A DNA stretch of 64,000 bases from Sphaerolaimus hirsutus. Lineage: Eukaryota; Nematoda; Chromadorea; Monhysterida; Sphaerolaimidae. Below are positions 1 to 64,000 of this stretch, piece after piece. Below the pieces are notes generated by a model. That model was not told the origin of the DNA. It worked only from the letters and a program-made list of their open reading frames with translations, and made no database searches. Both the position numbers and the translations under genes were made by a program. Every line of letters starts with the position of its first letter. Position 1 is the first letter of the stretch. The stretch lies in contig OZ038457.1 in the NCBI GenBank assembly GCA_964036195.1, forward strand, positions 25,678,787-25,742,786, read 5' to 3'.

Positions 1-152
1 AACAAAAAAAGGCAATTCTTCCAATATAAGATATACCTCTAAGGTACAGCTATAAAGTACAGCTGACTGCATACCAACCAAATCTGTAAAATCGTAAAAA
101 CCATTCCAAACATGGTGCCCCAAGGCTTGGGCACCTCACCGGGCTGGAGGTT

Positions 153-434
153 CTGCATGTGCACCAATGGCCCTGCACACACTAGTTTTCACCGTGACTT
201 GTGTGAAAACTGAAATGGCCACATGGCCACATTCAGCCTACTCTTATTGTATGCTATATGTGTTTTAGTTTTGAAATTTTCAAATTTTAATTTTTATTAA
301 TAAAATTCTAATTTAAATAAAATCAAATCATTCACCCATGTTCATTAATTTGCATTTGAAAAAAATTCAGTTTTCCCACGAAGTCACGGACCGTGACTCA
401 CGGTGAAAACTAGTGTGTGTGGGCACAATGCATG
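153..434. mobile_element. Fold-back MITE, ends around ACTAGTTTTCACCGTGA
   Basis: The left arm near 155-200 (CACACACTAGTTTTCACC) is matched in inverse near 398-434, so the 280-bp stretch folds back on itself around an AT-rich centre. No coding frame is present. I could not fix a target duplication. Fragments with the same CACACACTAG or ACTAGTGTGTG end occur near 14438 and 21690, which supports a dispersed family. Confidence 0.6.
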
Positions 435-501
435 TGCAAAAGTTTGATAAATCTGGGTGTATTTATTCCTTGTATTATATTTTATTGTTAGACGGGTAGC
501 T

Positions 502-626
502 GGCAGAGTGATGACAAGTTTGTTCGCAAGTTTATGACATTTATTCGACCCTGATTACTGCCCAAGTGGCTATACTTATACAATCACAAAAGGAACTAAG
601 TAACGTACATTTCACGGATCTCACAT
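502..626 (-). repeat. 3' LTR-like direct repeat (125 bp)
   Basis: Identical by eye to 8286-8410 and in the same orientation. Very short for an LTR but within the range of some gypsy lineages such as Mag. The match ends abruptly on both sides: 501 is t where the other copy has a, and 627 is c where the other copy has t. Confidence 0.8.
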
Positions 627-628
627 CA

Positions 629-637
629 TTCCCCTCC
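629..637 (-). other. Candidate polypurine tract
   Basis: Read on the - strand this is GGAGGGGAA, 2 bases before the 3' direct repeat. Its position and purity fit plus-strand priming by reverse transcriptase. Confidence 0.55.
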
Positions 638-716
638 GGGAGTTCACCAAAAAAGACCAAAATCAGAAATTTATCAACTGTCCTAAATATTTCTCTCTCC
701 TGCCAAAACTTCAAAA

Positions 717-2199
717 TTAGCGGCGAGCACGCGGAGAACGAGATCTACGGCGGGATGTGTTTCGCATCACCCGCGGGCGGCTAATTCGCGCTGCTGTGTT
801 GCGAAACACAGCCTGAGGATGCGGGCGGTTAGCGTGACGGCCTTGGTGTACATCAACATGACGTCCAAGCTCGCCTAAACGAGCTTCTGCAGCAACAGCC
901 TCCGGGCTTGGCGCTGGCGGATCAGCCACGGCTGCCACTTGCTGTGCACGCTGTCGGCGCACCTCCGGAGGGTTTGGTGCAAGCTCCCTGACCATATCCA
1001 CGTCCGGTGCAAACTCGCGTCGACGGTAAAAAGTCAAGCGGGCGTCCAAGTCGAGAGTTACGCGCTGAAAAATTGTTTGCCCGTGAAAAAATAGAATGTT
1101 TTTTTTATTTTTTATTCTAATTATCCATTAAACGTGTAGCACAGTCACAGTCAGTCACTGCCCTTCAACTTATAGCAAATTTAGATAATTCCATGAACTG
1201 ACAAATAGTAGTTAAACAAGAATTATTAATTCAATTTACCTGAAATATTATGTTTAGACAGTAATTTCGGAATTTATGTTGTACTTTACAATTTAGAACC
1301 ATACTATTCAATACCAAAAGAATGTCCATACTGTACCGTTGAAAACCCTGAGGTTTCGGTCTGCGTGAAGGCATTAGTAGTCGGAACTTGACGTTGCATG
1401 CGGGCAACGTCACGTTCGTGCACGAGCCGGTTGATGACAGTGGCTTGCTCATTTCGAAAAGCGTTTGACTCTTCTAAAGCAGCGTGATAATTGTCACACT
1501 CAACCTATGATGTGGGCACACACTAAATAACCGATGCGATTGGATCGTAAAGTGAAACAAAAAAGCACTTTAAATCCAACTATAGTGCGATGATGTAATT
1601 CAGCCTCGTCACGCAACGAAACCACATCGCCCCTCACGTCATTGAACCGTGCCGTGAGCGTGGCAAAGTCCTGGCGACAGTGAATCCCAGTCAAATAAAG
1701 CAATAATAGTCAATTCGGAATGAAGTTTAGAGTAATTAAATTTACAGCTCAATTTATTAAATTTCCATTTATAATTGATATTTAAAATTCATTTTGAGAA
1801 ATATTGACAATAAAACAAATATTCATTTTGAGCAAAATTGACAATAAAACAACAAATAATTTGCAGTGTCTTCTTCAAAAATGAAAGAGCAACAATCAAC
1901 ACCAACACAGTACACACCTTGCAAATGCGGTCATACTTTGCCACCGTTTTGCGCTGTTTTAGTTCCTGGCGGCTTAAAGGGCCATCTCCAGGTCCTGTAC
2001 TGCACTCTGGTAAATCTTGTTGGTTGTCATTTGCAGGTGTGGGGTTTGAAGCTGGTGGATTGTTTTGTGGTAATAGATTGCTGCCTGATAGTGAATCATC
2101 TTCAGCATCAGTGGCCTCTTCAGGTTTATCCTCTAAAATCTGAGCTTCAGTCTCATCGGAAGAAATGGAGACCCTGAAAACAGATGTTGAATGTAACAA
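717..2199 (-). CDS. Predicted spliced third ORF of the retroelement, function unknown
   Basis: Four - strand blocks behave as exons: 2199-1918, 1670-1569 (or 1670-1581), 1504-1337 and 1064-717. The blocks are 282, 102 (or 90), 168 and 348 nt, all multiples of three. Each intron has GT at its donor and AG at its acceptor: CAAG|GTGTGT, CGCCAG|GAC, AAA|GTGCTT, ATAG|GTTGAG, ACG|GTACAG and TTTCAG|CGC. All junctions are phase 0, and the frame ends at a TAA at 719-717. The predicted product is about 299 aa: an acidic, Pro/Asn-rich start, a charged probably coiled-coil middle, and an Arg-rich tail containing RRRSRSPRARR. The first ATG could instead lie upstream, because TGTTTTCAG at 2174 is a good acceptor. 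If the first intron is retained, the frame runs into a hydrophobic stretch (VCTVLVLIVALSFL). There is no recognisable envelope domain. Position between pol and the 3' repeat makes it an accessory or env-position gene. Splicing is inferred, not shown. Confidence 0.55.
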
Positions 2200-2711
2200 T
2201 ATGTTGACGGAATTGTGTTTTTGTTTGAGGATAATTCATGGAGATTAGAGATTAGATTTTACATGATTCTCAAAATGATATTAATTTTTAACGCTGAAAT
2301 AATCTCTATTTAAAGTAATAATTTACATCATTTTGTAAAAATTCGATCTCATTGTGTGATATGATTGCGGTGATATTAGTTTTATTCAATGTCAAAATGT
2401 AATTGTACTCTGCAAATATCAAAAACAAGCCTATCGTCATCCATTGGGGGGTCTGAAGTTGGTGGCCCCACCGCTGACACGTGCGCCAGACTGACAATAA
2501 ACACAAAATAAAGCATTTGATGCATTATGAGCTTTCACGCTGAAAATGGTGTGACTGCGGATTTTTTTGTTCATTGGCATAAAGTCCATTTATAAAGGAT
2601 ATTTAGGGGAAGAAATAACAGTGATGCTTTCAGAAAATTGTAGAGTTACCAATAGTTATAATAACTGGAAAGTTATAACGAGTAGATTAAATTACATCAA
2701 CAGTTTTTTCT

Positions 2712-5700
2712 TTAAATGCTGGGTGGCAACCTCCAACAAAAACGGTGTGGTATTTTTATGACTGCACCATCAACAGTGATGTATACCGTTGGTCCCTCAA
2801 CATGATGGACCTCAAATGGTCCTTGAAATTTCGGGAGGGTTCGATCCTGTGTCAGATTTTTCACCATTATTTTGTCTCCTGCGGTAAACTCTACTTTATT
2901 TTTGGAATCGAAAAACTTTTTAAATATGGCGCGACTGCGGTCACTGTGTGTTCTAGCTAACATGCGTGCCGCGTCACTATCTATCGTTTTTGCCGCCGCA
3001 AAGAAGAGGTTCCAGTGAGGTAAAAATCCATAGACTAGGTAGAATGGACAGCAAGCTGTATTTTTATTAAAAGCGAGGTTGTGTTTCAAAATCACAAGAG
3101 GAAGCAAATCTTTCCAGTGGCACTGTGGATTCTCAATTTTCACAATAGAATAGATGTCACGTAATCGCCCGTTAACGCCTTCAACCATGCCGTTGGCTGC
3201 CGGGTTATGGGATAGTGTGGGAGTATGTGAAGTGCCAAATTTTTTGCATAATTGACGAAATGTACTGTTAACATATTCTGTCCCCTGGTCGGTAACAATC
3301 AGTCTTGGCGCTCCTACCACTAGAAAGACATTTTTCCAAATCTGTCGTGAAACTGTTTCAGCGCGACATGACGCTACAGGGAATGCAATCACGTATCGCG
3401 TCATTGCATCAACCGCAACTACAACTTTTGAACTCGGTTTATCATGCTCAAATTGCATGGTATCCATGTGAACCACTTCAAAAGGTTGTGAGGGAGTTTC
3501 TACCGAACCAAGCGGACCGGCGTGCAACTTATGCCTTTTATACTGTAAACAATGAATGCAGGAAACACAATATTGCATGACGTCATCTTTCATGGTCGGC
3601 CAAGCGAAATATTTACACAACAAATCAATTGTCCGCTGTTGGCTCCCATGGCTAGCGTATATCCCCATGTGCGCTTCAGTCAAGCACGCTTGTTGCCATG
3701 TTCGAGGGGGCCAAATCGCATATGAGTTAGCATTGTTAGCCGTGACATAGTGTAATATGCCATCAATTAACAACGCTCCAGGTACACTGCTGGGATCCAT
3801 GTTCAATTGTGCACAAATACTGGATAATTCCGGGTCATTAGCTTGAATTTTACCCCAATCTGCTGTAAATACTGTAGAAATCGTTTTCTGCATATGCATC
3901 TGCGTGGGCACTACTGTCCCCTTAGGCATCATTCTTGCAGCTGCACTCTTTACCAGGGAAGTGGGATGGTCAAGTTCATTATCCCCGAATTCGGGTTCCG
4001 TAATCGGGTTCCGAGACAACGAATCGGCCACCATATTCAAATCACCAGATCTGTGTCGGAACTCTAAAACGCGGTCCTGTAGGTAGATGGACCAACGTTC
4101 CAATTTACTGTGCGAACTGGACTTAAATGCCTGCGCAATTCCGCTGTTATCAGTAATCACAATGACTTTTTGGCCCTCAATAAAGTCTGCTAATCTGCGA
4201 ACTGCCCATGCTATACACAGGCTTTCTAATTCTGCAGCTGAAAAAGTGTTGTGGGGATGAGTAAGCCTCTTCGATATATACGAAATGGGATGCAGTTTGT
4301 CATCGGGGCCATATTGGGACAGAACTGCCCCTAAACCCAAGGCGCTAGCATCGGTTTCTAAATAGTAAGGTCGTCCATCACGCATTGAGTGAATCAAAAC
4401 CGGTGGTGTAGACAAACAAAATTTCAGGCTGTGCCATGCATCAAGCATGTCCTCCGTCCACTCAAATGGTGTAGCCCCATGCTTTGGCACCCTCCCCTTC
4501 AAAACCAAATAAAGTGGTGCTGCCAAGCGTGAAAAATTTGGAATAAAATGGCTGTAGTATACACATTTCCCTAAGAACCAACGTAATTCTTGTTTTGTAT
4601 GCACTTTTGGAAAATCTGTCATTGCTGTTACCCTGGAGGGTGCGGGTGCAATCCCCTCAGCAGTTATTTGGTGACCTAAGTACTTTAGGGTGGAAGTGAA
4701 AATGTTGCATTTCCGTGGTTGCATTCGTAAATTGGCCCATCTCAACCTTGAAAATAACCTTCGGAGGTGAATTAAATGTTGCGCCACAGTGTCACTACAG
4801 CAAAGTATGTCGTCAATGTAAGCGCGTACCCAGGCACGCGCCAAATTTTCATTTAAGTTGACCAGCATTAAGTTGACGAGACGTTGGAAAGTCGCTCCAG
4901 AGTTCACTGTACCAAATGGCATTCTCGTATATCTGAATTGCCCTAGGCTGCAAACAAAAGAGGTTTTCTCCTTGGTGTCCTCGTCCGCCAATGGCTCATT
5001 ATAGTAACCGTGTCGTATGTCAATTGCCGTGAAAATTTTTCTTCCCGCAAATTCAGCCAATATTTCCCCGATCCGTGGGAGTGGGTAGCTGTCGATTTTT
5101 GTGATCAAATTGATTCTTTTAAAATCGACACAAAATCTAAAGTCATGTTCACCCTTTGGAGCTATAGTTATGGGCGACGTCCAAGGGCCGTCAGAGTGTT
5201 CTATGATGCCCTCCTTCAACATTGAATGAATAGTCGAGTTAATAAATTCTCTTTTCACCGGTGGTTCATACCTTGAAGCCTGCTTTATAGGTGGGTGGTT
5301 GGGGTCAGTTAATATTGCGTGTGACACCAAAGGCGTACAACCCACATCATAATCATGACATGAAAATATGTCATGAAATTCAGATATCAATGATTCGAAC
5401 TGCATTTGCTCGTGAGCGTCCAATGAAATCCTGTTTGCCGTTGGCAGATTCGCCAAAATAAATGCTATGCGCTCATCCTTAGTTAAAACGACATTTGCTT
5501 TTGGTGTGGTGAATTCGTCTACAGGTGGTTCGGGCAATGTAATCGCACCTGCACAAACTGTTTCATAAATAGCGCCGAATTTTGCGGCATTTTTGGGAGA
5601 ATTTAATAAATGACAATTTTGGCCCGGCTGAAAGAATTGTGCCACTGTGTAAATATCAATTTCTGCCAATTGCGTGCCCTGTACCAAATGTGCAGGGGTG

Positions 5701-8282
5701 CATGTCGGATTGAAGAGTGTTAAATAATAATCATTACTAGAAGAAATGTCAACTCGTGTGTTGTACATCTGAACACCTGTCTCCCCTTGTTCTTTTGCAG
5801 AAATAAATAAAGCTGAATTTTTCCAAACCACGTTGGGTATGTGTGTCGGTTTATGTGGTATTTTTAGTGGCAAATTCGCATATCCATTTGCTGGCACATA
5901 AACGTCTTTTTTCAATGTCACATGGTCAGTAAGTAACACTCTGAAATTATCTTGCAGTCGAGTATATTGATTTTGCGCTGCTTCATTCGAGGTCGGAATA
6001 ACACTGGTCAATTTGTCTAAAGCTAATGGTATTAGCCAAGAAAGTTTTAGGAACGACATAATGTCCGTTCCGATGAGAATATCATCCATAGCTGATGTGT
6101 CGTAGTTCACTAAACATATGACCAAAACTTTCCTCAAAACATTGTCAATTGGAGAAATGTGTTCAAAGTATAGAGGAATTTCATACATAGAACCTTGCGA
6201 TGACTTTCCGTTCAACATATGCACTTCGATTTTTGTTGGTCGAATGTGCTTGTCAATTTCGAGTCCACTTTTTAATGCGATGTCTTGTAGAAGGGTTAAT
6301 GGAATTATAGTCCTATTGCAACCAGTGTCAAGAAGTCCTTTGCAAGGAATATTCTCTATTTTTAACTCTGCAAATATTTGTGGGCCATTAGATTTTTCAA
6401 TTTTGATGCACAACTTTTGATTTTCCCCAATGCATGTTAATGCTGTCGCATGCGATTCTGAATTAATCAAATAATTATCACATGTAAATGTGGAATTGTC
6501 TTTATTTAATGCACAAGAGTCAGAGTGAAATGAATCAGTAACATAAGTGTCATTTTTGTCACAGTTATCAATTTTCATCGATTGCTCGTGAAACATCAAT
6601 GGTGTCGGCGGGAAAAATGGTGTCAAAGAAGTCTGCCACTCTGTTGGCGGCGTTACCTGTGGTGGGTAATGTGTGTACAATTTCACCCAAAAATTGCGTT
6701 GCCAATTCGAAAACCCACTCGGATCTGAATTAAATGAAGCGGCGAGTCGGTGCTTAAACTCGTCACAATAAATTTCCCATGGATTGTCGCCTGTTGTAGG
6801 CATGAATTCATCATTAGAGCCCGGATTGTCAACATTTTCCCCTTCGTTGTCAATATCAACATGTGCCATTTTTGCCACAGTATTTTTCGGTAGTGCGGCA
6901 TCACTAGTATGTGGCGGCCCATACCGTTGAACCTGTCCGTAACCCTGTGATTTTGGGGTTATCAGTTTTGGAATTGTGACCCCTTGGTTAGGCGTCTGTT
7001 GTTGTTCACGTTGGTTCACGCGACAATCAGCAACGCGATGCCCCACATGGTTTGGGCGGGTGCACCATGGGTTATTTGCATTGTCTGCCATAATCTTATT
7101 GATGTTGAAGCGATTACGTGTGGTCATTGTTGGTGCACGTGTCCCCTGAATGTTGTTCACAGGTGGTTTTTTCACCTGCAAAAAATAATCTTCGACCATT
7201 TGGACTAGTTGAATGGTAGACAAGTTCTTTGTTTTCCCTAAATTTGAAAAATTGGCCATCACAAATCGGTCGTAACGTTGCTCATCGTATTTGGCCCATA
7301 GTTTTGTGGCAACGATTCTGTCAACTAGAACCCTATCGAAATTCACAGATTCCCTCAATTCACGGGGAAATTTCGATAACAGACGCATATAGAATTCTAG
7401 AAATGTCTCATTACGCCCCATGGCTGCGAAATCCCATTCCGCCATGGTGTATACCTTTTTCACGTCTTTGAAAATTGCCCCCAAGTCAGTTAGCACCTTT
7501 GAATAATTTAACAAGTCCTCGGGCACACACAGTGTAGTCAAAACACGGTGGGCATCTCCCGTTAATTTCGTGGATAAAACTTCAACCCAAAATTGTTGCA
7601 GTAAACTCGGGTCAGCCACTGACAGTGCGGCCATTTGGGCCGTTCTTTTCCATTCCGTGTAAGTCAATTGGTCGGTTTTGTTAGCAAATGTCGGGATTTT
7701 ATCCATAAGGTGGGGTTTAGCTAACATCCAATAATTCAGCAGATCAGCCCTAGGTGTGTGCGCCACTGCGCCTGGTAACTTGGTTAAGTCCCGAACTAAC
7801 CAGGGGTCTTTGTTTTGGGGTCCCGCGCCCGTCGTCAACTCCTCTGGCAATTGATTTGGTTGTTTGTTTCCGGTTTCATTTGATGTTTCCTTGGGCAACG
7901 CGGTGGTCGCAGGTGTCGCTTGCATGTTGCCGGTGCCTACGTCCTGCGCTTGAGCGTTGGTGCCCGCATCGCCCTGAGTGCTTTTCAATGCGTTTAACGC
8001 GTTTAACGCGTTGAATCGTGACTGTAAATCATTAAAGGCTTTCTGCAAATTTTCGGTAGTGTTTTCTGGGACTGTTGGTGCGGTGATCTCCCGTATGGGT
8101 GGGGTATTTGGCGGCGTGCCATACCTTTCCGCCCAGCTTAAATCGCGGCCGCAGGCACTGTCCTGCAACCATTGCCTTAAGTGCCATCCCTTCAGAATTG
8201 GGACGCCTTGCACAGGCGACACGTGGTTAGAGAAGCTAGCAAATTTAACTAGCTGTCTTTGGGCAGGTGCGCTCTCCCTCAT
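2712..8282 (-). CDS. Gag-Pol polyprotein of a Ty3/gypsy-like retroelement
   Basis: A single 1856-codon frame without stops. The Gag part (about residues 1-480) starts four bases inside the 5' repeat and carries a short Asn-Ala-Leu repeat near residue 95. A nucleocapsid-like motif at C407 reads C-x2-P-x4-H-x4-C, so the expected second cysteine is proline (P410). The aspartic protease has the LLDTG motif with catalytic D652. Reverse transcriptase shows FRFCVDFKRIN, MPFG and the YIDD box at 1155-1158. RNase H begins near D1311 (ETDAS) and includes TDN and ADSLSR. Integrase has an HHCC zinc region followed by a core with D1607, D1665 and E1701, giving the canonical D-D-35-E spacing. A GPY/F-like region (KFQGPFEV) lies near the C terminus. 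Domain order protease-RT-RNase H-integrase is that of Ty3/gypsy. All catalytic residues that I could locate are present. There is no separate gag-pol frameshift. Confidence 0.93.
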   Translation of the reverse strand: MRESAPAQRQLVKFASFSNHVSPVQGVPILKGWHLRQWLQDSACGRDLSWAERYGTPPNTPPIREITAPTVPENTTENLQKAFNDLQSRFNALNALNALKSTQGDAGTNAQAQDVGTGNMQATPATTALPKETSNETGNKQPNQLPEELTTGAGPQNKDPWLVRDLTKLPGAVAHTPRADLLNYWMLAKPHLMDKIPTFANKTDQLTYTEWKRTAQMAALSVADPSLLQQFWVEVLSTKLTGDAHRVLTTLCVPEDLLNYSKVLTDLGAIFKDVKKVYTMAEWDFAAMGRNETFLEFYMRLLSKFPRELRESVNFDRVLVDRIVATKLWAKYDEQRYDRFVMANFSNLGKTKNLSTIQLVQMVEDYFLQVKKPPVNNIQGTRAPTMTTRNRFNINKIMADNANNPWCTRPNHVGHRVADCRVNQREQQQTPNQGVTIPKLITPKSQGYGQVQRYGPPHTSDAALPKNTVAKMAHVDIDNEGENVDNPGSNDEFMPTTGDNPWEIYCDEFKHRLAASFNSDPSGFSNWQRNFWVKLYTHYPPQVTPPTEWQTSLTPFFPPTPLMFHEQSMKIDNCDKNDTYVTDSFHSDSCALNKDNSTFTCDNYLINSESHATALTCIGENQKLCIKIEKSNGPQIFAELKIENIPCKGLLDTGCNRTIIPLTLLQDIALKSGLEIDKHIRPTKIEVHMLNGKSSQGSMYEIPLYFEHISPIDNVLRKVLVICLVNYDTSAMDDILIGTDIMSFLKLSWLIPLALDKLTSVIPTSNEAAQNQYTRLQDNFRVLLTDHVTLKKDVYVPANGYANLPLKIPHKPTHIPNVVWKNSALFISAKEQGETGVQMYNTRVDISSSNDYYLTLFNPTCTPAHLVQGTQLAEIDIYTVAQFFQPGQNCHLLNSPKNAAKFGAIYETVCAGAITLPEPPVDEFTTPKANVVLTKDERIAFILANLPTANRISLDAHEQMQFESLISEFHDIFSCHDYDVGCTPLVSHAILTDPNHPPIKQASRYEPPVKREFINSTIHSMLKEGIIEHSDGPWTSPITIAPKGEHDFRFCVDFKRINLITKIDSYPLPRIGEILAEFAGRKIFTAIDIRHGYYNEPLADEDTKEKTSFVCSLGQFRYTRMPFGTVNSGATFQRLVNLMLVNLNENLARAWVRAYIDDILCCSDTVAQHLIHLRRLFSRLRWANLRMQPRKCNIFTSTLKYLGHQITAEGIAPAPSRVTAMTDFPKVHTKQELRWFLGKCVYYSHFIPNFSRLAAPLYLVLKGRVPKHGATPFEWTEDMLDAWHSLKFCLSTPPVLIHSMRDGRPYYLETDASALGLGAVLSQYGPDDKLHPISYISKRLTHPHNTFSAAELESLCIAWAVRRLADFIEGQKVIVITDNSGIAQAFKSSSHSKLERWSIYLQDRVLEFRHRSGDLNMVADSLSRNPITEPEFGDNELDHPTSLVKSAAARMMPKGTVVPTQMHMQKTISTVFTADWGKIQANDPELSSICAQLNMDPSSVPGALLIDGILHYVTANNANSYAIWPPRTWQQACLTEAHMGIYASHGSQQRTIDLLCKYFAWPTMKDDVMQYCVSCIHCLQYKRHKLHAGPLGSVETPSQPFEVVHMDTMQFEHDKPSSKVVVAVDAMTRYVIAFPVASCRAETVSRQIWKNVFLVVGAPRLIVTDQGTEYVNSTFRQLCKKFGTSHTPTLSHNPAANGMVEGVNGRLRDIYSIVKIENPQCHWKDLLPLVILKHNLAFNKNTACCPFYLVYGFLPHWNLFFAAAKTIDSDAARMLARTHSDRSRAIFKKFFDSKNKVEFTAGDKIMVKNLTQDRTLPKFQGPFEVHHVEGPTVYITVDGAVIKIPHRFCWRLPPSI

Positions 8283-8285
8283 AAA

Positions 8286-8410
8286 GGCAGAGTGATGACA
8301 AGTTTGTTCGCAAGTTTATGACATTTATTCGACCCTGATTACTGCCCAAGTGGCTATACTTATACAATCACAAAAGGAACTAAGTAACGTACATTTCACG
8401 GATCTCACAT
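8286..8410 (-). repeat. 5' LTR-like direct repeat (125 bp)
   Basis: Copy of 502-626. The Gag-Pol ATG begins only four bases past its inner edge on the - strand, leaving no room for a leader or a conventional primer-binding site. Either the real Gag start is further in, or priming is unusual. Confidence 0.8.
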
Positions 8411-9504
8411 TATGATCTATATGAAGTGGGTAAAATTGACAAAACTTTGGATCGAAGAACTGAAAGGCACGCTCTGTCAACTGCAGTTGACAAACACCTT
8501 TTTCCGGTCAACTCAGATGCCAATCAAACTTGATTTGGGTTTACTAAATATTTAATTAACTTTCAGTAGACTAGGTAGGTAGTGTGGCATCCGCTAATAT
8601 GACACACATGGCATGGGTATGTTATTTTCACATGGTCACTTTTAATTAGCAATATTTTTAATTACTTGAAGCCACTTGTTCCGCGCGATATTCCTTTCAC
8701 ATTTCTAATTTCTATTAGGTAAAAAATTACAGACCCAATTACCCAGGAGTGGGAATGGTGATGTAAAAGCGTCATGGCGCTAGCGCCAAAGCTATTTTGA
8801 TGTGGCGCCATCGGCACTTGGTACCATGCCCATGAAAAGTGCTTGGCGCTATTTTTGACCAGCGCCAGGAACAAAATGCGTGGCGCTGGCGCTTTGCGCT
8901 AGCACCAAATCAAATTCGAGGGATTTTTCGAGGAGGGGGATTATTTTTCCCTCACTCGTCTTACAGGGGGAGGGGTATTCGAGGGGGAAATTATTCAAGG
9001 GGGAACTATTCAAGCAAATACGGTACATACTTTTATAAGTCTAGACGTTAACACATATCAGTCATCGTTGCATTTTTCTACCTCAGCGTACGTAAATAGA
9101 GACGAATTAGTACTGGGAGTTCGAAAAACTTCTAGCGAAGTAATACCCTCCTCCTTTAACCCCACTCAAAATTTCCACTATGAAAAAATAAACCCCCTGG
9201 GGGTATTTCAAGGAAATACGGTACGTATTTATCGAGTAAATGTAAATAGGTACGTATTTAGTGTTAATAACCTATGGTATTTGCTTGAAAATTCCACTGA
9301 CGAATTATTTTTTCGTCAGATCTCTTTGAGGGGGAACTATTCAGGAGGAGGAATTTTTCATGGTGGGAATTAGTAAGTTTCAAGCGTGTTTCTATGATCT
9401 GTCTAGAGGGAGAATTATTCGAGGTGGAAATCGGTCAGGTGGGGAATTATTCAAGCAAATGGGCGAGTATAATGCGCGCAAGCGTAGTGTGCAACACCCG
9501 GGGC
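8411..9504. other. Retroelement flank with repeat fragments, no gene seen
   Basis: 8745-8890 is rich in GGCGCTAGCGCC-type palindromes related to the GGCGCC element at 15992. 8920-9470 carries reiterated GAGGGGGAAATTATTC-like words and TACGGTA sites resembling the ends of TA-site elements elsewhere. The open frames here are short and repetitive, with no recognisable domain. Confidence 0.4.
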
Positions 9505-10021
9505 CAGTCCCAAGCCCTGTAATGTGTAAAGTAAAGTGTCAAATGTAAAGTCAAATGCAAAGTACTTTACTGTCAATTGTAAACTCAAATAAAGTAAAGT
9601 GTCAAAGTAAAGTGTCAATCAAAACCAGGGTTGGCAAAATCTCAGAAAGAAGGAAATTAAATAAAAATGGAAAATTGAAGAATAAAATAAAATGAAACAT
9701 GGATAAAATAAAAGTAAAATACAATGTTTATACAATTTTACTACAATTTTAGTAAAAATAATTTCACAAAAACCAATCCTGGTCATGAACTAACATAAAA
9801 AAATAAAAATAAATAGAAAATTGAAGAACAAAATATGAATAAAATACAATTTTTATACAATTTTACTACACGTTTAGTAAAAAGAATTTTACTAAAACCA
9901 ACCCTGATCAAAACAAAAAAGAAAAGATTTTATTACTGAACTTAGCATGACAATTGCCAGTTGGATGTGCATTTGACTTACAATTGACTCTTTACTTTGC
10001 ACTTTGCAGGGCTCGGGACTG
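9505..10021. mobile_element. AGTCCCAAGCCCTG-type fold-back MITE, interrupted
   Basis: The left end CAGTCCCAAGCCCTGTAA and right end TTTGCAGGGCTCGGGACTGG are inverted. Between them are reiterated AAAGTGTCAAATGTAAAG words. A different element (9626-9906) is inserted inside. This is the family whose copy at 30382 forms an ELL intron. Confidence 0.75.
9626..9906. mobile_element. hAT-type MITE (CAGGGTTGG ends), 8-bp duplication
   Basis: Begins CAGGGTTGGCAAAATCTCAG and ends AAACCAACCCTG, with direct duplications ATCAAAAC at 9618-9625 and 9907-9914. The interior is AT-rich ATAAAAT/TATACAATTTT words. It is nested in the MITE at 9505-10021. Confidence 0.88.
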
Positions 10022-10079
10022 GCCCGGTTGGATGCGAGTGCAGCGCAACACTCTGCTGTGCTCAGCGATGCAGCCAGGC

Positions 10080-11440
10080 GTGGCCATAGGGGATTTTGGG
10101 GTTAGCATTTTGGGTGGGGGGTTAGCCAGTCAGCACGCGTTAATAACTCGGGAACCACTTGGCGAAAAATGTTGAAATTTGGATATGTTATGGTTTCAGA
10201 TCGGGGCTCTTCCAGATTTCGACGATTTCTGTCTACGACCCCCCAGACCGGAGATAGGGGGGGTCTATAAAAACACTGTAATTTGCGTTTTTTTGGGTGT
10301 CGCCAAGAACATGCAACTTTGAACATCAATAGCGCGGTCATTTGTGAACCGATTTTATTCATTAAAATGTTAAAATGATCACAAATGTTCGGAGAGTTCA
10401 TTTCTGAGGTCTCAAATCGGAGAGACACATTTGTTTATATATCGATTTAGCCCGATTTCGAAATGCAAAATTTCCGCAAAAGTTTGCTTTTTGAACATGC
10501 TAACATATTCTCCTGATCGAGAGAAACTTAATGAAACAACAATGAGATCGATATCTCTTTCCGATCAAAAGTTATGGCGCTTCAAACTTTTCCCTCCCAT
10601 CCGCATAAATAAGCACATGCATGCAACTTCAAAACTCCATATCTCGGCCATTTCTCAGCCGATTTTCACTGATGAACACTTCAAATGATCAGAATAACAT
10701 GGAGATTTCATTTTTAGGACCAGATTATCCCTATATTGCAGCAGATTCCCCCTACAAGAAATTAATGCGAACTCTTGAATTTAATTGTCATAATGAAAAT
10801 GCATACAAATAAACTGTGGATAAAAATGATATTTACATGTCACTCTGATCATTTGAAGTGTTCATCAGTGAAAATCGGCTGAGAAATGGCCGAGATATGG
10901 AGTTTTGAAGTTGCATGCATGTGCTTATTTATGTGGATGGGAGGGAAAAGTTTGAAGCGCCATAACTTTTGATCATTTTTGTTTCATTGGGTTACTCTCG
11001 ATCAGGAGAATAGGATAGCATGCTCAAAAAGCAAACTTTTGCGAAAATTTTGCTTTTCGAAATCGGGCTAAATCGATATATAAACAAATGTGTATCTCCG
11101 ATTTGACCTCAGAAATGAACTCTCCGAACATTTGTGATCATTTTAACATTTTAATGACTAAAATCGGTTCACAAATGACCGAGATATTGATGTTCAAAGT
11201 TTGCATGTTCTCGGCGACACCCAAAAAAAACGCAAATGACAGTGTTTTTTGCCCCCCCCCTATCTCCGGTCTGGGGGGTCGTAGAAAAAAATCGTCGAAA
11301 TCTGGAAGAGGCCCGATCTGAAACCATAACATATCCAAATTTCAACATTTTTCGCCAAGTGGTTCCCGAGTTATTAACGCGTGCTGACCGGCTGACCCCC
11401 CCCCCCCCAAAATGCTAACTCCAAAATCCCCTATGGGCGT
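10080..11440. mobile_element. 1.36-kb fold-back element, copy 1
   Basis: Two arms of roughly 600 bp are near-perfect inverse copies meeting near 10755. The left end reads CCATAGGGGATTTTGGGGTT and the right end AAAATCCCCTATGGGCG. A diverged relative occupies 52706-54078. There is no long coding frame; the frames present are mirror images of each other. Confidence 0.85.
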
Positions 11441-13025
11441 GGCTCAGCAGCTCCAGGCCACCACTGCGAGCACTTCAGGTGCTCTGCTCCTTTCACATAT
11501 TTATTTATTCGTCCGCAGCAGGAAATGCTATATGCGCAATTACAAATTGTACCCGCAAGAGTAAATCATTATTGCTAACACCGACCATTTTTGACTCATA
11601 TTTTCGGAATATTTTTCACTGATAAAAATATTGCGCTATCCTAACTATCAATGCTAAATTCAACGCTAATACATCTAACGTGTCAGAATTCGTTAAAATT
11701 CCATTTAAAACTGAGTATTTTATGAAGAACAAAGGTGTACGCGTAAAATAGAGCGGGTTTGTAATGTATACCTAAATTGATCGGCGAAATTTTTGGCCAA
11801 CATTGCAATTGATGTTTTGCACACATGGCGCAAAATGTCAACAGTTTACTATGGCACAGCATTCTGGACCACTGGTCATTTGCACTATTTGTGCTTCTAT
11901 GTTTCGGGTCCGTGTTCACGACGCCCACGATGCACCGGAGTTATGTGAGTTCAACTAAATTTATTAGCATTATGCCATCTGTTTGTGATTTATTTTTTAT
12001 AATATCCATTTTTTGAAATTTTTATAATATCCATCTTTAAGTATTTCTTGGAATAACCCCCCCCCCCTAGAAATACCCTCAGGTTTGAGCGAGCTGACCT
12101 AATAATAAACCCCCCTTGATAACCTCCATTTTACACATGATGTAAATATTTACGCAAATTTACGCTTTGTGTACATCATGTATAAAATGCACATGGCATA
12201 TTAAATTATTGCTGCCAATTTGCATAGCAGCTACACATGTCTGTGGATATAGGAAGGTACCTACCTATATAAATATTTACCGTATTTCCGCGAAATACCC
12301 CAGGAGGTTTTTTTCAGAGTAGAAATTTTGAGGGATGATTAAACGAGAGGGTGGGGGGTATTTCAAGAGGGGCGGTCTATTTTTTCGCCGGAACATTTTT
12401 TTAACTCGCAGTTCGTATTTCTTGTGTGTAACGTACGTAGAAGTAGAAAAATCATACCATTAAGCAGCAACATTAACCATCATAGGTATACACTCGCTAT
12501 CGAGGCTGCGTAGAACAAACCCTCCGACAAACCTACGACAACAATATAATAAAAATATAAATATAAAATAGTGCATTATTGCGTAATCTATAAAAATTTA
12601 TTATTGTTCCATGTAATGGGGTCGATCAAATAATAATCAATTGAGGCATCCGATCTATCTACTTATTGGTTTTCATCCCAAAATATTGTTTGACAAAAAT
12701 CACAATTTTTGTCTTCACAAAGAATCCGTGTAAACACTTACACTTTTTTTACACTTTCCTAGGTATTTTTAAAATACCTTACACTTTTGGTATCCATACT
12801 CAAAATTTGGAAAGTGTATTTACACTTACACTTACTCTGATATACGCCCCACAGCTGTAGTTATGGCATCCACAGTGGGGTACCATGTGGGTGCTGAACA
12901 TGTCGTGGACGGCAAAAATTGCAACATAAAAACATTTGTGTTCAGCGACCCACACTTATGTGAGTCGCCAACCCCCCCCCCCCCCTTTGCCGGGGCATGG
13001 TAAAGGAGGGTGTGACGCCTGTATA
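11441..13025. other. Mixed repeat debris, no gene seen
   Basis: Contains C-runs near 12060 and 12970, a half TA-site end (ACCGTATTTCCGCG) at 12282, and a fragment of the AAGTGTAA/ACACTT word family at 12720-12840 related to the element at 22041. I found no supported exon. Confidence 0.4.
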
Positions 13026-13471
13026 CAGGGACGTATCCAGGATTTTTGAGCGGGGGGGCTGCTTGTTTACGGGGGCCGGCGAACGGGGGGGGGGGCTCAG
13101 CCCCCCCCCCTAAAATTTTTCCCTATATAGGGACGGAAAAGCGTTTTGGCGCTAGCGCCATACAAAGGCACCATTCCATGGCGCTATTGGCGTTGGCGCC
13201 AGCGCCAGGAACCGCTTTAAATGTATGTAAAATGCATACATATTCAGCGAAAATAGCAAAAATGGGTTTTATTTCCGAGTATATTGGTTTACAGGGGCCG
13301 ATCCGCTGAAAATACAATGCATGGGGACGAAATTGCGCGCTTGCGCGCAAAATTTTTAAGAAACATCTGAAAATATATAGGACAAGTTGCATTTTCCGGG
13401 ACTTTTTGGGTCTCACCCCGGGAAGGGGGGGGCTGCAGCCCCCCCCCCACCCCCCCCTGGATACGTCCTTG
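13026..13471 (+). mobile_element. hAT-type MITE, CAGGGACGTATCCAGG family, copy 1
   Basis: Starts CAGGGACGTATCCAGGATTT and ends CCTGGATACGTCCTTG. Flanked by CCTGTATA at 13018-13025 and 13472-13479, an 8-bp duplication as in hAT elements. The interior has G/C runs, a GGCGCTAGCGCC patch and the dyad TTGCGCGC-NN-GCGCGCAA at 13333-13350. Confidence 0.92.
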
Positions 13472-13794
13472 CCTGTATACCCCTCAGGTATCAGCTCCAT
13501 ATCTCGTGCACAGCTGCAGATATGGGACTCGTAAAAAATAGAAAATCGGTGCTCAACCTGATGCGGCAGGTCTTGCGTAATCAATTTTCCCTGGAATTTT
13601 TTATCCAGATTCAACATGAAGACACGAAAATATTTACTTTTCGCAGCGCGACGTACGGGTCAAATCGCTGAACAGCAAATCCGTTTTGCAGGTGCGTAAA
13701 ATTTCCCTCTGTAGTGTAAAATCCACGCCAAAAATACACAGCACAATGGGAAAAAAACCTACTGGCGCTCTTTCCAAAAAACGCTGTCAGCGGT

Positions 13795-14125
13795 AGTGAT
13801 GGAAAAGGCGCCGGGACAAATGGCACCGCACCGGCACCTCTGCCAGTTCTCAGAAAGGGCACCTGGGGCAGTGCAAAGCCCTGTAAAGTGTAAAGTAAAG
13901 TGTCAAATGTAAAGTCAAATGCAAAGTAAAGTGTCAATCAAAACAAAAAAGAAAAGATTTTATTACTGAACTTTGCATGACAATTGACAGTTTACTTTGC
14001 ATTTGACTTTACATTTGACACTTAACTTTACACTTTACAGGGCTTGGGACTGCCACCTGGCACCATGGGCACTGGCAAAAAAGGTCACCGCACCGCACCG
14101 GCACCGGTGCCAACGATATTTCATG
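13795..14125. mobile_element. TAGTGATGGAA/GGCACC element carrying a nested fold-back MITE
   Basis: The start TAGTGATGGAAAAGGCGCC resembles the element at 15992, but the interior uses GCACCGGCACC words. A copy of the AGTCCCAAG/AAAGTGT MITE lies inside (about 13865-14053), flanked by CACCTGG on both sides. Confidence 0.65.
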
Positions 14126-14465
14126 GAGCCTAACATGAAAATGTTAAAATGTATAAAAAAACATGGAAATAGGGACAATGATACTAGCAAACACCAAAAT
14201 GTAAAACAACATTGAGTTTCAACTGCTCTATCACATGCAACAATCAGTTACTTCTACAAATAAAAATTTTTAGTGCACAAAAGTCATTTAAATTTTAACA
14301 TGATTGATTGTGATTTCGTTTTATCAATGTGTGACACGATGTGAAAAGCATAAAAATGTAAATGACAGCCGCTTATCATTTCTTCGGACATATTGTACAA
14401 ACTAAATACAGTTTTCACGCAAAAGTAACGGTAAAAACTAGTGTGTGTAGTGCCAATCATAGTTG

Positions 14466-14943
14466 TTATAGTGTATTTACGTTTACTCGATAAATACGGA
14501 TACTCGAGTACTTCGTAAATAAGTTTACGTTTCCTGCAGAGAAGAATACTCGTACTCACTTACTCACGTACTTTTCCAAAGTACGCGAGTACAGAAAACG
14601 TATTTCAAACACCCTTTTTATCAGCTTTTCAAGGCATTAAGGAAAAAAAGGGAGAGAAAAGCCAAAAATAGCGAAAAAAAATATTCAAAATAGCACAAAA
14701 ATAGGTAGGCAAAAACACATTAAATAGTGAATTCGATGGTGAAGAAGTTCGAAAATTAGTGATTTTGAGCGAAAGTTGGTGCAAAATTTCAAATAAATAC
14801 CCAATTTTACCGGGACAAAAGTAATTTACTCACATTTACTCATGCGTAAAAGTAAAAAATAAATACTTTACGTTTTCTGTACTCACCTGTGAGTAAAAAA
14901 AATACTTAATGTTTACGTTTACTTTTGAAAAAGTTGAGTACTT
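14466..14943. repeat. Fold-back of TTTACGTTTACT words
   Basis: Reiterated TTTACTCG/TACTCGAGTA words on the left and GTTTACGTTTAC on the right make a weak fold-back. It resembles the CAGAGTTG-ended family (22041, 47712) in word content but lacks clear ends. Confidence 0.45.
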
Positions 14944-14977
14944 CAACAAGTGTGGTGCCAATGGCGTGCACATGCAG

Positions 14978-15078
14978 TAGAAGGACATTTAGCGCAGGCG
15001 TACGCCCGACTGAATGCGCAAATGGCTCGGCTGGGCGCGACGCAGCGCGGCACCTGGAGGCAGCTGGGCAGCCTGCCC
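14978..15078 (+). CDS. Exon-like island, gene not identified
   Basis: A GC-rich island in AT-rich repeats, preceded by an acceptor-like ATGCAG (or GCGCAG ending at 14997) and followed by the donor CTGCCC|GTGCGT. One frame is open with strong G/C third-position preference and reads AYARLNAQMARLGATQRGT, helix-like. The composition matches ELL exons 5-7. It shares a Tyr-x6-Met spacing with ELL exon 4, but it lies 15 kb upstream of ELL exon 1, so I leave it unassigned. It could be an exon of an overlapping or neighbouring gene, or a stranded duplicate. Confidence 0.35.
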
Positions 15079-15991
15079 GTGCGTCTTGTCAAATGGCCAT
15101 TTCGGTGTTGGCACAGCTCCAATTTTTTACACTTGCACACTTGCACACCAAACAAGGGCTATACACTGAGAAATATGCGCGCAAAGAAATCACACAAGTG
15201 AATACAAAGAAAAGTTGTGAATAACATGAAAAACGAGCAGAAAAATTGCCAGAATTGCTATGGTGGCTAAGGATGTCAAACCATTTCAAAAAACTATTTT
15301 CAGTTTTTAAGTATTCTTTGAAAAAAGTTTACAAATGTCAATTTTTTTGAAAAAAGTTTTTGAATTTAATTTTCAAAAATTTTCGAATCCTTTTGACTAC
15401 TTTTTGAATTTTTGATATTTTTGGCTGCTTTTCAAAAAAAAATTTTCACAAAGTTATTGCATTTTTTACTGAATTTAGAATGCATCTTTTTGTGTTGCAG
15501 CTTTTCAAACTGTTACTGCAGACAGATTTACACATTCATGTTCTGCTGCTATGAACAGATGCTTGTGAAATTGGTGTTCATAATTGCGTTTCTGCATTTT
15601 ATACACAATTTCAACCAAAAATATTGAGAGAAAGAACAAATTCGGAAACTTTTTTGAATTTTTGAATTTTCAGATTTTTCTAATAATAAATCAAATTTTA
15701 AGTGTTTTTTTCTAGCAGGGAAATAAAAATTTGAAATTTCCTAAAAAATTAAAAACATTCTCAAATTTTTGAATCTTTGTTTGCAATCGTTAATGGGGGC
15801 ATAATATCTAAACTATTTACCTTATCCGATGTAGAAAAAACCTTGCTCATATTAAAAAAAGTTTGGATGAAATTTCTTATCAAACAACCAATAACAAAAT
15901 TACAGTCTAACGATGGCACCCATGAGAAACGCCATATAGAACTTGGACCTCCGGCATTATGGCTGAAGTAAAAAGTGTGATGGCACTGTGG

Positions 15992-16839
15992 TAGTGATGG
16001 AATGGCGCCATGGCGCTGGCGCCATTTGAGGGCGCCAAAGGGCGCCGCGCCATGGCGCCATTGGCGCTTGGCGCCCTTTTTCTGTGGCGCCCTTGGCGCT
16101 TGGCGCCCACTTTCTGAAAGGCGCCATGGCGCCCTTGGCGCTTGGCGCCCTTTCTCCGTGGCGCCCTTGGCGCCTGGCGCCCTGCCCTAAAAGGGCGCCA
16201 AAATGGCGCCAGCATGGTTTCAAGGTGAGTGCTGCGTGTATGAATAAAAAAGAAAAAACGGGTCTGTGAATGATCAAAATTCACTGGAAAATAGACAAAG
16301 TGGTGTGAGTGGATGTATATGTTTCATCCAATTTTTATCAGATGCGTGTAACGGATCAGAAGCTGAGCATGATAGACCGGTGAACTTGCAAACTCGTAAA
16401 TCAACGGATTGAAATTATCGTAATTCCGTTGTCGTCCGCTTCAAGAAAACATAAATTGGAAAATCTATTTGATGTGCATTCATTGTTTTGTCGAATGAGA
16501 ATTTTCAAAGTGTTTGAATTGAATTTCACGTGTGAATGCTGTTTTTGCACAAAAGTTTGTTGCTAGTCTCATTTTTGCTGATTACATCCTGGAGAACATG
16601 AATAAAGAAGTGAATGTGTGCACTACAGTGCTGGAGAAGCATTTTTAGCACACGCAGGGTATTCTACTCGCTTTTTTATCCTGGCGCCAGTGGCGCCTGG
16701 CGCCCTTCTTTTCAATTGGCGCCATGGCGCCCTTGGCGCTTGGCGCCCTCTTTCCGTGGCGCCTGGCGCCCACTTTCCGAATGGCGCCATGGCGCCCTTG
16801 GCGCTTGGCGCCCTTTTTACTGGCGCTTTTCCATCACTA
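15992..16839. mobile_element. hAT-type MITE made of GGCGCC palindromes
   Basis: Ends TAGTGATGGAA and TTCCATCACTA are inverted and flanked by CACTGTGG at 15984-15991 and 16840-16847. Both subterminal arms are arrays of GGCGCCATGGCGCC and TTGGCGCCC words, which give long artefactual Ala/Pro/Trp/Arg frames on both strands. The central ~450 bp is ordinary AT-rich DNA. Confidence 0.9.
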
Positions 16840-16906
16840 CACTGTGGGCGCCATTGACCGTGGTGCCATGGACGATATGGGGACTTCCGTTCCAAAAGTT
16901 CACAAG

Positions 16907-17907
16907 CAGGGTTGGTTTTATAAAAATCATTTGTATACAAATTGTATAAAAATTGTATAAAAATGTATTTTATTTTAATTTTATTCTTGTTTCATTTTAT
17001 TTTTTTTTATTTTATTCCAAAATAATAATAAAATAATAAAATGGACCATTTTACAAAAATTTTACAGAAATTTTACAAAAAAATCAGAATCTTGCATGCA
17101 AGGTCAGAAAAATGTGATAATTAGACCTAAACACAAAAAACGTGTGACAAATTTTTCCATTACTTTGCAAAAGTTGCATGCAGTAGGTATTGTTAGCTAG
17201 TTGGAAGTGTTAAGTTACAATTATCGATAAGAATGGTTTGCATTTTCAGTAGAGGGATTACTGGAGTGTGCTGGGCGCATTTGTAAAACCTCATGCAACG
17301 TGTTAATTGTCATGACAAATGTAGTAAAGGGTCGATTGGCATCTCAAATGTCAAGCAAAGTATAATTGTCATGACAAATGTCTTGCAGAGTGTAAATTGT
17401 GTATCTGAATCTTATGTTTTGGTATCCAAACCTTATATTTTGGTATCCAAATCTTATGTTTTTGTATCCAAATGTTCACATAAGATTTGCTTACAAAAAC
17501 AACAAGATTTCGATACAAAAGATAAGATTTGGATACAATTTGATTCACAGTTTCCACTTATATTTGTCATGACAATTGACACTTACTTAACATTTTCATG
17601 AAAATTGACACTTTCCATTCCATTTCATATGACATTTTGACACTTTACATGGCTTGGGACTGCCCCAGCTCCGCAAATGAACAGGTTGAACTATAAACAA
17701 CAGCACAAAATTATACAAAAAATATGAATTTTTATACAATTTTTACAAAAATATGAATTTGTATACAATTTTACAAAAATTTGAATTTTTATACAATTTT
17801 TATTTTTATTTTGAAATTTTCCATTTTATTTTATTTTATTTTATTCTTCAATTTTCAATTTTATTTTTATTTTATTTTTATTCTTTTCTGAGATTTTGCC
17901 AACCCTG
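16907..17907. mobile_element. hAT-type element (CAGGGTTGG ends), 1.0 kb
   Basis: Starts CAGGGTTGGTTTTATAAAAA and ends AGATTTTGCCAACCCTG; duplications TTCACAAG at 16899-16906 and 17908-17915. The interior includes TGTCATGACAAATG words and a TTTTGGTATCCAAATCTTATG repeat array, shared with the copy at 46363. Confidence 0.92.
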
Positions 17908-18422
17908 TTCACAAGCGTTAAATCCAGAAAAATCGAGTTAGCTGTGGATTCGACATCCACGTATAATTCTGCCCATTTTGGTAAAAAAATCAGTGTTATA
18001 GTCCATTTCGTTCCCGAGATACAGTGGTACCGTTTTTCAGAAAAATCACAATTTTCATATCGAAAGTGCACATATCCATCTCAGATCCCCTACGAAAAAC
18101 AGGACTTTCATTTCGTAAGTGCACATATCCATGTCGGACCACCGGAGTTTCATTTCATAAGTGCACATATCCAAAAAATAGTTTCATTTCCAAAAGTGCA
18201 CGCGTGCTCCGGATCGCTCGCGAAGAGCCGGCCGGATTTCCCATACAAAATAAAGTTTCATTTCCAAATGTGCATACGTGAATTTACAAATTTATTTTGC
18301 TCTACAAATCGAGTACAGGTATAAATATAGATCAGAAAATTTAGGTTTGTGTACTTCTCGAAAAGGGCTTCTCAGTGGTGTAATTGGTTTTGCCCTGCGA
18401 TGCACCGTTAGGAAGTTATGTA

Positions 18423-18515
18423 CCGTATTTCTCCGTGTAAACCGCCATATATAACCATGTATAACGCCCCGGGCGTTGTGCACGGGGGGGGGGCGGTTTA
18501 CACGGAGAAATACGG
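18423..18515. mobile_element. 93-bp TA-site mini-element
   Basis: CCGTATTTCTCCGTGTAAAC and its inverse at 18495-18515 form an almost complete hairpin, flanked by TA on both sides. Same outer CCGTATT ends as the elements at 37559, 44618 and 55097. Confidence 0.75.
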
Positions 18516-19442
18516 TACATGTCAACTTCAAATTTTCAAATTTACTCCTTATTTTGGGTGGTTTACAAAATATGACATAACTCCCAAAATATTTACCAGC
18601 CGACAAACTTTAGGGTTACAAAAATTGTAGACAAATGTCGGAGATATCTGAAAAGTGCAGGGCAAGCTTTGTCGCCCAAACATGGCGCTGCCGGGCCAGC
18701 GCCAAACTTTAAAATGCGATTTTGAAAAATCGAAAAATCTGGATATGTTAACTTTTGGAATGAAAGTCCCCATATATAGAAAGAGTGCAAAAGTGCACTT
18801 GCCTCAGGCGGGAATCCTGCATTGGCTGGCCCTGTTTGAGTCTAAAGGCCCCCTGTTCGATCCACAGTGGCGGCGCCAGTTGGCGAAGCTAGTTGGTGTT
18901 GCTCGTTTATTGGCATAATCATAAGCGTAAATATAAATACCCATTTACCCAGGTATTTTGGGTAAGCGTAAATACACTTTCACAACTCTGATGTAGCATC
19001 TTCAAATAGCCAGCTACTTTCAATAAAATTGGCGACGATTGGCGCCTTGCACCATAGGTCTGGCATTTTTCAGCTCACTAATCAAAAGTTCACAACCTCA
19101 ACACCAAAAATGCCCATTTTACAAGTCACAATCCACCTGGGTGATGCTGACAGCAAGAAATCCGGGTCAAAATTGAGTCAAAATCGAGCCAGTGCTGAAT
19201 CTCCAGGCCACGGGTTGTATGCCTTCCAATTGAACATTGTGAGAAGAAATCAAGTGCAAGCGATCAAACCATATTCGTACATACCATAGTTCTACTAATA
19301 TATCGCATATTTACGATACCTTTAAACCACAGTTGTTAAATTGTACATACATTTACTTGAAAGATACACGTACGCTAGTACGCGGTAAAAAGTAAAAAGT
19401 AGTGTAAACACTCTTTAAAGTACACGCTTACAGAGAAAATGT

Positions 19443-21106
19443 AAACTGCGTTTGGATCAAGTCCGGCAGTCACTTTTTGAACGGACTTCTGACGCCACAA
19501 CTCACGCTATGGGGGGAGTTGAGAGTTGAAATTTGGGGGGAATTTAGCCGACATTCCCCCCTACTATATACACCAACGCAGATGCGACTGCGACCCGTTT
19601 TAGTGTGAGTTGCCGTATATTCGAAAAAAATTGATCGGTTTTCGCTGTCCGGATCAAGTCCGGCACCCAGTGGTTCTTCACCACTTATGGGGCCGTAACT
19701 CCAGATACACAAACACGATGAATCTGAAACTTGGGGGGGTTAAAAATGACATATACCTCTTACTGTACACAGGATGACGAGCGCCACTGACACACAATAA
19801 GTGCCGCTCGCCGCGTATCATGCGTTTTTATAGATGCACTGTCCGCATCCAGGCTGATTGACACTCCTGGATTTTCATCAAGAAAAATGGCTAGTTTATG
19901 CTATATTTACATTCCTACAGTACCATACAATACTGTACAATGCTGTGAAATTTCCTGTCCAGTGTGAATATCTGACCTTCCTCGAGTTGCACACAAAAAA
20001 ATACACTTAAAATCGATTTTTTGTAAGACACTTTAAAAGTTGGTTTATGATGCCCTCTTGGGGATAGTTTAAGGTATAAAGTTTCGTAAAAGACCTTACC
20101 CCAAAAATGTCCTGCTAACGAATTTTGATGGGGGTCAATGCGATGACATCACCTATGACATCATTGCAGTAGAGATTTGTACCACAATGATGTCATAGGT
20201 GACATCACCAAATTGACACCCATTAAAATTCTTAAGCAGGGCATTTTTGGAGTAAGGTCTTTTACACAACTTTATACCTTAAACTATCCCCAAGAGGGCA
20301 TTCTAAACCAACTTTTAAAGTGTCTAACAAAAAATCGATTTAAAGTGTATTTTAAGTATGCAACTCAAGGGAGGTCAGAAATTCTGTTGATCAGCACTGG
20401 ACAGTAAATTTCGCTGTTTTCTGCAGTATGGTATGGTACTGCAGAATTGTAAAACATACAAACAAAAACTGTTTACTGTAAATATCATGATAACAGTATG
20501 GTTGTTAAATTTTACATTATCATACCTACTGTAAATTCAAATACCCATCAATTGTGCAGGTGGAAACCATTCACTGACGCTGGACATGGTCGCTTCAGGG
20601 CGCGTCAAGACGAGCAGAATTAACACAAGTTGCTGATTTAACTCAGGGGTCACTTGACTTCTTTCTGAAAAAAAGTTATCGGGTGCCTGGCCGGATGCGG
20701 ACAGTGCGTCCATAAAAAAACGCATGATACGCGGCGAGCGGCACTTATTGTGTGTCAGTGGTGCTCGTCATCCTGTGTACAGTAAGAGGTACATGTCATT
20801 TTTAACCCCCCCCCCCCAAGTTTCAGATTCATCGTGTTTGTGTATCTGGAGTTACGGCCCCCTAAGTGGTGAAGAACCACTGGGTGCCGGACTTGATCCG
20901 GACAGCGAAAACCGATCATTTTTTTCGAATATACGGCAACTCACACTAAAACGGGTCGCAGTCGCATCTGCGTTGGTTTATATAGTAGGGGGGAATGTCG
21001 GCTAAATTCCCCCCAAATTTCAACTCTCAACTCCCCCCATAGCATGAGTTATAGCGTCATGAGTCCGTTCAAAAAGTGACTGCCGGACTTGATCCGAACG
21101 CAGTTT
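19443..21106. mobile_element. 1.66-kb fold-back element
   Basis: AAACTGCGTTTGGATCAAGT at the left and GATCCGAACGCAGTTT at the right begin arms of about 800 bp. Sub-modules repeat within each arm (CTGTCCGGATCAAGTCCGGC, a GGGGGGAATTTAGCCGAC block, and a TGACATCACC / GGTGATGTCA pair near the centre at about 20180). The frames in the arms mirror each other and are not genes. Confidence 0.85.
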
Positions 21107-21426
21107 ATATTCTGTTGCTAAAATAAGAAAATTTTGAAGAAATCATATCATTTTTCTAAAAAATACCAAATAAAAACATAAAAATCATAAGAAACATAAC
21201 ATGATCATTTTAAGAAAAGTTCAGTAATTCTAAACAACTCTGCTTTACCTTGCGGCTTGCACGCGGGTTTCTCTGAAAAAATTGGGAAAATTCAATGCTG
21301 TTAAAACATCAATGTAAAATTTTTTCACAGAAATGTATTTTTTTAGCTTTTAACAAAAATTGCGTTTTCAAACAATCATTGACACGTTTGCAACATGACG
21401 CATAAATAAGTGCGAGCTCAGGTGCA

Positions 21427-21648
21427 GTCCCAAGCCCTGTAAAGTGTAAAGTAAAGTGTCAAATGTAAAGTCAAATGCGAAGTCAAATGTCAAATGTAAA
21501 GTCAAATGCAAAGTAAACTGTCAATTGTCATGCAAAGTTCAGTAATAAAATAATATCTTTTTTGTGTTGATTGACACTTTACTTTGCATTCGACTTTACA
21601 TTTGACACTTTACTTTACACTTTACAGGGCTTGGGACTGCCCCCATGT
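21427..21648. mobile_element. AGTCCCAAGCCCTG-type fold-back MITE
   Basis: Full-length copy of the family seen at 9505, 13865 and 30382: inverted CAGTCCCAAGCCCTGTAAAG ends with AAAGTGTCAAATGTAAAG words. The flanks show CTCAGGTG before and CCCATG after, with no convincing duplication. Confidence 0.8.
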
Positions 21649-21839
21649 TTCTACCAACTAATTCCATGAAATATGCTTTATTGGCGGTGCACACACTAGT
21701 TGATATTTACATGATTGCGTCAACAGGTGCCAGTTCCGCAAATTGAGAAGTGACAAGTAAAATGGCAAATGCGAAGTAAATTGCCAAAGTGAAGTGAAAT
21801 GACAAGTAAATTGGCAAAACTGAAGTAGGTAATAAAGTA

Positions 21840-22870
21840 ATCACCTCCAAAATCACTAGTTCATGCGTCTAACTGCCTATTTTCAGCTATTTTAAGTACT
21901 ATATGCTCTTGTATACTCATTTTGAGCTATTTTACACCTACTTTTAGTGATTTTTCTCCCTTTTCCTCCTTCTATGCCCCGAAAAAGCCTATATATCGAA
22001 CCACCACAACCCCCCCCCAGAAAATTTTTCAGCTATCTATCAGAGTTGTTAAAATACCGGTATTTTTGGAAAGTGTAAGTGTAAGTGTAAATACACTTTC
22101 CAAATTTTGAGTATGCATACTAAAAGTGTAAGGTATTTTAAAAATACCTAGGAAAGTGTAAAAAAAGTGTAAGTGTAAAAAATTTTTTTTGAATGAGCAC
22201 TCACTGTTGAGCATTAGAAAACACCGCTGTTCTCCCCTTTAGATCAATTTATTATTTTCATGTATTACTTCACATTTTACAGCCTTTTATGAAACATTTC
22301 AGACTGTAACAAATACTGTAGTGGTATGAAGTTCCCTAATAATGGCAGTTTTTCAGTGTTGATATTTTACTGATTAAGCAATGCGATACACACTGTTTAA
22401 ATGCAAGAATGGATATGCAGCCAATGTCAATGCAAAAGTTGACTTTGTGTCCAGCTGGTGAATTTCCATTGATCTTGTCCTTTTTACAAAAGTATGATGA
22501 AACTGTAGAATACCATGAGTACTGATCAAAGGTTGTAGATCGAAGGATAATTGTACATTTGCCATATTTTCTACATTCAATGCATTTTTTGTACATGACC
22601 CTATTTTATGCTTTCTCGAAAGCATAAAACAGGGCCATCTGAAAGAAAAAAATACACTTTCTGTACCCGGGTATTTTGCCCAGGAAAGTGTAAAAAAAGT
22701 GTATGGGTATTTTTTGAAAGTGTAAGTGTAAGTGTAAATATAAATACCCATTTACCCGGGTATTTCGGGTAAGTGTAAATACACTTTCGCAACTCTGCTA
22801 TCTATCCCTCCGGAGGAGCAATTTGCTATCTATCCAACCACTCGGAGGGTCAAAATTCAAGATACCCCTG
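21840..22870 (+). mobile_element. CTATCTAT/GGAGG element interrupted by a hAT MITE
   Basis: Words typical of the CAGGGGTAGG family (CACTAGTTCATGCG, CTATCTATCCCTCCGGAGG, and the end AAGATACCCCTG) are split by the element at 22041-22797, which duplicated CTATCTAT from the host repeat itself. Confidence 0.7.
22041..22797. mobile_element. hAT-type MITE (CAGAGTTG ends)
   Basis: CAGAGTTGTTAAAATACCGG at the left, CACTTTCGCAACTCTG at the right, and 8-bp duplications CTATCTAT at 22033-22040 and 22798-22805. The subterminal arms are arrays of AAGTGTAAGTGTAAATACAC words; the centre is unique-looking but has no supported gene. Confidence 0.9.
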
Positions 22871-23341
22871 ATTCATGCTTGTGTATTATATTTAAACCTA
22901 TCCTTAACAGATAACTTTTGTACATTTTAATAGATAATGCTAAATTCTACAATGTGCTTTTTTGTACCACATGTTTGTGTGTACAGAAAAAAAGTGTACT
23001 TTGGTGGGTGAAAATGATTCTATTTTCGTCTTGTCAACCTACATAATGTATTAGCTCTGTATGCTTTAGTATATGTATCTACATGTAAATAATTTTGATT
23101 TGTTTATGTTTACACTTTTTAGCTAAATATTGTTTCTACCTTCTTTACGCGTTTTTCTTATTCAACTGTCGTTATTCAGCCCCATTCCAAAGTACTTCTC
23201 TCTTCTCATTTGTGTGACTTCATAAATACATATCTTTCCTATACAACTATATGGGATAAATGTTCACATGATATTTATGAAAATCGTTTTTGGCATGGTC
23301 AATAAAAATAAAAATAATAAAATTCAAAATGCCCACTATAT

Positions 23342-24246
23342 GTCCGGCTGAAAAGTCCCTGGGCAGTAGTCGCCATTCGCGCTAGGGGTAAGCTATGGTC
23401 ATAAAATTTGAACACGTTAACATATCAGGTGTTATGAGTTTGCGCCCAAAATTGCACCCCTCTAGCTCCACCCATTGCGGAACTGTGGGGGTTACAATTT
23501 CGGCCATTTTGTACTGATGTACAAATGGTGCTCTATCTGAATACTGCTTTAAGTTGTGATCATGAAATTTTGGCTAGTGTAAGCCAGTGTGTTGGCAATG
23601 TGCCAGCACTAACCAACATTAGCTATGATATCATAAGCCTAGTCTATATTGTCATTACTGTCACTACTCTCACTACCAAATTCATCATTCTGCCTCTAAG
23701 GTTGGTCAATACAGGTTAATACAGGGGGCGTTTTTCATGCACACTGCTGTTGAACACAGGTAATGTGTCCACTACAGATTAGTAATGAAACACAAATGAA
23801 ATTTAATTAACATAATTATTTACTGCACATTTCAAAACAACATTAAAATCACTGCAATATTTACAACATGATCTCAGATGATCACCAAAAACATCCATCA
23901 CAGTTCCCACGTTTCTTGCACATCACCCTGATCTGCATATTAATTTTACCTTAATAGGAATGATGTTGATAAAAGTGTTGAATACTATCAGCACATTGCC
24001 AACACTGGTGGTACACTCGCCAAAGTTTCATGATCACAACTGAAAGCAGCGTTGAGCTAGAGCACCATGTGTACATCAGTACAAAATCAACGAAATTGTA
24101 ACCCCCACAGTTCCGCAGTGGGTGGAGCTAGAGGGGTCAAATTTTAGGTGAAAACTCAAAACACCTGATATATTCACGTGTTAAAATGACCATAGCTTAC
24201 CCCTAGCGCGAATGGCGAGCACTGCCCGGGGACTTTTCAGCCCGAC
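23342..24246. mobile_element. 0.9-kb fold-back, GTCCGGCTGAAAAGTCC ends
   Basis: The left arm GTCCGGCTGAAAAGTCCCTG is mirrored by GGGGACTTTTCAGCCCGACC at the right. Both arms share the CTAGGGGTAAGCTATGGTCA block and a block near TGTACTGATGTACA. No gene. Confidence 0.8.
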
Positions 24247-24467
24247 CATGGATATACACATATATACCATTCATTCATACAAACACCATCTATGCCAAGT
24301 TTGCCACAAAGTTTTTATCTGATGCTGGACGTCATAAATATAATATCCAGCTGTAATATGGGGGTGGATCTGACACGTTTGGGGGATATACCCTGTCGTT
24401 GAAAAAAAACCTTTTTCGGCCATCCCGAGCTGTACTACATAACAATTGGAAGACACACCCTAGACAA

Positions 24468-24590
24468 GTGCCAGAATCTTTTGATCTTATTGTTTACTCA
24501 CTTTTCAACACACTTGTAAACCAGATTTACAAGTGAGTATAAAAAAGTGAGTAAACATCAAGATCAAAACATCTGGCACTTGTCTCGGGG
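24468..24590. repeat. Perfect-stem hairpin, ~55-bp arms
   Basis: AGACAAGTGCCAGAATCTTT is mirrored by CATCTGGCACTTGTCT, with GTTTACTCACTTTT / AAAAAGTGAGTAAAC inside. A short loop lies near 24525. Sits between two larger fold-backs. Confidence 0.75.
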
Positions 24591-25090
24591 GAATCTGTGT
24601 ACTATTCTACACTACAGCACATCATTATATGACATTTTATAGTACTATTTCATACTGTAAATGTGAAAAGTACCAATTCACACTTATCACAATATTTGGT
24701 GCCCATTTTTTGGTGAAACTGGATTGGACAGTGAAAGTTGAGAAACAAATGTTGTTGTGTCTTTCATGACAGCCCACGCACAAGTGGGTCGCTCCCATCC
24801 TCTGTATAGCAGTGGGGGGATATCAGGTACATCCCCAAAACAAAATTATTTAGCTTGCTCCCATAGTATACTTAAGTATCGGCCTAGTTTTTCCACAAAA
24901 ACCACTGAGTGGCAAACTTGGCGTGGACGGCCAACTTCGCAAAAAACTTTGCAGTGGGGGATGTTCGGTTCACCCCCCCCCCAAAAAAAAAAAAAAAATT
25001 CGAGACTATACGCCTCCCATAGCTGGCGATATAACGTCCAGCATCAAATAAGAAAATGGGTGGCAAACTTAGCGTAGGTGGTGTTTATAT

Positions 25091-27055
25091 GTAAACAGGG
25101 GACACGCCAGGTCCGCCACCTAGCTTCTGAGTCAGTGCCAGTGGCCATATCTCCAGCTGTAGTGGGGGGATTTTTTCGAAATTTTGGGGTTATTTACTAG
25201 CCATCCCCCACTACTTTATGCGGGCTGGGGGACGTGAGAGTGAGCCACCGTATACATGAATATTTTTTTGAAAAAATCGCTGTCCACTGCAGGTCCGCCA
25301 CCCCGTGTTGTTACAATATGATGGGCTGCCAAACTGAAACTGTTGGGGGAATCGATCGAAATTTTGAGGGGGTGTACACGACACCCCCCACTACTTTTCA
25401 CGGAAGGTTGAGCCCCTGGTGACCCCCTTGAGAGTGGACTGCTGAAAAATAAGATGATATTTTTGAGAATTCACTGTCCAGGTTTGGCACTGGACAGCAA
25501 AAATAAAAATTACATAAGAATGTCCCTTAGAGGACAATGTATACCACTGCAAAAAGTGTATTAAAAAAGCAAATTTTAAAATGAAAATTTGATCTGGTAC
25601 GAAAGTGTATTTGACACCCATGCACAAGTTCCAGATTAAATTTCAATTAAAGTAAAAATTTCAATACACACTTTCAAAGCTGGTTTACAATGTCCTCTAT
25701 GCAGGGGTTTAGTAGGGGGGGTTGAGGGGGGGGGGGTTACCCCCCCCCCCAAATCCGCCAGCTATCTAGCTATCCCAGAGACCTGCTCAGATATCTATCT
25801 ACCCCTGTGGCAAAATTTTGGGCTACTATCCCCTAACCCCCCCCCCCCTAAATCGGCCAACTATCTACCTATCTGGAGCGATTTTTGGGAAACTAGACCA
25901 ATTTTTGCTCAAAATCACTATTTTTCATACCTTTATATAGATTTTAACCTCCAAAATCACTAGTTCATGCGTCTAACTGCCTATTTTCAGCTTCTTTTAG
26001 TACTATATGTCCTTATATGCCCATTTTTAGCTATTTTCACCTACTTTTAGTGATTTCTCTCCTTTTCCTCCCTTCTATGCCCATATTTTGAACCCCCGCG
26101 AACCCCTCCCCCAAAATTTTTTCAGCTATCTATCCCTCCAGAGGAGCGATTTGCTACCTATATGAACCCCCGTAAGGGTCCAAATCTACAAAACCCCTGC
26201 CTCTAGGAGATGATTAAAGGTAAAAATTTGTAAAAAACATTGCTCCAAAAATGAACCATGGTGGAGTCAATGGGAGTCACTGTAATGATGTCATCAATTG
26301 TGTCATTCCAGAAACAAAATTCGCCTTGTGGGACAGCTTTTGTGTTGACCCCCATCAAATCTCCTCCATGGTTGATTTTTGAAGCAATGTTGTTTATGCG
26401 ATTTTTTACCTTAAATCATCTCCTAGAGGACATCGTAAACCAGCTTTAAAAGTGTGTATTAAAGATTTGACTTAAATCGACATTTAATCTGGAACTTGTG
26501 TATTGGGTGTGAAATACACGTTTGTACCCGTTCAAATTTTCATTTTAAAATTTGCTTTTTTAATACAAACTTTTTACAGTGGTATACATTGTTCTCTAAG
26601 AGACATTCTAACGTAATTGTTATTTTTGCTGTCCAGTGCCAAACCTGGACAGCAAATTCTCAAAAATATCATTTTTTTTTTCCAGCAGCCCACTCTCAAG
26701 GGGGTCGCCAGGGGGCTGACCCTTCTGCGAAAAGTAGTGGGGGGGTGTCGTGTACACCCCCCCCCCCAAAATTTCGATCAATTCCCCCCAACAGTTCCAG
26801 TTTGGCAGCCTATTATATTGAAACAACACGGTGTGGCGGACCTGGCGTGGACAGCAATTTTTTCAAAAAAAATATTCATGTATACGGCAGCCCACACTCA
26901 GGTGGGTCGCCGACTTCCCCCAGCCCGCATAAAGTAGTGGAGGGATGTCGAGTATATAACCTCAAAATTTCAAATGAATCCCCCCACTACAGCTGGAGAT
27001 ATGGCAACCGGCACCGACTCAGAAATTAGGTGCCGGACCTGGCGTGTCCCCTGTT
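25091..27055. mobile_element. 2-kb modular fold-back with a nested hAT-type element
   Basis: Arms begin AGGGGACACGCCAGGTCCGC and end GGCGTGTCCCCTG. Each arm is a series of diverged modules containing GTAGTGGGGGGAT and CTGTCCA..GGTCCGCCAC words. The module pattern also extends left to about 24770. A separate element at 25702-26199 sits at the loop. The long frames here are arm shadows. Confidence 0.75.
25702..26199 (+). mobile_element. hAT-type MITE (CAGGGGT ends, CTATCTAT words)
   Basis: Starts CAGGGGTTTAGTAGGGGGGG and ends ACAAAACCCCTG, with imperfect 8-bp duplications CCTCTATG (25694-25701) and CCTCTAGG (26200-26207). Contains long G and C runs and CAGCTATCTATC words. Confidence 0.8.
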
Positions 27056-28307
27056 TATATACTGAACGTAAACTGCACCCGTGAATTATGGCGCACGGTT
27101 GCAAACCAGGGTACAGTTTTAAGTGGACAAGCCCAAAACCGTTTGTAGAATTGAGAAAAAGAAAGTTAATTTCGCCACTTACGGAAATGGCACCAAGAAA
27201 AATTTAGTTGGAAATGGTAATTTTAATAGAACGATCGGTGATGCTATAAATTGGCTGCAACACACTGGAATAAAGCAATATCAATTACGATATTATGTGA
27301 AATCAGCTGTTCATTTCGTTTTTTATCAGAAGGGAAACAGTTGTTCCGGTACACAAGTTTCATCGGTACAAACCACGGAAAACTATCAAAACGATTTGAA
27401 ATTCGTGAATTGAAAATGATAAACTTATAAAAAATTCGATATGAATAGGTTTTGGCAATTTTTTGAACCGTATAATCATCATCTGTCTACCCTTGTCTGC
27501 TTTGTTTCTGGGAAAGTTTTGTCACGAGTGTTTCTCTGCCCTAGAAATTTTGTATCGCGTCACGTATGATGACTTGTCACTCTGCCCAGTTACCACTTGC
27601 GTATTATACGAATCAGATCAAAAGCTCAAAGTTATCGCTAAAATCGCTAAAATGTGCTCCACTGTGCCAATTTTCACCTTCATAATCGCTATTTCCGTTT
27701 ATATACATGGCTACATAGCTAGTGTGAGCCTATTTTATTCATATTTATAGTAGATTTCGAAGTTTTGGCACCGTGACAAGTCATCATACGGGGACTATTC
27801 CATTTGGCTCATACGCCTTATAAAGACTTGGCAGTTGGCCATAACACCGTTTGGATACATCTGTTTGTACACATACATCAGATACATGTGTCAACTGGTG
27901 TGTCGGCCGCCATTAGCTACCATTTCCGGTCGCTTACTCGCATTCCGCGGCTACAGAAACCCAGCGTCTTTTACTCTCGTTCGTACAACATCCAATTGTT
28001 TCGCAGTGTATCCAATCAAAACTTGGACGAGGGCCAAGTCTTCATAAGTACAGCGATCCGAAATTCTCAACCTTCCACCAAAAAAAAATAAGTAAAATAA
28101 ACGTCGTTGTCTTAATGACAATGGCATTGGATGTCCACTTAATATACTGGTTTTCATTCACATTCTAGTCGGTAATTAGCGGAACCATGTTCAAAATGCA
28201 CATACAGATGTTGATTCCTTTTCCACATTGCCGCATGTGTACTTGAAAAATGTCAACCCGTCAACAAAAAGTTTTAGTTGACATGATAACCAGTTGACAC
28301 TCAGTGT
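27056..28307. other. Non-repetitive stretch with open frames, no assigned gene
   Basis: A + strand frame runs from 27123 to a stop at 27413 after an in-frame stop, with no ATG at its start. It reads as an AT-rich, plausible coding segment (motifs NFATYGNGTKKN and YYVKSAVHFVFY) but I do not recognise it. Further short frames follow to 28090. The tail 28219-28312 (CCGTCAAC...CAGTGTGCGTAG) is repeated near 63831-63920, so part of the stretch belongs to another repeat family. Confidence 0.3.
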
Positions 28308-28315
28308 GCGTAGAT

Positions 28316-28475
28316 CAGGGGTAGGAAAGGGGGGGGGGGTTACTTCTATGCCTATATTGAACCCCCGCGAACCCCCCCCACCCCCCCCAGAAAATTTTTC
28401 AGCTATCTATCCCTCCGGAGGAGCGATTTTCTATCTATCCAACCCCCCGGAGGGTCGAAATCTAGAATACCCCTG
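28316..28475 (+). mobile_element. hAT-type MITE, 160-bp CAGGGGTAGG copy
   Basis: Shortest clean copy: CAGGGGTAGGAAAGG to CTAGAATACCCCTG with perfect 8-bp duplications GCGTAGAT at 28308-28315 and 28476-28483. It establishes the ends of the CTATCTAT/GGAGG family. Confidence 0.9.
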
Positions 28476-29308
28476 GCGTAGATACAATTTCCGCACAACC
28501 TCGCAGGAATTTCCTCACAACCGAAAAGACTAAAATAATTTTCACATCACTATGGCGGACCCGGCGCTGGTGCAGTGCGGCACTTTGCGTCCCATTTTAT
28601 CCGGTACGGATTGTAATCATATCGACCATTTTGTATCGGGCGTCACTTTGCGATCGTCACGATGATGCGTCTCAAATTATCCGTTGCCCCTGCCCACGAG
28701 AAGGGTTGGCATGATCTGGCTTTTCGATAGCCATATTTGATATTTTTTTCTGAAACTCGCTATTCGATATTGATACCAGGCGGGGGGGGGGCGATCCCGG
28801 GCGAGACCTGAAAAACTCGGCGTAAATTCAACGTGTGGTACCATTTTTTAGCTATTATGTGAAAAATTTTGGCTGAGGTTTTTTTTCAAAAAAGGTTTCG
28901 ATGGTCAGGTTAAAAAATCAACGTTTTTAAAACCTTTGAAGAACCCCCGGGCCATCCCTACAGAATAGTAAAAATTGAAGCTTTTACACTAAAAATGCCT
29001 CAGAACCAATGAAAACAATCATCAATTTAAATGTATTTTTAAAATTGCATGCGAAAATCTTGCAAAATTTTGGTGTTTTGGTTTTTAAAAATAAAATCAA
29101 TTTCCACCCTGTGATTAAAAAAAGACGTTTTAAAAAGATCAGGTGAAAAAAATCAAGGGCCATCCCTACTGTCGACTTTTAGAAATCGGTGCACTTAACA
29201 CATTTCTTGATTTCTTTTTTCAACAAAAGAACCTGCACAAGGTTGAAAAAGTTCTTGCCCCAAAATTTTGCTTTTTCCCAAAAGGGTCAACTTTTACACT
29301 ATGAGAAA
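28476..29308. other. Eroded fragments of two MITE families
   Basis: 28700-28800 resembles a decayed TCGATAT-word element (TTTGATATTTTTTTCTGAAA). 28850-29300 carries TTTTAAAAACG-like stretches and two GGCCATCCCTA ends (near 28953 and 29158). No gene seen. Confidence 0.45.
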
Positions 29309-29316
29309 GGGCGTGT

Positions 29317-29942
29317 AGGGATGGCCAAAAATGTTTTTTTTTAACAACCCTGTTAAAAACAACGTTTTTTTTAAAAAATAAAACGTTTTTTTTTTAAAAA
29401 AAGCTCCCAGATATGGTTATGGGTCAACATATACAGGTATATAAGTACTTTGTGGTGTTAAATATAGTCATAGAATATCTGGAGCCATGGGATAGCATTA
29501 TAAGTAGTAATTTCTGTCAAAAATACCCATTTTTTGTTGAGTTGTTAAGTATATCGCCTTTTATCGAATGTTCGTGACTTCAAGTCAATTTTTACATGGA
29601 ATAGTGCCTAAATAAAGTTTAAAGAAAGAGCTAATACATTGACAGTGATTTTTCACACTGTAGAAGTAAGTGGGAGCACATTGGGTGGATATTTATATAC
29701 TACACTGACATATTACGGCTTATTATTACACAATAGCATGACGATTTGGAGTCTTTCACACTAAAAATGCCTCAAAACCAATGAAAAAAACCCACCAATC
29801 ATAATGTGTATGTGAAATTGCGCGAAAAAATGCAAAATACCTAGTGCATAAGTACAAACTTTTTCGCTGCTGTTTAAAAACCACTGTTTTGATGCCTGTT
29901 AAAAAAAACGTTTTTTTGAGAAAAAAACACGTGCCATCCCTA
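29317..29942 (+). mobile_element. hAT-type MITE (TAGGGATGGCC ends)
   Basis: TAGGGATGGCCAAAAATG to GTGCCATCCCTA with perfect duplications AGGGCGTG at 29309-29316 and 29943-29950. Subterminal AAACGTTTTTTTTAAAAA arrays flank a conserved core (ACCAATGAAAAAAACC, GAGCCATGGGATAGC). Confidence 0.9.
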
Positions 29943-30272
29943 AGGGCGTGTACGTGGAAAAATTATGAAAAATGTGAGGGGCTAGCCACAAATGACGTTT
30001 CTGGACCTAACATGAAATTTTCAAAATTTGGACATCGAATTGAACGACAAAAATGATCGAGGTAAAATCAGAATCTTTTTTGATTATAAAATGTCCCAGC
30101 TGTTGGAAAGCAGAAATGTAATAAAATTTCCGTTGGAAACACCTAGTATCGCCTAGTAATTTATCATGTTCGATTCATTCAAGAAAGGCAACGAATAATT
30201 TCCGGCACATCCGTGTGCCCGACCAAAAATTTATGTCGGCCTGATTAAATTCCGTCCCTGGAAAGTTGGCAG

Positions 30273-30377
30273 AAAAGAGAAAAAGTCAGCGCACCGTGCA
30301 CTTGCTCAAATTATCCGAAGTGGCCTTGGCGACTTTACGAAAAGTGATCAGAGGACAAAATGGGACGGACGGGGCAG
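30273..30377 (+). CDS. ELL: ELL exon 1 of those seen (start of ELL domain)
   Basis: The frame starts with two carried bases, then encodes KRKSQRTVHLLKLSEVALA and onward to GQNGTDGA. It aligns with the ELL N-terminal motif around VFHVKLTDSALRAF of vertebrate ELL. The acceptor (GTTGGCAG) has a weak pyrimidine tract, so the left edge is uncertain; an in-frame TGA lies about 30 bases upstream and there is no ATG, so an upstream exon is required. The donor is GGGGCAG|GTGGCA, inside a transposon target duplication. Confidence 0.8.
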
Positions 30378-33300
30378 GTGGCAGTCCCAACCCCTGTAAA
30401 GTGTAAAGTAAAGTGTCAAATGTAAAGTCAAATGCAAAGTAAAGTGTCAAATGTAAAGTCAAATGCAAAGTAAACTGTCAATTGTCATGCAGTGTTCAGT
30501 AATAAGATCTTTTCTTTTTTGTTTTGATTGACACTTTACTTTGCATTTGACTTTACATTTGACACTTTACTTTACATCTTACAGGGCTTGGGACTGCCCC
30601 AGGTGGCAAATTGAAAGTGGTCGTGGGCAAAGATGGCGCCGACTTGAAGATTCTACTTGCTGATCAGGTGTGTTTTCATTTGTTGGCGAGAGCGATGGAA
30701 TAACGGTTTTCAGCGCTTAAAAAACATTGTTTCAAAGACCTGCTCATTGAGAAAAAAAGATTTTCTATCTAGTATGATTACGCGGGATTTTTGAGCGGGG
30801 GGCGGATTGTATACGGAGCCCGGCGAACGGGGGGGGGGTGGCGCCCCCCCCCTAAATTTTGGTCCTATGGTAAAGGAATGGAGCCATGGCATAGGTGGGC
30901 ACGGACCATGTTGGGCACGTTTGTAATGCTGCTAAACTAATGAAACATACATATTAAATAGAGGTGTCAGGATGTGCGCCGAAAATTTTTTCAAGGTGCA
31001 CAGAAAATCGCTTTAGAAAAGTGCTATTTCTGACAAATTTTCATGTCCGGCCCGGGAATGGGGGGGCGCCCCCCCCTGCGTACGTCCCTGTATGCATGTA
31101 AACCCATCAGTAGGGTTGGGACGATATGACTTTTCAATATCGATATTCGATATTTTTTTCTGAAAGTCGATATTCGATATCGATACGATATGGAATTTCG
31201 ATATTTTCGATATTTTAGTACAGCGGGGCATATTGTATTTCCATTTGGACACAAACATGGTTGATAATCTTTTTAAATGAGGCTCACAACAGTTGAAATG
31301 AGGTAATGAAATAAAAAACAGGATGAATCGAATTATATAAGGTGAAAAATTATGAAGCAAACACTTCAGGTCATACTTGTGACTAGGGGTGGCTTTTTAC
31401 ATTTTTAAAAGGTTGGTATTTTAAAATAAACAGCCAAATTTTTGAGCCATGGTGCCATGCAAAGTTTTGGTGAAATGGTTTCCTTGTGATGCAGTTTGCT
31501 GTGTTAATATCATATATTTTGTAAGGATGTGTATACATTACCCTTGATATCCTACTTTTGATAGCTCAATGTGAAAATAACATGGCATTTATAAATGATT
31601 TATTACTTTGTGCATTCATAAGCATACGTGTTTGGCTGCAGCATCCACTTTTTGTTGGCTTCAGCCATTTTTTATCGGATCACAAATACCTCAAAAAGAA
31701 TACCAGAATATCGAAAATATCGAAAAAATGGTCGATATTCGATATTTTTTCAAAATTTTCGATATCGATATTCGATATTTGATATGAAAAAATGGCCGAT
31801 ATCCGATATTCGATATTCGATACGATATATCGTCCCAACCCTACCCATCAGGGGTCTCCTAGGGGTGGGGGCTGCCCCCCAAATCAGCCAGCTATCTCTC
31901 TATCTCGGAGGCTGCTCAACTATCTATCTATCCCGAGGCAAATTTTTTGGTTACTTTGGAATTTTTGTGTTCAATATTCTCAAGGTGTACAAGCCGGCAC
32001 TGTCCCGTTATGCATCACAAACCCATTATGCATCTAGAACCGGCATGCATTTATATAACTATACCTGGCATGCTGAAAATTTGTAATTAAACACATTATC
32101 TAGTGATTTTAAGCGTGAAAATCTATAAAAAGTCTGAAAATAAGCGACTTTGGGTAAAAATTAGGGTAAAATTGCTCCAAAGTGCTCCAGATAGCTAGAT
32201 AGTTAGACAATTTGTGGGGGCTGTTCAGGGGAAGGTAACCACAATAATTTGCCACAAAATGGTTTGGGGTGGGGTAGGGTTGGAAAAAAATCGATTTTAA
32301 TAATGACCCCGATTTAAAAAAAAATCGATTTTTTAATAAAAATCGCTGGAGTCAAAAAAGTCCTATTTTTCTTTAAAATCACTTAAGAGAGGGATAAAGA
32401 GTAAACAAACCCATTAAAAATGATAGCCAGTGTACTATAATGGCTTATGTGGTAAGGTAACTGCTGTAGAGCTTTGGAAAAGCTTGGGAAAAAAATTATT
32501 TCAATTTAAAAAGTTATTAGTTTGTTATATTTGCAGTATAAGTCGCATTTCATCGACCATTTGCAATTCTGTTGGTAGGAAATGCATGTTCTTGCTGAGA
32601 ACACAGCCTAAATCATCCTGGAAATGAACATGAATGCATTTGCATTGATTTTAAATATGAGACCACATAACATAAATGTGTATACTTCCCCTAATGATTC
32701 AGTTTACCTTACACGCGTAAAAACATGCAGAAAAAAATTCTACAGAACCAAATTACTCTGCATAAGCAGCGAGAAAAAGGAATGAAGTTATTGGATCGGA
32801 AACTGCGCGCTTGCGTGCAATTTTTTTGCATTTTACTTAGTGCTTAAGTACCAAAATTTTTGCCAGCGATTTAAAAAAAAATCGGTTTAGGGGTTGCGAT
32901 TCAAATCCAAGGACGTATCCAGGGGGGGGCGGGGGGGGGGGGGCTGCAGCCCCCCCCTCCCCGGGGTGAGACCCAAAAAGTCCCGGAAAATGCATATTTT
33001 CCTATATATTTTTCAATGTTTCTTAAAAATTTTGCGCGCAAGCGCGCAATTTCTTCCCCATGCATTGTATTTTCAACGGATCGGCCCCTGCGAACCAATA
33101 TCCTCGGAAATAAACACATTTTTGCTGGATATGTATGCATTTTTACATACATATAAAGCGGCTCCTGGCGCCAACGCCAATAGCGCCATGGCGTGGCACC
33201 TTTGTATGGCGCTAGTGCCAAAACGCCTTTCCGTCCCTATATAGGGAAAAAATTTAGGGGGGGGGCGTTCGCCGGCCCCCGTAAACAAGCAGCCCCCCCC

Positions 33301-36300
33301 GCTCAAAAATCCTGGATACGTCCCTGTTCAAATCTATAAAAATCGCTTAAAAAAATCGATCACCAACGGTCACCCGCCCCTTTTCTTACCCCTGCAGGTA
33401 CAATGTGTCTATAATGGGTCCAGATGCATAATGGGTTTACATGAATAATAGGCATACTAGATGGTTATGTCAACTAACGATTTTGAAGGTCAAAATCGCT
33501 AGCAATGTATGCAATGTATAAAATGTAGCGTACTTGAGTGAAAATTTTAACAAAATTCCTCAAAAATCGCTTCCAGTTAGATAGATAGCTGGCGATTTTG
33601 GGGGGTGGGGTTCAGGGATAGTAGCCAAAAATTTTTGCCTCGATATAGATAGCTGAGCGGCAGTGGTATCTTGAATTTTGACCCTCCGAGTGGTTGGATA
33701 GATAGCAAATCGCTCCTCCGGAGGGATAGATAGCTGAAAAATTTTCTGGGGGGGGGTTTGGGGGGGGGGTTGTGGTGGTTCGATATGTAGGCTTTTTCGG
33801 GGCATAGTAGGAGGAAAAGTGGGAAAAATCGCTAAAAGTAGGTGTAAAATAGCTCAAAATGAGTATACAAGAGCATATAGTACTTGAAATAGCTGAAAAT
33901 AGGCAGTTAGACGCATGAACTAGTGATTTTGGAGGTGAAAATCTATGTATAGGTATGAAAAATAGCGATTTTGAGCGAATATTGGGGTATAGTTTCTGAA
34001 AAATCGCTCCAGATAGGTAGATAGCTGGGCGATTTGGGGGGGGGGGTTTAGGGGGTAGTAGCCCAAAATTTTGCCCCCGGGATAGATAGATAGCTGAGCG
34101 GCCTCCGGGATAGATAGATAGCTGGGCGGTTTGGGGGGGGGGGGTAACCCCCCCCCCCCAACCCCCCCCCATTCGAGACCCCTGCTGAGCGGCCCTGAAG
34201 ATAGATAGCTGGAGCGTTGGAGGAGGTGGGTAACCCCCCCCCCCCAACCCCCAACACCGTCCATATTGAACCTATTTGAGCCTTATTTGAGCTCTATTCC
34301 ATGCCCTACTAGAGTCAAATGTTTGACAAAAGGTGGTGTATGTAAAATGGTGTAAAAAATGAGTTGCCAATAATGTGTAAATATTGAAGCAAACCTATCG
34401 CCAGCCTGATGATGCGTGATTTACACATCTGGCACGGGAAAAGTTTTTTAAAATAGTTTTCTTAAAAATCATTTTAAAAAACCTACCTAGTTTCTAAACA
34501 ACTGCACTGGCGCCCTCACAGACGTTCACGACTCACATAGCGGCGGAGCACTCGATCACGGAACTGGTCTGCGAGCGGCACTCTGCCAGACTTGGCTCGC
34601 TGCCAGGGGACGACCCCCTGGAACTGGTCGGCCCCGCTGGCGTCAAGTTGACTGTGCAGGTGGGGCTGGGGGGGGGGGGGGTTGTGCTCGTTTAGTGTGA
34701 GAAAACTTCAAACAAAGAAACCTTGGGTTTTCAACCATCGTTGGGGTGGGAGTAGGGTTCAAACGGGATGCCGATCCCGATTCTTGATAATTTTCTGAAT
34801 TTAGCGATTCCGAGGTCCCGATCCCGAGCTTGATTAATTTGCAAAACCGAGCCCGAAATACTGCCCCCGATCACTTAAAAATTGCCAAATTCTATAGTGA
34901 ACGATGAGAAAATCACTTGTTTGTGCTGAGATATGTTCGTGCGGTTAAGATATTGTAAGAGAAAACCGCTCCACACACAGCGATTTTTAAAACAAGTTCG
35001 AACGTTTTTTTGGCAAAGTATGAATACCGTATTCCTTCTAATAGACGGGCGCCGTTCTATTTTCTTTCGTCAACCTCCAATAGAACGGCAGGTAAACAAG
35101 TTGACAAAAAAAAGAACGGCGCTGTTCTATTGGAAGAAATACGATATTTGTACGTTCGAACGTTTGAACTTATTTTTAAAATCGCTGTGTGTGGAGCACC
35201 AAAAAGGTTGTAAGAGAAGGCTGCTTGTTTATGGAACCCGGAGAACAGGGGGGGGGGGGGGCTCAGCCCCAGGAAAATTTTCCCTGTACAATGACGAAAT
35301 TGCGCCATGGCGCTGGCGCCATTCGTATGCGCCACGCCATGGCGCCATTGGCGTTGGCGCTAGCGCCAGAAAGCGCTGTAGATGTATGTAAATATACATA
35401 CATCCACAGTGAAAGGTACATTATTGGGTGCATTTTCTGGTATGTGTGACGCGGGGACCTATATGCTAAAAATACCATGTGTTTAGGGGCAAATGCGCGC
35501 TTGCGCGCAAAAATTTTGCATACACTGTCGAAAATTTCTACTAAGAATTGCATTTTCGGTGGGTTTTCATGTCTCACCCCGGGAAGGGGGGGCTGCAGCC
35601 CCTCCCCCCGCCCCCCGTGGATACGTCCTTGGTAGCATGAAAAAATGGAAGCTTTTACACAAAAAATGACCCAAAACCCATGAAACACTACTAATCGTAA
35701 TGCGTATGGGAAATTGCGTACTTGCGTGCAAAAAAATTGGAAAATACCTAGTGCAAGTCAACCAGTAATTTTGCTTTATGATTTAAAAAAAATTTAAATC
35801 GGTTTCCACCGTGTGATTTAAAAAAATCAAGTGCCAACCCTACCCATACTAGAAATTTTCGGCATCTGGCCGTCCCATGTTCATCCCCAAAGCTCACTCC
35901 CGATCCGGAGATCTCAAAAAACGTGTCTCCACGCTAGTGCTCAAGATTTTCAAATACGTATCCCCTAGGGACGTAGGGGCGATTTTTGAGGGGTTGTAAT
36001 GAGAGCCGGGCGAACGGGGGGGGGCCCTCCAGTAAAGGAATGGGGTTGTGGTGCTGCGCCATTTGTATGCGCCAGCGCCGCGGCAGTATTCGCGTTCGCT
36101 TTGACGCCAACATCTACTATATAGCTATCTATTTATATGAAGGGTGTGCTTCTAAATGTACCGATCTACAAAAATTGATTTTGAGATAATCGCAATTGAA
36201 AGTTTGGAGTATGCAATACCCATACATGGGTATTGGGTATGGGAATTTTGGGTATGGGTATTTCGGCCATATTGTTTGGTATCCACATGCATGGGTATAA

Positions 36301-39300
36301 TCATTGTTTATACACATAACACTAGCTATATAACATTTAGTGAATCGTATTTTTTGTATTACAGTACATTTTAAAGGAACAAATTGCTAATAGCATGTAG
36401 ATTGGTACCTTTTAAAGCACAAAATCAGATAGATGTAGATTGGTACTTTTACCCATAGTAAAAAAGCACAAATTGAGTTTCTCTGCTGATGATGCCGAGC
36501 TGACATCGGTACTTTTAGAAGCACAAAAAATAAAGTGCAGATCGGTACATTTAGAAGTACAATTTTGAAAAATGTGTGTAGATCGGTACTTTTAAAAATA
36601 CAAAAGCTGAAAAAGCTGGTAGATCAGTACTTTTAAAATTTCAAAAACTGTATTTTGCGATTTTTTTGCCTTTTTCGACCCCCCATATCTCAAAATTGAA
36701 TTTCGCACCCCCCACATATTATATATATTTTTGAAGCACATTTTTTTGGGGACCCCAAAAATGGTCCCAACTCAAATTTGAAAAATTTGTAGATCGGTAC
36801 TTTTAGAAGCACACCCTTCATATCCTACTAAGACCATCTTCGGTATTTTGTAATGCCGTCTAGACTCCTGAGACAGGTATTTCGAATAAAATGGTGGAGA
36901 TTTGCGCGTAAAATTTTATAAAAGGGGCCTTCAGAATGGTTTTAGGAATGTGCCATTATGCCAAATTTCATGTGCAGCCTGCTATGAGCTTGCTATTTCG
37001 ATCCCAAAACACGTAGTTGTAATGAACATTATCGGGTCCCGTTTGAACCCTACCACTGCCTATTACAAACATCCAGTTTCATATACGATGCAATTGTGCA
37101 CAATATTTCTCCTGTTTTTCTCCTAAGACCCCGTTTACACGGATTTTTTGTGACGACTCGACAGAAATAAAACGTTTAATAAGTTCAGTAAAAATGTCCC
37201 ATATTTATGAGAAAAAGTGGTCAATTATACATCTTACCTAGGCGAATATGCATGTCAAATTGCACAATCGTGCTTGTAGCTCATGAGTTTAAGGCGTTTG
37301 AAAACTTTTGCAGTTGTCGGACAGTTGTCGGACTGTCTCCGACAGCCAGCGACAATAGCAAACTTTTTTCGAACGTTATAAATCTTGAGCTACAAGCACG
37401 AGTCTGCAATTTGGCCTACATATTCGTTTAGGTAGAAGGTATACTTGACCACTTTTTCTAATGAATATGGAACCTTTTTACTCAACTTATTGAACGTTTT
37501 ATTGTTGTCGAGTCGTCACAAAAAATCCGTGTAAACGGGGTCTAAGGGTAAATATATACCGTATTGGCTTGTTTTGAGTACCATGCTTGAATTGAGTGCC
37601 CCCCCCCGCACCTAAGTAAATAGAAGCAAACGTGATGTGGGAAGCGCAATACGTAAATATAAAACGTTGCTGCACGCGAGCGGCACAAGCGCTTCTGTTG
37701 GTCAATGTTTAGGTGTTGTACTAATTGTCGCAGCTGTTGCATTTACATCATAATTGTCGCAGCTGTAATCGATATATCTACTAAAGTATGTGTATCGGTA
37801 TCTATAATAGAATCGTAATATGTACCGAATGTCTTATGAAATAATACAATACCATGCTCGAATTGAGTACCATGCTTGAATTGAGTCCCACTGTAAGAGC
37901 CTTGTGAAAAAATACAACCCCCGGGGTTCAAAACAAGCCAATACGGTATACAGATTGTTTATATTTGAATTCCAAGTTCACAATTTCACATCAATTTCCA
38001 GCGAAAAAGTACCCAGTTTGTGCTTTTCAGAGTTATTTATAGAGTGATTTCGATAAATTCATAATTGGATTCATCATTAAACTGATTTCATTCAAAGTAT
38101 TTTATTTGAATGTAAGTCAATTCAATTTCAACTGCCAAGTGAATTTAATTTGAATGTATTTATTTCTTTACGAGAAATGTTTGGCACGTGAAAATTTAGA
38201 TGTTACGAAACTTCTCACGTTTGCTCAATATAATAAATTTAGATTTTGATTAGATTATAAATAATGTAAAAAATCATCTTTTTTTGCGTTTTTCCGCCAA
38301 TACGCAAGTGTTTCATTTGCAGCGTGCAAAGTCATAACATGAATTTTTAGCAGCAATAGCTTTTAATTTCCCATGTGTTACCTAGCTACTGTAAGACTTG
38401 CTCTGATCACACAAGCAGCTTTATTACGGCTTTTCACCTGAACCTTTCCTAGATTTGCTTAGCTCCAGACTAGAGATGGCGAAAAAATGTTTTTTAAACG
38501 AGCATGTTTGTTTAAAAAAACGTTGTTTAAATAAAACGGTTTTTTTTAAAAGCTCCCAGATATGGTTATGGGTCAACTTATACAGGTATATCTAGGGTTG
38601 GAAAAAAACGCTTTTTTTAACTCGGATGTTTTTAAAAAAAAACTTTTTTTTATAAAAAGAACGTTTTTTAAAAATTTTCCCAGATGTGACCTTGTGTCAA
38701 CATATATAGGTATATCAGACAGTGGCAATACTCTGTGATGTTATATATGACCATATAATGGCTTTAGAGCCATGGGATAGCATTATAAGTGGTGATTTGT
38801 GTCAAAAATATCCATTTTTAGTCGACATGTTCATATATTGCCTTATAGTCAAATGTTCGTGACTTTAGGTGAAGTTTGGCACAGTGGATTAGTGATCAAA
38901 CAAGGTTATAAAAGGATGTTGTTACTTTGGGAGTGAAGTTACACACTGTGGAGGTACATGGAAGCACATTACCTCAATATTATATACTACAGCAACATAT
39001 GACAGCTTATTAACCCATGGTAGCACATAGAAATGGATGCTTTGATACTAAAAATGCCACAAAACCAATGAAAACAACCACCAATGTCAATTTGTGTGTG
39101 AAATTGCGCGCTTGCTCGCAAAAATTTTGCAAAATACCTAGTGATTAGTACTAAAAATTTTGGCCGATGTTTTTTTTAAACTTGTGAACTCAGTACTTTG
39201 TGATGTTAAATATAGCCATAGAATAGCTGTGGAGCCATGGGATAGCATTATAAGTGGTAATTTTTGTCAAAAATACCCATTTTTTGTTGAGTTGTTGTGT

Positions 39301-42300
39301 ATATCACCTTTTGTCGAATGTTCGTGACTTTAAGTCAATTTTTGCATAGTGCCTAAATAAGGTTAAAAGGCTAATAGGGCTAATAGGGTTGGAATAGTGC
39401 CTAAATAAGGTTAAAAGAAAGGGCTAATACATTGACAGTGATTTTTCACACTGTAGAAGTAAGTGGGAGCACATTGGCTGGATATTTATATACTATGCTA
39501 ACATATCATGGCTTATTATTACACAATAGCATGAACAAATGTAATCTTTCACACAAAAATGCCTCAAAACCAATGAAAACAACCACCGATGGTAATGTGT
39601 ATGTGAAATTGCGTGTTCGCGTGCAAAAAATGGCAAAATACCTAGTACTTAGTACTAAAAAATTTGGCTGCTGTTTTTTTAAAAAACGGTATCGATGCCT
39701 GTTTTTTTTAAACAACGTTTAAAAAAAAGACAGTTAAAAAAACACGTGCCATCTCCAGACACATAGTTTACTTGCTACACACTTTGCACCGAATAATCCT
39801 ACCGTATCCCAGCTGAATAAAGGACCAAAATAGTATACAATTTCTCAACACAGTAGGTTAAATTTATGGGACTATGTGTGCTGGCATATTTTTATCATGG
39901 GAAACATCAGAGTGAATTCAAAACATCAGTTTAGTCATCTATTTAAGGCAAAATCTGTGCAAAGCATTCGGTTCGCTCACTGTAACAATCCATTAATAGC
40001 ATGCTTTTTCATCTTAAAAAAAACAACTTTTTTTCAAAAATCACCCAGAGCAAAGAATGCGAAGCTCAAATATGATGAAACAACGCGCCAAGGATATTAT
40101 ATCGAAAAAGGGTACTAGCGGTGCGAAAAGTTTGAAACCGAAAATGCCGTCGAAAATAATGGTTAGTTTTTCAAGTTTTTTTTTTGTGTTACGTTTTAAG
40201 ATATTTGTCTGCAGATTTGAGGTTTGCAGTGGGCATATTCTGCTAGGAGGGTGTAGCGGCCGTAATGAAAACCCGGCCGTAATGAAAGCCTGGCCGTAAT
40301 GTATGCCCACCCGGCCGTAATGAAAGCCTGGCCGTAATGTAGGGGATGCTACATTCCGGCCGGGCAACATTCCGGCCGGTTTTACATTACGACCGGGTCC
40401 TAGGGGGGGGAGGGGAGTAGATGATTTCGTGTGACGTTGATCTGTGTACATCACCCCCCCCCCCCCCCGCAGGCAGCCAAATGTGCGCTTCCCGACATGC
40501 TTTCATCTGCACCGCCCAGCCCTCGCTTTACACAACGCTAGTATTAGAGATTGTTCACTCGCGGCAAATATTTGTGCTAGCGATGTGAACAGCGACCCGG
40601 GTACCAGTGCCCAACGCTAGGGCATGTGACTGTCATTGTTTCACATTGTTCCGCTGAACAGTGTGCAACAATGACAGTGGCGTGCACTAGCGTTTGGCAC
40701 TAGTACCCGGGTCACTGTTCACAACGCTAGCACAATGCCGCGAATGAACAATCAGTTTATTTGTGCTAGTGTTGTGAACAGCGACCCGGGTACCGGTGCC
40801 CAACGCTAGGGCACGTGACTGTCATTGTTCCGCTGTTCAGCAGAACAATGTGCAACAATGACAGACGCGTGCACTAGTGTTGGGCACCGGTACCCGAGTC
40901 GGTTTTCATATGTTGTGCTGGCGTTGTGAAATGCGACCCGGCTACCGGTGCCCAACGCTAGTGCACGCGTCTGTCATTGTTGCACATTGTTCCGCTAAAA
41001 TAGCTCAAAGCCAAAATAGCAAAAAGCCTTGACAAAGCCAATCATGCTATCATTTGCTATTTGTCATCGTGCGCTGGGCGGTGCAGATGAAAGCATGTCG
41101 GGAAGCGCACATTTGGCTGCCTGCGGGGGGGGGGGGGGGTGATGTACACAGATCGACGTCACACGAAATCATCTACTCCCCTCCCCCCGTAGGACCCGGC
41201 CGTAATGTAAAACCGGCCGGAATGTAGCATCCCCTACATTACGGCCAGGCTTTCATTACAACCGGGTAGGCATACATTACAGCCAGGCTTTCATTACGGC
41301 TGGGTTTTCATTACGGCGAGGCCCCCGCCGTGTAGAGTATACNNNNNNNNNNNNNNNNNNNNNNNNNNNNNNNNNNNNNNNNNNNNNNNNNNNNNNNNNN
41401 NNNNNNNNNNNNNNNNNNNNNNNNNNNNNNNNNNNNNNNNNNNNNNNNNNNNNNNNNNNNNNNNNNNNNNNNNNNNNNNNNNNNNNNNNNNNNNNNNNNN
41501 NNNNNNNNNNNNNNNNNNNNNNNNNNNNNNNNNNNNNNNNNNAAATACGAGCACTAGTCAACTAGCGCTTGTATTTATGACCTGAAAAAAATATCGTCTC
41601 CGGGTAACATTCCGGGCTGTGAAGATGATCGCAAGTGAACTAGCATTCATGTTCACAACCCGGAATGTTACCGGGACTCGACGGACCCGGACGCGGGTGT
41701 CCAAGTAAAAATCCGCCCGGTGCCCAAGTAAACATCCGCCCGGTGCCCAAGTACAGGCACTTTACTTGGGCACGGGGTATTAAAACTTGGGCACCGGTAG
41801 GGTTCAAACGATATGACTTTTCGATATCGATATTCGATATTCGATATTTTTTTCTGAAACTCGATATTCGATATCGATACGATATGAAACCTCGATATCG
41901 TTATTCGATATTCGATATTGAAAAATGGTCGATATTCGATATTTCGATATTTTCGATATTCGATATTGCGATATGCTTTTGGTATAGCAAGGCATATTTC
42001 AAGTGGCATATTGTATTTTCATGTAGTTGCACACATGTTTAATCATCTCTTTACTAAAATTTGAATGATGCAAGTGATTTTAACAAGCTTTACATCACTC
42101 AATGGTGGAAAATAGAAGAAAAACATGATGAATCAAAGTGTATCAGACAAATAACAATTGGTAGATATTACAGTTCATCCTAACCTAATTGCTTAAGGGC
42201 ATGTTGCAAAAAAAGTATAGCAGCGTTTTCTGGCTTCAAATTTAGCACTCCAACAACAATGACATCATCAATGTATTTACTTTTACTCATCAAATACAAT

Positions 42301-45300
42301 ACTAAACACCTTCCCAGTCACGTCCGGCAGCCATTTTTTGAGTTTACTTCTTATATCCTATCCCCAGTTCTACGGCGCCCCCGAGGCTGAATTGGGGGGT
42401 CGCGGCGACCCCCCCAATTTATACGAAGTAGAGGGGGGTTGCGACAATATCTCCCCCAAGTTTCAGCCTCGGGGGCGCCGTAGAACTGGGGATAGGATAT
42501 AAGAAGTAAAATCAAAAAATGGCTGCCGGACGTGACCGGGAAGGTGTTTATAAGCACATCAGATCAACCATAAACATCTCAAAATGAAAATGATTAGTAA
42601 ATTTGGGGACACAATACAGGTTCGATATATCGAAAAAATGGTCGATATTCGATATTTTTTCAAAATTTTCGATATCGATATTCGATATTCGATATTAAAA
42701 AATGGTCGATATCCGATATTCGATATTCGATACGATATATCGTTTGAACCCTAGGCACCGGGCGTACTTTGGCACCGGGTTTACTTGGGCACCGGTCTTT
42801 TGCCCAGCCTGCTGTGAGCTTGCTATTTCGATCCCAAAACACGTAGTTGTAATGAACATTATCGGGTCCCGTTTGAACCCTACTACTGCCTATTACAAAC
42901 ATCCAGTTTCATATACGATGCAATTGTGCACAATATTTCGCATGCTTTTCTCATAAGGGTAAAAATATATACAGATTGTTTATATTTGAATGCCGAGTTC
43001 ACAATTTCACATCAATTTCCAGCGAAAAATTACCCAGTTTGTGCTTTTCAGAGTTATTTATAGAGTGATTTCGATAAATTCATAATTGGATTCATCATTA
43101 AACTGATTTCATTCAAAGTAATTAATTTGAATGTAAGTCAATTCAATTTCAACTGCCAAGTGAATTTAATTTGAATGTATTTATTTCTTTACGAGAAATG
43201 TTTGACACGTGAAAATTTCGATGTTACGAAACTTCTCACGTTTGCTCAATATAATAAATTTAGATTTTGATTAGATTATAAATAATGTAAAAAAATCATC
43301 TTTTTTTGCGTTTTTCCGCCAATACGCAAGTGTTTCATTTGCAGCGTGCAAAGTCATAACATGAATTTTTAGCAGCAATAGCTTTTAATTTCCCATGTGT
43401 TACCTAGCTACTGTAAGACTTGCTCTGATCACACAAGCAGCTTTATTACAGCTTTTCACCTGAGCCTTTCCTAGATTTGCTTAGCTCCAGACTAGGGATG
43501 GCCAAAAATGTTTTTTTAAACGAGCATGTTTGTTTAAAAAAACGTTGTTTAAATAAAACGGGTTTTTTTTAAAAGCTCCCAGATATGGTTATGGGTCAAC
43601 TTATACAGGTATATTTAGTGTTGGAAAAAACGATTTTTTTAACTCGATGTTTTTAAAAAAACAACTTTTTTTATTATAAAAAGAACGTTTTTTATAGAAT
43701 TTCCCAGATGTGACCTTGTGTCAACATATATAGGTATATCAGACAGTGGCAATACTCTGTGATGTTATATATGACCATATAATGGCTTTAGAGCCATGGG
43801 ATAGCATTATAAGTGGTGATTTGTGTCAAAAATATCCATTTTTCGTTGACATGTTCGTATTATAGTCGAATGTTCGTGACTTCAGGTGAAGTTTGGCACG
43901 GAATAGTGATCAAACAAGGTTATAAAAGGAGGTTGTTACTTTGGGAGTGAAGTTACACACTGTGGAGGTACATGGAAGCACATTAGAAAAGTACATTAAA
44001 AGTAGGTATATCAGTACTTTGTGATGTTAAATATAGCCATAGAATAGCTGTGGAGCCATGGGATAGCATTATAAGTGGTAATTTCTGTCAAAAATACCCA
44101 TTTTTTTGTTGAGTTGTTGTGTATATCGCCTTTTGTCGAATGTTCGTGACTTTAAGTCAATTTTTGCATGGAATAGTGCCTAAATAAGGTTAAAAGAAAG
44201 GGCTAATACATTGACAGTGATTTTTCACACAGTAGAAGTAAGTGGGAGCACATTGGTTGGATATTTATATACTATGCTAACATATCATGGCTTATTATTA
44301 CACAATAGCATGAACAAATGTAATCTTTCACACAAAAATGCCTCAAAACCAATGAAAACAACCACCGATGGTAATGTGTATGTGAAATTGCGTGCTCGCG
44401 TGCAAAAAATGGCAAAATACCTAGTGCTTAGTACTAAAAAATTTGGCTGCTGTTTTTTTTAAAAAAAACGGTATCGATGCCTGTTTTTTTTAAAAACAAC
44501 GTTTTAAAAAAAAGACAGTTAAAAAAACACGTGCCATCTCCAGACACATAGTTTACTTGCTACACACTTTGCACCGAATAATCCTACCGTATCCCAGCTG
44601 AATAAAGGACCAAAATACCGTATTACCTCGAAATACCCCCATGGGGGTTTATTATTTCGCCAGCAAAATTTGAGGGGGGGTTAATTCGAGGGGGGGGTTT
44701 ATTCGAGGGGGGTTTTATTATTTCGTCAGAAATTTTCGTAAGGATCGTAGTAAATAGTAGGCATTTGCGTACCCAAAATCGGTAATAAATGTGTCCAAAC
44801 AGGATATATTTGGACATAAAAACGTTGATAGCTACACAAACTACTCTATGTGTAGCTGCAATACAAATTAACAGTAATATACATCATATACATTGCGTAC
44901 ATGATGTATTTATTATGTACATGACGTACATCATTCCAAAGGGGGGGGGTATTTCGAGGGGGGGTTTATTATTTCCCCAGCCCATATTGAGGGGGGGTTA
45001 ATTCAAGGGGGGGGTAATTCGAGGTAATACGGTAGTATACAATTTCTCAACACAGTAGGTACAATTTATGAGACTTTGCGTGCTGGCATATTTTTATCAT
45101 GGGAAACATCAGAGTGAATTCAAAACATGAATTTAGTCATCTATGTAAGGCAAAATTCTGTGCAAAGCATTCGGTTCGCTCACTGTAACAATCCATTATT
45201 CTTTTTCCATCTTTAAAAAAACAACTTATTTTTTTTCAAAAATCACCCAGAGCAAAGAATGCGAAGCTCAAAATATGATGAAACAACGCGCCAAGGATAT

Positions 45301-48300
45301 TATATCGAAAAAGGGTACTAGCGGTGCGAAAAGTTTGAAACCAAAAATGCCGTCGAAAATAATGGTTAGTTTTTCAATTTTTTTTGTGTTATGTTTTAAG
45401 ATATTTGTCTGCAGATTTGAGGTTTGCAGTGGGCATATTCTGCTAGCATGGGTCTCCAAGATTTTGATCCTCGCTTGGGCTCGATGGATAGCAAATCGTC
45501 CCTCAACGGGGGGTAGCTGAAAATCTGTCTGGGGTGGGGGGGGGCAAAATATAGGCTTTCGAGGAATAGAGGGAAAAATATGTTGGAAATATTCAAAAAG
45601 GGGTTAAAATAGCTGAAAACAGGCATTTCACCACGTACATAGCGATTTTGAAGCTGAAAATTGGCGAATTGGTGCAAAAATAAATAAAAAATTGTGGGAA
45701 AATCGGTCGAAATTTGCTCCGCACAGGTGGTTAGATAAGCTTGGAGGACAGATAGCCAAAAGTTTTGCTTCGGGATAGATAGATAGATAGCTGAGCGGCC
45801 TCCGGGATAGATAGCCATCGATATCGATATAAGAGCTTTTGGGGGTATAGAAGAAAGAAAAGGGAGAAAAATGGCTCAAGTAGGTGTATAACAGTTGAAA
45901 AAAGGTCTAGGATAAGATGTGGCTGCAGTGACTTGAATGTGCGAATGCAGCCCAAGTTCGCGGCGAGTCTGAGCAGGCCGCAGTCGGCCAACTCGAGCCG
46001 CGCCGCCACGCCCACGCCCAGCTCCGGCCTGAAGACGTACGTGCTCCTGCACTCCGTTCCGCCGTGTTTACACTCGATTTAGTCACGATGCGACTAATTT
46101 TTTAGTGTCGTATCTAGGGTTGGAAAAAAACGGTTTTTTTAACTCGATGTTTTTAAAAAAACGTTTTTTTTTAAAGCTCCCAGATATGATCTTGTGTCAA
46201 CATATATAGGTATATCAGACAGTGGCAATACTCTGTGATGTAAAATATAACCATACAATGGTTGTGGAGCCATGGGATAGCATTATAAGTGGTGATTTGT
46301 GTCAAAAATATCCATATTTGTCGACACGTTCGTATATCGCCTTATAGTCAAACGTTCGTGACCAGGGTTGGCAAAATCTCAGAAAAAAAATAAAAATAAA
46401 ATAAAAATAAAATGGAATATTCAAGAATAAAATAAAATAAAATAAAATGGAAAATTTAAGAATAAAAATAAAAATTGTATAAAAATTCGAATTTTTGTAA
46501 AATTTTTGTAAAATTGTATAAAAATTCGTATTTTTGTAAAATTGTATAAAAATTCATATTTTTTGTAAAATTTTGTCTCATTGCTTGAGTCTCTACCTGT
46601 TTATTCATGGATCTGGAGGCAGTCCCAAGCATTGCAAAGTGTCAAATGTCATGTAAAATGTCATGCAAAGTGTCAATTGTCATGACAAATGTAAAGTAAA
46701 GTGTTAATTGTCATGACATGTAAAAATTAAAGTATCAATTGTCAAGCAAATTGTGTTCAAATCTCATGTTTTATTTCGAAATCTTATGTTTTGTATCCAA
46801 ATTATGTTGTTGTTGACTACAAATCTTATGTGAACATTTGGATACAAAACATAAGATTTGGATATAAAACATACTATGGATACAAAAACACAAGATTTGG
46901 ATACACAATTTACACTTTGCATGACATTTGTCATGACAATTGCCACTTTGCTTAAAATTTTACATGACACTTGACATTTTGCATGACAATTGATACTTTA
47001 CTTTACATTTGTCATGACGATTGACACTTTCCATGACATTTTACAAATGTGCCCAGCACACTCCAGTAGTCCTTCTACTGAAAATGCAAACCATTCTTAT
47101 CAATAATTGTAACTTCACCATTGCAGCTACCTCACAATACATACTGCATGCAACTTTTGAAAAGTAACGGTGAAATTTGTCACAGGTTTTTCATGTATAG
47201 GTCTAATTATAACATTTTCCTGGCCTTGCATGCATGTTTCAGATTTTTTGTAAAAAATTTTGTACAATTTTTGTAAAATGTGTCATTTTATTTTATTTAT
47301 GAATTTTGGGAATAAAATAAAATAAAATAAAATGAAACAAGAATAAAATTTAAATAAAATAAAATTTTTATACAATTTTTATACAATTTTACTAAAATGA
47401 ATTTTTATAAAACCAACCCTGTTCGTGACTTCAGGTAATGTTTCGCATGGAATAGTGATCAAACAAGGTTATAAAAGGAGGTTGTTACTTTGGGAGTGAA
47501 GTTACACACTGCGGAGGTACATGGAAGCACATTACCTCAATATTATATACTACAGCAACATATGACGGTTTTTTTACCTATGGTAGCACATAGAAATGGA
47601 TGCTTTGATACAAAAAATGCCACAAAACCAATGAAAACAACCACCAATGTCAATTTGTGCGTGAAATTGCGCGCTTGCGCGCAAAAATTTTGAAAAATAC
47701 CTAGTGCTCAGCAGAGTTGGAAAAACGTATTTACGTTTACCCGAAATACCCGGTTATTCGGGTATTTATATTTACGTTTACGTTTACGTTTTCCAAAAAT
47801 ACCGTTACGTTTTGTTACGTTTTCCTGACCAAAATACCTGGGTACTGGGGAAAACGTAAAAATTCTGATATTTAGTAGTTTCTTAGTGGCCGCGCCCTCA
47901 GACGGAACTGCGTATTTCCATGAATTCTCCACAGATTTTGATCGTTGACCACTTAAAATGATCAGAATGATGTGGCGATCACTTTAGTGCAGCGATTAGG
48001 ATGATTACAAAAGATACTAGGTAACCATTTTTGAATGTAGGTAACTGTATTTTGTAATAAACTGACAACAAATTATGAACAAAATAGTGAAAGAAATCTC
48101 ATATCTATGATTTAAAATTCAACACAATTCCAGGTACCCTCTTTCTATTTCACAGTATATTTGATGGAGTGTTTTTCAAAAATAGACTAAAAACAGTTTT
48201 AAAAGTTTCAATGCACTGAAATTACTGTTTGTGTTTACTGTCATGGAAATCAGCGATTGACCCATCCAAAGGTGAATATAATGGTATTTTCCAAACCAAA

Positions 48301-51300
48301 GTGGCAAATACGACACATATGACATTTTTACGTTTACGCTTTTTTTTATGTATTCCTTGGTATTTTAAAAATACCTTACGCTTTAGTATTTATACTTTTG
48401 ATTTGGAAAAGGTATTTACGTTTACGTTTACGTTTTCTAAAAATACCAGTATTTGTACAACTCTGGTGCTCAGTACTAAAAATTTCGGCCGATGTTTAAA
48501 AAAAACACATTACGGACGTCATGTTTAACAAAAACGTTTAAAAAACGTTTAAAAAAACATCGGCCAACCCTAGTCATATCTCAATGGAAAAGTTCCGTAT
48601 TTTCGTGAAAAGGCAGTGAACTATAGATACTATAGGAATATAAATACACAGGGACGTATCCAGGATTTTTGAGCGGGGGGGCTGCTTGTTTACGGAGGCC
48701 GGCGAGGGGGAGGGCTGAGCACCCCCCCCTTAAATTTTAGCTACATAGTGGCGGAATGGCGCCATGGCGCTGGCGCCATTAGTAGGCGCCACGCCATGGC
48801 GCCATTGGCGTTGGCGCCAGCGCCATGGAATGCTGTATATGTATGTAAATATACATACAAAACAGCAAAAAGCACAAGATTGAGTGTATTTATGACAATT
48901 TGCGGCCACATGCATGTAGAAAATCTGATGATAATACCTTATCTCTGGTGAAGAATGCGCGCTTGCGCGCAAATTTTTTTACGCTGACGTTGAAAACTTC
49001 GCATTTTCCGGTCACTTTCTGGTCTCAACCTGGGAAGGGGGGGGGGCTGCAGCCCCCCGCCCCCCCCCCCTGGATACGGCCCTGTAAATACATGCGTGCA
49101 AAGTTTCAGGTGATTTATTCTAGTCGTTCGTAAGTTGCAGGACTTAAAAGCAAATTCATCGTGGCAAACCGTGACAAATTTGCCCGTGTTCACACGAAAA
49201 TTGGTGACGACCAAATCGATTTTTTTAAAGTTACTTATTTCAAGGAAAATGTTCGGTATTTGTGAGAACAGGCAGTGAAGTATGCGATATACATACCAGG
49301 GGTAGGAAAAGGGGGGGGTTACCCGCAAACTGCCCAGCTATCTATCTATGCCGGAGGCCGCTCAGCTATATATCTATCCCGGAGGCAAGATTTTGGGCTA
49401 TTATCCCCTAACCCCCCCCCCCCCCAATATGCCAGCTATCTATCTGGAGCAATTGTTCAGAAACTAGACACCAAATTTCACTCAAAATCGCATTTTTCAT
49501 ACGTTTATATAGATTTTCACCTCCAAAATCACTAGTTCATGCATCTAACTGCCTTTTTTCAGCTATTTTTAGTACTATATGTCCTTATATACCCATTTTT
49601 AGCCATTTTTTTCACCTACTTTTAGCGATTTTTCTTCTTTCCCCGCCCCCCTTCTATGCCTATATATTGAACCCCCGCGAACCCCCCCCCCCCACCAAAC
49701 CCACCCCCGCACACCCCCCCCCAGAAAATTTTTCAGCTATGTATCCATCCGGGGGAGCGATATACTATCTATCCAACCCCCCGGAGGGTCAAAATCTAGA
49801 ATACCCCTGATACTATTTGAGTTGTGTGTCGTCGCAGCCCAGTCGATTAATGAAATTAATTTTAAAATTTGTATTTCTGCATTTTAGACCACTTTTGAGC
49901 CAAAAATACTCATGATAATTTGATAATTTTAAGTGTTTTTGCAGGGGTGAAAGACAAACTCGAAAAGTTCAAGAAAATTGAAAAATTCAAAACGTTTATG
50001 AATTGTCTAATTTTTGTTTGCCGTTGTTAAGTGTGACACCGCTAATTCCCCGCCCATCACACATCTAAGCCCATCCCAAATCTAAGCCCATCACACATCA
50101 ATGGGGGTTTAGATGTCTGATGGGCTGAGACGTGTGGTGTGTATAATTAGATGTGTGCCGGGTCGGTGATGAGTTTTTGATGTGTGATGATGGGTTTAGA
50201 TGTTGATTGGCACAGTGTTCTTCTGACAAATACGGCACTTATTCCTTGAAATATGAAACTTTGAAGATATCAATTCGTCAATCATTTTTCCTGTAAACAC
50301 CGTAAATGTCCTTTTCAAAACGCAGACATCGAGACAGGTTTTTAACCGAGTTCATCGAAATATGTATTTTTTCCATCTCGAGTGTACTTCACTTTTTAAT
50401 TGACACAAGTCACTTTGAAATTGAAATTTCAGGTGCTTTTTGATGGATAAAGTAAATAAGTTTTTAAACAAATGGAATCCATCCAATTCGATTCAAAGTT
50501 TAGACATACTGGTACGAAATGGCGTAGCAAAAAGCCACCCAAGTATAAACACATTGGCGCACCGCACCTTTTCAAGAAGTGCTCTGCGAAAAGGGCGCAA
50601 CGTTTAGTGCGAGTGTTTTTGTGCTTGCGGTGGCACTTAACGTGCACTTGCTCTTTGCAGCGGGTCGCAGCTGCGGCCGCTGAGAGAGCGGCTGGTGCAC
50701 ATGCTGGTGCTGAAGCCGCTGAGCAGGGACGACCTGCTGAGCAGACTGGCCGCCGACGGGCTCAGCACCGACGACGCCGCCTGCCTGGACGCCCTGCTCG
50801 CTCAGGTTCACTACCTGTCTTTGACACTTTGCCATTGCAACAAGTCTCCACTGCGGGCTACATTTTTGCACTTTACCTAGTGCATGAGTACCAAAACATC
50901 TTCCCAGCGATTTAAAAAAAAAATCGGTATGGGTGCTGCGATTAAAAAAGAAATCGGATAAAAAAATCTTTTGCCAACCCTAGCATAATTACTTATTGTA
51001 AAGTTGTGCATAAAATGCCATTCGCTTGTGCACATGCAAAATCTTAATAAAACAAACAAAAAGCCGAATACCCGTAAGCGACGAATAGCGACGACGACAC
51101 ACTCGCACTCAAAGTTTCTACATTTACCTAACATTCCCTCCCCGCAGCTTGGAGACCCCCAATCGCCGGGCAGCTCAAAATACACCCTCAAAACGACATT
51201 ATACAGTCAAGTCGATCAAAATTGGTCATTTTACGGCGACCTAGATCGAAAAGTGGTGGTTGCTAAATTGAAAAATCAAGTTGGCAGAAAGCCAAAAGCG

Positions 51301-54300
51301 CCGGCGGTGCCGATCCCCGGCAGCGGGGCGGACGCGTTCGCGACGGCGCTGGGGGCGGGCGAGCCGGGCGACAAGCCCAGCGTGGACAGCAGGGCGGCCA
51401 GCGTCGGCGCCGCGCCCAAGGTGCGTGCCCACTGCCGCTACCACTAGCTTGTCAAATTTACATTTTCCGCTTTCCGCGGGCTAATTTTTTCCGTTTTCCG
51501 GCAAGTGCAAAATTCTTTCCATTTCCGTTTTCCGGCAAGTGTAAACAATTTTCCGTAAAAAATTTTTTTGTTGAAACCCTAGGTGCGACGCACGGCTGCG
51601 CGCACCTCTCGGAGGGGGCCTTGATATTCAGAGTTCAGTGGCCTTGATATTCAGAGTGGGCTTGTGTCGGAGGTTTTGCGATAGCCTCGGTGAACTACAC
51701 TTGACCGAGGTTTATGATAACATAACACCGGTAAACTCAGGGGGGTAGGCCTGATACGCACATCTGCCCGATACGCACATTTGCCCATTTTTTTCACTTG
51801 ACACTTTTTGAAGTGATTTTCAGATATGAGTAAAGTGAAAAAAAGTTGCGCAATGACATTAGTGAACTTTTTTCACTTCACTCATATCTGAAAATCACTT
51901 GAAAATGTGTCAAGTGAAAAAAAACAGATGTGCGTATCAGTGCACCCCCAACTCAGGTGCGCTCAGAAGCTAAAAAATGAGTTTACCGAATTCTTAGTTT
52001 ACCGTAAGTCTACGTCAGAAGCCCACTCTGAATGCCAAGGCTACTGAACATAAATCAGTGGAATCCTCTTCCAGCTAGGGTTCAAACGGGATTGACTTTT
52101 CGGGATCGGGATCGGGATCGGGATTCACTTTTTGAGATTTCGGGATCGGGATCGGGATCGGGATTGGGGTTTCGGGATCGGGATCGGGATCGGGATTGGT
52201 TTTTTGAGATTTCGGGATCGGGATCGGGATCGGGATTGGCCGGGATTGGGGTCACGGGATCGGGATTGGGATAGGCATTTTTCCGGGATCGGCATTGGGT
52301 TCTAGGGATAAAGATTTTGGCCATTTTTCTGGCATTCACAGTTGTTCATAAAGGTCTCAAAACACTGTTGGATGCCAGAAAAGTGGCATAAAATTGACGC
52401 TGGGGGTTTGCACCCACTTTTTTGCATGCAAAAACGTCATTATTTCACTTTTTATAATTTCCACTAATTTTTCCGGGATCGGGATCCCGGACTTGGGAGT
52501 TTCTCGGGATCGGGATCGGGATTTGAAAACTTTCGGGATCGGGATCGGGATCGGGATTGGTATTTTTGAGATTTCGGGATCGGGATCGGGATCGGGATTG
52601 GGGTTTCGGGATCGGGATCGGGATCGGGACTCGTAAATCCCGGAATTTCACGGGATCCGGGATCGGGATCGGGATCCCGTTTGAACCCTACTTCCAGCCC
52701 CACCCCCGCACGCCCATAGCTTAAATCGAGGGTAGTAATTTCAGGGGGGGGGGGGGGGGTCGGCCCCCCAGCGCGTGCTTATAACTTGGGAACCGCTTGG
52801 TGAAAATTGTTGATATTTGGGTATAGTATGGTTTCAGGTCGGGGCTAACATGAAAATCGACGGCATCCTTGAATAGTCCCCCCGTCTCGAGATAAGGGGG
52901 GTCTATAGAAAGGTGGTCATTTTACATGTCTGATCTGGCATATTGAATTGAAAGCTTAATAACTCAACCATTTCTGGGCCGATTTAAATCGTTTGACAAT
53001 TATAATGATAGGGAAAACCTGCAGATTCCATTTTTGTAGTCGTCTTAGTGATGTATAAATCCCGTATCCCGATTTGACCCGGTTTTTCAACACAAAAATA
53101 AAAATTTTTATGAACATGTTATCATATACTTCACGCAACGAGGATTCATATAAAACAAAAATGGGTTCAATATCTCTTTCCAATCAATAGTTATAGCGCT
53201 TCAAACTTTCGCCTCCCATCCACATAAATAACCGAATGAAGAATGATGCATGCAACTTCAAAACTCCATATCTCGACCATTTCTCAGCCGATTTTCACCG
53301 ACGAACACTTAAAATGATCAGAATAACACGTTTTTATTCTCATTTAAACTGTATGCATTTTCATTATGATAATTTAACTCACTAGAACGCATTATTTTTT
53401 TGTATCAGAAATCTAATTAAATATACAGATAGTCTGCGAATAAAAATAGAATCTTCAAGTAATTTGATCATTTGAAATGTTCGTTGGTGAAAATCGGTTG
53501 AGAAATGGTCAAGATATGGAGTTCTGAAGTTGCATGCATCATGCTTCATGTGGGTTTTTTATGTGGACGGGAGAGAAAGGTTTGAAGCGCTATAACTTTT
53601 TATTGGAAAGAGATATTGAACTCATTATTGTTTTATATGAATTCTCGATGTCTGAATTATATGATAACATGGTCAGAAAAATTTTATTTTTGTGTTGAAA
53701 AACCTGGTCAAATCGGAATACGAGATTTAGATATCACTAATACGACTACAAAAATGGGATCTGCAGGTTTTCCCGATCATTATAAGTTTTAAACGATCCA
53801 AATCGGCCCAGAAATAGCTGAGTTATTGAGCTTAAACTCAATATGCCAGATCGGACATGTAAAATAACCACCTTTTTATAGACCCCCCTTATCTCGAGAC
53901 TCGGGGACTATTCGAGGATGCCGTCGATTTTCAAGTTAGCCCCGACCTGAAACCATACTATACCTAAATATCAAAAAATTTCGCTGAACGGTTCCCAAGT
54001 TATAAGCACGCGCTCGGGGGCCGACCCCCCCCCCCCCCTAAATTTACTACCCCCGATTTAAGCTATGCGCACGCCTCTCCCGGGACAGTTTCAACAAAGC
54101 TACGTGCTAGAAAATGCGACATTTTGAGAGAAAAATATTTCATGAAAATTTTTCTAAACATTCACTAATTATCAGGCCCAGGGACGTATCCAGGATTTTT
54201 GAGCGGGGGGGCTGCTTGTTTACGGAGGCTGGCGACGGGGGGGGGGCTCAGCCCCCTCCCTAAAATTTGTGGTACATAGTGGCGGAATGACGCCATGGCG

Positions 54301-57017
54301 CTGGCGCCATTAGTAGGCGCCACGCCATGGCGCCATTGGCGTTGGCGTCAGCGCCATGGAACGCTGTATATGTATGTAAATATGCATACAAAACAGCAAA
54401 AAGCACAACATTCAGTGTACATATTTATAATGATTTGCGGTCACATGGAGCAAATCTGATGGTAATACCTTATGTCTGGTGAAGAATGCGCGCTTGCGCG
54501 CAAAATTTTTTACGCTGAAGTTGAAAAAGTCGCATTTTCCGGTCACTTTCTGCTCTCGCCCCGGGAGGGGGGGGGCTGCAGCCCCGCCCCCCCCCTGGAT
54601 ACGGCCCTGATCAGGCCAATCTAATGCGATGGGAGAGGAAAATTATTCTTAATTCAGATTAAATACGCTAGGTCCCATCGTAAACTGCGCAGTTATACTA
54701 TTTCCTCGCGAAAAAAAATTACCCGATTTTTAATCGCGAAAAAAACTTTGCAGATTGAGCCCGAGCCATCCCCACCGCCCTCGAACATCGAAAATGAAAA
54801 TAATCAAAATAAAAAGTCAACAAAATGCGAGCAATTACCGGATGAATCGAAATCGAAAGCGAAATCAGCGGGAAATCAGTTTGAAAGTAGCGAATTGAAT
54901 GGGAGGAAAAGGCGGGCCCACAATGGCACCGGCGTTCCTGAGAAAACCGAACCTGTGCCCAAAAGAACTAGTCAAGGTTAAGTTTTTCATTTTAGCTTGT
55001 TGTTTATGCCTGGATCGGAGCTCGTGGTGCAAAAAGAACCAGAACTTCCTTGACATGCCGTTTTCCAGACATCTAGCTTCTTTGAATGCTGCTATACCGT
55101 ATTACCTCGAATTATTCCCCCTTGAATTAACCCCCCTCGAATTAACCCCACCCCTCAAAATGGGCTGGGGAAATACTACCCCCTCCGGCATGATGTGCAT
55201 CATGTATGCAATGTACATGATGTATTTATTACTACTAATTTGCATTGCAGCTACAATTATGTATGTATATGCTCATTTGTGTAGGTACAGATGTACATCT
55301 ATAGCCCCGATATGACTTATTTTCGCTCGTTTAACCCCGTTTTTTTGTATGCAAAAGCGTATTCTTTACTATGAATTTCACGAAAATTTCTGTCGAAATA
55401 ATACCCCCCCTCGAATTACCCCCCCCCCCCTCAAATTTTGCTGGCGAAATAATAAACCCCCATGGCGGTATTTCGAGGTATGTAATACGGTAAGTACTTA
55501 GTGAATTTCGCAAGTGGAGAGAAGTGAAGAAAAACACATTTTTTAAGTGAGACGTAAAGTGAAATGGCAACTAAAAAGTTAAAACGACATAAATTTAGAG
55601 GTTTAAAAGTTACTGGAAAGTTTAAAAAGAACGAAAGGTTGAAAGTTTATGTAAAACAAAATTACTGGCTTAAAAAACTTTACCTTTTTGAACCAGCAGC
55701 AGGGAATACCTCTGGTATCCTAGATTTTGACCCCAGGGGGTTGGATAGATAGCTGTTTTTTGGGGGGTGGGGGGGGGGCGGGGCGCTGTTGTGTTTAAAT
55801 ATATAGGCTTTTTCAAGGTGTAGAAAGCAGAAATGTGTGAAAAATCGCTAATAGTATTTTTTCGGTATGTGAAAAGTAGGTATATGAGAAAATATAGTGC
55901 TTAAAATGGCTGAAAATAGGCATCTAGACTCATGAACTAGTGACTTTCTGGCGGTAATCAATAAAACGGTATGTTTCAGGGAAACTTTGTGTATAATATC
56001 TCAGAAATCACTCCAGATAGCCTGATAACTGGCCGATTTGGGGGGGGGGCGTCAGGGAAATGTCGCCAAACAATTTGCCTCTGGGATAGATAAATAGCTG
56101 GGCGATTTTGCGTGGGGGTTACCCCCCCCCCATTGGAGACCCCTACTTTACGTTTACCTTTTTTACTTTTCAACTCACTTCTAACTTCTCATTTTACTTC
56201 ACTTTTTACGTCTTACTTATAAAATGTTTTTTCTATATCTCATCTCCACTTGCAAAAATGAGAACCTGGCCCCAAATTTTATTAGGTAGGTATCATAACA
56301 AATACAGTTTGAAACGTTTTTAAGTTTCAAAAATTTTCAATTTGGTCTCATTTTTAATTTTTTCTGTGCATGATTTTAATTTTTTTCAGTTGAACCGCAG
56401 TTGAATAGCAGTCATAAAAAGGGGTCGAAATCGGTTAAAGCTGATAATTCAAAGAAAACTGATTCGACGAAACGTGAAGATTCTGGTGGGAAGAAATATT
56501 CGAAAATGGTTGAAAATAAAGTTGACCAAGAGAAATCTTCCAGAGATAAGGTTTGCAATTTTTTGTTTGGACATTTTCATCTTTATTTACTAACGTTTTA
56601 TCCAAAAGTGTCCCAAAAGTGTCAAAATGTAAAGTTTGGAACGGAGCACATAACGTTGGAAAAAATGCAAAATGGTGAAAAATGTGCGGGGCCAATACTA
56701 GATGCCAATGCTAAACTCAATTTTCGAAACGTTGGAGTTATCGGCTTTTAGAATTTTGTGCATCACAATTATAGGTATTTCCATCTAAAGAATTTCATTT
56801 TCCATTTTTCCAGCAACGATCACCATCCGTTCAAAAAAAGGAAACAAATGTGGCAAAACTTGACAAAAGCAAATCTATGCAAAATGCATTTGCAAATTCC
56901 GCCGATATCGATCCCATTACGGCCGCTTTAAAACCGATAGAAGTTCCTGATTATCAAATCGAATTTCCTCCATGCGCGAATAATGATGATTATGTTCGAT
57001 ACCGGAAAATGTTTGAG
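30273..57017 (+). CDS. ELL: ELL, RNA polymerase II elongation factor (10 exons seen, both ends missing)
   Basis: ELL proteins stimulate RNA polymerase II by suppressing pausing and act in the nucleus in super- and little-elongation complexes. The ten exons are 30273-30377, 30603-30667, 34522-34659, 45251-45364, 45951-46036, 50661-50805, 51148-51420, 54754-54976, 56390-56550 and 56814-57017. All have GT-AG borders and the phases agree at all nine junctions, giving 504 codons. The N-terminal ELL domain is recognisable from VHLLKLSEVALATL, ELVGPAGVKLTVQ and SQLRPLRERLVHML, then LYSQVDQNWSFY. A Lys/Ser-rich disordered linker follows. The last exon ends VPDYQIEFPP...YVRYRKMFE, the entry to the C-terminal occludin-homology domain, whose remaining exon(s) must lie beyond the window. 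The first exon with the initiator Met was not found. Introns range from 225 bp to over 10 kb and are filled with transposons. Family assignment is from remembered ELL motifs and is strong; exact exon edges are inferred. Confidence 0.9.
30378..30602 (+). mobile_element. MITE-derived ELL intron (introner-like)
   Basis: The whole 225-bp intron is one copy of the fold-back MITE family (CAGTCCCAACCCCTGTAAAG at 30382 to CAGGGCTTGGGACTGCCC at 30599) plus target-site copies CAGGTGG at 30375-30381 and 30600-30606. The left copy supplies the donor CAG|GTGG, the right copy the acceptor CCCCAG|GTGG. Removing it joins the ELL frame without loss or gain: phase 1 into GGT-GGC. Pyrimidine-rich CTTTACTTTACATCTTACAG lies before the acceptor; that CTTACAG could act as a competing acceptor but would shift the frame. 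Because the family is nearly palindromic, it could offer similar signals in either orientation. Confidence 0.85.
30603..30667 (+). CDS. ELL: ELL exon 2
   Basis: 65 nt: two bases completing a Gly codon, then 21 codons reading GKLKVVVGKDGADLKILLAD and Q. It corresponds to the strand region after the first helix of the ELL domain. Donor CAG|GTGTGT, phase 0. The upstream border is the MITE target duplication. Confidence 0.85.
30776..31090. mobile_element. Truncated CAGGGACG-family hAT MITE
   Basis: GGATTTTTGAGCGGGGGGCG and GTACGTCCCTG mark a degraded copy of the family seen intact at 13026. In ELL intron 2. Confidence 0.65.
31111..31843. mobile_element. hAT-type MITE of TCGATAT words
   Basis: TAGGGTTGGGACGATATGAC to TATCGTCCCAACCCTA, with perfect duplications CCCATCAG at 31103-31110 and 31844-31851. 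Both arms are reiterated GATATTCGATAT words; the core (about 31230-31690) is plain AT-rich sequence. The frames rich in Tyr-Arg-Ile-Ser are products of the repeat. Confidence 0.93.
31848..32270. mobile_element. CAGGGGT/CTATCTAT element fragment
   Basis: CAGGGGTCTCCTAGGGG, CAGCTATCTCTCTATC and GTGATTTTAAGCG are words of the 28316 family. Flanking GCATTATGCATC-like words recur near 33430. No clean right end. Confidence 0.55.
32275..33368. mobile_element. TAGGGTTGG-type MITE (AAATCGATTTT words) with nested hAT
   Basis: Starts TAGGGTTGGAAAAAAATCGA; AAAAAATCGATCACCAACGG near 33350 is the decayed right end. Interrupted by the intact element at 32908-33326. Confidence 0.6.
32908..33326 (-). mobile_element. 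hAT-type MITE, CAGGGACGTATCC family, copy 2
   Basis: Inverted relative to 13026: CAAGGACGTATCCAGG to CCTGGATACGTCCCTG, with perfect 8-bp duplications TTCAAATC at 32900-32907 and 33327-33334. Carries the GCGCGC dyad at 33032-33049. Confidence 0.92.
33560..34265 (-). mobile_element. CTATCTAT/GGAGG element(s), inverted
   Basis: Reiterated GATAGATAGCTG and long G/C runs, with CATGAACTAGTGATTTTGG in the middle, are the inverse of the words in the 25702 element. At least two copies seem to be joined here. The apparent 211-codon frame is Pro/Ser/Tyr repeat translation. Confidence 0.6.
34522..34659 (+). CDS. ELL: ELL exon 3
   Basis: 138 nt, 46 codons, phase 0 at both ends, acceptor CCCTCACAG and donor GTGCAG|GTGGGG. 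Encodes TFTTHIAAEHSITELVCERH and then LELVGPAGVKLTVQ. This parallels the vertebrate segment from TFSFYLSNIG to LGSIQDKITVCA. High G/C at third positions against AT-rich surroundings. Confidence 0.88.
34755..34910. repeat. Half of a GGGATC-word MITE
   Basis: TAGGGTTCAAACGGGATGCC followed by GATCCCGATTC words matches the left end of the element at 52076. The right end is missing. Confidence 0.55.
34969..35196. mobile_element. Inverted-repeat MITE with a nested TA-site element
   Basis: CTCCACACACAGCGATTTTT and its inverse at 35177-35196 are the outer ends, with GTTCGAACGTT inside. At 35027 a second hairpin begins with CCGTATTCCTTCTAATAGA after TA and ends near 35145. Confidence 0.7.
35210..35633 (+). 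mobile_element. 5'-truncated CAGGGACG-family hAT MITE
   Basis: GGCTGCTTGTTTATGGA to GGATACGTCCTTGG matches the family interior and right end (with GCGCGCTTGCGCGC near 35495) but lacks the left 30 bases. Confidence 0.7.
35634..36135. other. MITE fragments, no gene seen
   Basis: 35640-35845 is a core and right end of the ACCTAGTGC/AACCCTA family; 35965-36110 is a decayed CAGGGACG-family fragment. The 100 bases between them are unassigned. Confidence 0.4.
36136..36823. mobile_element. Fold-back element with reiterated GATCGGTACTTTTA
   Basis: ATATGAAGGGTGTGCTTCTA and its inverse at the right frame a 690-bp element. At least six diverged copies of GTAGATCGGTACTTTTAGAA lie inside. No gene. Confidence 0.7.
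37127..37542. mobile_element. TAA-site inverted-repeat element (PIF/Harbinger-like)
   Basis: GACCCCGTTTACACGGATTT with its inverse at the right; TAA at 37124-37126 and 37543-37545. The paralogous copy shows the empty site with a single TAA (42954-42956), which proves the boundaries. The 3-bp TAA target suggests PIF/Harbinger mobilisation. Confidence 0.85.
37559..37946. mobile_element. TA-site element, CCGTATTGGCTTG ends
   Basis: CCGTATTGGCTTGTTTTGA inverted at the right, flanked by TA. The paralogous copy near 42970 is empty. It contains two ACCATGCTTGAATTGAGT-type repeats. Confidence 0.85.
38471..39752 (+). mobile_element. hAT-type MITE (TAGRGATGGC) with a second TAGGGTTGG MITE inside
   Basis: Duplications CTCCAGAC at 38463-38470 and 39753-39760. 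The right end is short (GTGCCAT without the last CCCTA). A TAGGGTTGGAAAAAAACG element starts at 38594 inside it but has lost its right end. Confidence 0.75.
40049..40161 (+). pseudogene. ELL: ELL exon 4, duplicate copy with a 1-nt deletion
   Basis: Near-identical to 45251-45364 but 113 nt instead of 114: one A is missing (CTCAAATATG against CTCAAAATATG), which breaks the frame from the canonical acceptor CACCCAG. Skipping two bases to an alternative AG (CAGAG|CAA) would restore a phase-0 frame. It could therefore be a dead duplicate, an alternative exon, or an assembly duplicate. Confidence 0.7.
40250..41342. repeat. Giant inverted repeat (~1.1 kb) abutting the gap
   Basis: The left arm (GGCCGTAATGAAAGCCTGG arrays, then CGCAGGCAGCCAAATGTGCG) is mirrored by 41100-41340. 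The centre holds four or more CGACCCGGGTACC / CCCAACGCTAG palindromic units. The inner stem repeats ACAATGACAG and ACATTGTTCC words. No gene. Confidence 0.85.
41343..41542. other. Scaffold gap, 200 N
   Basis: Exactly 200 N, a conventional placeholder, so the true gap size is probably unknown. Frames translated as X across it are meaningless. Confidence 0.99.
41543..42806. mobile_element. Fold-back of GTGCCCAAGTA words holding a hAT MITE
   Basis: CGGTGCCCAAGTAAACATCC words on the left and TTACTTGGGCACCGG on the right flank the inserted element at 41798-42753. Confidence 0.6.
41798..42753. mobile_element. hAT-type MITE of TCGATAT words, with an internal hairpin
   Basis: TAGGGTTCAAACGATATGAC to ATCGTTTGAACCCTA, with perfect duplications GGCACCGG at 41790-41797 and 42754-42761. 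At 42308-42547 a perfect fold-back (AAACACCTTCCCAGTCACGT and its inverse) is inserted in the core. Confidence 0.92.
43493..44537 (+). mobile_element. hAT-type MITE, paralogue of 38471-39752
   Basis: TAGGGATGGCCAAAAATG start, CTCCAGAC duplications at 43485-43492 and 44538-44545. Shorter than its paralogue because part of the nested element is deleted. Confidence 0.75.
44618..45032. mobile_element. TA-site element, CCGTATTACCTCG ends
   Basis: CCGTATTACCTCGAAATACC is inverted at the right, with TA at 44616-44617 and 45033-45034. The paralogous copy reads AAAATAGTATAC with one TA, an exact empty site. The interior has GAGGGGGGTTTATT words and a near-palindrome around TACATGATGTA. Confidence 0.92.
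45251..45364 (+). CDS. ELL: ELL exon 4 (intact copy)
   Basis: 114 nt, phase 0 at both ends, acceptor CACCCAG and donor ATAATG|GTTAGT. Encodes SKECEAQNMMKQRAKDIISK and continues to PSKIM. It fills the ELL region between KITVCA and the KKVQFRKP stretch. Here the canonical acceptor keeps the frame open, unlike the copy at 40049, so I take this as the working exon. Confidence 0.75.
45450..45880 (-). mobile_element. CTATCTAT-family fragment, inverted
   Basis: GATAGATAGATAGCTGAGCG and TAGCTGAAAATCTG words, related to 28316, just upstream of ELL exon 5. Confidence 0.55.
45951..46036 (+). CDS. ELL: ELL exon 5
   Basis: 86 nt: PKFAASLSRPQSANSSRAA and onward to GLK plus two carried bases; donor AAGAC|GTACGT. 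The carried AC joins the first C of exon 6 as a Thr codon. The frame is also open upstream to at least 45929 (acceptor GGCTGCAG), but only the 45951 start matches the phase of exon 4. Very GC-rich. Confidence 0.75.
46363..47421. mobile_element. hAT-type element (CAGGGTTGG ends), nested
   Basis: CAGGGTTGGCAAAATCTCAG to AAACCAACCCTG, duplications TTCGTGAC at 46355-46362 and 47422-47429. Interior like 16907, with ATAAAAT, TGTCATGACAAATG and AAATCTTATG words. Confidence 0.93.
47712..48465. mobile_element. hAT-type MITE (CAGAGTTG ends), nested
   Basis: CAGAGTTGGAAAAACGTATT to TTGTACAACTCTG, duplications GTGCTCAG at 47704-47711 and 48466-48473. Subterminal TTTACGTTTACGTTT arrays. Confidence 0.93.
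48649..49084 (+). mobile_element. hAT-type MITE, CAGGGACGTATCC family, copy 3
   Basis: CAGGGACGTATCCAGGATTT to CTGGATACGGCCCTG, perfect duplications TAAATACA at 48641-48648 and 49085-49092. GCGCGCTTGCGCGC dyad near 48960. Confidence 0.93.
49297..49809 (+). mobile_element. CAGGGGTAGG/CTATCTAT element
   Basis: CAGGGGTAGGAAAAGGGGGG to CTAGAATACCCCTG, full-length with long C runs. The flanks ATACATAC and ATACTATT do not make a clean duplication. Confidence 0.8.
50045..50215. repeat. Fold-back of CACACATCTAAGCCCATC words
   Basis: CCCATCACACATCTAAGCCC words on the left and TGATGGGTTTAGATG on the right form a short fold-back. Confidence 0.6.
50661..50805 (+). CDS. ELL: ELL exon 6
   Basis: 145 nt, acceptor CTCTTTGCAG, donor GCTCAG|GTTCAC. 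After one carried base it encodes GSQLRPLRERLVHMLVLKPL, then LSRLAADGLSTDDAACLDAL. This matches the winged-helix-like segment of ELL (QRPFRDRVLHLLALRPY...LQKDGL in the human protein). This was the most diagnostic exon for naming the gene. Confidence 0.93.
50866..50990. repeat. TAGGGTTGG-family right-end fragment
   Basis: ACCTAGTGCATGAGTACC followed by AAAAATCGGT words and CCAACCCTAG. In ELL intron 6. Confidence 0.6.
51148..51420 (+). CDS. ELL: ELL exon 7
   Basis: 273 nt, 91 codons, phase 0 both ends; acceptor CCTCCCCGCAG, donor CCCAAG|GTGCGT. Starts LGDPQSPGSSKYTLKTTLYS, then QVDQNWSFYGDLDRKVVVAK. This parallels the ELL stretch TLQDCMYKDVQKDWPGY...LKRVLVRKL. The 3' half is GC-rich and encodes an Ala/Gly/Ser linker. 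Confidence 0.92.
51618..52045. repeat. Two-level fold-back
   Basis: The outer pair is GATATTCAGAGTGGGCTT / AGCCCACTCTGAATGCC. The inner pair (51751-51940) is CTGATACGCACATCTG / CAGATGTGCGTATCAG with a CACTTGACAC / GTGTCAAGTG stem. In ELL intron 7. Confidence 0.65.
52076..52690. mobile_element. hAT-type MITE of GGGATC words
   Basis: TAGGGTTCAAACGGGATTGA to GATCCCGTTTGAACCCTA, perfect duplications CTTCCAGC at 52068-52075 and 52691-52698. The arms are dozens of GGGATC hexamers; Asp/Pro/Arg-rich frames come from the repeat, not a gene. Confidence 0.93.
52706..54078. mobile_element. 1.37-kb fold-back element, copy 2
   Basis: Same architecture as 10080-11440: arms with CATAGCTTAAATC ends, TTGGGAACCGCTTGG, the GACCTGAAACCATACTAT block and CCATATCTCGACCATTTCTC near the centre. 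It has diverged substantially from copy 1. Confidence 0.85.
54179..54609 (+). mobile_element. hAT-type MITE, CAGGGACGTATCC family, copy 4
   Basis: CAGGGACGTATCCAGGATTT to CTGGATACGGCCCTG with perfect duplications ATCAGGCC at 54171-54178 and 54610-54617. Very close to copy 3. Confidence 0.93.
54754..54976 (+). CDS. ELL: ELL exon 8 (linker)
   Basis: 223 nt, acceptor CTTTGCAG, donor GTCAAG|GTTAAG, phase 0 in and 1 out. Starts IEPEPSPPPSNIENENNQNK and ends in a basic patch (NGRKRRAHN). Low-complexity and charged, as expected for the disordered middle of ELL. Assigned by phase and position rather than by conserved motif. Confidence 0.8.
55097..55490. mobile_element. TA-site element, CCGTATTACCTCG ends, copy 2
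   Basis: CCGTATTACCTCGAATTATT is inverted at the right and flanked by TA at 55095-55096 and 55491-55492. Relative of 44618 with a diverged interior. In ELL intron 8. Confidence 0.85.
55695..56150 (-). mobile_element. CTATCTAT-family element, inverted
   Basis: Starts near ATCCTAGATTTTGACCCC and ends GGAGACCCCTA, with CATGAACTAGTGAC in the middle; in ELL intron 8. Confidence 0.6.
56390..56550 (+). CDS. ELL: ELL exon 9 (Lys/Ser-rich linker)
   Basis: 161 nt, strong acceptor TTTTTTTCAG, donor GATAAG|GTTTGC. Two bases complete a Val codon, then EPQLNSSHKKGSKSVKADNS and a run of Lys/Asp/Ser. Similar in character to the basic KKKSKKHKDKER stretch of vertebrate ELL. Confidence 0.85.
56814..57017 (+). 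CDS. ELL: ELL exon 10 (entry to occludin-homology domain)
   Basis: 204 nt, 68 codons, phase 0, acceptor TTTTTCCAG, donor TTTGAG|GTTGGT. Ends with VPDYQIEFPPCANNDDYVRY and RKMFE. It aligns with the human ELL segment TPDYLLKYAAISSSEQRQSY just before EYSEYRDLH. The following domain exons are not in this window. Confidence 0.92.
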
Positions 57018-57127
57018 GTTGGTTTTTTACTTCTAAAAGGAAAATGTTGAATCAAACATATTTGGGAGCTATTTTTTATAAAACGCCTTTTCCACCCCTA
57101 ACCTAGTGAATAGATAAGTAGTAGGGA

Positions 57128-57866
57128 TAGGGTTGGCCGATGTTTTTTTTAAACGTTTTTTTTTTTTAAACGTTTTTTTTTATTAAAAAAACATGACGTC
57201 CGAAATGTTTTTTTTTAAAAAAAAACATCGGCCGAAATTTTTTTGTACTAAGCACTAGGTATTTTGCAAAATTTTTGCGCGCAAGCGCGCAATTTCACAC
57301 ACAAATTGACATTGGTGGTTGTTTTCATTGGTTTTGTTGCATTTTTAGTATCAAAACATCCATTTCTATGTGCTACCATGGGTGAATAAGCCGACATATG
57401 TTGCTGTAATATATAATATTGAGGTAATGTGCTTCCATGTACCTCCACAGTGTGTAACTTCACTCCCAAAGTAACAACCTCCTTTTATCACCTTGTTTGA
57501 TCACCATTCCGTGCCAAACTTTACCTGATGTCACGAACATTCGACTATAAGGCGATATACGAACGATATGTCGACGAAAAATGGATATTTTTGACACAAA
57601 TCACCACTTACAATGCTATCCCATGGCTCCACAGCCATTATATGGTCATATTTAACATCACAGAGTATTGCCAGTGTCTGATATACCTATATATGTTGAC
57701 ACTAGGTCATATCTGGGAGCTTTTAAAAAAAACGTGTTTTTTTAAAAAAAAAACGTTGTTTTTAAAAAAAAACGTTGTTGTTTTAAAAAACATGGAGTTA
57801 AAAAAAAACGTTTTTTTTAAAAAAAAAACATCGAGTTAAAAAAAAAACGTTTTTTTTCCAACCCTA
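57128..57866 (-). mobile_element. hAT-type MITE (TAGGGTTGG ends), 739 bp
   Basis: TAGGGTTGGCCGATG to TTTCCAACCCTA, perfect duplications AGTAGGGA at 57120-57127 and 57867-57874. It landed on the very end of the next element (57869). Contains the GCGCGC dyad near 57279 and AAACGTTTTTTT arrays. Confidence 0.92.
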
Positions 57867-57868
57867 AG

Positions 57869-59035
57869 TAGGGATGGCCTGGGTTTTTTCAAAGGTTTAA
57901 AAAAACCTGACCATAGAAACCATTTTTTTTAAAACTCAGCCAAAATTTTTAGTGCTAAGCACTAGGTCTTTTGCTGTTTTTGTGATGGTTTTTCGTGGTT
58001 CGGGTTTTTGTGATCACCATACCATTGGTGGTGGTTTTCATTGGTTTTTGAGGCATTTTTTAGTGTGAAAACTTACATTTGCTCATGCTATTGTGTCATA
58101 ATAAGCTGTGATATGATAGTGTGGCACATCCAATCAATGTACCTCCATTTACTTGTACAGTGTGAAACATAACTGCTTATAAATTGTCACCTAATTTAAA
58201 CACTATTCCATGGCCAACTTCACTTGAAGTCACAAATGTTTGACAAAAGCCAATATAGGTAATAAGTCAACATAAAACTAGGGTTGGCCGATGTTTTTTT
58301 AAACGTTTAAAAAAAAACGTTTTAAAAACAACATGACGTCCGAAATGTTTTTTTGTTTTTTTAAAAACATCGGCCGAAATTTTTAGTACTAAGCATTAGG
58401 TATTTTGCAAAAATTTTGCGCGCAAGCGCGCAATTTCACTCACAAATTGAAATTGGTGATTGTTTTCATTGGTTTTGTGGCATTTTTAGTATCAAAGCAT
58501 CCATTTCTATGTGCTACCATGGGTAAATAAGCCATCATATGTTGCTGTAGTATATAATATTGAGGTAATGTGCTTCCATGTACCTCCACAGTGTGTAACT
58601 TCGCTCCCAGAGTAACAACTTCCTTTTATAACCTTGTTTGATCACTATTCCGTGCCAAACTTCACCTGAAGTCACGAACATTCGACTATAAGGCGATGTA
58701 TGAACATGTCACAAAAAATATTTTTGACACAAATCACCATTTATAATGCTATCCCATGGCTCCACAGCCATTATATGGTCATATTTAACATCACAGAGTA
58801 TTGCCACTATCTGATATACCAATATATGTTGACACTTGGTCATATCTGGGAGCTTTTAAAAAAAACGTGGTTTTTTAAAAAAAAACGTTGTTTTTAAAAA
58901 AAAACGTTGTTGTTTTAAAAAACATGGAGTTAAAAAAAAACGTTTTTTTCCAACCCTACATAAAACGGAAATTTTTGACAGCAATCACCACTTATAATGC
59001 TATCCCATGGCTCCACAGCTATTATGTGGATTATT
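57869..59035 (-). mobile_element. TAGGGATGGCC MITE interrupted by a TAGGGTTGG MITE
   Basis: Begins TAGGGATGGCCTGGG; its body resumes at 58967 (GGAAATTTTTGACAGC) after the nested insertion and fades near 59035 without a right end. Confidence 0.75.
58279..58958 (-). mobile_element. hAT-type MITE (TAGGGTTGG ends), nested
   Basis: TAGGGTTGGCCGATGTTTT to TTTTCCAACCCTA, perfect duplications CATAAAAC at 58271-58278 and 58959-58966. GCGCGC dyad near 58418. Confidence 0.93.
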
Positions 59036-59106
59036 TTCGCCATTAAATTGAGCGTTGCTAAAAGTTGTAGAAAACAGTAAAAGTTAGCCCATGTTCACAG
59101 TGAAAA

Positions 59107-60138
59107 TTAGTGATGACAAGATTTTTTATTTTCATATTTCAAGGAAAACGTTCCGTATTTGTGAGAAAAGACAGTTAAGTATAAATATGTTGTCTGAATT
59201 ATCCACCAATTAAGTATATAATATGATAACCCCCCCGGTCTTGCAACCTTATCATTATGAGCCAAATAGCAACACCTTGGACAATGTCCATTTCCGTCAG
59301 AACCCTCAACGATGCGCTCATGCAACCCATCCTGCCTAATTACGCCAAATCTACAGCACCTAACAGGGGACTTGGTTACCTTCTGCACGTGTGGAACGAC
59401 AAACGATGGCAACACGCCAACCAAATAATCACACAATTCTGACAATTCAACGAGTGACATGATGTCCACTGGACGCTCAACAACTGCCCCACCAGCCCTA
59501 CGCTTGCCGCGTGCGCGGGGAACCTGTCTACCAAACTTCACCAGCTTGGTGCCTTTCGACCTAGCTATTCCGAAGGACGTAGGCTTCGGAACTTTTCGGT
59601 CTACTTGGTTGCCACAGCTAACAAAGTCCGGTCGCGCAAACTGCAAAAGCTTGCGGCGAATAACGTGCGGCTGTAATTTCCCTCTCTTACCCACCAAATA
59701 CCAAAGGTTTCTAGGCTGCACAACTTTCTTCAGCCTTTCAGCAGTCCTCTCAAAAACACCACAAATTCTGGGTTCAATAAAAGCTGGCTCCATGATCAAG
59801 TGATCAAGCAACCACTGCTGAGAAGCATCACAAATCACTTCGCCATTGGGCAGAACAGAATCAACCACAAAATCACCAGCGCCCTGAACCTTTTCCGCAT
59901 ACGTGGCCCGTCGCCGAATTTGAAACATTTCCGACACGGGTTCAAAACCATCAAAAACAGGGCCCGATTCCAAATCATCAACCTCCCAGAAACCTTCAGA
60001 ACTTGGCGCGCCTTCAGAAACAGAAACAAGATTTGCCCATGCTTCGAAAACCGACAACTGAACATCACTCGAATGCAAACAAATAAAAGCAACTTCCATC
60101 ATGATTTCATAAATTAGAATAGGAGTAATTAGATCCAC
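59107..60138 (-). CDS. Unidentified 343-codon protein frame
   Basis: The longest non-retroelement frame in the window. It opens at a GTG; the first ATG start gives about 330 aa (MMEVAFICLHSSD). The N-terminal third is acidic (EGFWEVDDLESGPVFDGFEP). A basic middle follows (RRKLLQFARPDF, then GRQVPRARGKRRAG). A Cys-rich motif C-P-R-C-C-Y-L lies near residue 290. The last 40 residues are hydrophobic and low-complexity and may really be intron after a donor such as GATAAG|GTTGCA. I do not recognise the family. It sits between repeats that face each other (59138-59185 and 62599-62650), so it may be a transposon-encoded protein rather than a host gene. Confidence 0.5.
   Translation of the reverse strand: MDLITPILIYEIMMEVAFICLHSSDVQLSVFEAWANLVSVSEGAPSSEGFWEVDDLESGPVFDGFEPVSEMFQIRRRATYAEKVQGAGDFVVDSVLPNGEVICDASQQWLLDHLIMEPAFIEPRICGVFERTAERLKKVVQPRNLWYLVGKRGKLQPHVIRRKLLQFARPDFVSCGNQVDRKVPKPTSFGIARSKGTKLVKFGRQVPRARGKRRAGGAVVERPVDIMSLVELSELCDYLVGVLPSFVVPHVQKVTKSPVRCCRFGVIRQDGLHERIVEGSDGNGHCPRCCYLAHNDKVARPGGLSYYILNWWIIQTTYLYLTVFSHKYGTFSLKYENKKSCHH
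59138..59185 (-). repeat. Inverted repeat with 62599-62650
   Basis: TTTCAAGGAAAACGTTCCGT and TTTGTGAGAAAAGACAGTTA are mirrored by CTTCACTGCCATTTCTCACA and GGAACGATTTCCTTGA at the other side. Related copies occur at about 48585, 49240 and 50225. Confidence 0.6.
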
Positions 60139-61600
60139 TAGCTGGAATGAGCCAATAGACTAAGTAGAGAATAGTTGCACCGGAGTAAGCTTGAACTACA
60201 CTAATTGAGTTTCTCGAATAACGTTACAAATAAAGTTTCCAAAGTATTTAAATATTTCCAATTTGCCTTTCCACTTTCCAGATCAAAACATTAATACAAA
60301 AATGACTAAATAACACTCAGGGTCATATAAGCTAAACCAGACAGGTAGGATAGCAGTACGATGCACTGGTAAGAGACCACACAAGACCAGGTACTTAAAT
60401 CCTAGCTTGGCACAGCACCACTATCAAAAGTAATCTACGACGATGTAGCACAACTGTTTGGGCCCTTACGAAAGCCTAGAGCGAGTCAATAGGTGTACAG
60501 CCTACTTCAGCTTATACTACTCCTAAAACAAGTCCACAGAGGTCCAGACGTACAGTAAGCATCACAGATGGTGGGTTCTCCCCATACAACACCCTATCTT
60601 AGCTATACCGGCAGCTCCGTGTGGCCACTCCTGCCCCTGTGAACCTAAATGTCACCGTGCAGAGGGAAGAGAAGGCCTATGTCAGAGTTAGCAGAGAATG
60701 AATAACCAAGGGTAGGCTCATTTCAGCTGGTAAATCACTGACTTAGTAATTAGAATTGGATTGAATAGACTGATGATAATCACAAGATTGGGGCTCTCTT
60801 TTATAGGTTTAAAATGCCCAAAACCGGTTTGCAGCTGGGCGGAGCCAACCAATCACGAGAGTGCATTTGAAAGTGTAACCAAAATAAGTGACCTCAGCTG
60901 AACAGAGCCCTGTACCACAAGGGTTACTTTTTAATGAAACAGAGGGAATGGTGACTTGACATTCAGGAACACCTTTCTTCTGGCACTCAGCCAGCTAATA
61001 AAACCAAACCTGGAACTGTGCCAAACTAGAAGATAAAATACCTACAGTAACCTACCGAATGTAAACGCACAAACTAGCAGCTTAAAAGTACCTAAACTGA
61101 GCGAGACTCTCAAAACTAAACATGATACCATTGGAAACGTGCCAAGTAAATCCACAGCTACTCGAACACTGCAAACCAGTGCAAAAGGACCAAAACACAA
61201 AAACAACCGTGTTTGCTCAAACGTGAGCTCGTCCAAAACCAGCGTACCAATCGGCCAACGTGCAGCTAAACACAAAGTGCAAAAGTGCAAAACACAGAAC
61301 TAAGTGCGAAACATAGAAACACGTGCGAAACACAGAAATAAATGCGAACGTAAAACACAATCACAAAATACATGCAATTATCACAACTAAGGGGGGGGTA
61401 AGTAGGTAATTAGGTACAAATAAACACAAATCTACACGCTGTAAATCACAACCCGCGGCACCTACCGCGAACCTACTCCCTAAACCTACTCCTACACCCT
61501 ACAAAATCACAAAACTCCTCCCTGTGGCAGCAATGGCTACGGGATATGTGCCAATTCACACACAAAAACTGCCTTTTTGGCATTCTTCCAATTCCTTTGG
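60139..61600. other. AT/GC-balanced intergenic or intronic stretch, no gene supported
   Basis: Lacks the short-word MITE texture of the rest of the window. It contains G/AACACAGAAA-type repeats (61280-61340) and a C/A-rich stretch. Could be an upstream or untranslated part of the - strand frame at 59107; no convincing exon seen. Confidence 0.35.
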
Positions 61601-61611
61601 GATTGGCCCGT

Positions 61612-61752
61612 CTCTACTCCGAAGGACGTAGACTTCAGGAGCTATCAAGGCCGCTCCCTATTTTTACTATTCTTAGCCTAAGGCACATACCCCTCCAGAA
61701 GGGTTGACCCGTCTCTACTCCGAAGGACGTAGGCTTCTGGAGCTATCGGGGC
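61612..61752. repeat. Two ~50-bp direct repeats
   Basis: CCCGTCTCTACTCCGAAGGA begins copies near 61608 and 61709, each continuing through ACGTAG(A/G)CTTC and GGAGCTATC. The core CCGAAGGACGTAGGCTTC also occurs inside the frame at 59107-60138 (about 59573). Confidence 0.75.
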
Positions 61753-62218
61753 CCTCCCTTCCGGTGGCCACTCCCACCAAAACTCCCTGAGCGGCCGAAG
61801 CTCTATCGTTCCGCGGACGTTCCGGCGGCCAACGCTGTCGACGCTCGCGGGGACTGGGTAGGGGTAAATTTACGAGTTTTGAGCGATAAACTGTCGCAAA
61901 ACACGGCGACAGCACTTACCCCCCCTCAAAAACACGCTCGGTGCCATTTTTCAGAAGTTGGCACTCGGCCAAGAGTGGCCGATTTGACACTCTGCGACAA
62001 CTCCCCAAAACACCCAAAATCCCCCTCTCCCGGGTTCCGGCGGTCGGCGGGTGTCAAATGGCGGCGGCGCGGCGCTGTCGCGGCCGTCGAAGTCGTTCGC
62101 CGGTGCTTGTTTGACCGCCACACTCGGGAAACACAGTTTTTACTCGGCGCTGCTTTTCTTTTTAGTGAAAGCGCCGTAAGTTCCACAAAAGTTAGGTTCC
62201 ACTCCCAGTTGTGTCGAA

Positions 62219-62226
62219 TGACGTCA
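62219..62226. promoter_or_regulatory. CRE/ATF-like palindrome TGACGTCA (unit 1)
   Basis: Perfect TGACGTCA in the first tandem unit. It is repeated in the second unit at 62448-62455. Function unproven. Confidence 0.4.
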
Positions 62227-62447
62227 CTCGGGCTTTTCACGACTAAAGGCAGCTAATTAGGCCGTTCCACTAATTAAGGCCGGCGGCATAGCGCCATCGA
62301 TTTGCTGTTCTATGGTAATTCGCGCTTAATCACCGTCCCAGAGGCGTAGGTCTGGCACTTTGGTGATCTGGCGCCAATTACCATAGTTGGCGTCCGTTGC
62401 GCCGTAAGTTTCCTATAAGTTAGGTTTCACATATGGCGACGTCATAA

Positions 62448-62455
62448 TGACGTCA
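62448..62455. promoter_or_regulatory. CRE/ATF-like palindrome TGACGTCA (unit 2)
   Basis: Same site preserved in the second tandem unit, with an additional GACGTCAT just upstream. Confidence 0.4.
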
Positions 62456-62922
62456 CTTGGCCTGAAAGGGGTCAATATGGCATCCCCGGCGGCTAAAGCG
62501 CCATAATTAGGATTCAGTAAGCGTTAATTGACGCTGGGTCACCGTCCCAGAGACATAGGTCTGGCACTTTGGTGGCCCGCCGTCGATTCTCGCATTACAA
62601 GTATATATACTTCACTGCCATTTCTCACAAATATGGAACGATTTCCTTGACATATAAAGCTTGAAAACATTCATTGTTGCTAACTGTTTGGCTTTGTTGT
62701 GTCAACAGTAGAAAAGAAGAATAGAAAAACCATCAGCAGTTTGATATGGGTCACCATGTACTTATGCATAATGGAAAAGTGTGAATTGAGTCAAATATGC
62801 ATCTTGCGTATTTTGTCACCGTACTGTATTATAATACATGAATTATATGCAATAAGTATTTGTACACGTGCAGCATGTGCGATGTAATATGCGAATTACA
62901 CCTGGAACTGGTGCATTGTGTG

Positions 62923-63556
62923 CATTCGAGTTGAGGCGTCCGATTCTAAAAGTCGATAAGTCCAAAATATGGAAATTTTTAGTTAGGCCCGGAAACGTTA
63001 TCTGGGGCTACTCCCGCACATTTTTCATAATTTTCAAAAAAATGTTTTGACCTCACATGCCCATATGGCATAGTACCGAATTTGATATTTTTTTGGGTAA
63101 AACTGGACAAAAATTTGTACTAAAAGTGGACAAATCCACCTTCCGCGGCCTGTTTTGTAGAAAAAAACGCAAGAAATGTGATAAGTCCATCATGGACACC
63201 AATTTCTAAAAGTCGACAAATCCATAAATTTCCCATAAGGCAGGCTCTTCTTCCCCGGGAACAAAAATGTGCTCGAATGCAAGAAGTCGACAAGTCCATT
63301 TCCCTCCCCAAAACAGTTTTGTTCTGTCCGAGTAGAATTTTATGGGCAACCAATTTTTCACATATACGTTGAGAGCAGGGCCTAAAAATTTGACACTTTG
63401 TTTGTTAACATTTGGAACTTAATGTTGAGCATGAGAGGGCGCAATTGGACACGCACCACGGACCTGGAATTGGAAATGAAACTCAAAATGCGATTAACTC
63501 AAAATGGCGTTTTGTGGACTTGTGGACTTTTAGAATTCGATGCCTCAGATGTATTT
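62923..63556. mobile_element. Fold-back element with AAGTCGACAAGTCCA words
   Basis: GTCCGATTCTAAAAGTCGAT on the left and GTGGACTTTTAGAATTCGAT on the right face each other. At least five diverged AGTCGACAAATCCA words lie between. No gene. Confidence 0.6.
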
Positions 63557-64000
63557 GAGGCCCCAGACCAGCGGGTGTCATCTGGGCTACTAGTCTCCAT
63601 CCAGATTTTAGTTGCTGGCTCGCAACCAACGTAAAGTGCACCTCTCAATGTTGATTCCTACCACAGTTGTTAATGCATATACTTACTTTTACTCAAAATT
63701 ACGCATACACACTTTGAAAAGGTGCGCTTATTTTTTGACAGTACTCTAATACAATAGAGTAATTTTTCCCAGTACGGAAAAAGTAATTTCCATTATTTTT
63801 TACAAATTTGAAAAATGTTTGGCCTTTCATTATTGCCGCATATACACTCGAAAACTGTGATCTGACCCGTCAACTAAAATCTGAATTGACATGGAAACAA
63901 GTTGACACCCAGTGTGCGTGGGGCCAAAGTCCATCACTTTACGAAAAAATTTACCATATGCCACCTGAATAAAGAAGTGCAACGAGAAAATATTTATCAC
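63557..64000. other. Window end, repeat debris
   Basis: 63831-63920 repeats the sequence at 28219-28312 (CATTGCCGCAT, CCGTCAAC, GTTGACACCCAGTGTGCGT). Nothing else supported. Confidence 0.45.

Follow-up and report, generated by a model that had tools for sequence, protein, structure and literature searches.

Fold-back DNA transposons as a probable source of introns in the nematode Sphaerolaimus hirsutus, with likely repeated gain at one nucleotide in paralogous genes

Non-autonomous fold-back DNA transposons that insert at Y-C(A/T)G-R, carry a splice donor and draw their acceptor from a duplicated target very probably constitute an animal introner system in the genome of Sphaerolaimus hirsutus. 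In the mechanism that we propose, fold-back elements, presumably moved by a transposase acting in trans, would insert at a palindromic Y-C(A/T)G-R and duplicate three base pairs. Each element begins with GTGG or GTGCC and ends in a C-rich run. Its insertion in the sense orientation at a sense-strand CAG gives the order exon-CAG|GTG...CCCC-CAG|exon, so that the 5' splice site would come with the element and the 3' splice site would be completed by the duplicated CAG. Splicing would then remove the element together with exactly one CAG and return the original mRNA to the base. The long hairpin formed by the element may bring both splice sites to its base and bury the splice-like sites that lie further in.

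The window, that is, the whole stretch of DNA analysed, comprises 64,000 nt of the forward strand of contig OZ038457.1 (assembly GCA_964036195.1, positions 25,678,787-25,742,786) and lies on its chromosome, C13, within the 348 Mb of genome searched. Its features are collected in the table, together with five elements from a gene family considered below.

Features of the window, with five elements inserted at one site in the L060 gene family (positions are those of the window)
Feature	Position	Strand	Basis and remarks
Fold-back MITE copy	30378..30599	+	GTGGCAGTCCC...GGGACTGCCC; nearest copies elsewhere 96-97% identical among the matches listed
Left CAG of the 3-bp target duplication, directly 5' of the putative donor	30375..30377	+	sequence read
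Right CAG of the target duplication, source of the putative acceptor AG	30600..30602	+	sequence read
Left terminal inverted repeat arm	30380..30450	+	inverted-repeat comparison
Right terminal inverted repeat arm, with inner acceptor-like TTACAG|GG	30528..30598	-	inverted-repeat comparison
Second MITE copy, CAG at both edges	13869..14052	-	sequence search; related empty site found
Third MITE copy, lacking one base at the left end and with CAT at the right edge	21425..21639	+	sequence search
Longer relative, 517 bp core, other outer ends (CCGGGGC...)	9505..10021	.	sequence comparison
Putative upstream coding block, preceded by acceptor-like CAG	30273..30377	+	sequence read; ELL identity unconfirmed
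Putative downstream coding block, with donor-like CAG|GTGTGT after it	30603..30667	+	sequence read; ELL identity unconfirmed
ELL domain match over cut-off (PF10390, positions 184-242)	50641..50817	+	20 kb downstream of the element
Weak second ELL piece	51166..51267	+	E 0.11
L158 element, 270 bp			starts GTGCC, followed by CAG; excision would give RPGFW
L159 element, 157 bp			starts GTGCC, followed by CAG; excision would give KPAFW
L160 element, 190 bp			starts GTGCC, followed by CTG, without AG; excision would give KPGFW
L161 element, 330 bp			starts GTGCC, followed by CAG; excision would give RPGFW
L162 element, 220 bp			starts GTGCC, followed by CAG; excision would give KPGFW; frameshift just upstream

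Together with the CAG on its right, the window element forms a 225-nt interval with GT-AG ends (30378-30602). Its arms, 71 nt each, are 96% complementary, and the predicted RNA hairpin is very stable (z -13.8; none of 200 shuffles matched its stability). Removal of the 225 nt leaves an open frame across the join, as the initial annotation of this DNA had stated; if kept in, the element brings a stop within 15 codons in all three frames. The same annotation took the interval to be one copy of a family with further members near 9505, 13865 and 21427. The fold-back repeat and the three other copies were found, although the copy at 9505 proved to be a longer relative with different outer ends. A 7-bp target duplication, CAGGTGG, had also been proposed and is rejected: the left GTGG belongs to the element, the left-hand CAGGTGG with the 19 bases that follow it recurring 2,193 times in the genome, and the right-hand GTGG is flanking sequence outside the element that matches by chance. 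The duplication is of 3 bp, mostly CWG. The donor border CAG|GTGG is therefore carried by the element, which starts with GTGG, and the acceptor AG comes from the duplicated CAG; the idea that the duplication supplies both splice sites holds for the acceptor and fails for the donor, whose GT is formed by the element's own first bases.

The duplication was examined in a mixed set of 58 loci on chromosome 1, reduced to 53 by the removal of five that were unparsed or duplicates; 37 of these had the standard right end. Left and right triplets were identical in 21 of the 37, compared to 13.8 expected when triplets are shuffled (21 or more in 7 of 5,000 shuffles), and discordant in 16, some of which may reflect shifts in the C run. 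We conclude that the target duplication has a fixed length of 3 bp and is mostly CWG, the 16 discordant loci notwithstanding. Empty relatives of the insertion sites L002, L019, L025 and L036 carry a single CAG. The 16 mismatched triplets, and the empty relatives of L032 and L029, which do not match the left CAG, make any reading of the insertion chemistry provisional.

The near-constant CAG at the left edge of the copies found early arose because the query and the pattern themselves contained CAG. Copies retrieved by way of the inner sequence, and picked for the absence of a preceding CAG, showed CTG and ATG at the left edge, often repeated at the right. A reading that dispenses with the duplication and assigns the left CAG to the element was dropped, since in these copies the right edge tended to match. 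The bases that flank CAG are themselves biased: among 87 entries C or T precedes in 85% and G or A follows in 81%, compared to 50% and 44%, respectively, at 771 CAG sites in the window. With these flanks the target reads Y-CAG-R, a palindrome that resembles the proto-splice consensus.

The copies are short and have the terminal inverted repeats of MITEs, the class of non-autonomous TIR transposons. In the window, CAGTCCCAAGCCCTG occurs 12 times at up to three mismatches against an expectation of 0.82. Genome-wide, a search for the 26-nt left end with its CAGGTGG gives 2,193 matches (1,082 + 1,111) at up to one mismatch, compared to none for the control; without CAG, and at up to two mismatches, the left end gives 7,033 matches, among which there may be right ends. 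When the genome was searched with the window element, the best 40 of 1,034 candidates were scored, and were 94-100% identical over nearly the whole query, with CAGGTGG at the left edge of nearly all and mostly CCCCCAG or CCCCCTG at the right edge. The main sample, which is biased toward CAG at the left edge, consists of 105 loci with copies of the main family, giving 114 oriented entries (some copies with two GT ends count both ways). At four of the 105 loci the copy lies in an exon supported by homology or by paralogs; the majority of the sample lies outside recognised exons. Extrapolated from this CAG-biased sample to the 2,193 left ends, a proportion of 4 in 105 would mean that the main family alone had made some tens of introns.

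Several arrangements of repeats were seen in passing. L104, L105 and L106 (C2:24.43-24.45 Mb), spaced by ~8-9 kb, share one short MITE copy together with its flanks, and a small tandem array at C1:32627061-32627272 holds four MITE ends at an exact spacing of 62 bp. On the mitochondrial contig (C762, L076, 3600-4335) long tandem repeats come after an ATP6-like gene, recognised by eye, which directly follows COX1; COX1 reads with the invertebrate code 5.

Exonic copies with outside homology were sought among the open frames that flank elements. A Pfam scan of 137 such frames gave Ion_trans, TauD, ankyrin and tubulin-tyrosine ligase (TTL) at E < 1e-4, weaker matches being taken as chance, and a second scan, of 81 frames, gave Avl9 alone (E 0.01). 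At the Avl9 join (L119) the left exon scores 67.5 bits and the spliced sequence 84.1 bits: with the outer sites, residues 2-69 align to positions 83-150 of the profile, 68 residues on 68 positions, gapless. The two exon halves match the genome at their own locus and have no other good match. In the TTL-like gene (L084) the left frame scores 23.1 bits by itself and 30.9 bits once the downstream residues are added, the left part being the same (cut-off 20.1); a PDB search with this peptide returned no ligase, its sole match being a designed repeat protein. The joined peptide of L118 (...LRDRTPLP|DVQPGFMKDLV) gives gapless alignments with aromatic amino acid decarboxylases, the best at E 0.0076; it had no match in Pfam or NCBIfam, and NCBIfam had none for the two joined peptides searched. 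At L060 an open frame of 222 aa runs across the join. Left out of the counts were L038, with a weak match to TGF-beta propeptide (E 0.033), and the open joins at L024, L031, L043/L090/L091, L017/L093, L120 and L121, which are without outside support.

As with introners, similar sequences thus reach both putative splice borders at unrelated sites (Avl9, TTL, decarboxylase and L060). The suggestion in the initial annotation that the MITE family makes introns at AG/GT-like targets gains support from the predicted exact excision in Avl9, TTL and the decarboxylase, and from paralogs with and without the interruption.

The outer ends of most copies are polarised: one has GT and the other GG (GGGG), so that a GT stands at the border in one orientation only. 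GT is present at both ends in 11 of 114 entries, and also in L118. It had been thought that the near-palindromic form would allow splicing in either orientation. For most copies this is at odds with the single border GT, but the 11 two-GT-ended entries, and the inner sites CCT|GTAAAG and TTTACAG|GG, would leave room for it.

Orientation bears on the possibility that exonic copies are ordinary MITE insertions, in host genes that are pseudogenes or that retain the element. Of the nine supported exonic copies, the eight that are informative (Avl9, TTL, L060 and L158-L162) all have their GT end leading in the sense direction (0.008 in a two-sided sign test, by hand arithmetic), which argues against this possibility. 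The count leaves out L118 (GT at both ends) and L157, L166 and L167 (GG at both ends), and also two GT-first copies, L038 and that of the window, for which host support is weak or absent. No antisense exonic copy with support emerged from the two Pfam scans (137 + 81 frames); the antisense ankyrin frame seems to stop short of the element, and by eye that copy was read as intronic. The length of frames is uninformative on orientation: in a set of 81 copies, 50 sense and 48 antisense frames run open across the join for 60 aa or more, 31 and 26 for 80 aa or more, and 16 and 10 for 100 aa or more. Broken genes are suggested by the frameshift in the L162 gene and by the missing AG at L160, but for Avl9, TTL, decarboxylase, L060, L158, L159 and L161 the retrieved flanks show no other break in the frame across the join. 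We consider it distinctly unlikely that mere gene breakage explains the exonic copies; nevertheless, judging from L160 and L162, not every insertion need be spliced.

A second possibility is that splicing uses the inner sites of the hairpin, adding residues to the protein and permitting either orientation to be spliced. By eye the inner sites are nearer to consensus than the outer, and they can be placed in all ten copies listed. The window copy cannot discriminate between inner and outer acceptor, because it is one C shorter and its frame survives with either; indeed, it stays in frame with every combination of sites. Elsewhere the two can be told apart. The inner acceptor adds 19 nt in eight of the ten copies listed, and in Avl9 it leads to a stop within seven codons, whereas the outer sites give the gapless homology. 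The inner sites also lie within the predicted stem. On these grounds the use of inner sites appears unlikely, and excision at the outer borders remains our preferred reading, although an inner donor paired with the outer acceptor, which would add 18 nt and keep the frame, may still be in use.

The L060 family provides a comparison of sites with and without elements. The joined L060 protein has 38 matches in the genome, which group by place into ~28 loci. The family is large and uncharacterised and by eye resembles multi-pass membrane proteins, with several members on each of C1, C4 and C9; its 7TM-like appearance is also a judgement by eye, and Pfam gave no receptor match. Seventeen relatives were chosen because their match spanned the insertion site (L163, L170-L185). 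All 17 read straight through with K/R-P-G-F-W or a near variant (PGLW in L178 and L180; W changed in L182 and L185), and 13 have CCAGG. Three relatives with broken matches (C14:21655762, C6:19425508 and C4:11704845) are left out of the site counts. The uninterrupted coding sites include close counterparts of an interrupted one: L170 is identical to the flanks of the L162 insertion at 59 of 61 bases, and L172 matches the right side at 30 of 30 bases and fits the left with a one-base gap. Empty homologous coding sites of the kind that marks introners are thus present.

In five members (L158-L162) elements sit between the same two bases of this motif, four of the five with GT-AG ends. Each is nearer to copies elsewhere in the genome than to the other four, with which it shares 73-74% identity or short end pieces. 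The L162 element shows 95% identity with the copies at L030 and L075 and has only 36 bp in common with that of L158; the L160 element is 87% identical to the copy at L047, that of L159 reaches 89% identity with copies elsewhere in the genome compared to 74% with the L160 element, and relatives of the L158 and L161 elements reach 81% and 85%, respectively (the L160 and L162 elements were compared with retrieved DNA only). Hence the five do not represent a single old intron, and independent gain at one nucleotide in paralogs is likely on this evidence.

Insertions at neighbouring positions were also noted. In L060 itself the element lies about five codons upstream of the shared site. L157 (C1:14.106 Mb) and L166/L167 (C1:14.146-14.148 Mb) are paralogs with one common insertion about five codons downstream of it; this element is GG-ended and without an outer GT, an inner donor would be in frame by hand reading, and in one of the two paralogs the interval has grown to ~1.8 kb.

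The five insertions weigh against a third possibility, that elements inserted into, or took the place of, introns already present at these positions. For ELL, the gene to which the blocks flanking the window element had been assigned, an ancestral first intron would lie close by: human ELL has an intron after codon 45, within ~7 codons of the window junction if our hand alignment is right. Some copies do lie near, and apparently outside, exons, among them those at L022, L030 and L072 beside the Ion_trans, TauD and ankyrin frames; both their intronic position and which frame gave each match were judged by eye. However, in the exonic copies the GT-AG interval extends from the first to the last base of the element with no old intron sequence left; moreover, the 17 relatives checked in the multi-copy family are intronless at the site and the five interrupted ones hold different elements. 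Insertion into pre-existing introns is therefore, to our minds, very improbable as an account of these copies, and we retain the gain of new introns by insertion.

The assignment of the blocks flanking the window element to ELL was not confirmed. Pfam gave no ELL match over them, either with the 67-aa join or with longer joins; PDB gave no match for the window join, and BLASTP of the window joins against a stretch of human ELL gave no meaningful alignment. PF10390 is matched only by the two downstream segments in the table, although exons can be proposed between the element and the ELL domain. The ELL domain region is itself tandemly duplicated (49916-63966 of the window versus ~68196-77423, beyond the window, with more blocks to 79671), in six plus-strand blocks that are 94-98.5% identical, so that there are two copies of these ELL exons. 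The duplication starts near 49.9 kb and excludes the insertion site; no empty copy of that site was found in it.

Introners have been reported in only two animal groups, and are enriched in genes in 161 of 175 genomes, according to the survey by Gozashti et al. (2022, PMC9860276), which also describes introners of DNA-transposon type with splice sites partly carried and partly co-opted. The elements of S. hirsutus resemble those introners in that many similar putative introns derive from non-autonomous TIR elements and mRNA length would mostly be restored. They differ in their near-perfect hairpin, the 3-bp CWG duplication, a carried donor with a co-opted acceptor, the presence of several subfamilies that have ends of one type, repeated insertion at a single nucleotide in paralogs, and the location of most sampled copies outside recognised exons. 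Its Chrysochromulina-type introner (Fig. 2C) likewise carries the 5' splice site and co-opts the 3' splice site, but with a 4-bp duplication and without terminal inverted repeats, rather than with 3 bp and long inverted repeats.

Gains at recurrent positions have parallels. In work on fungal introner-like elements (PMC4457414), introns were gained at or near the positions of other introns, inside 15-bp windows where other species have regular introns; in S. hirsutus five elements lie between the same two bases. Daphnia shows frequent independent gains at nearly one place (PMC4202315); the term 'transposable element' is missing from the main text of that paper, whereas here each putative intron is a TIR element. 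A literature search, with subscription papers mostly outside its reach, yielded no report of different element subfamilies at one nucleotide in paralogs. We read the present system as a known kind, the introner, in what seems from the genome sequence to be a new variant with a same-site hotspot.

How introns arise has long been asked, and the genome of S. hirsutus brings to the question thousands of copies, paralogs without the interruption and a repeatedly targeted site. The target Y-CAG-R ties a transposon directly to the proto-splice consensus. A wider interpretation, to which we give even chances, is that a group of fold-back elements evolved polarised ends and proto-splice-site targeting, such that splicing became part of its way of life, and that intron positions shared among paralogs would owe their identity to repeated insertion at one nucleotide and not to inheritance. 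The genome offers a natural setting in which to ask whether introns at shared positions are proof of common ancestry.
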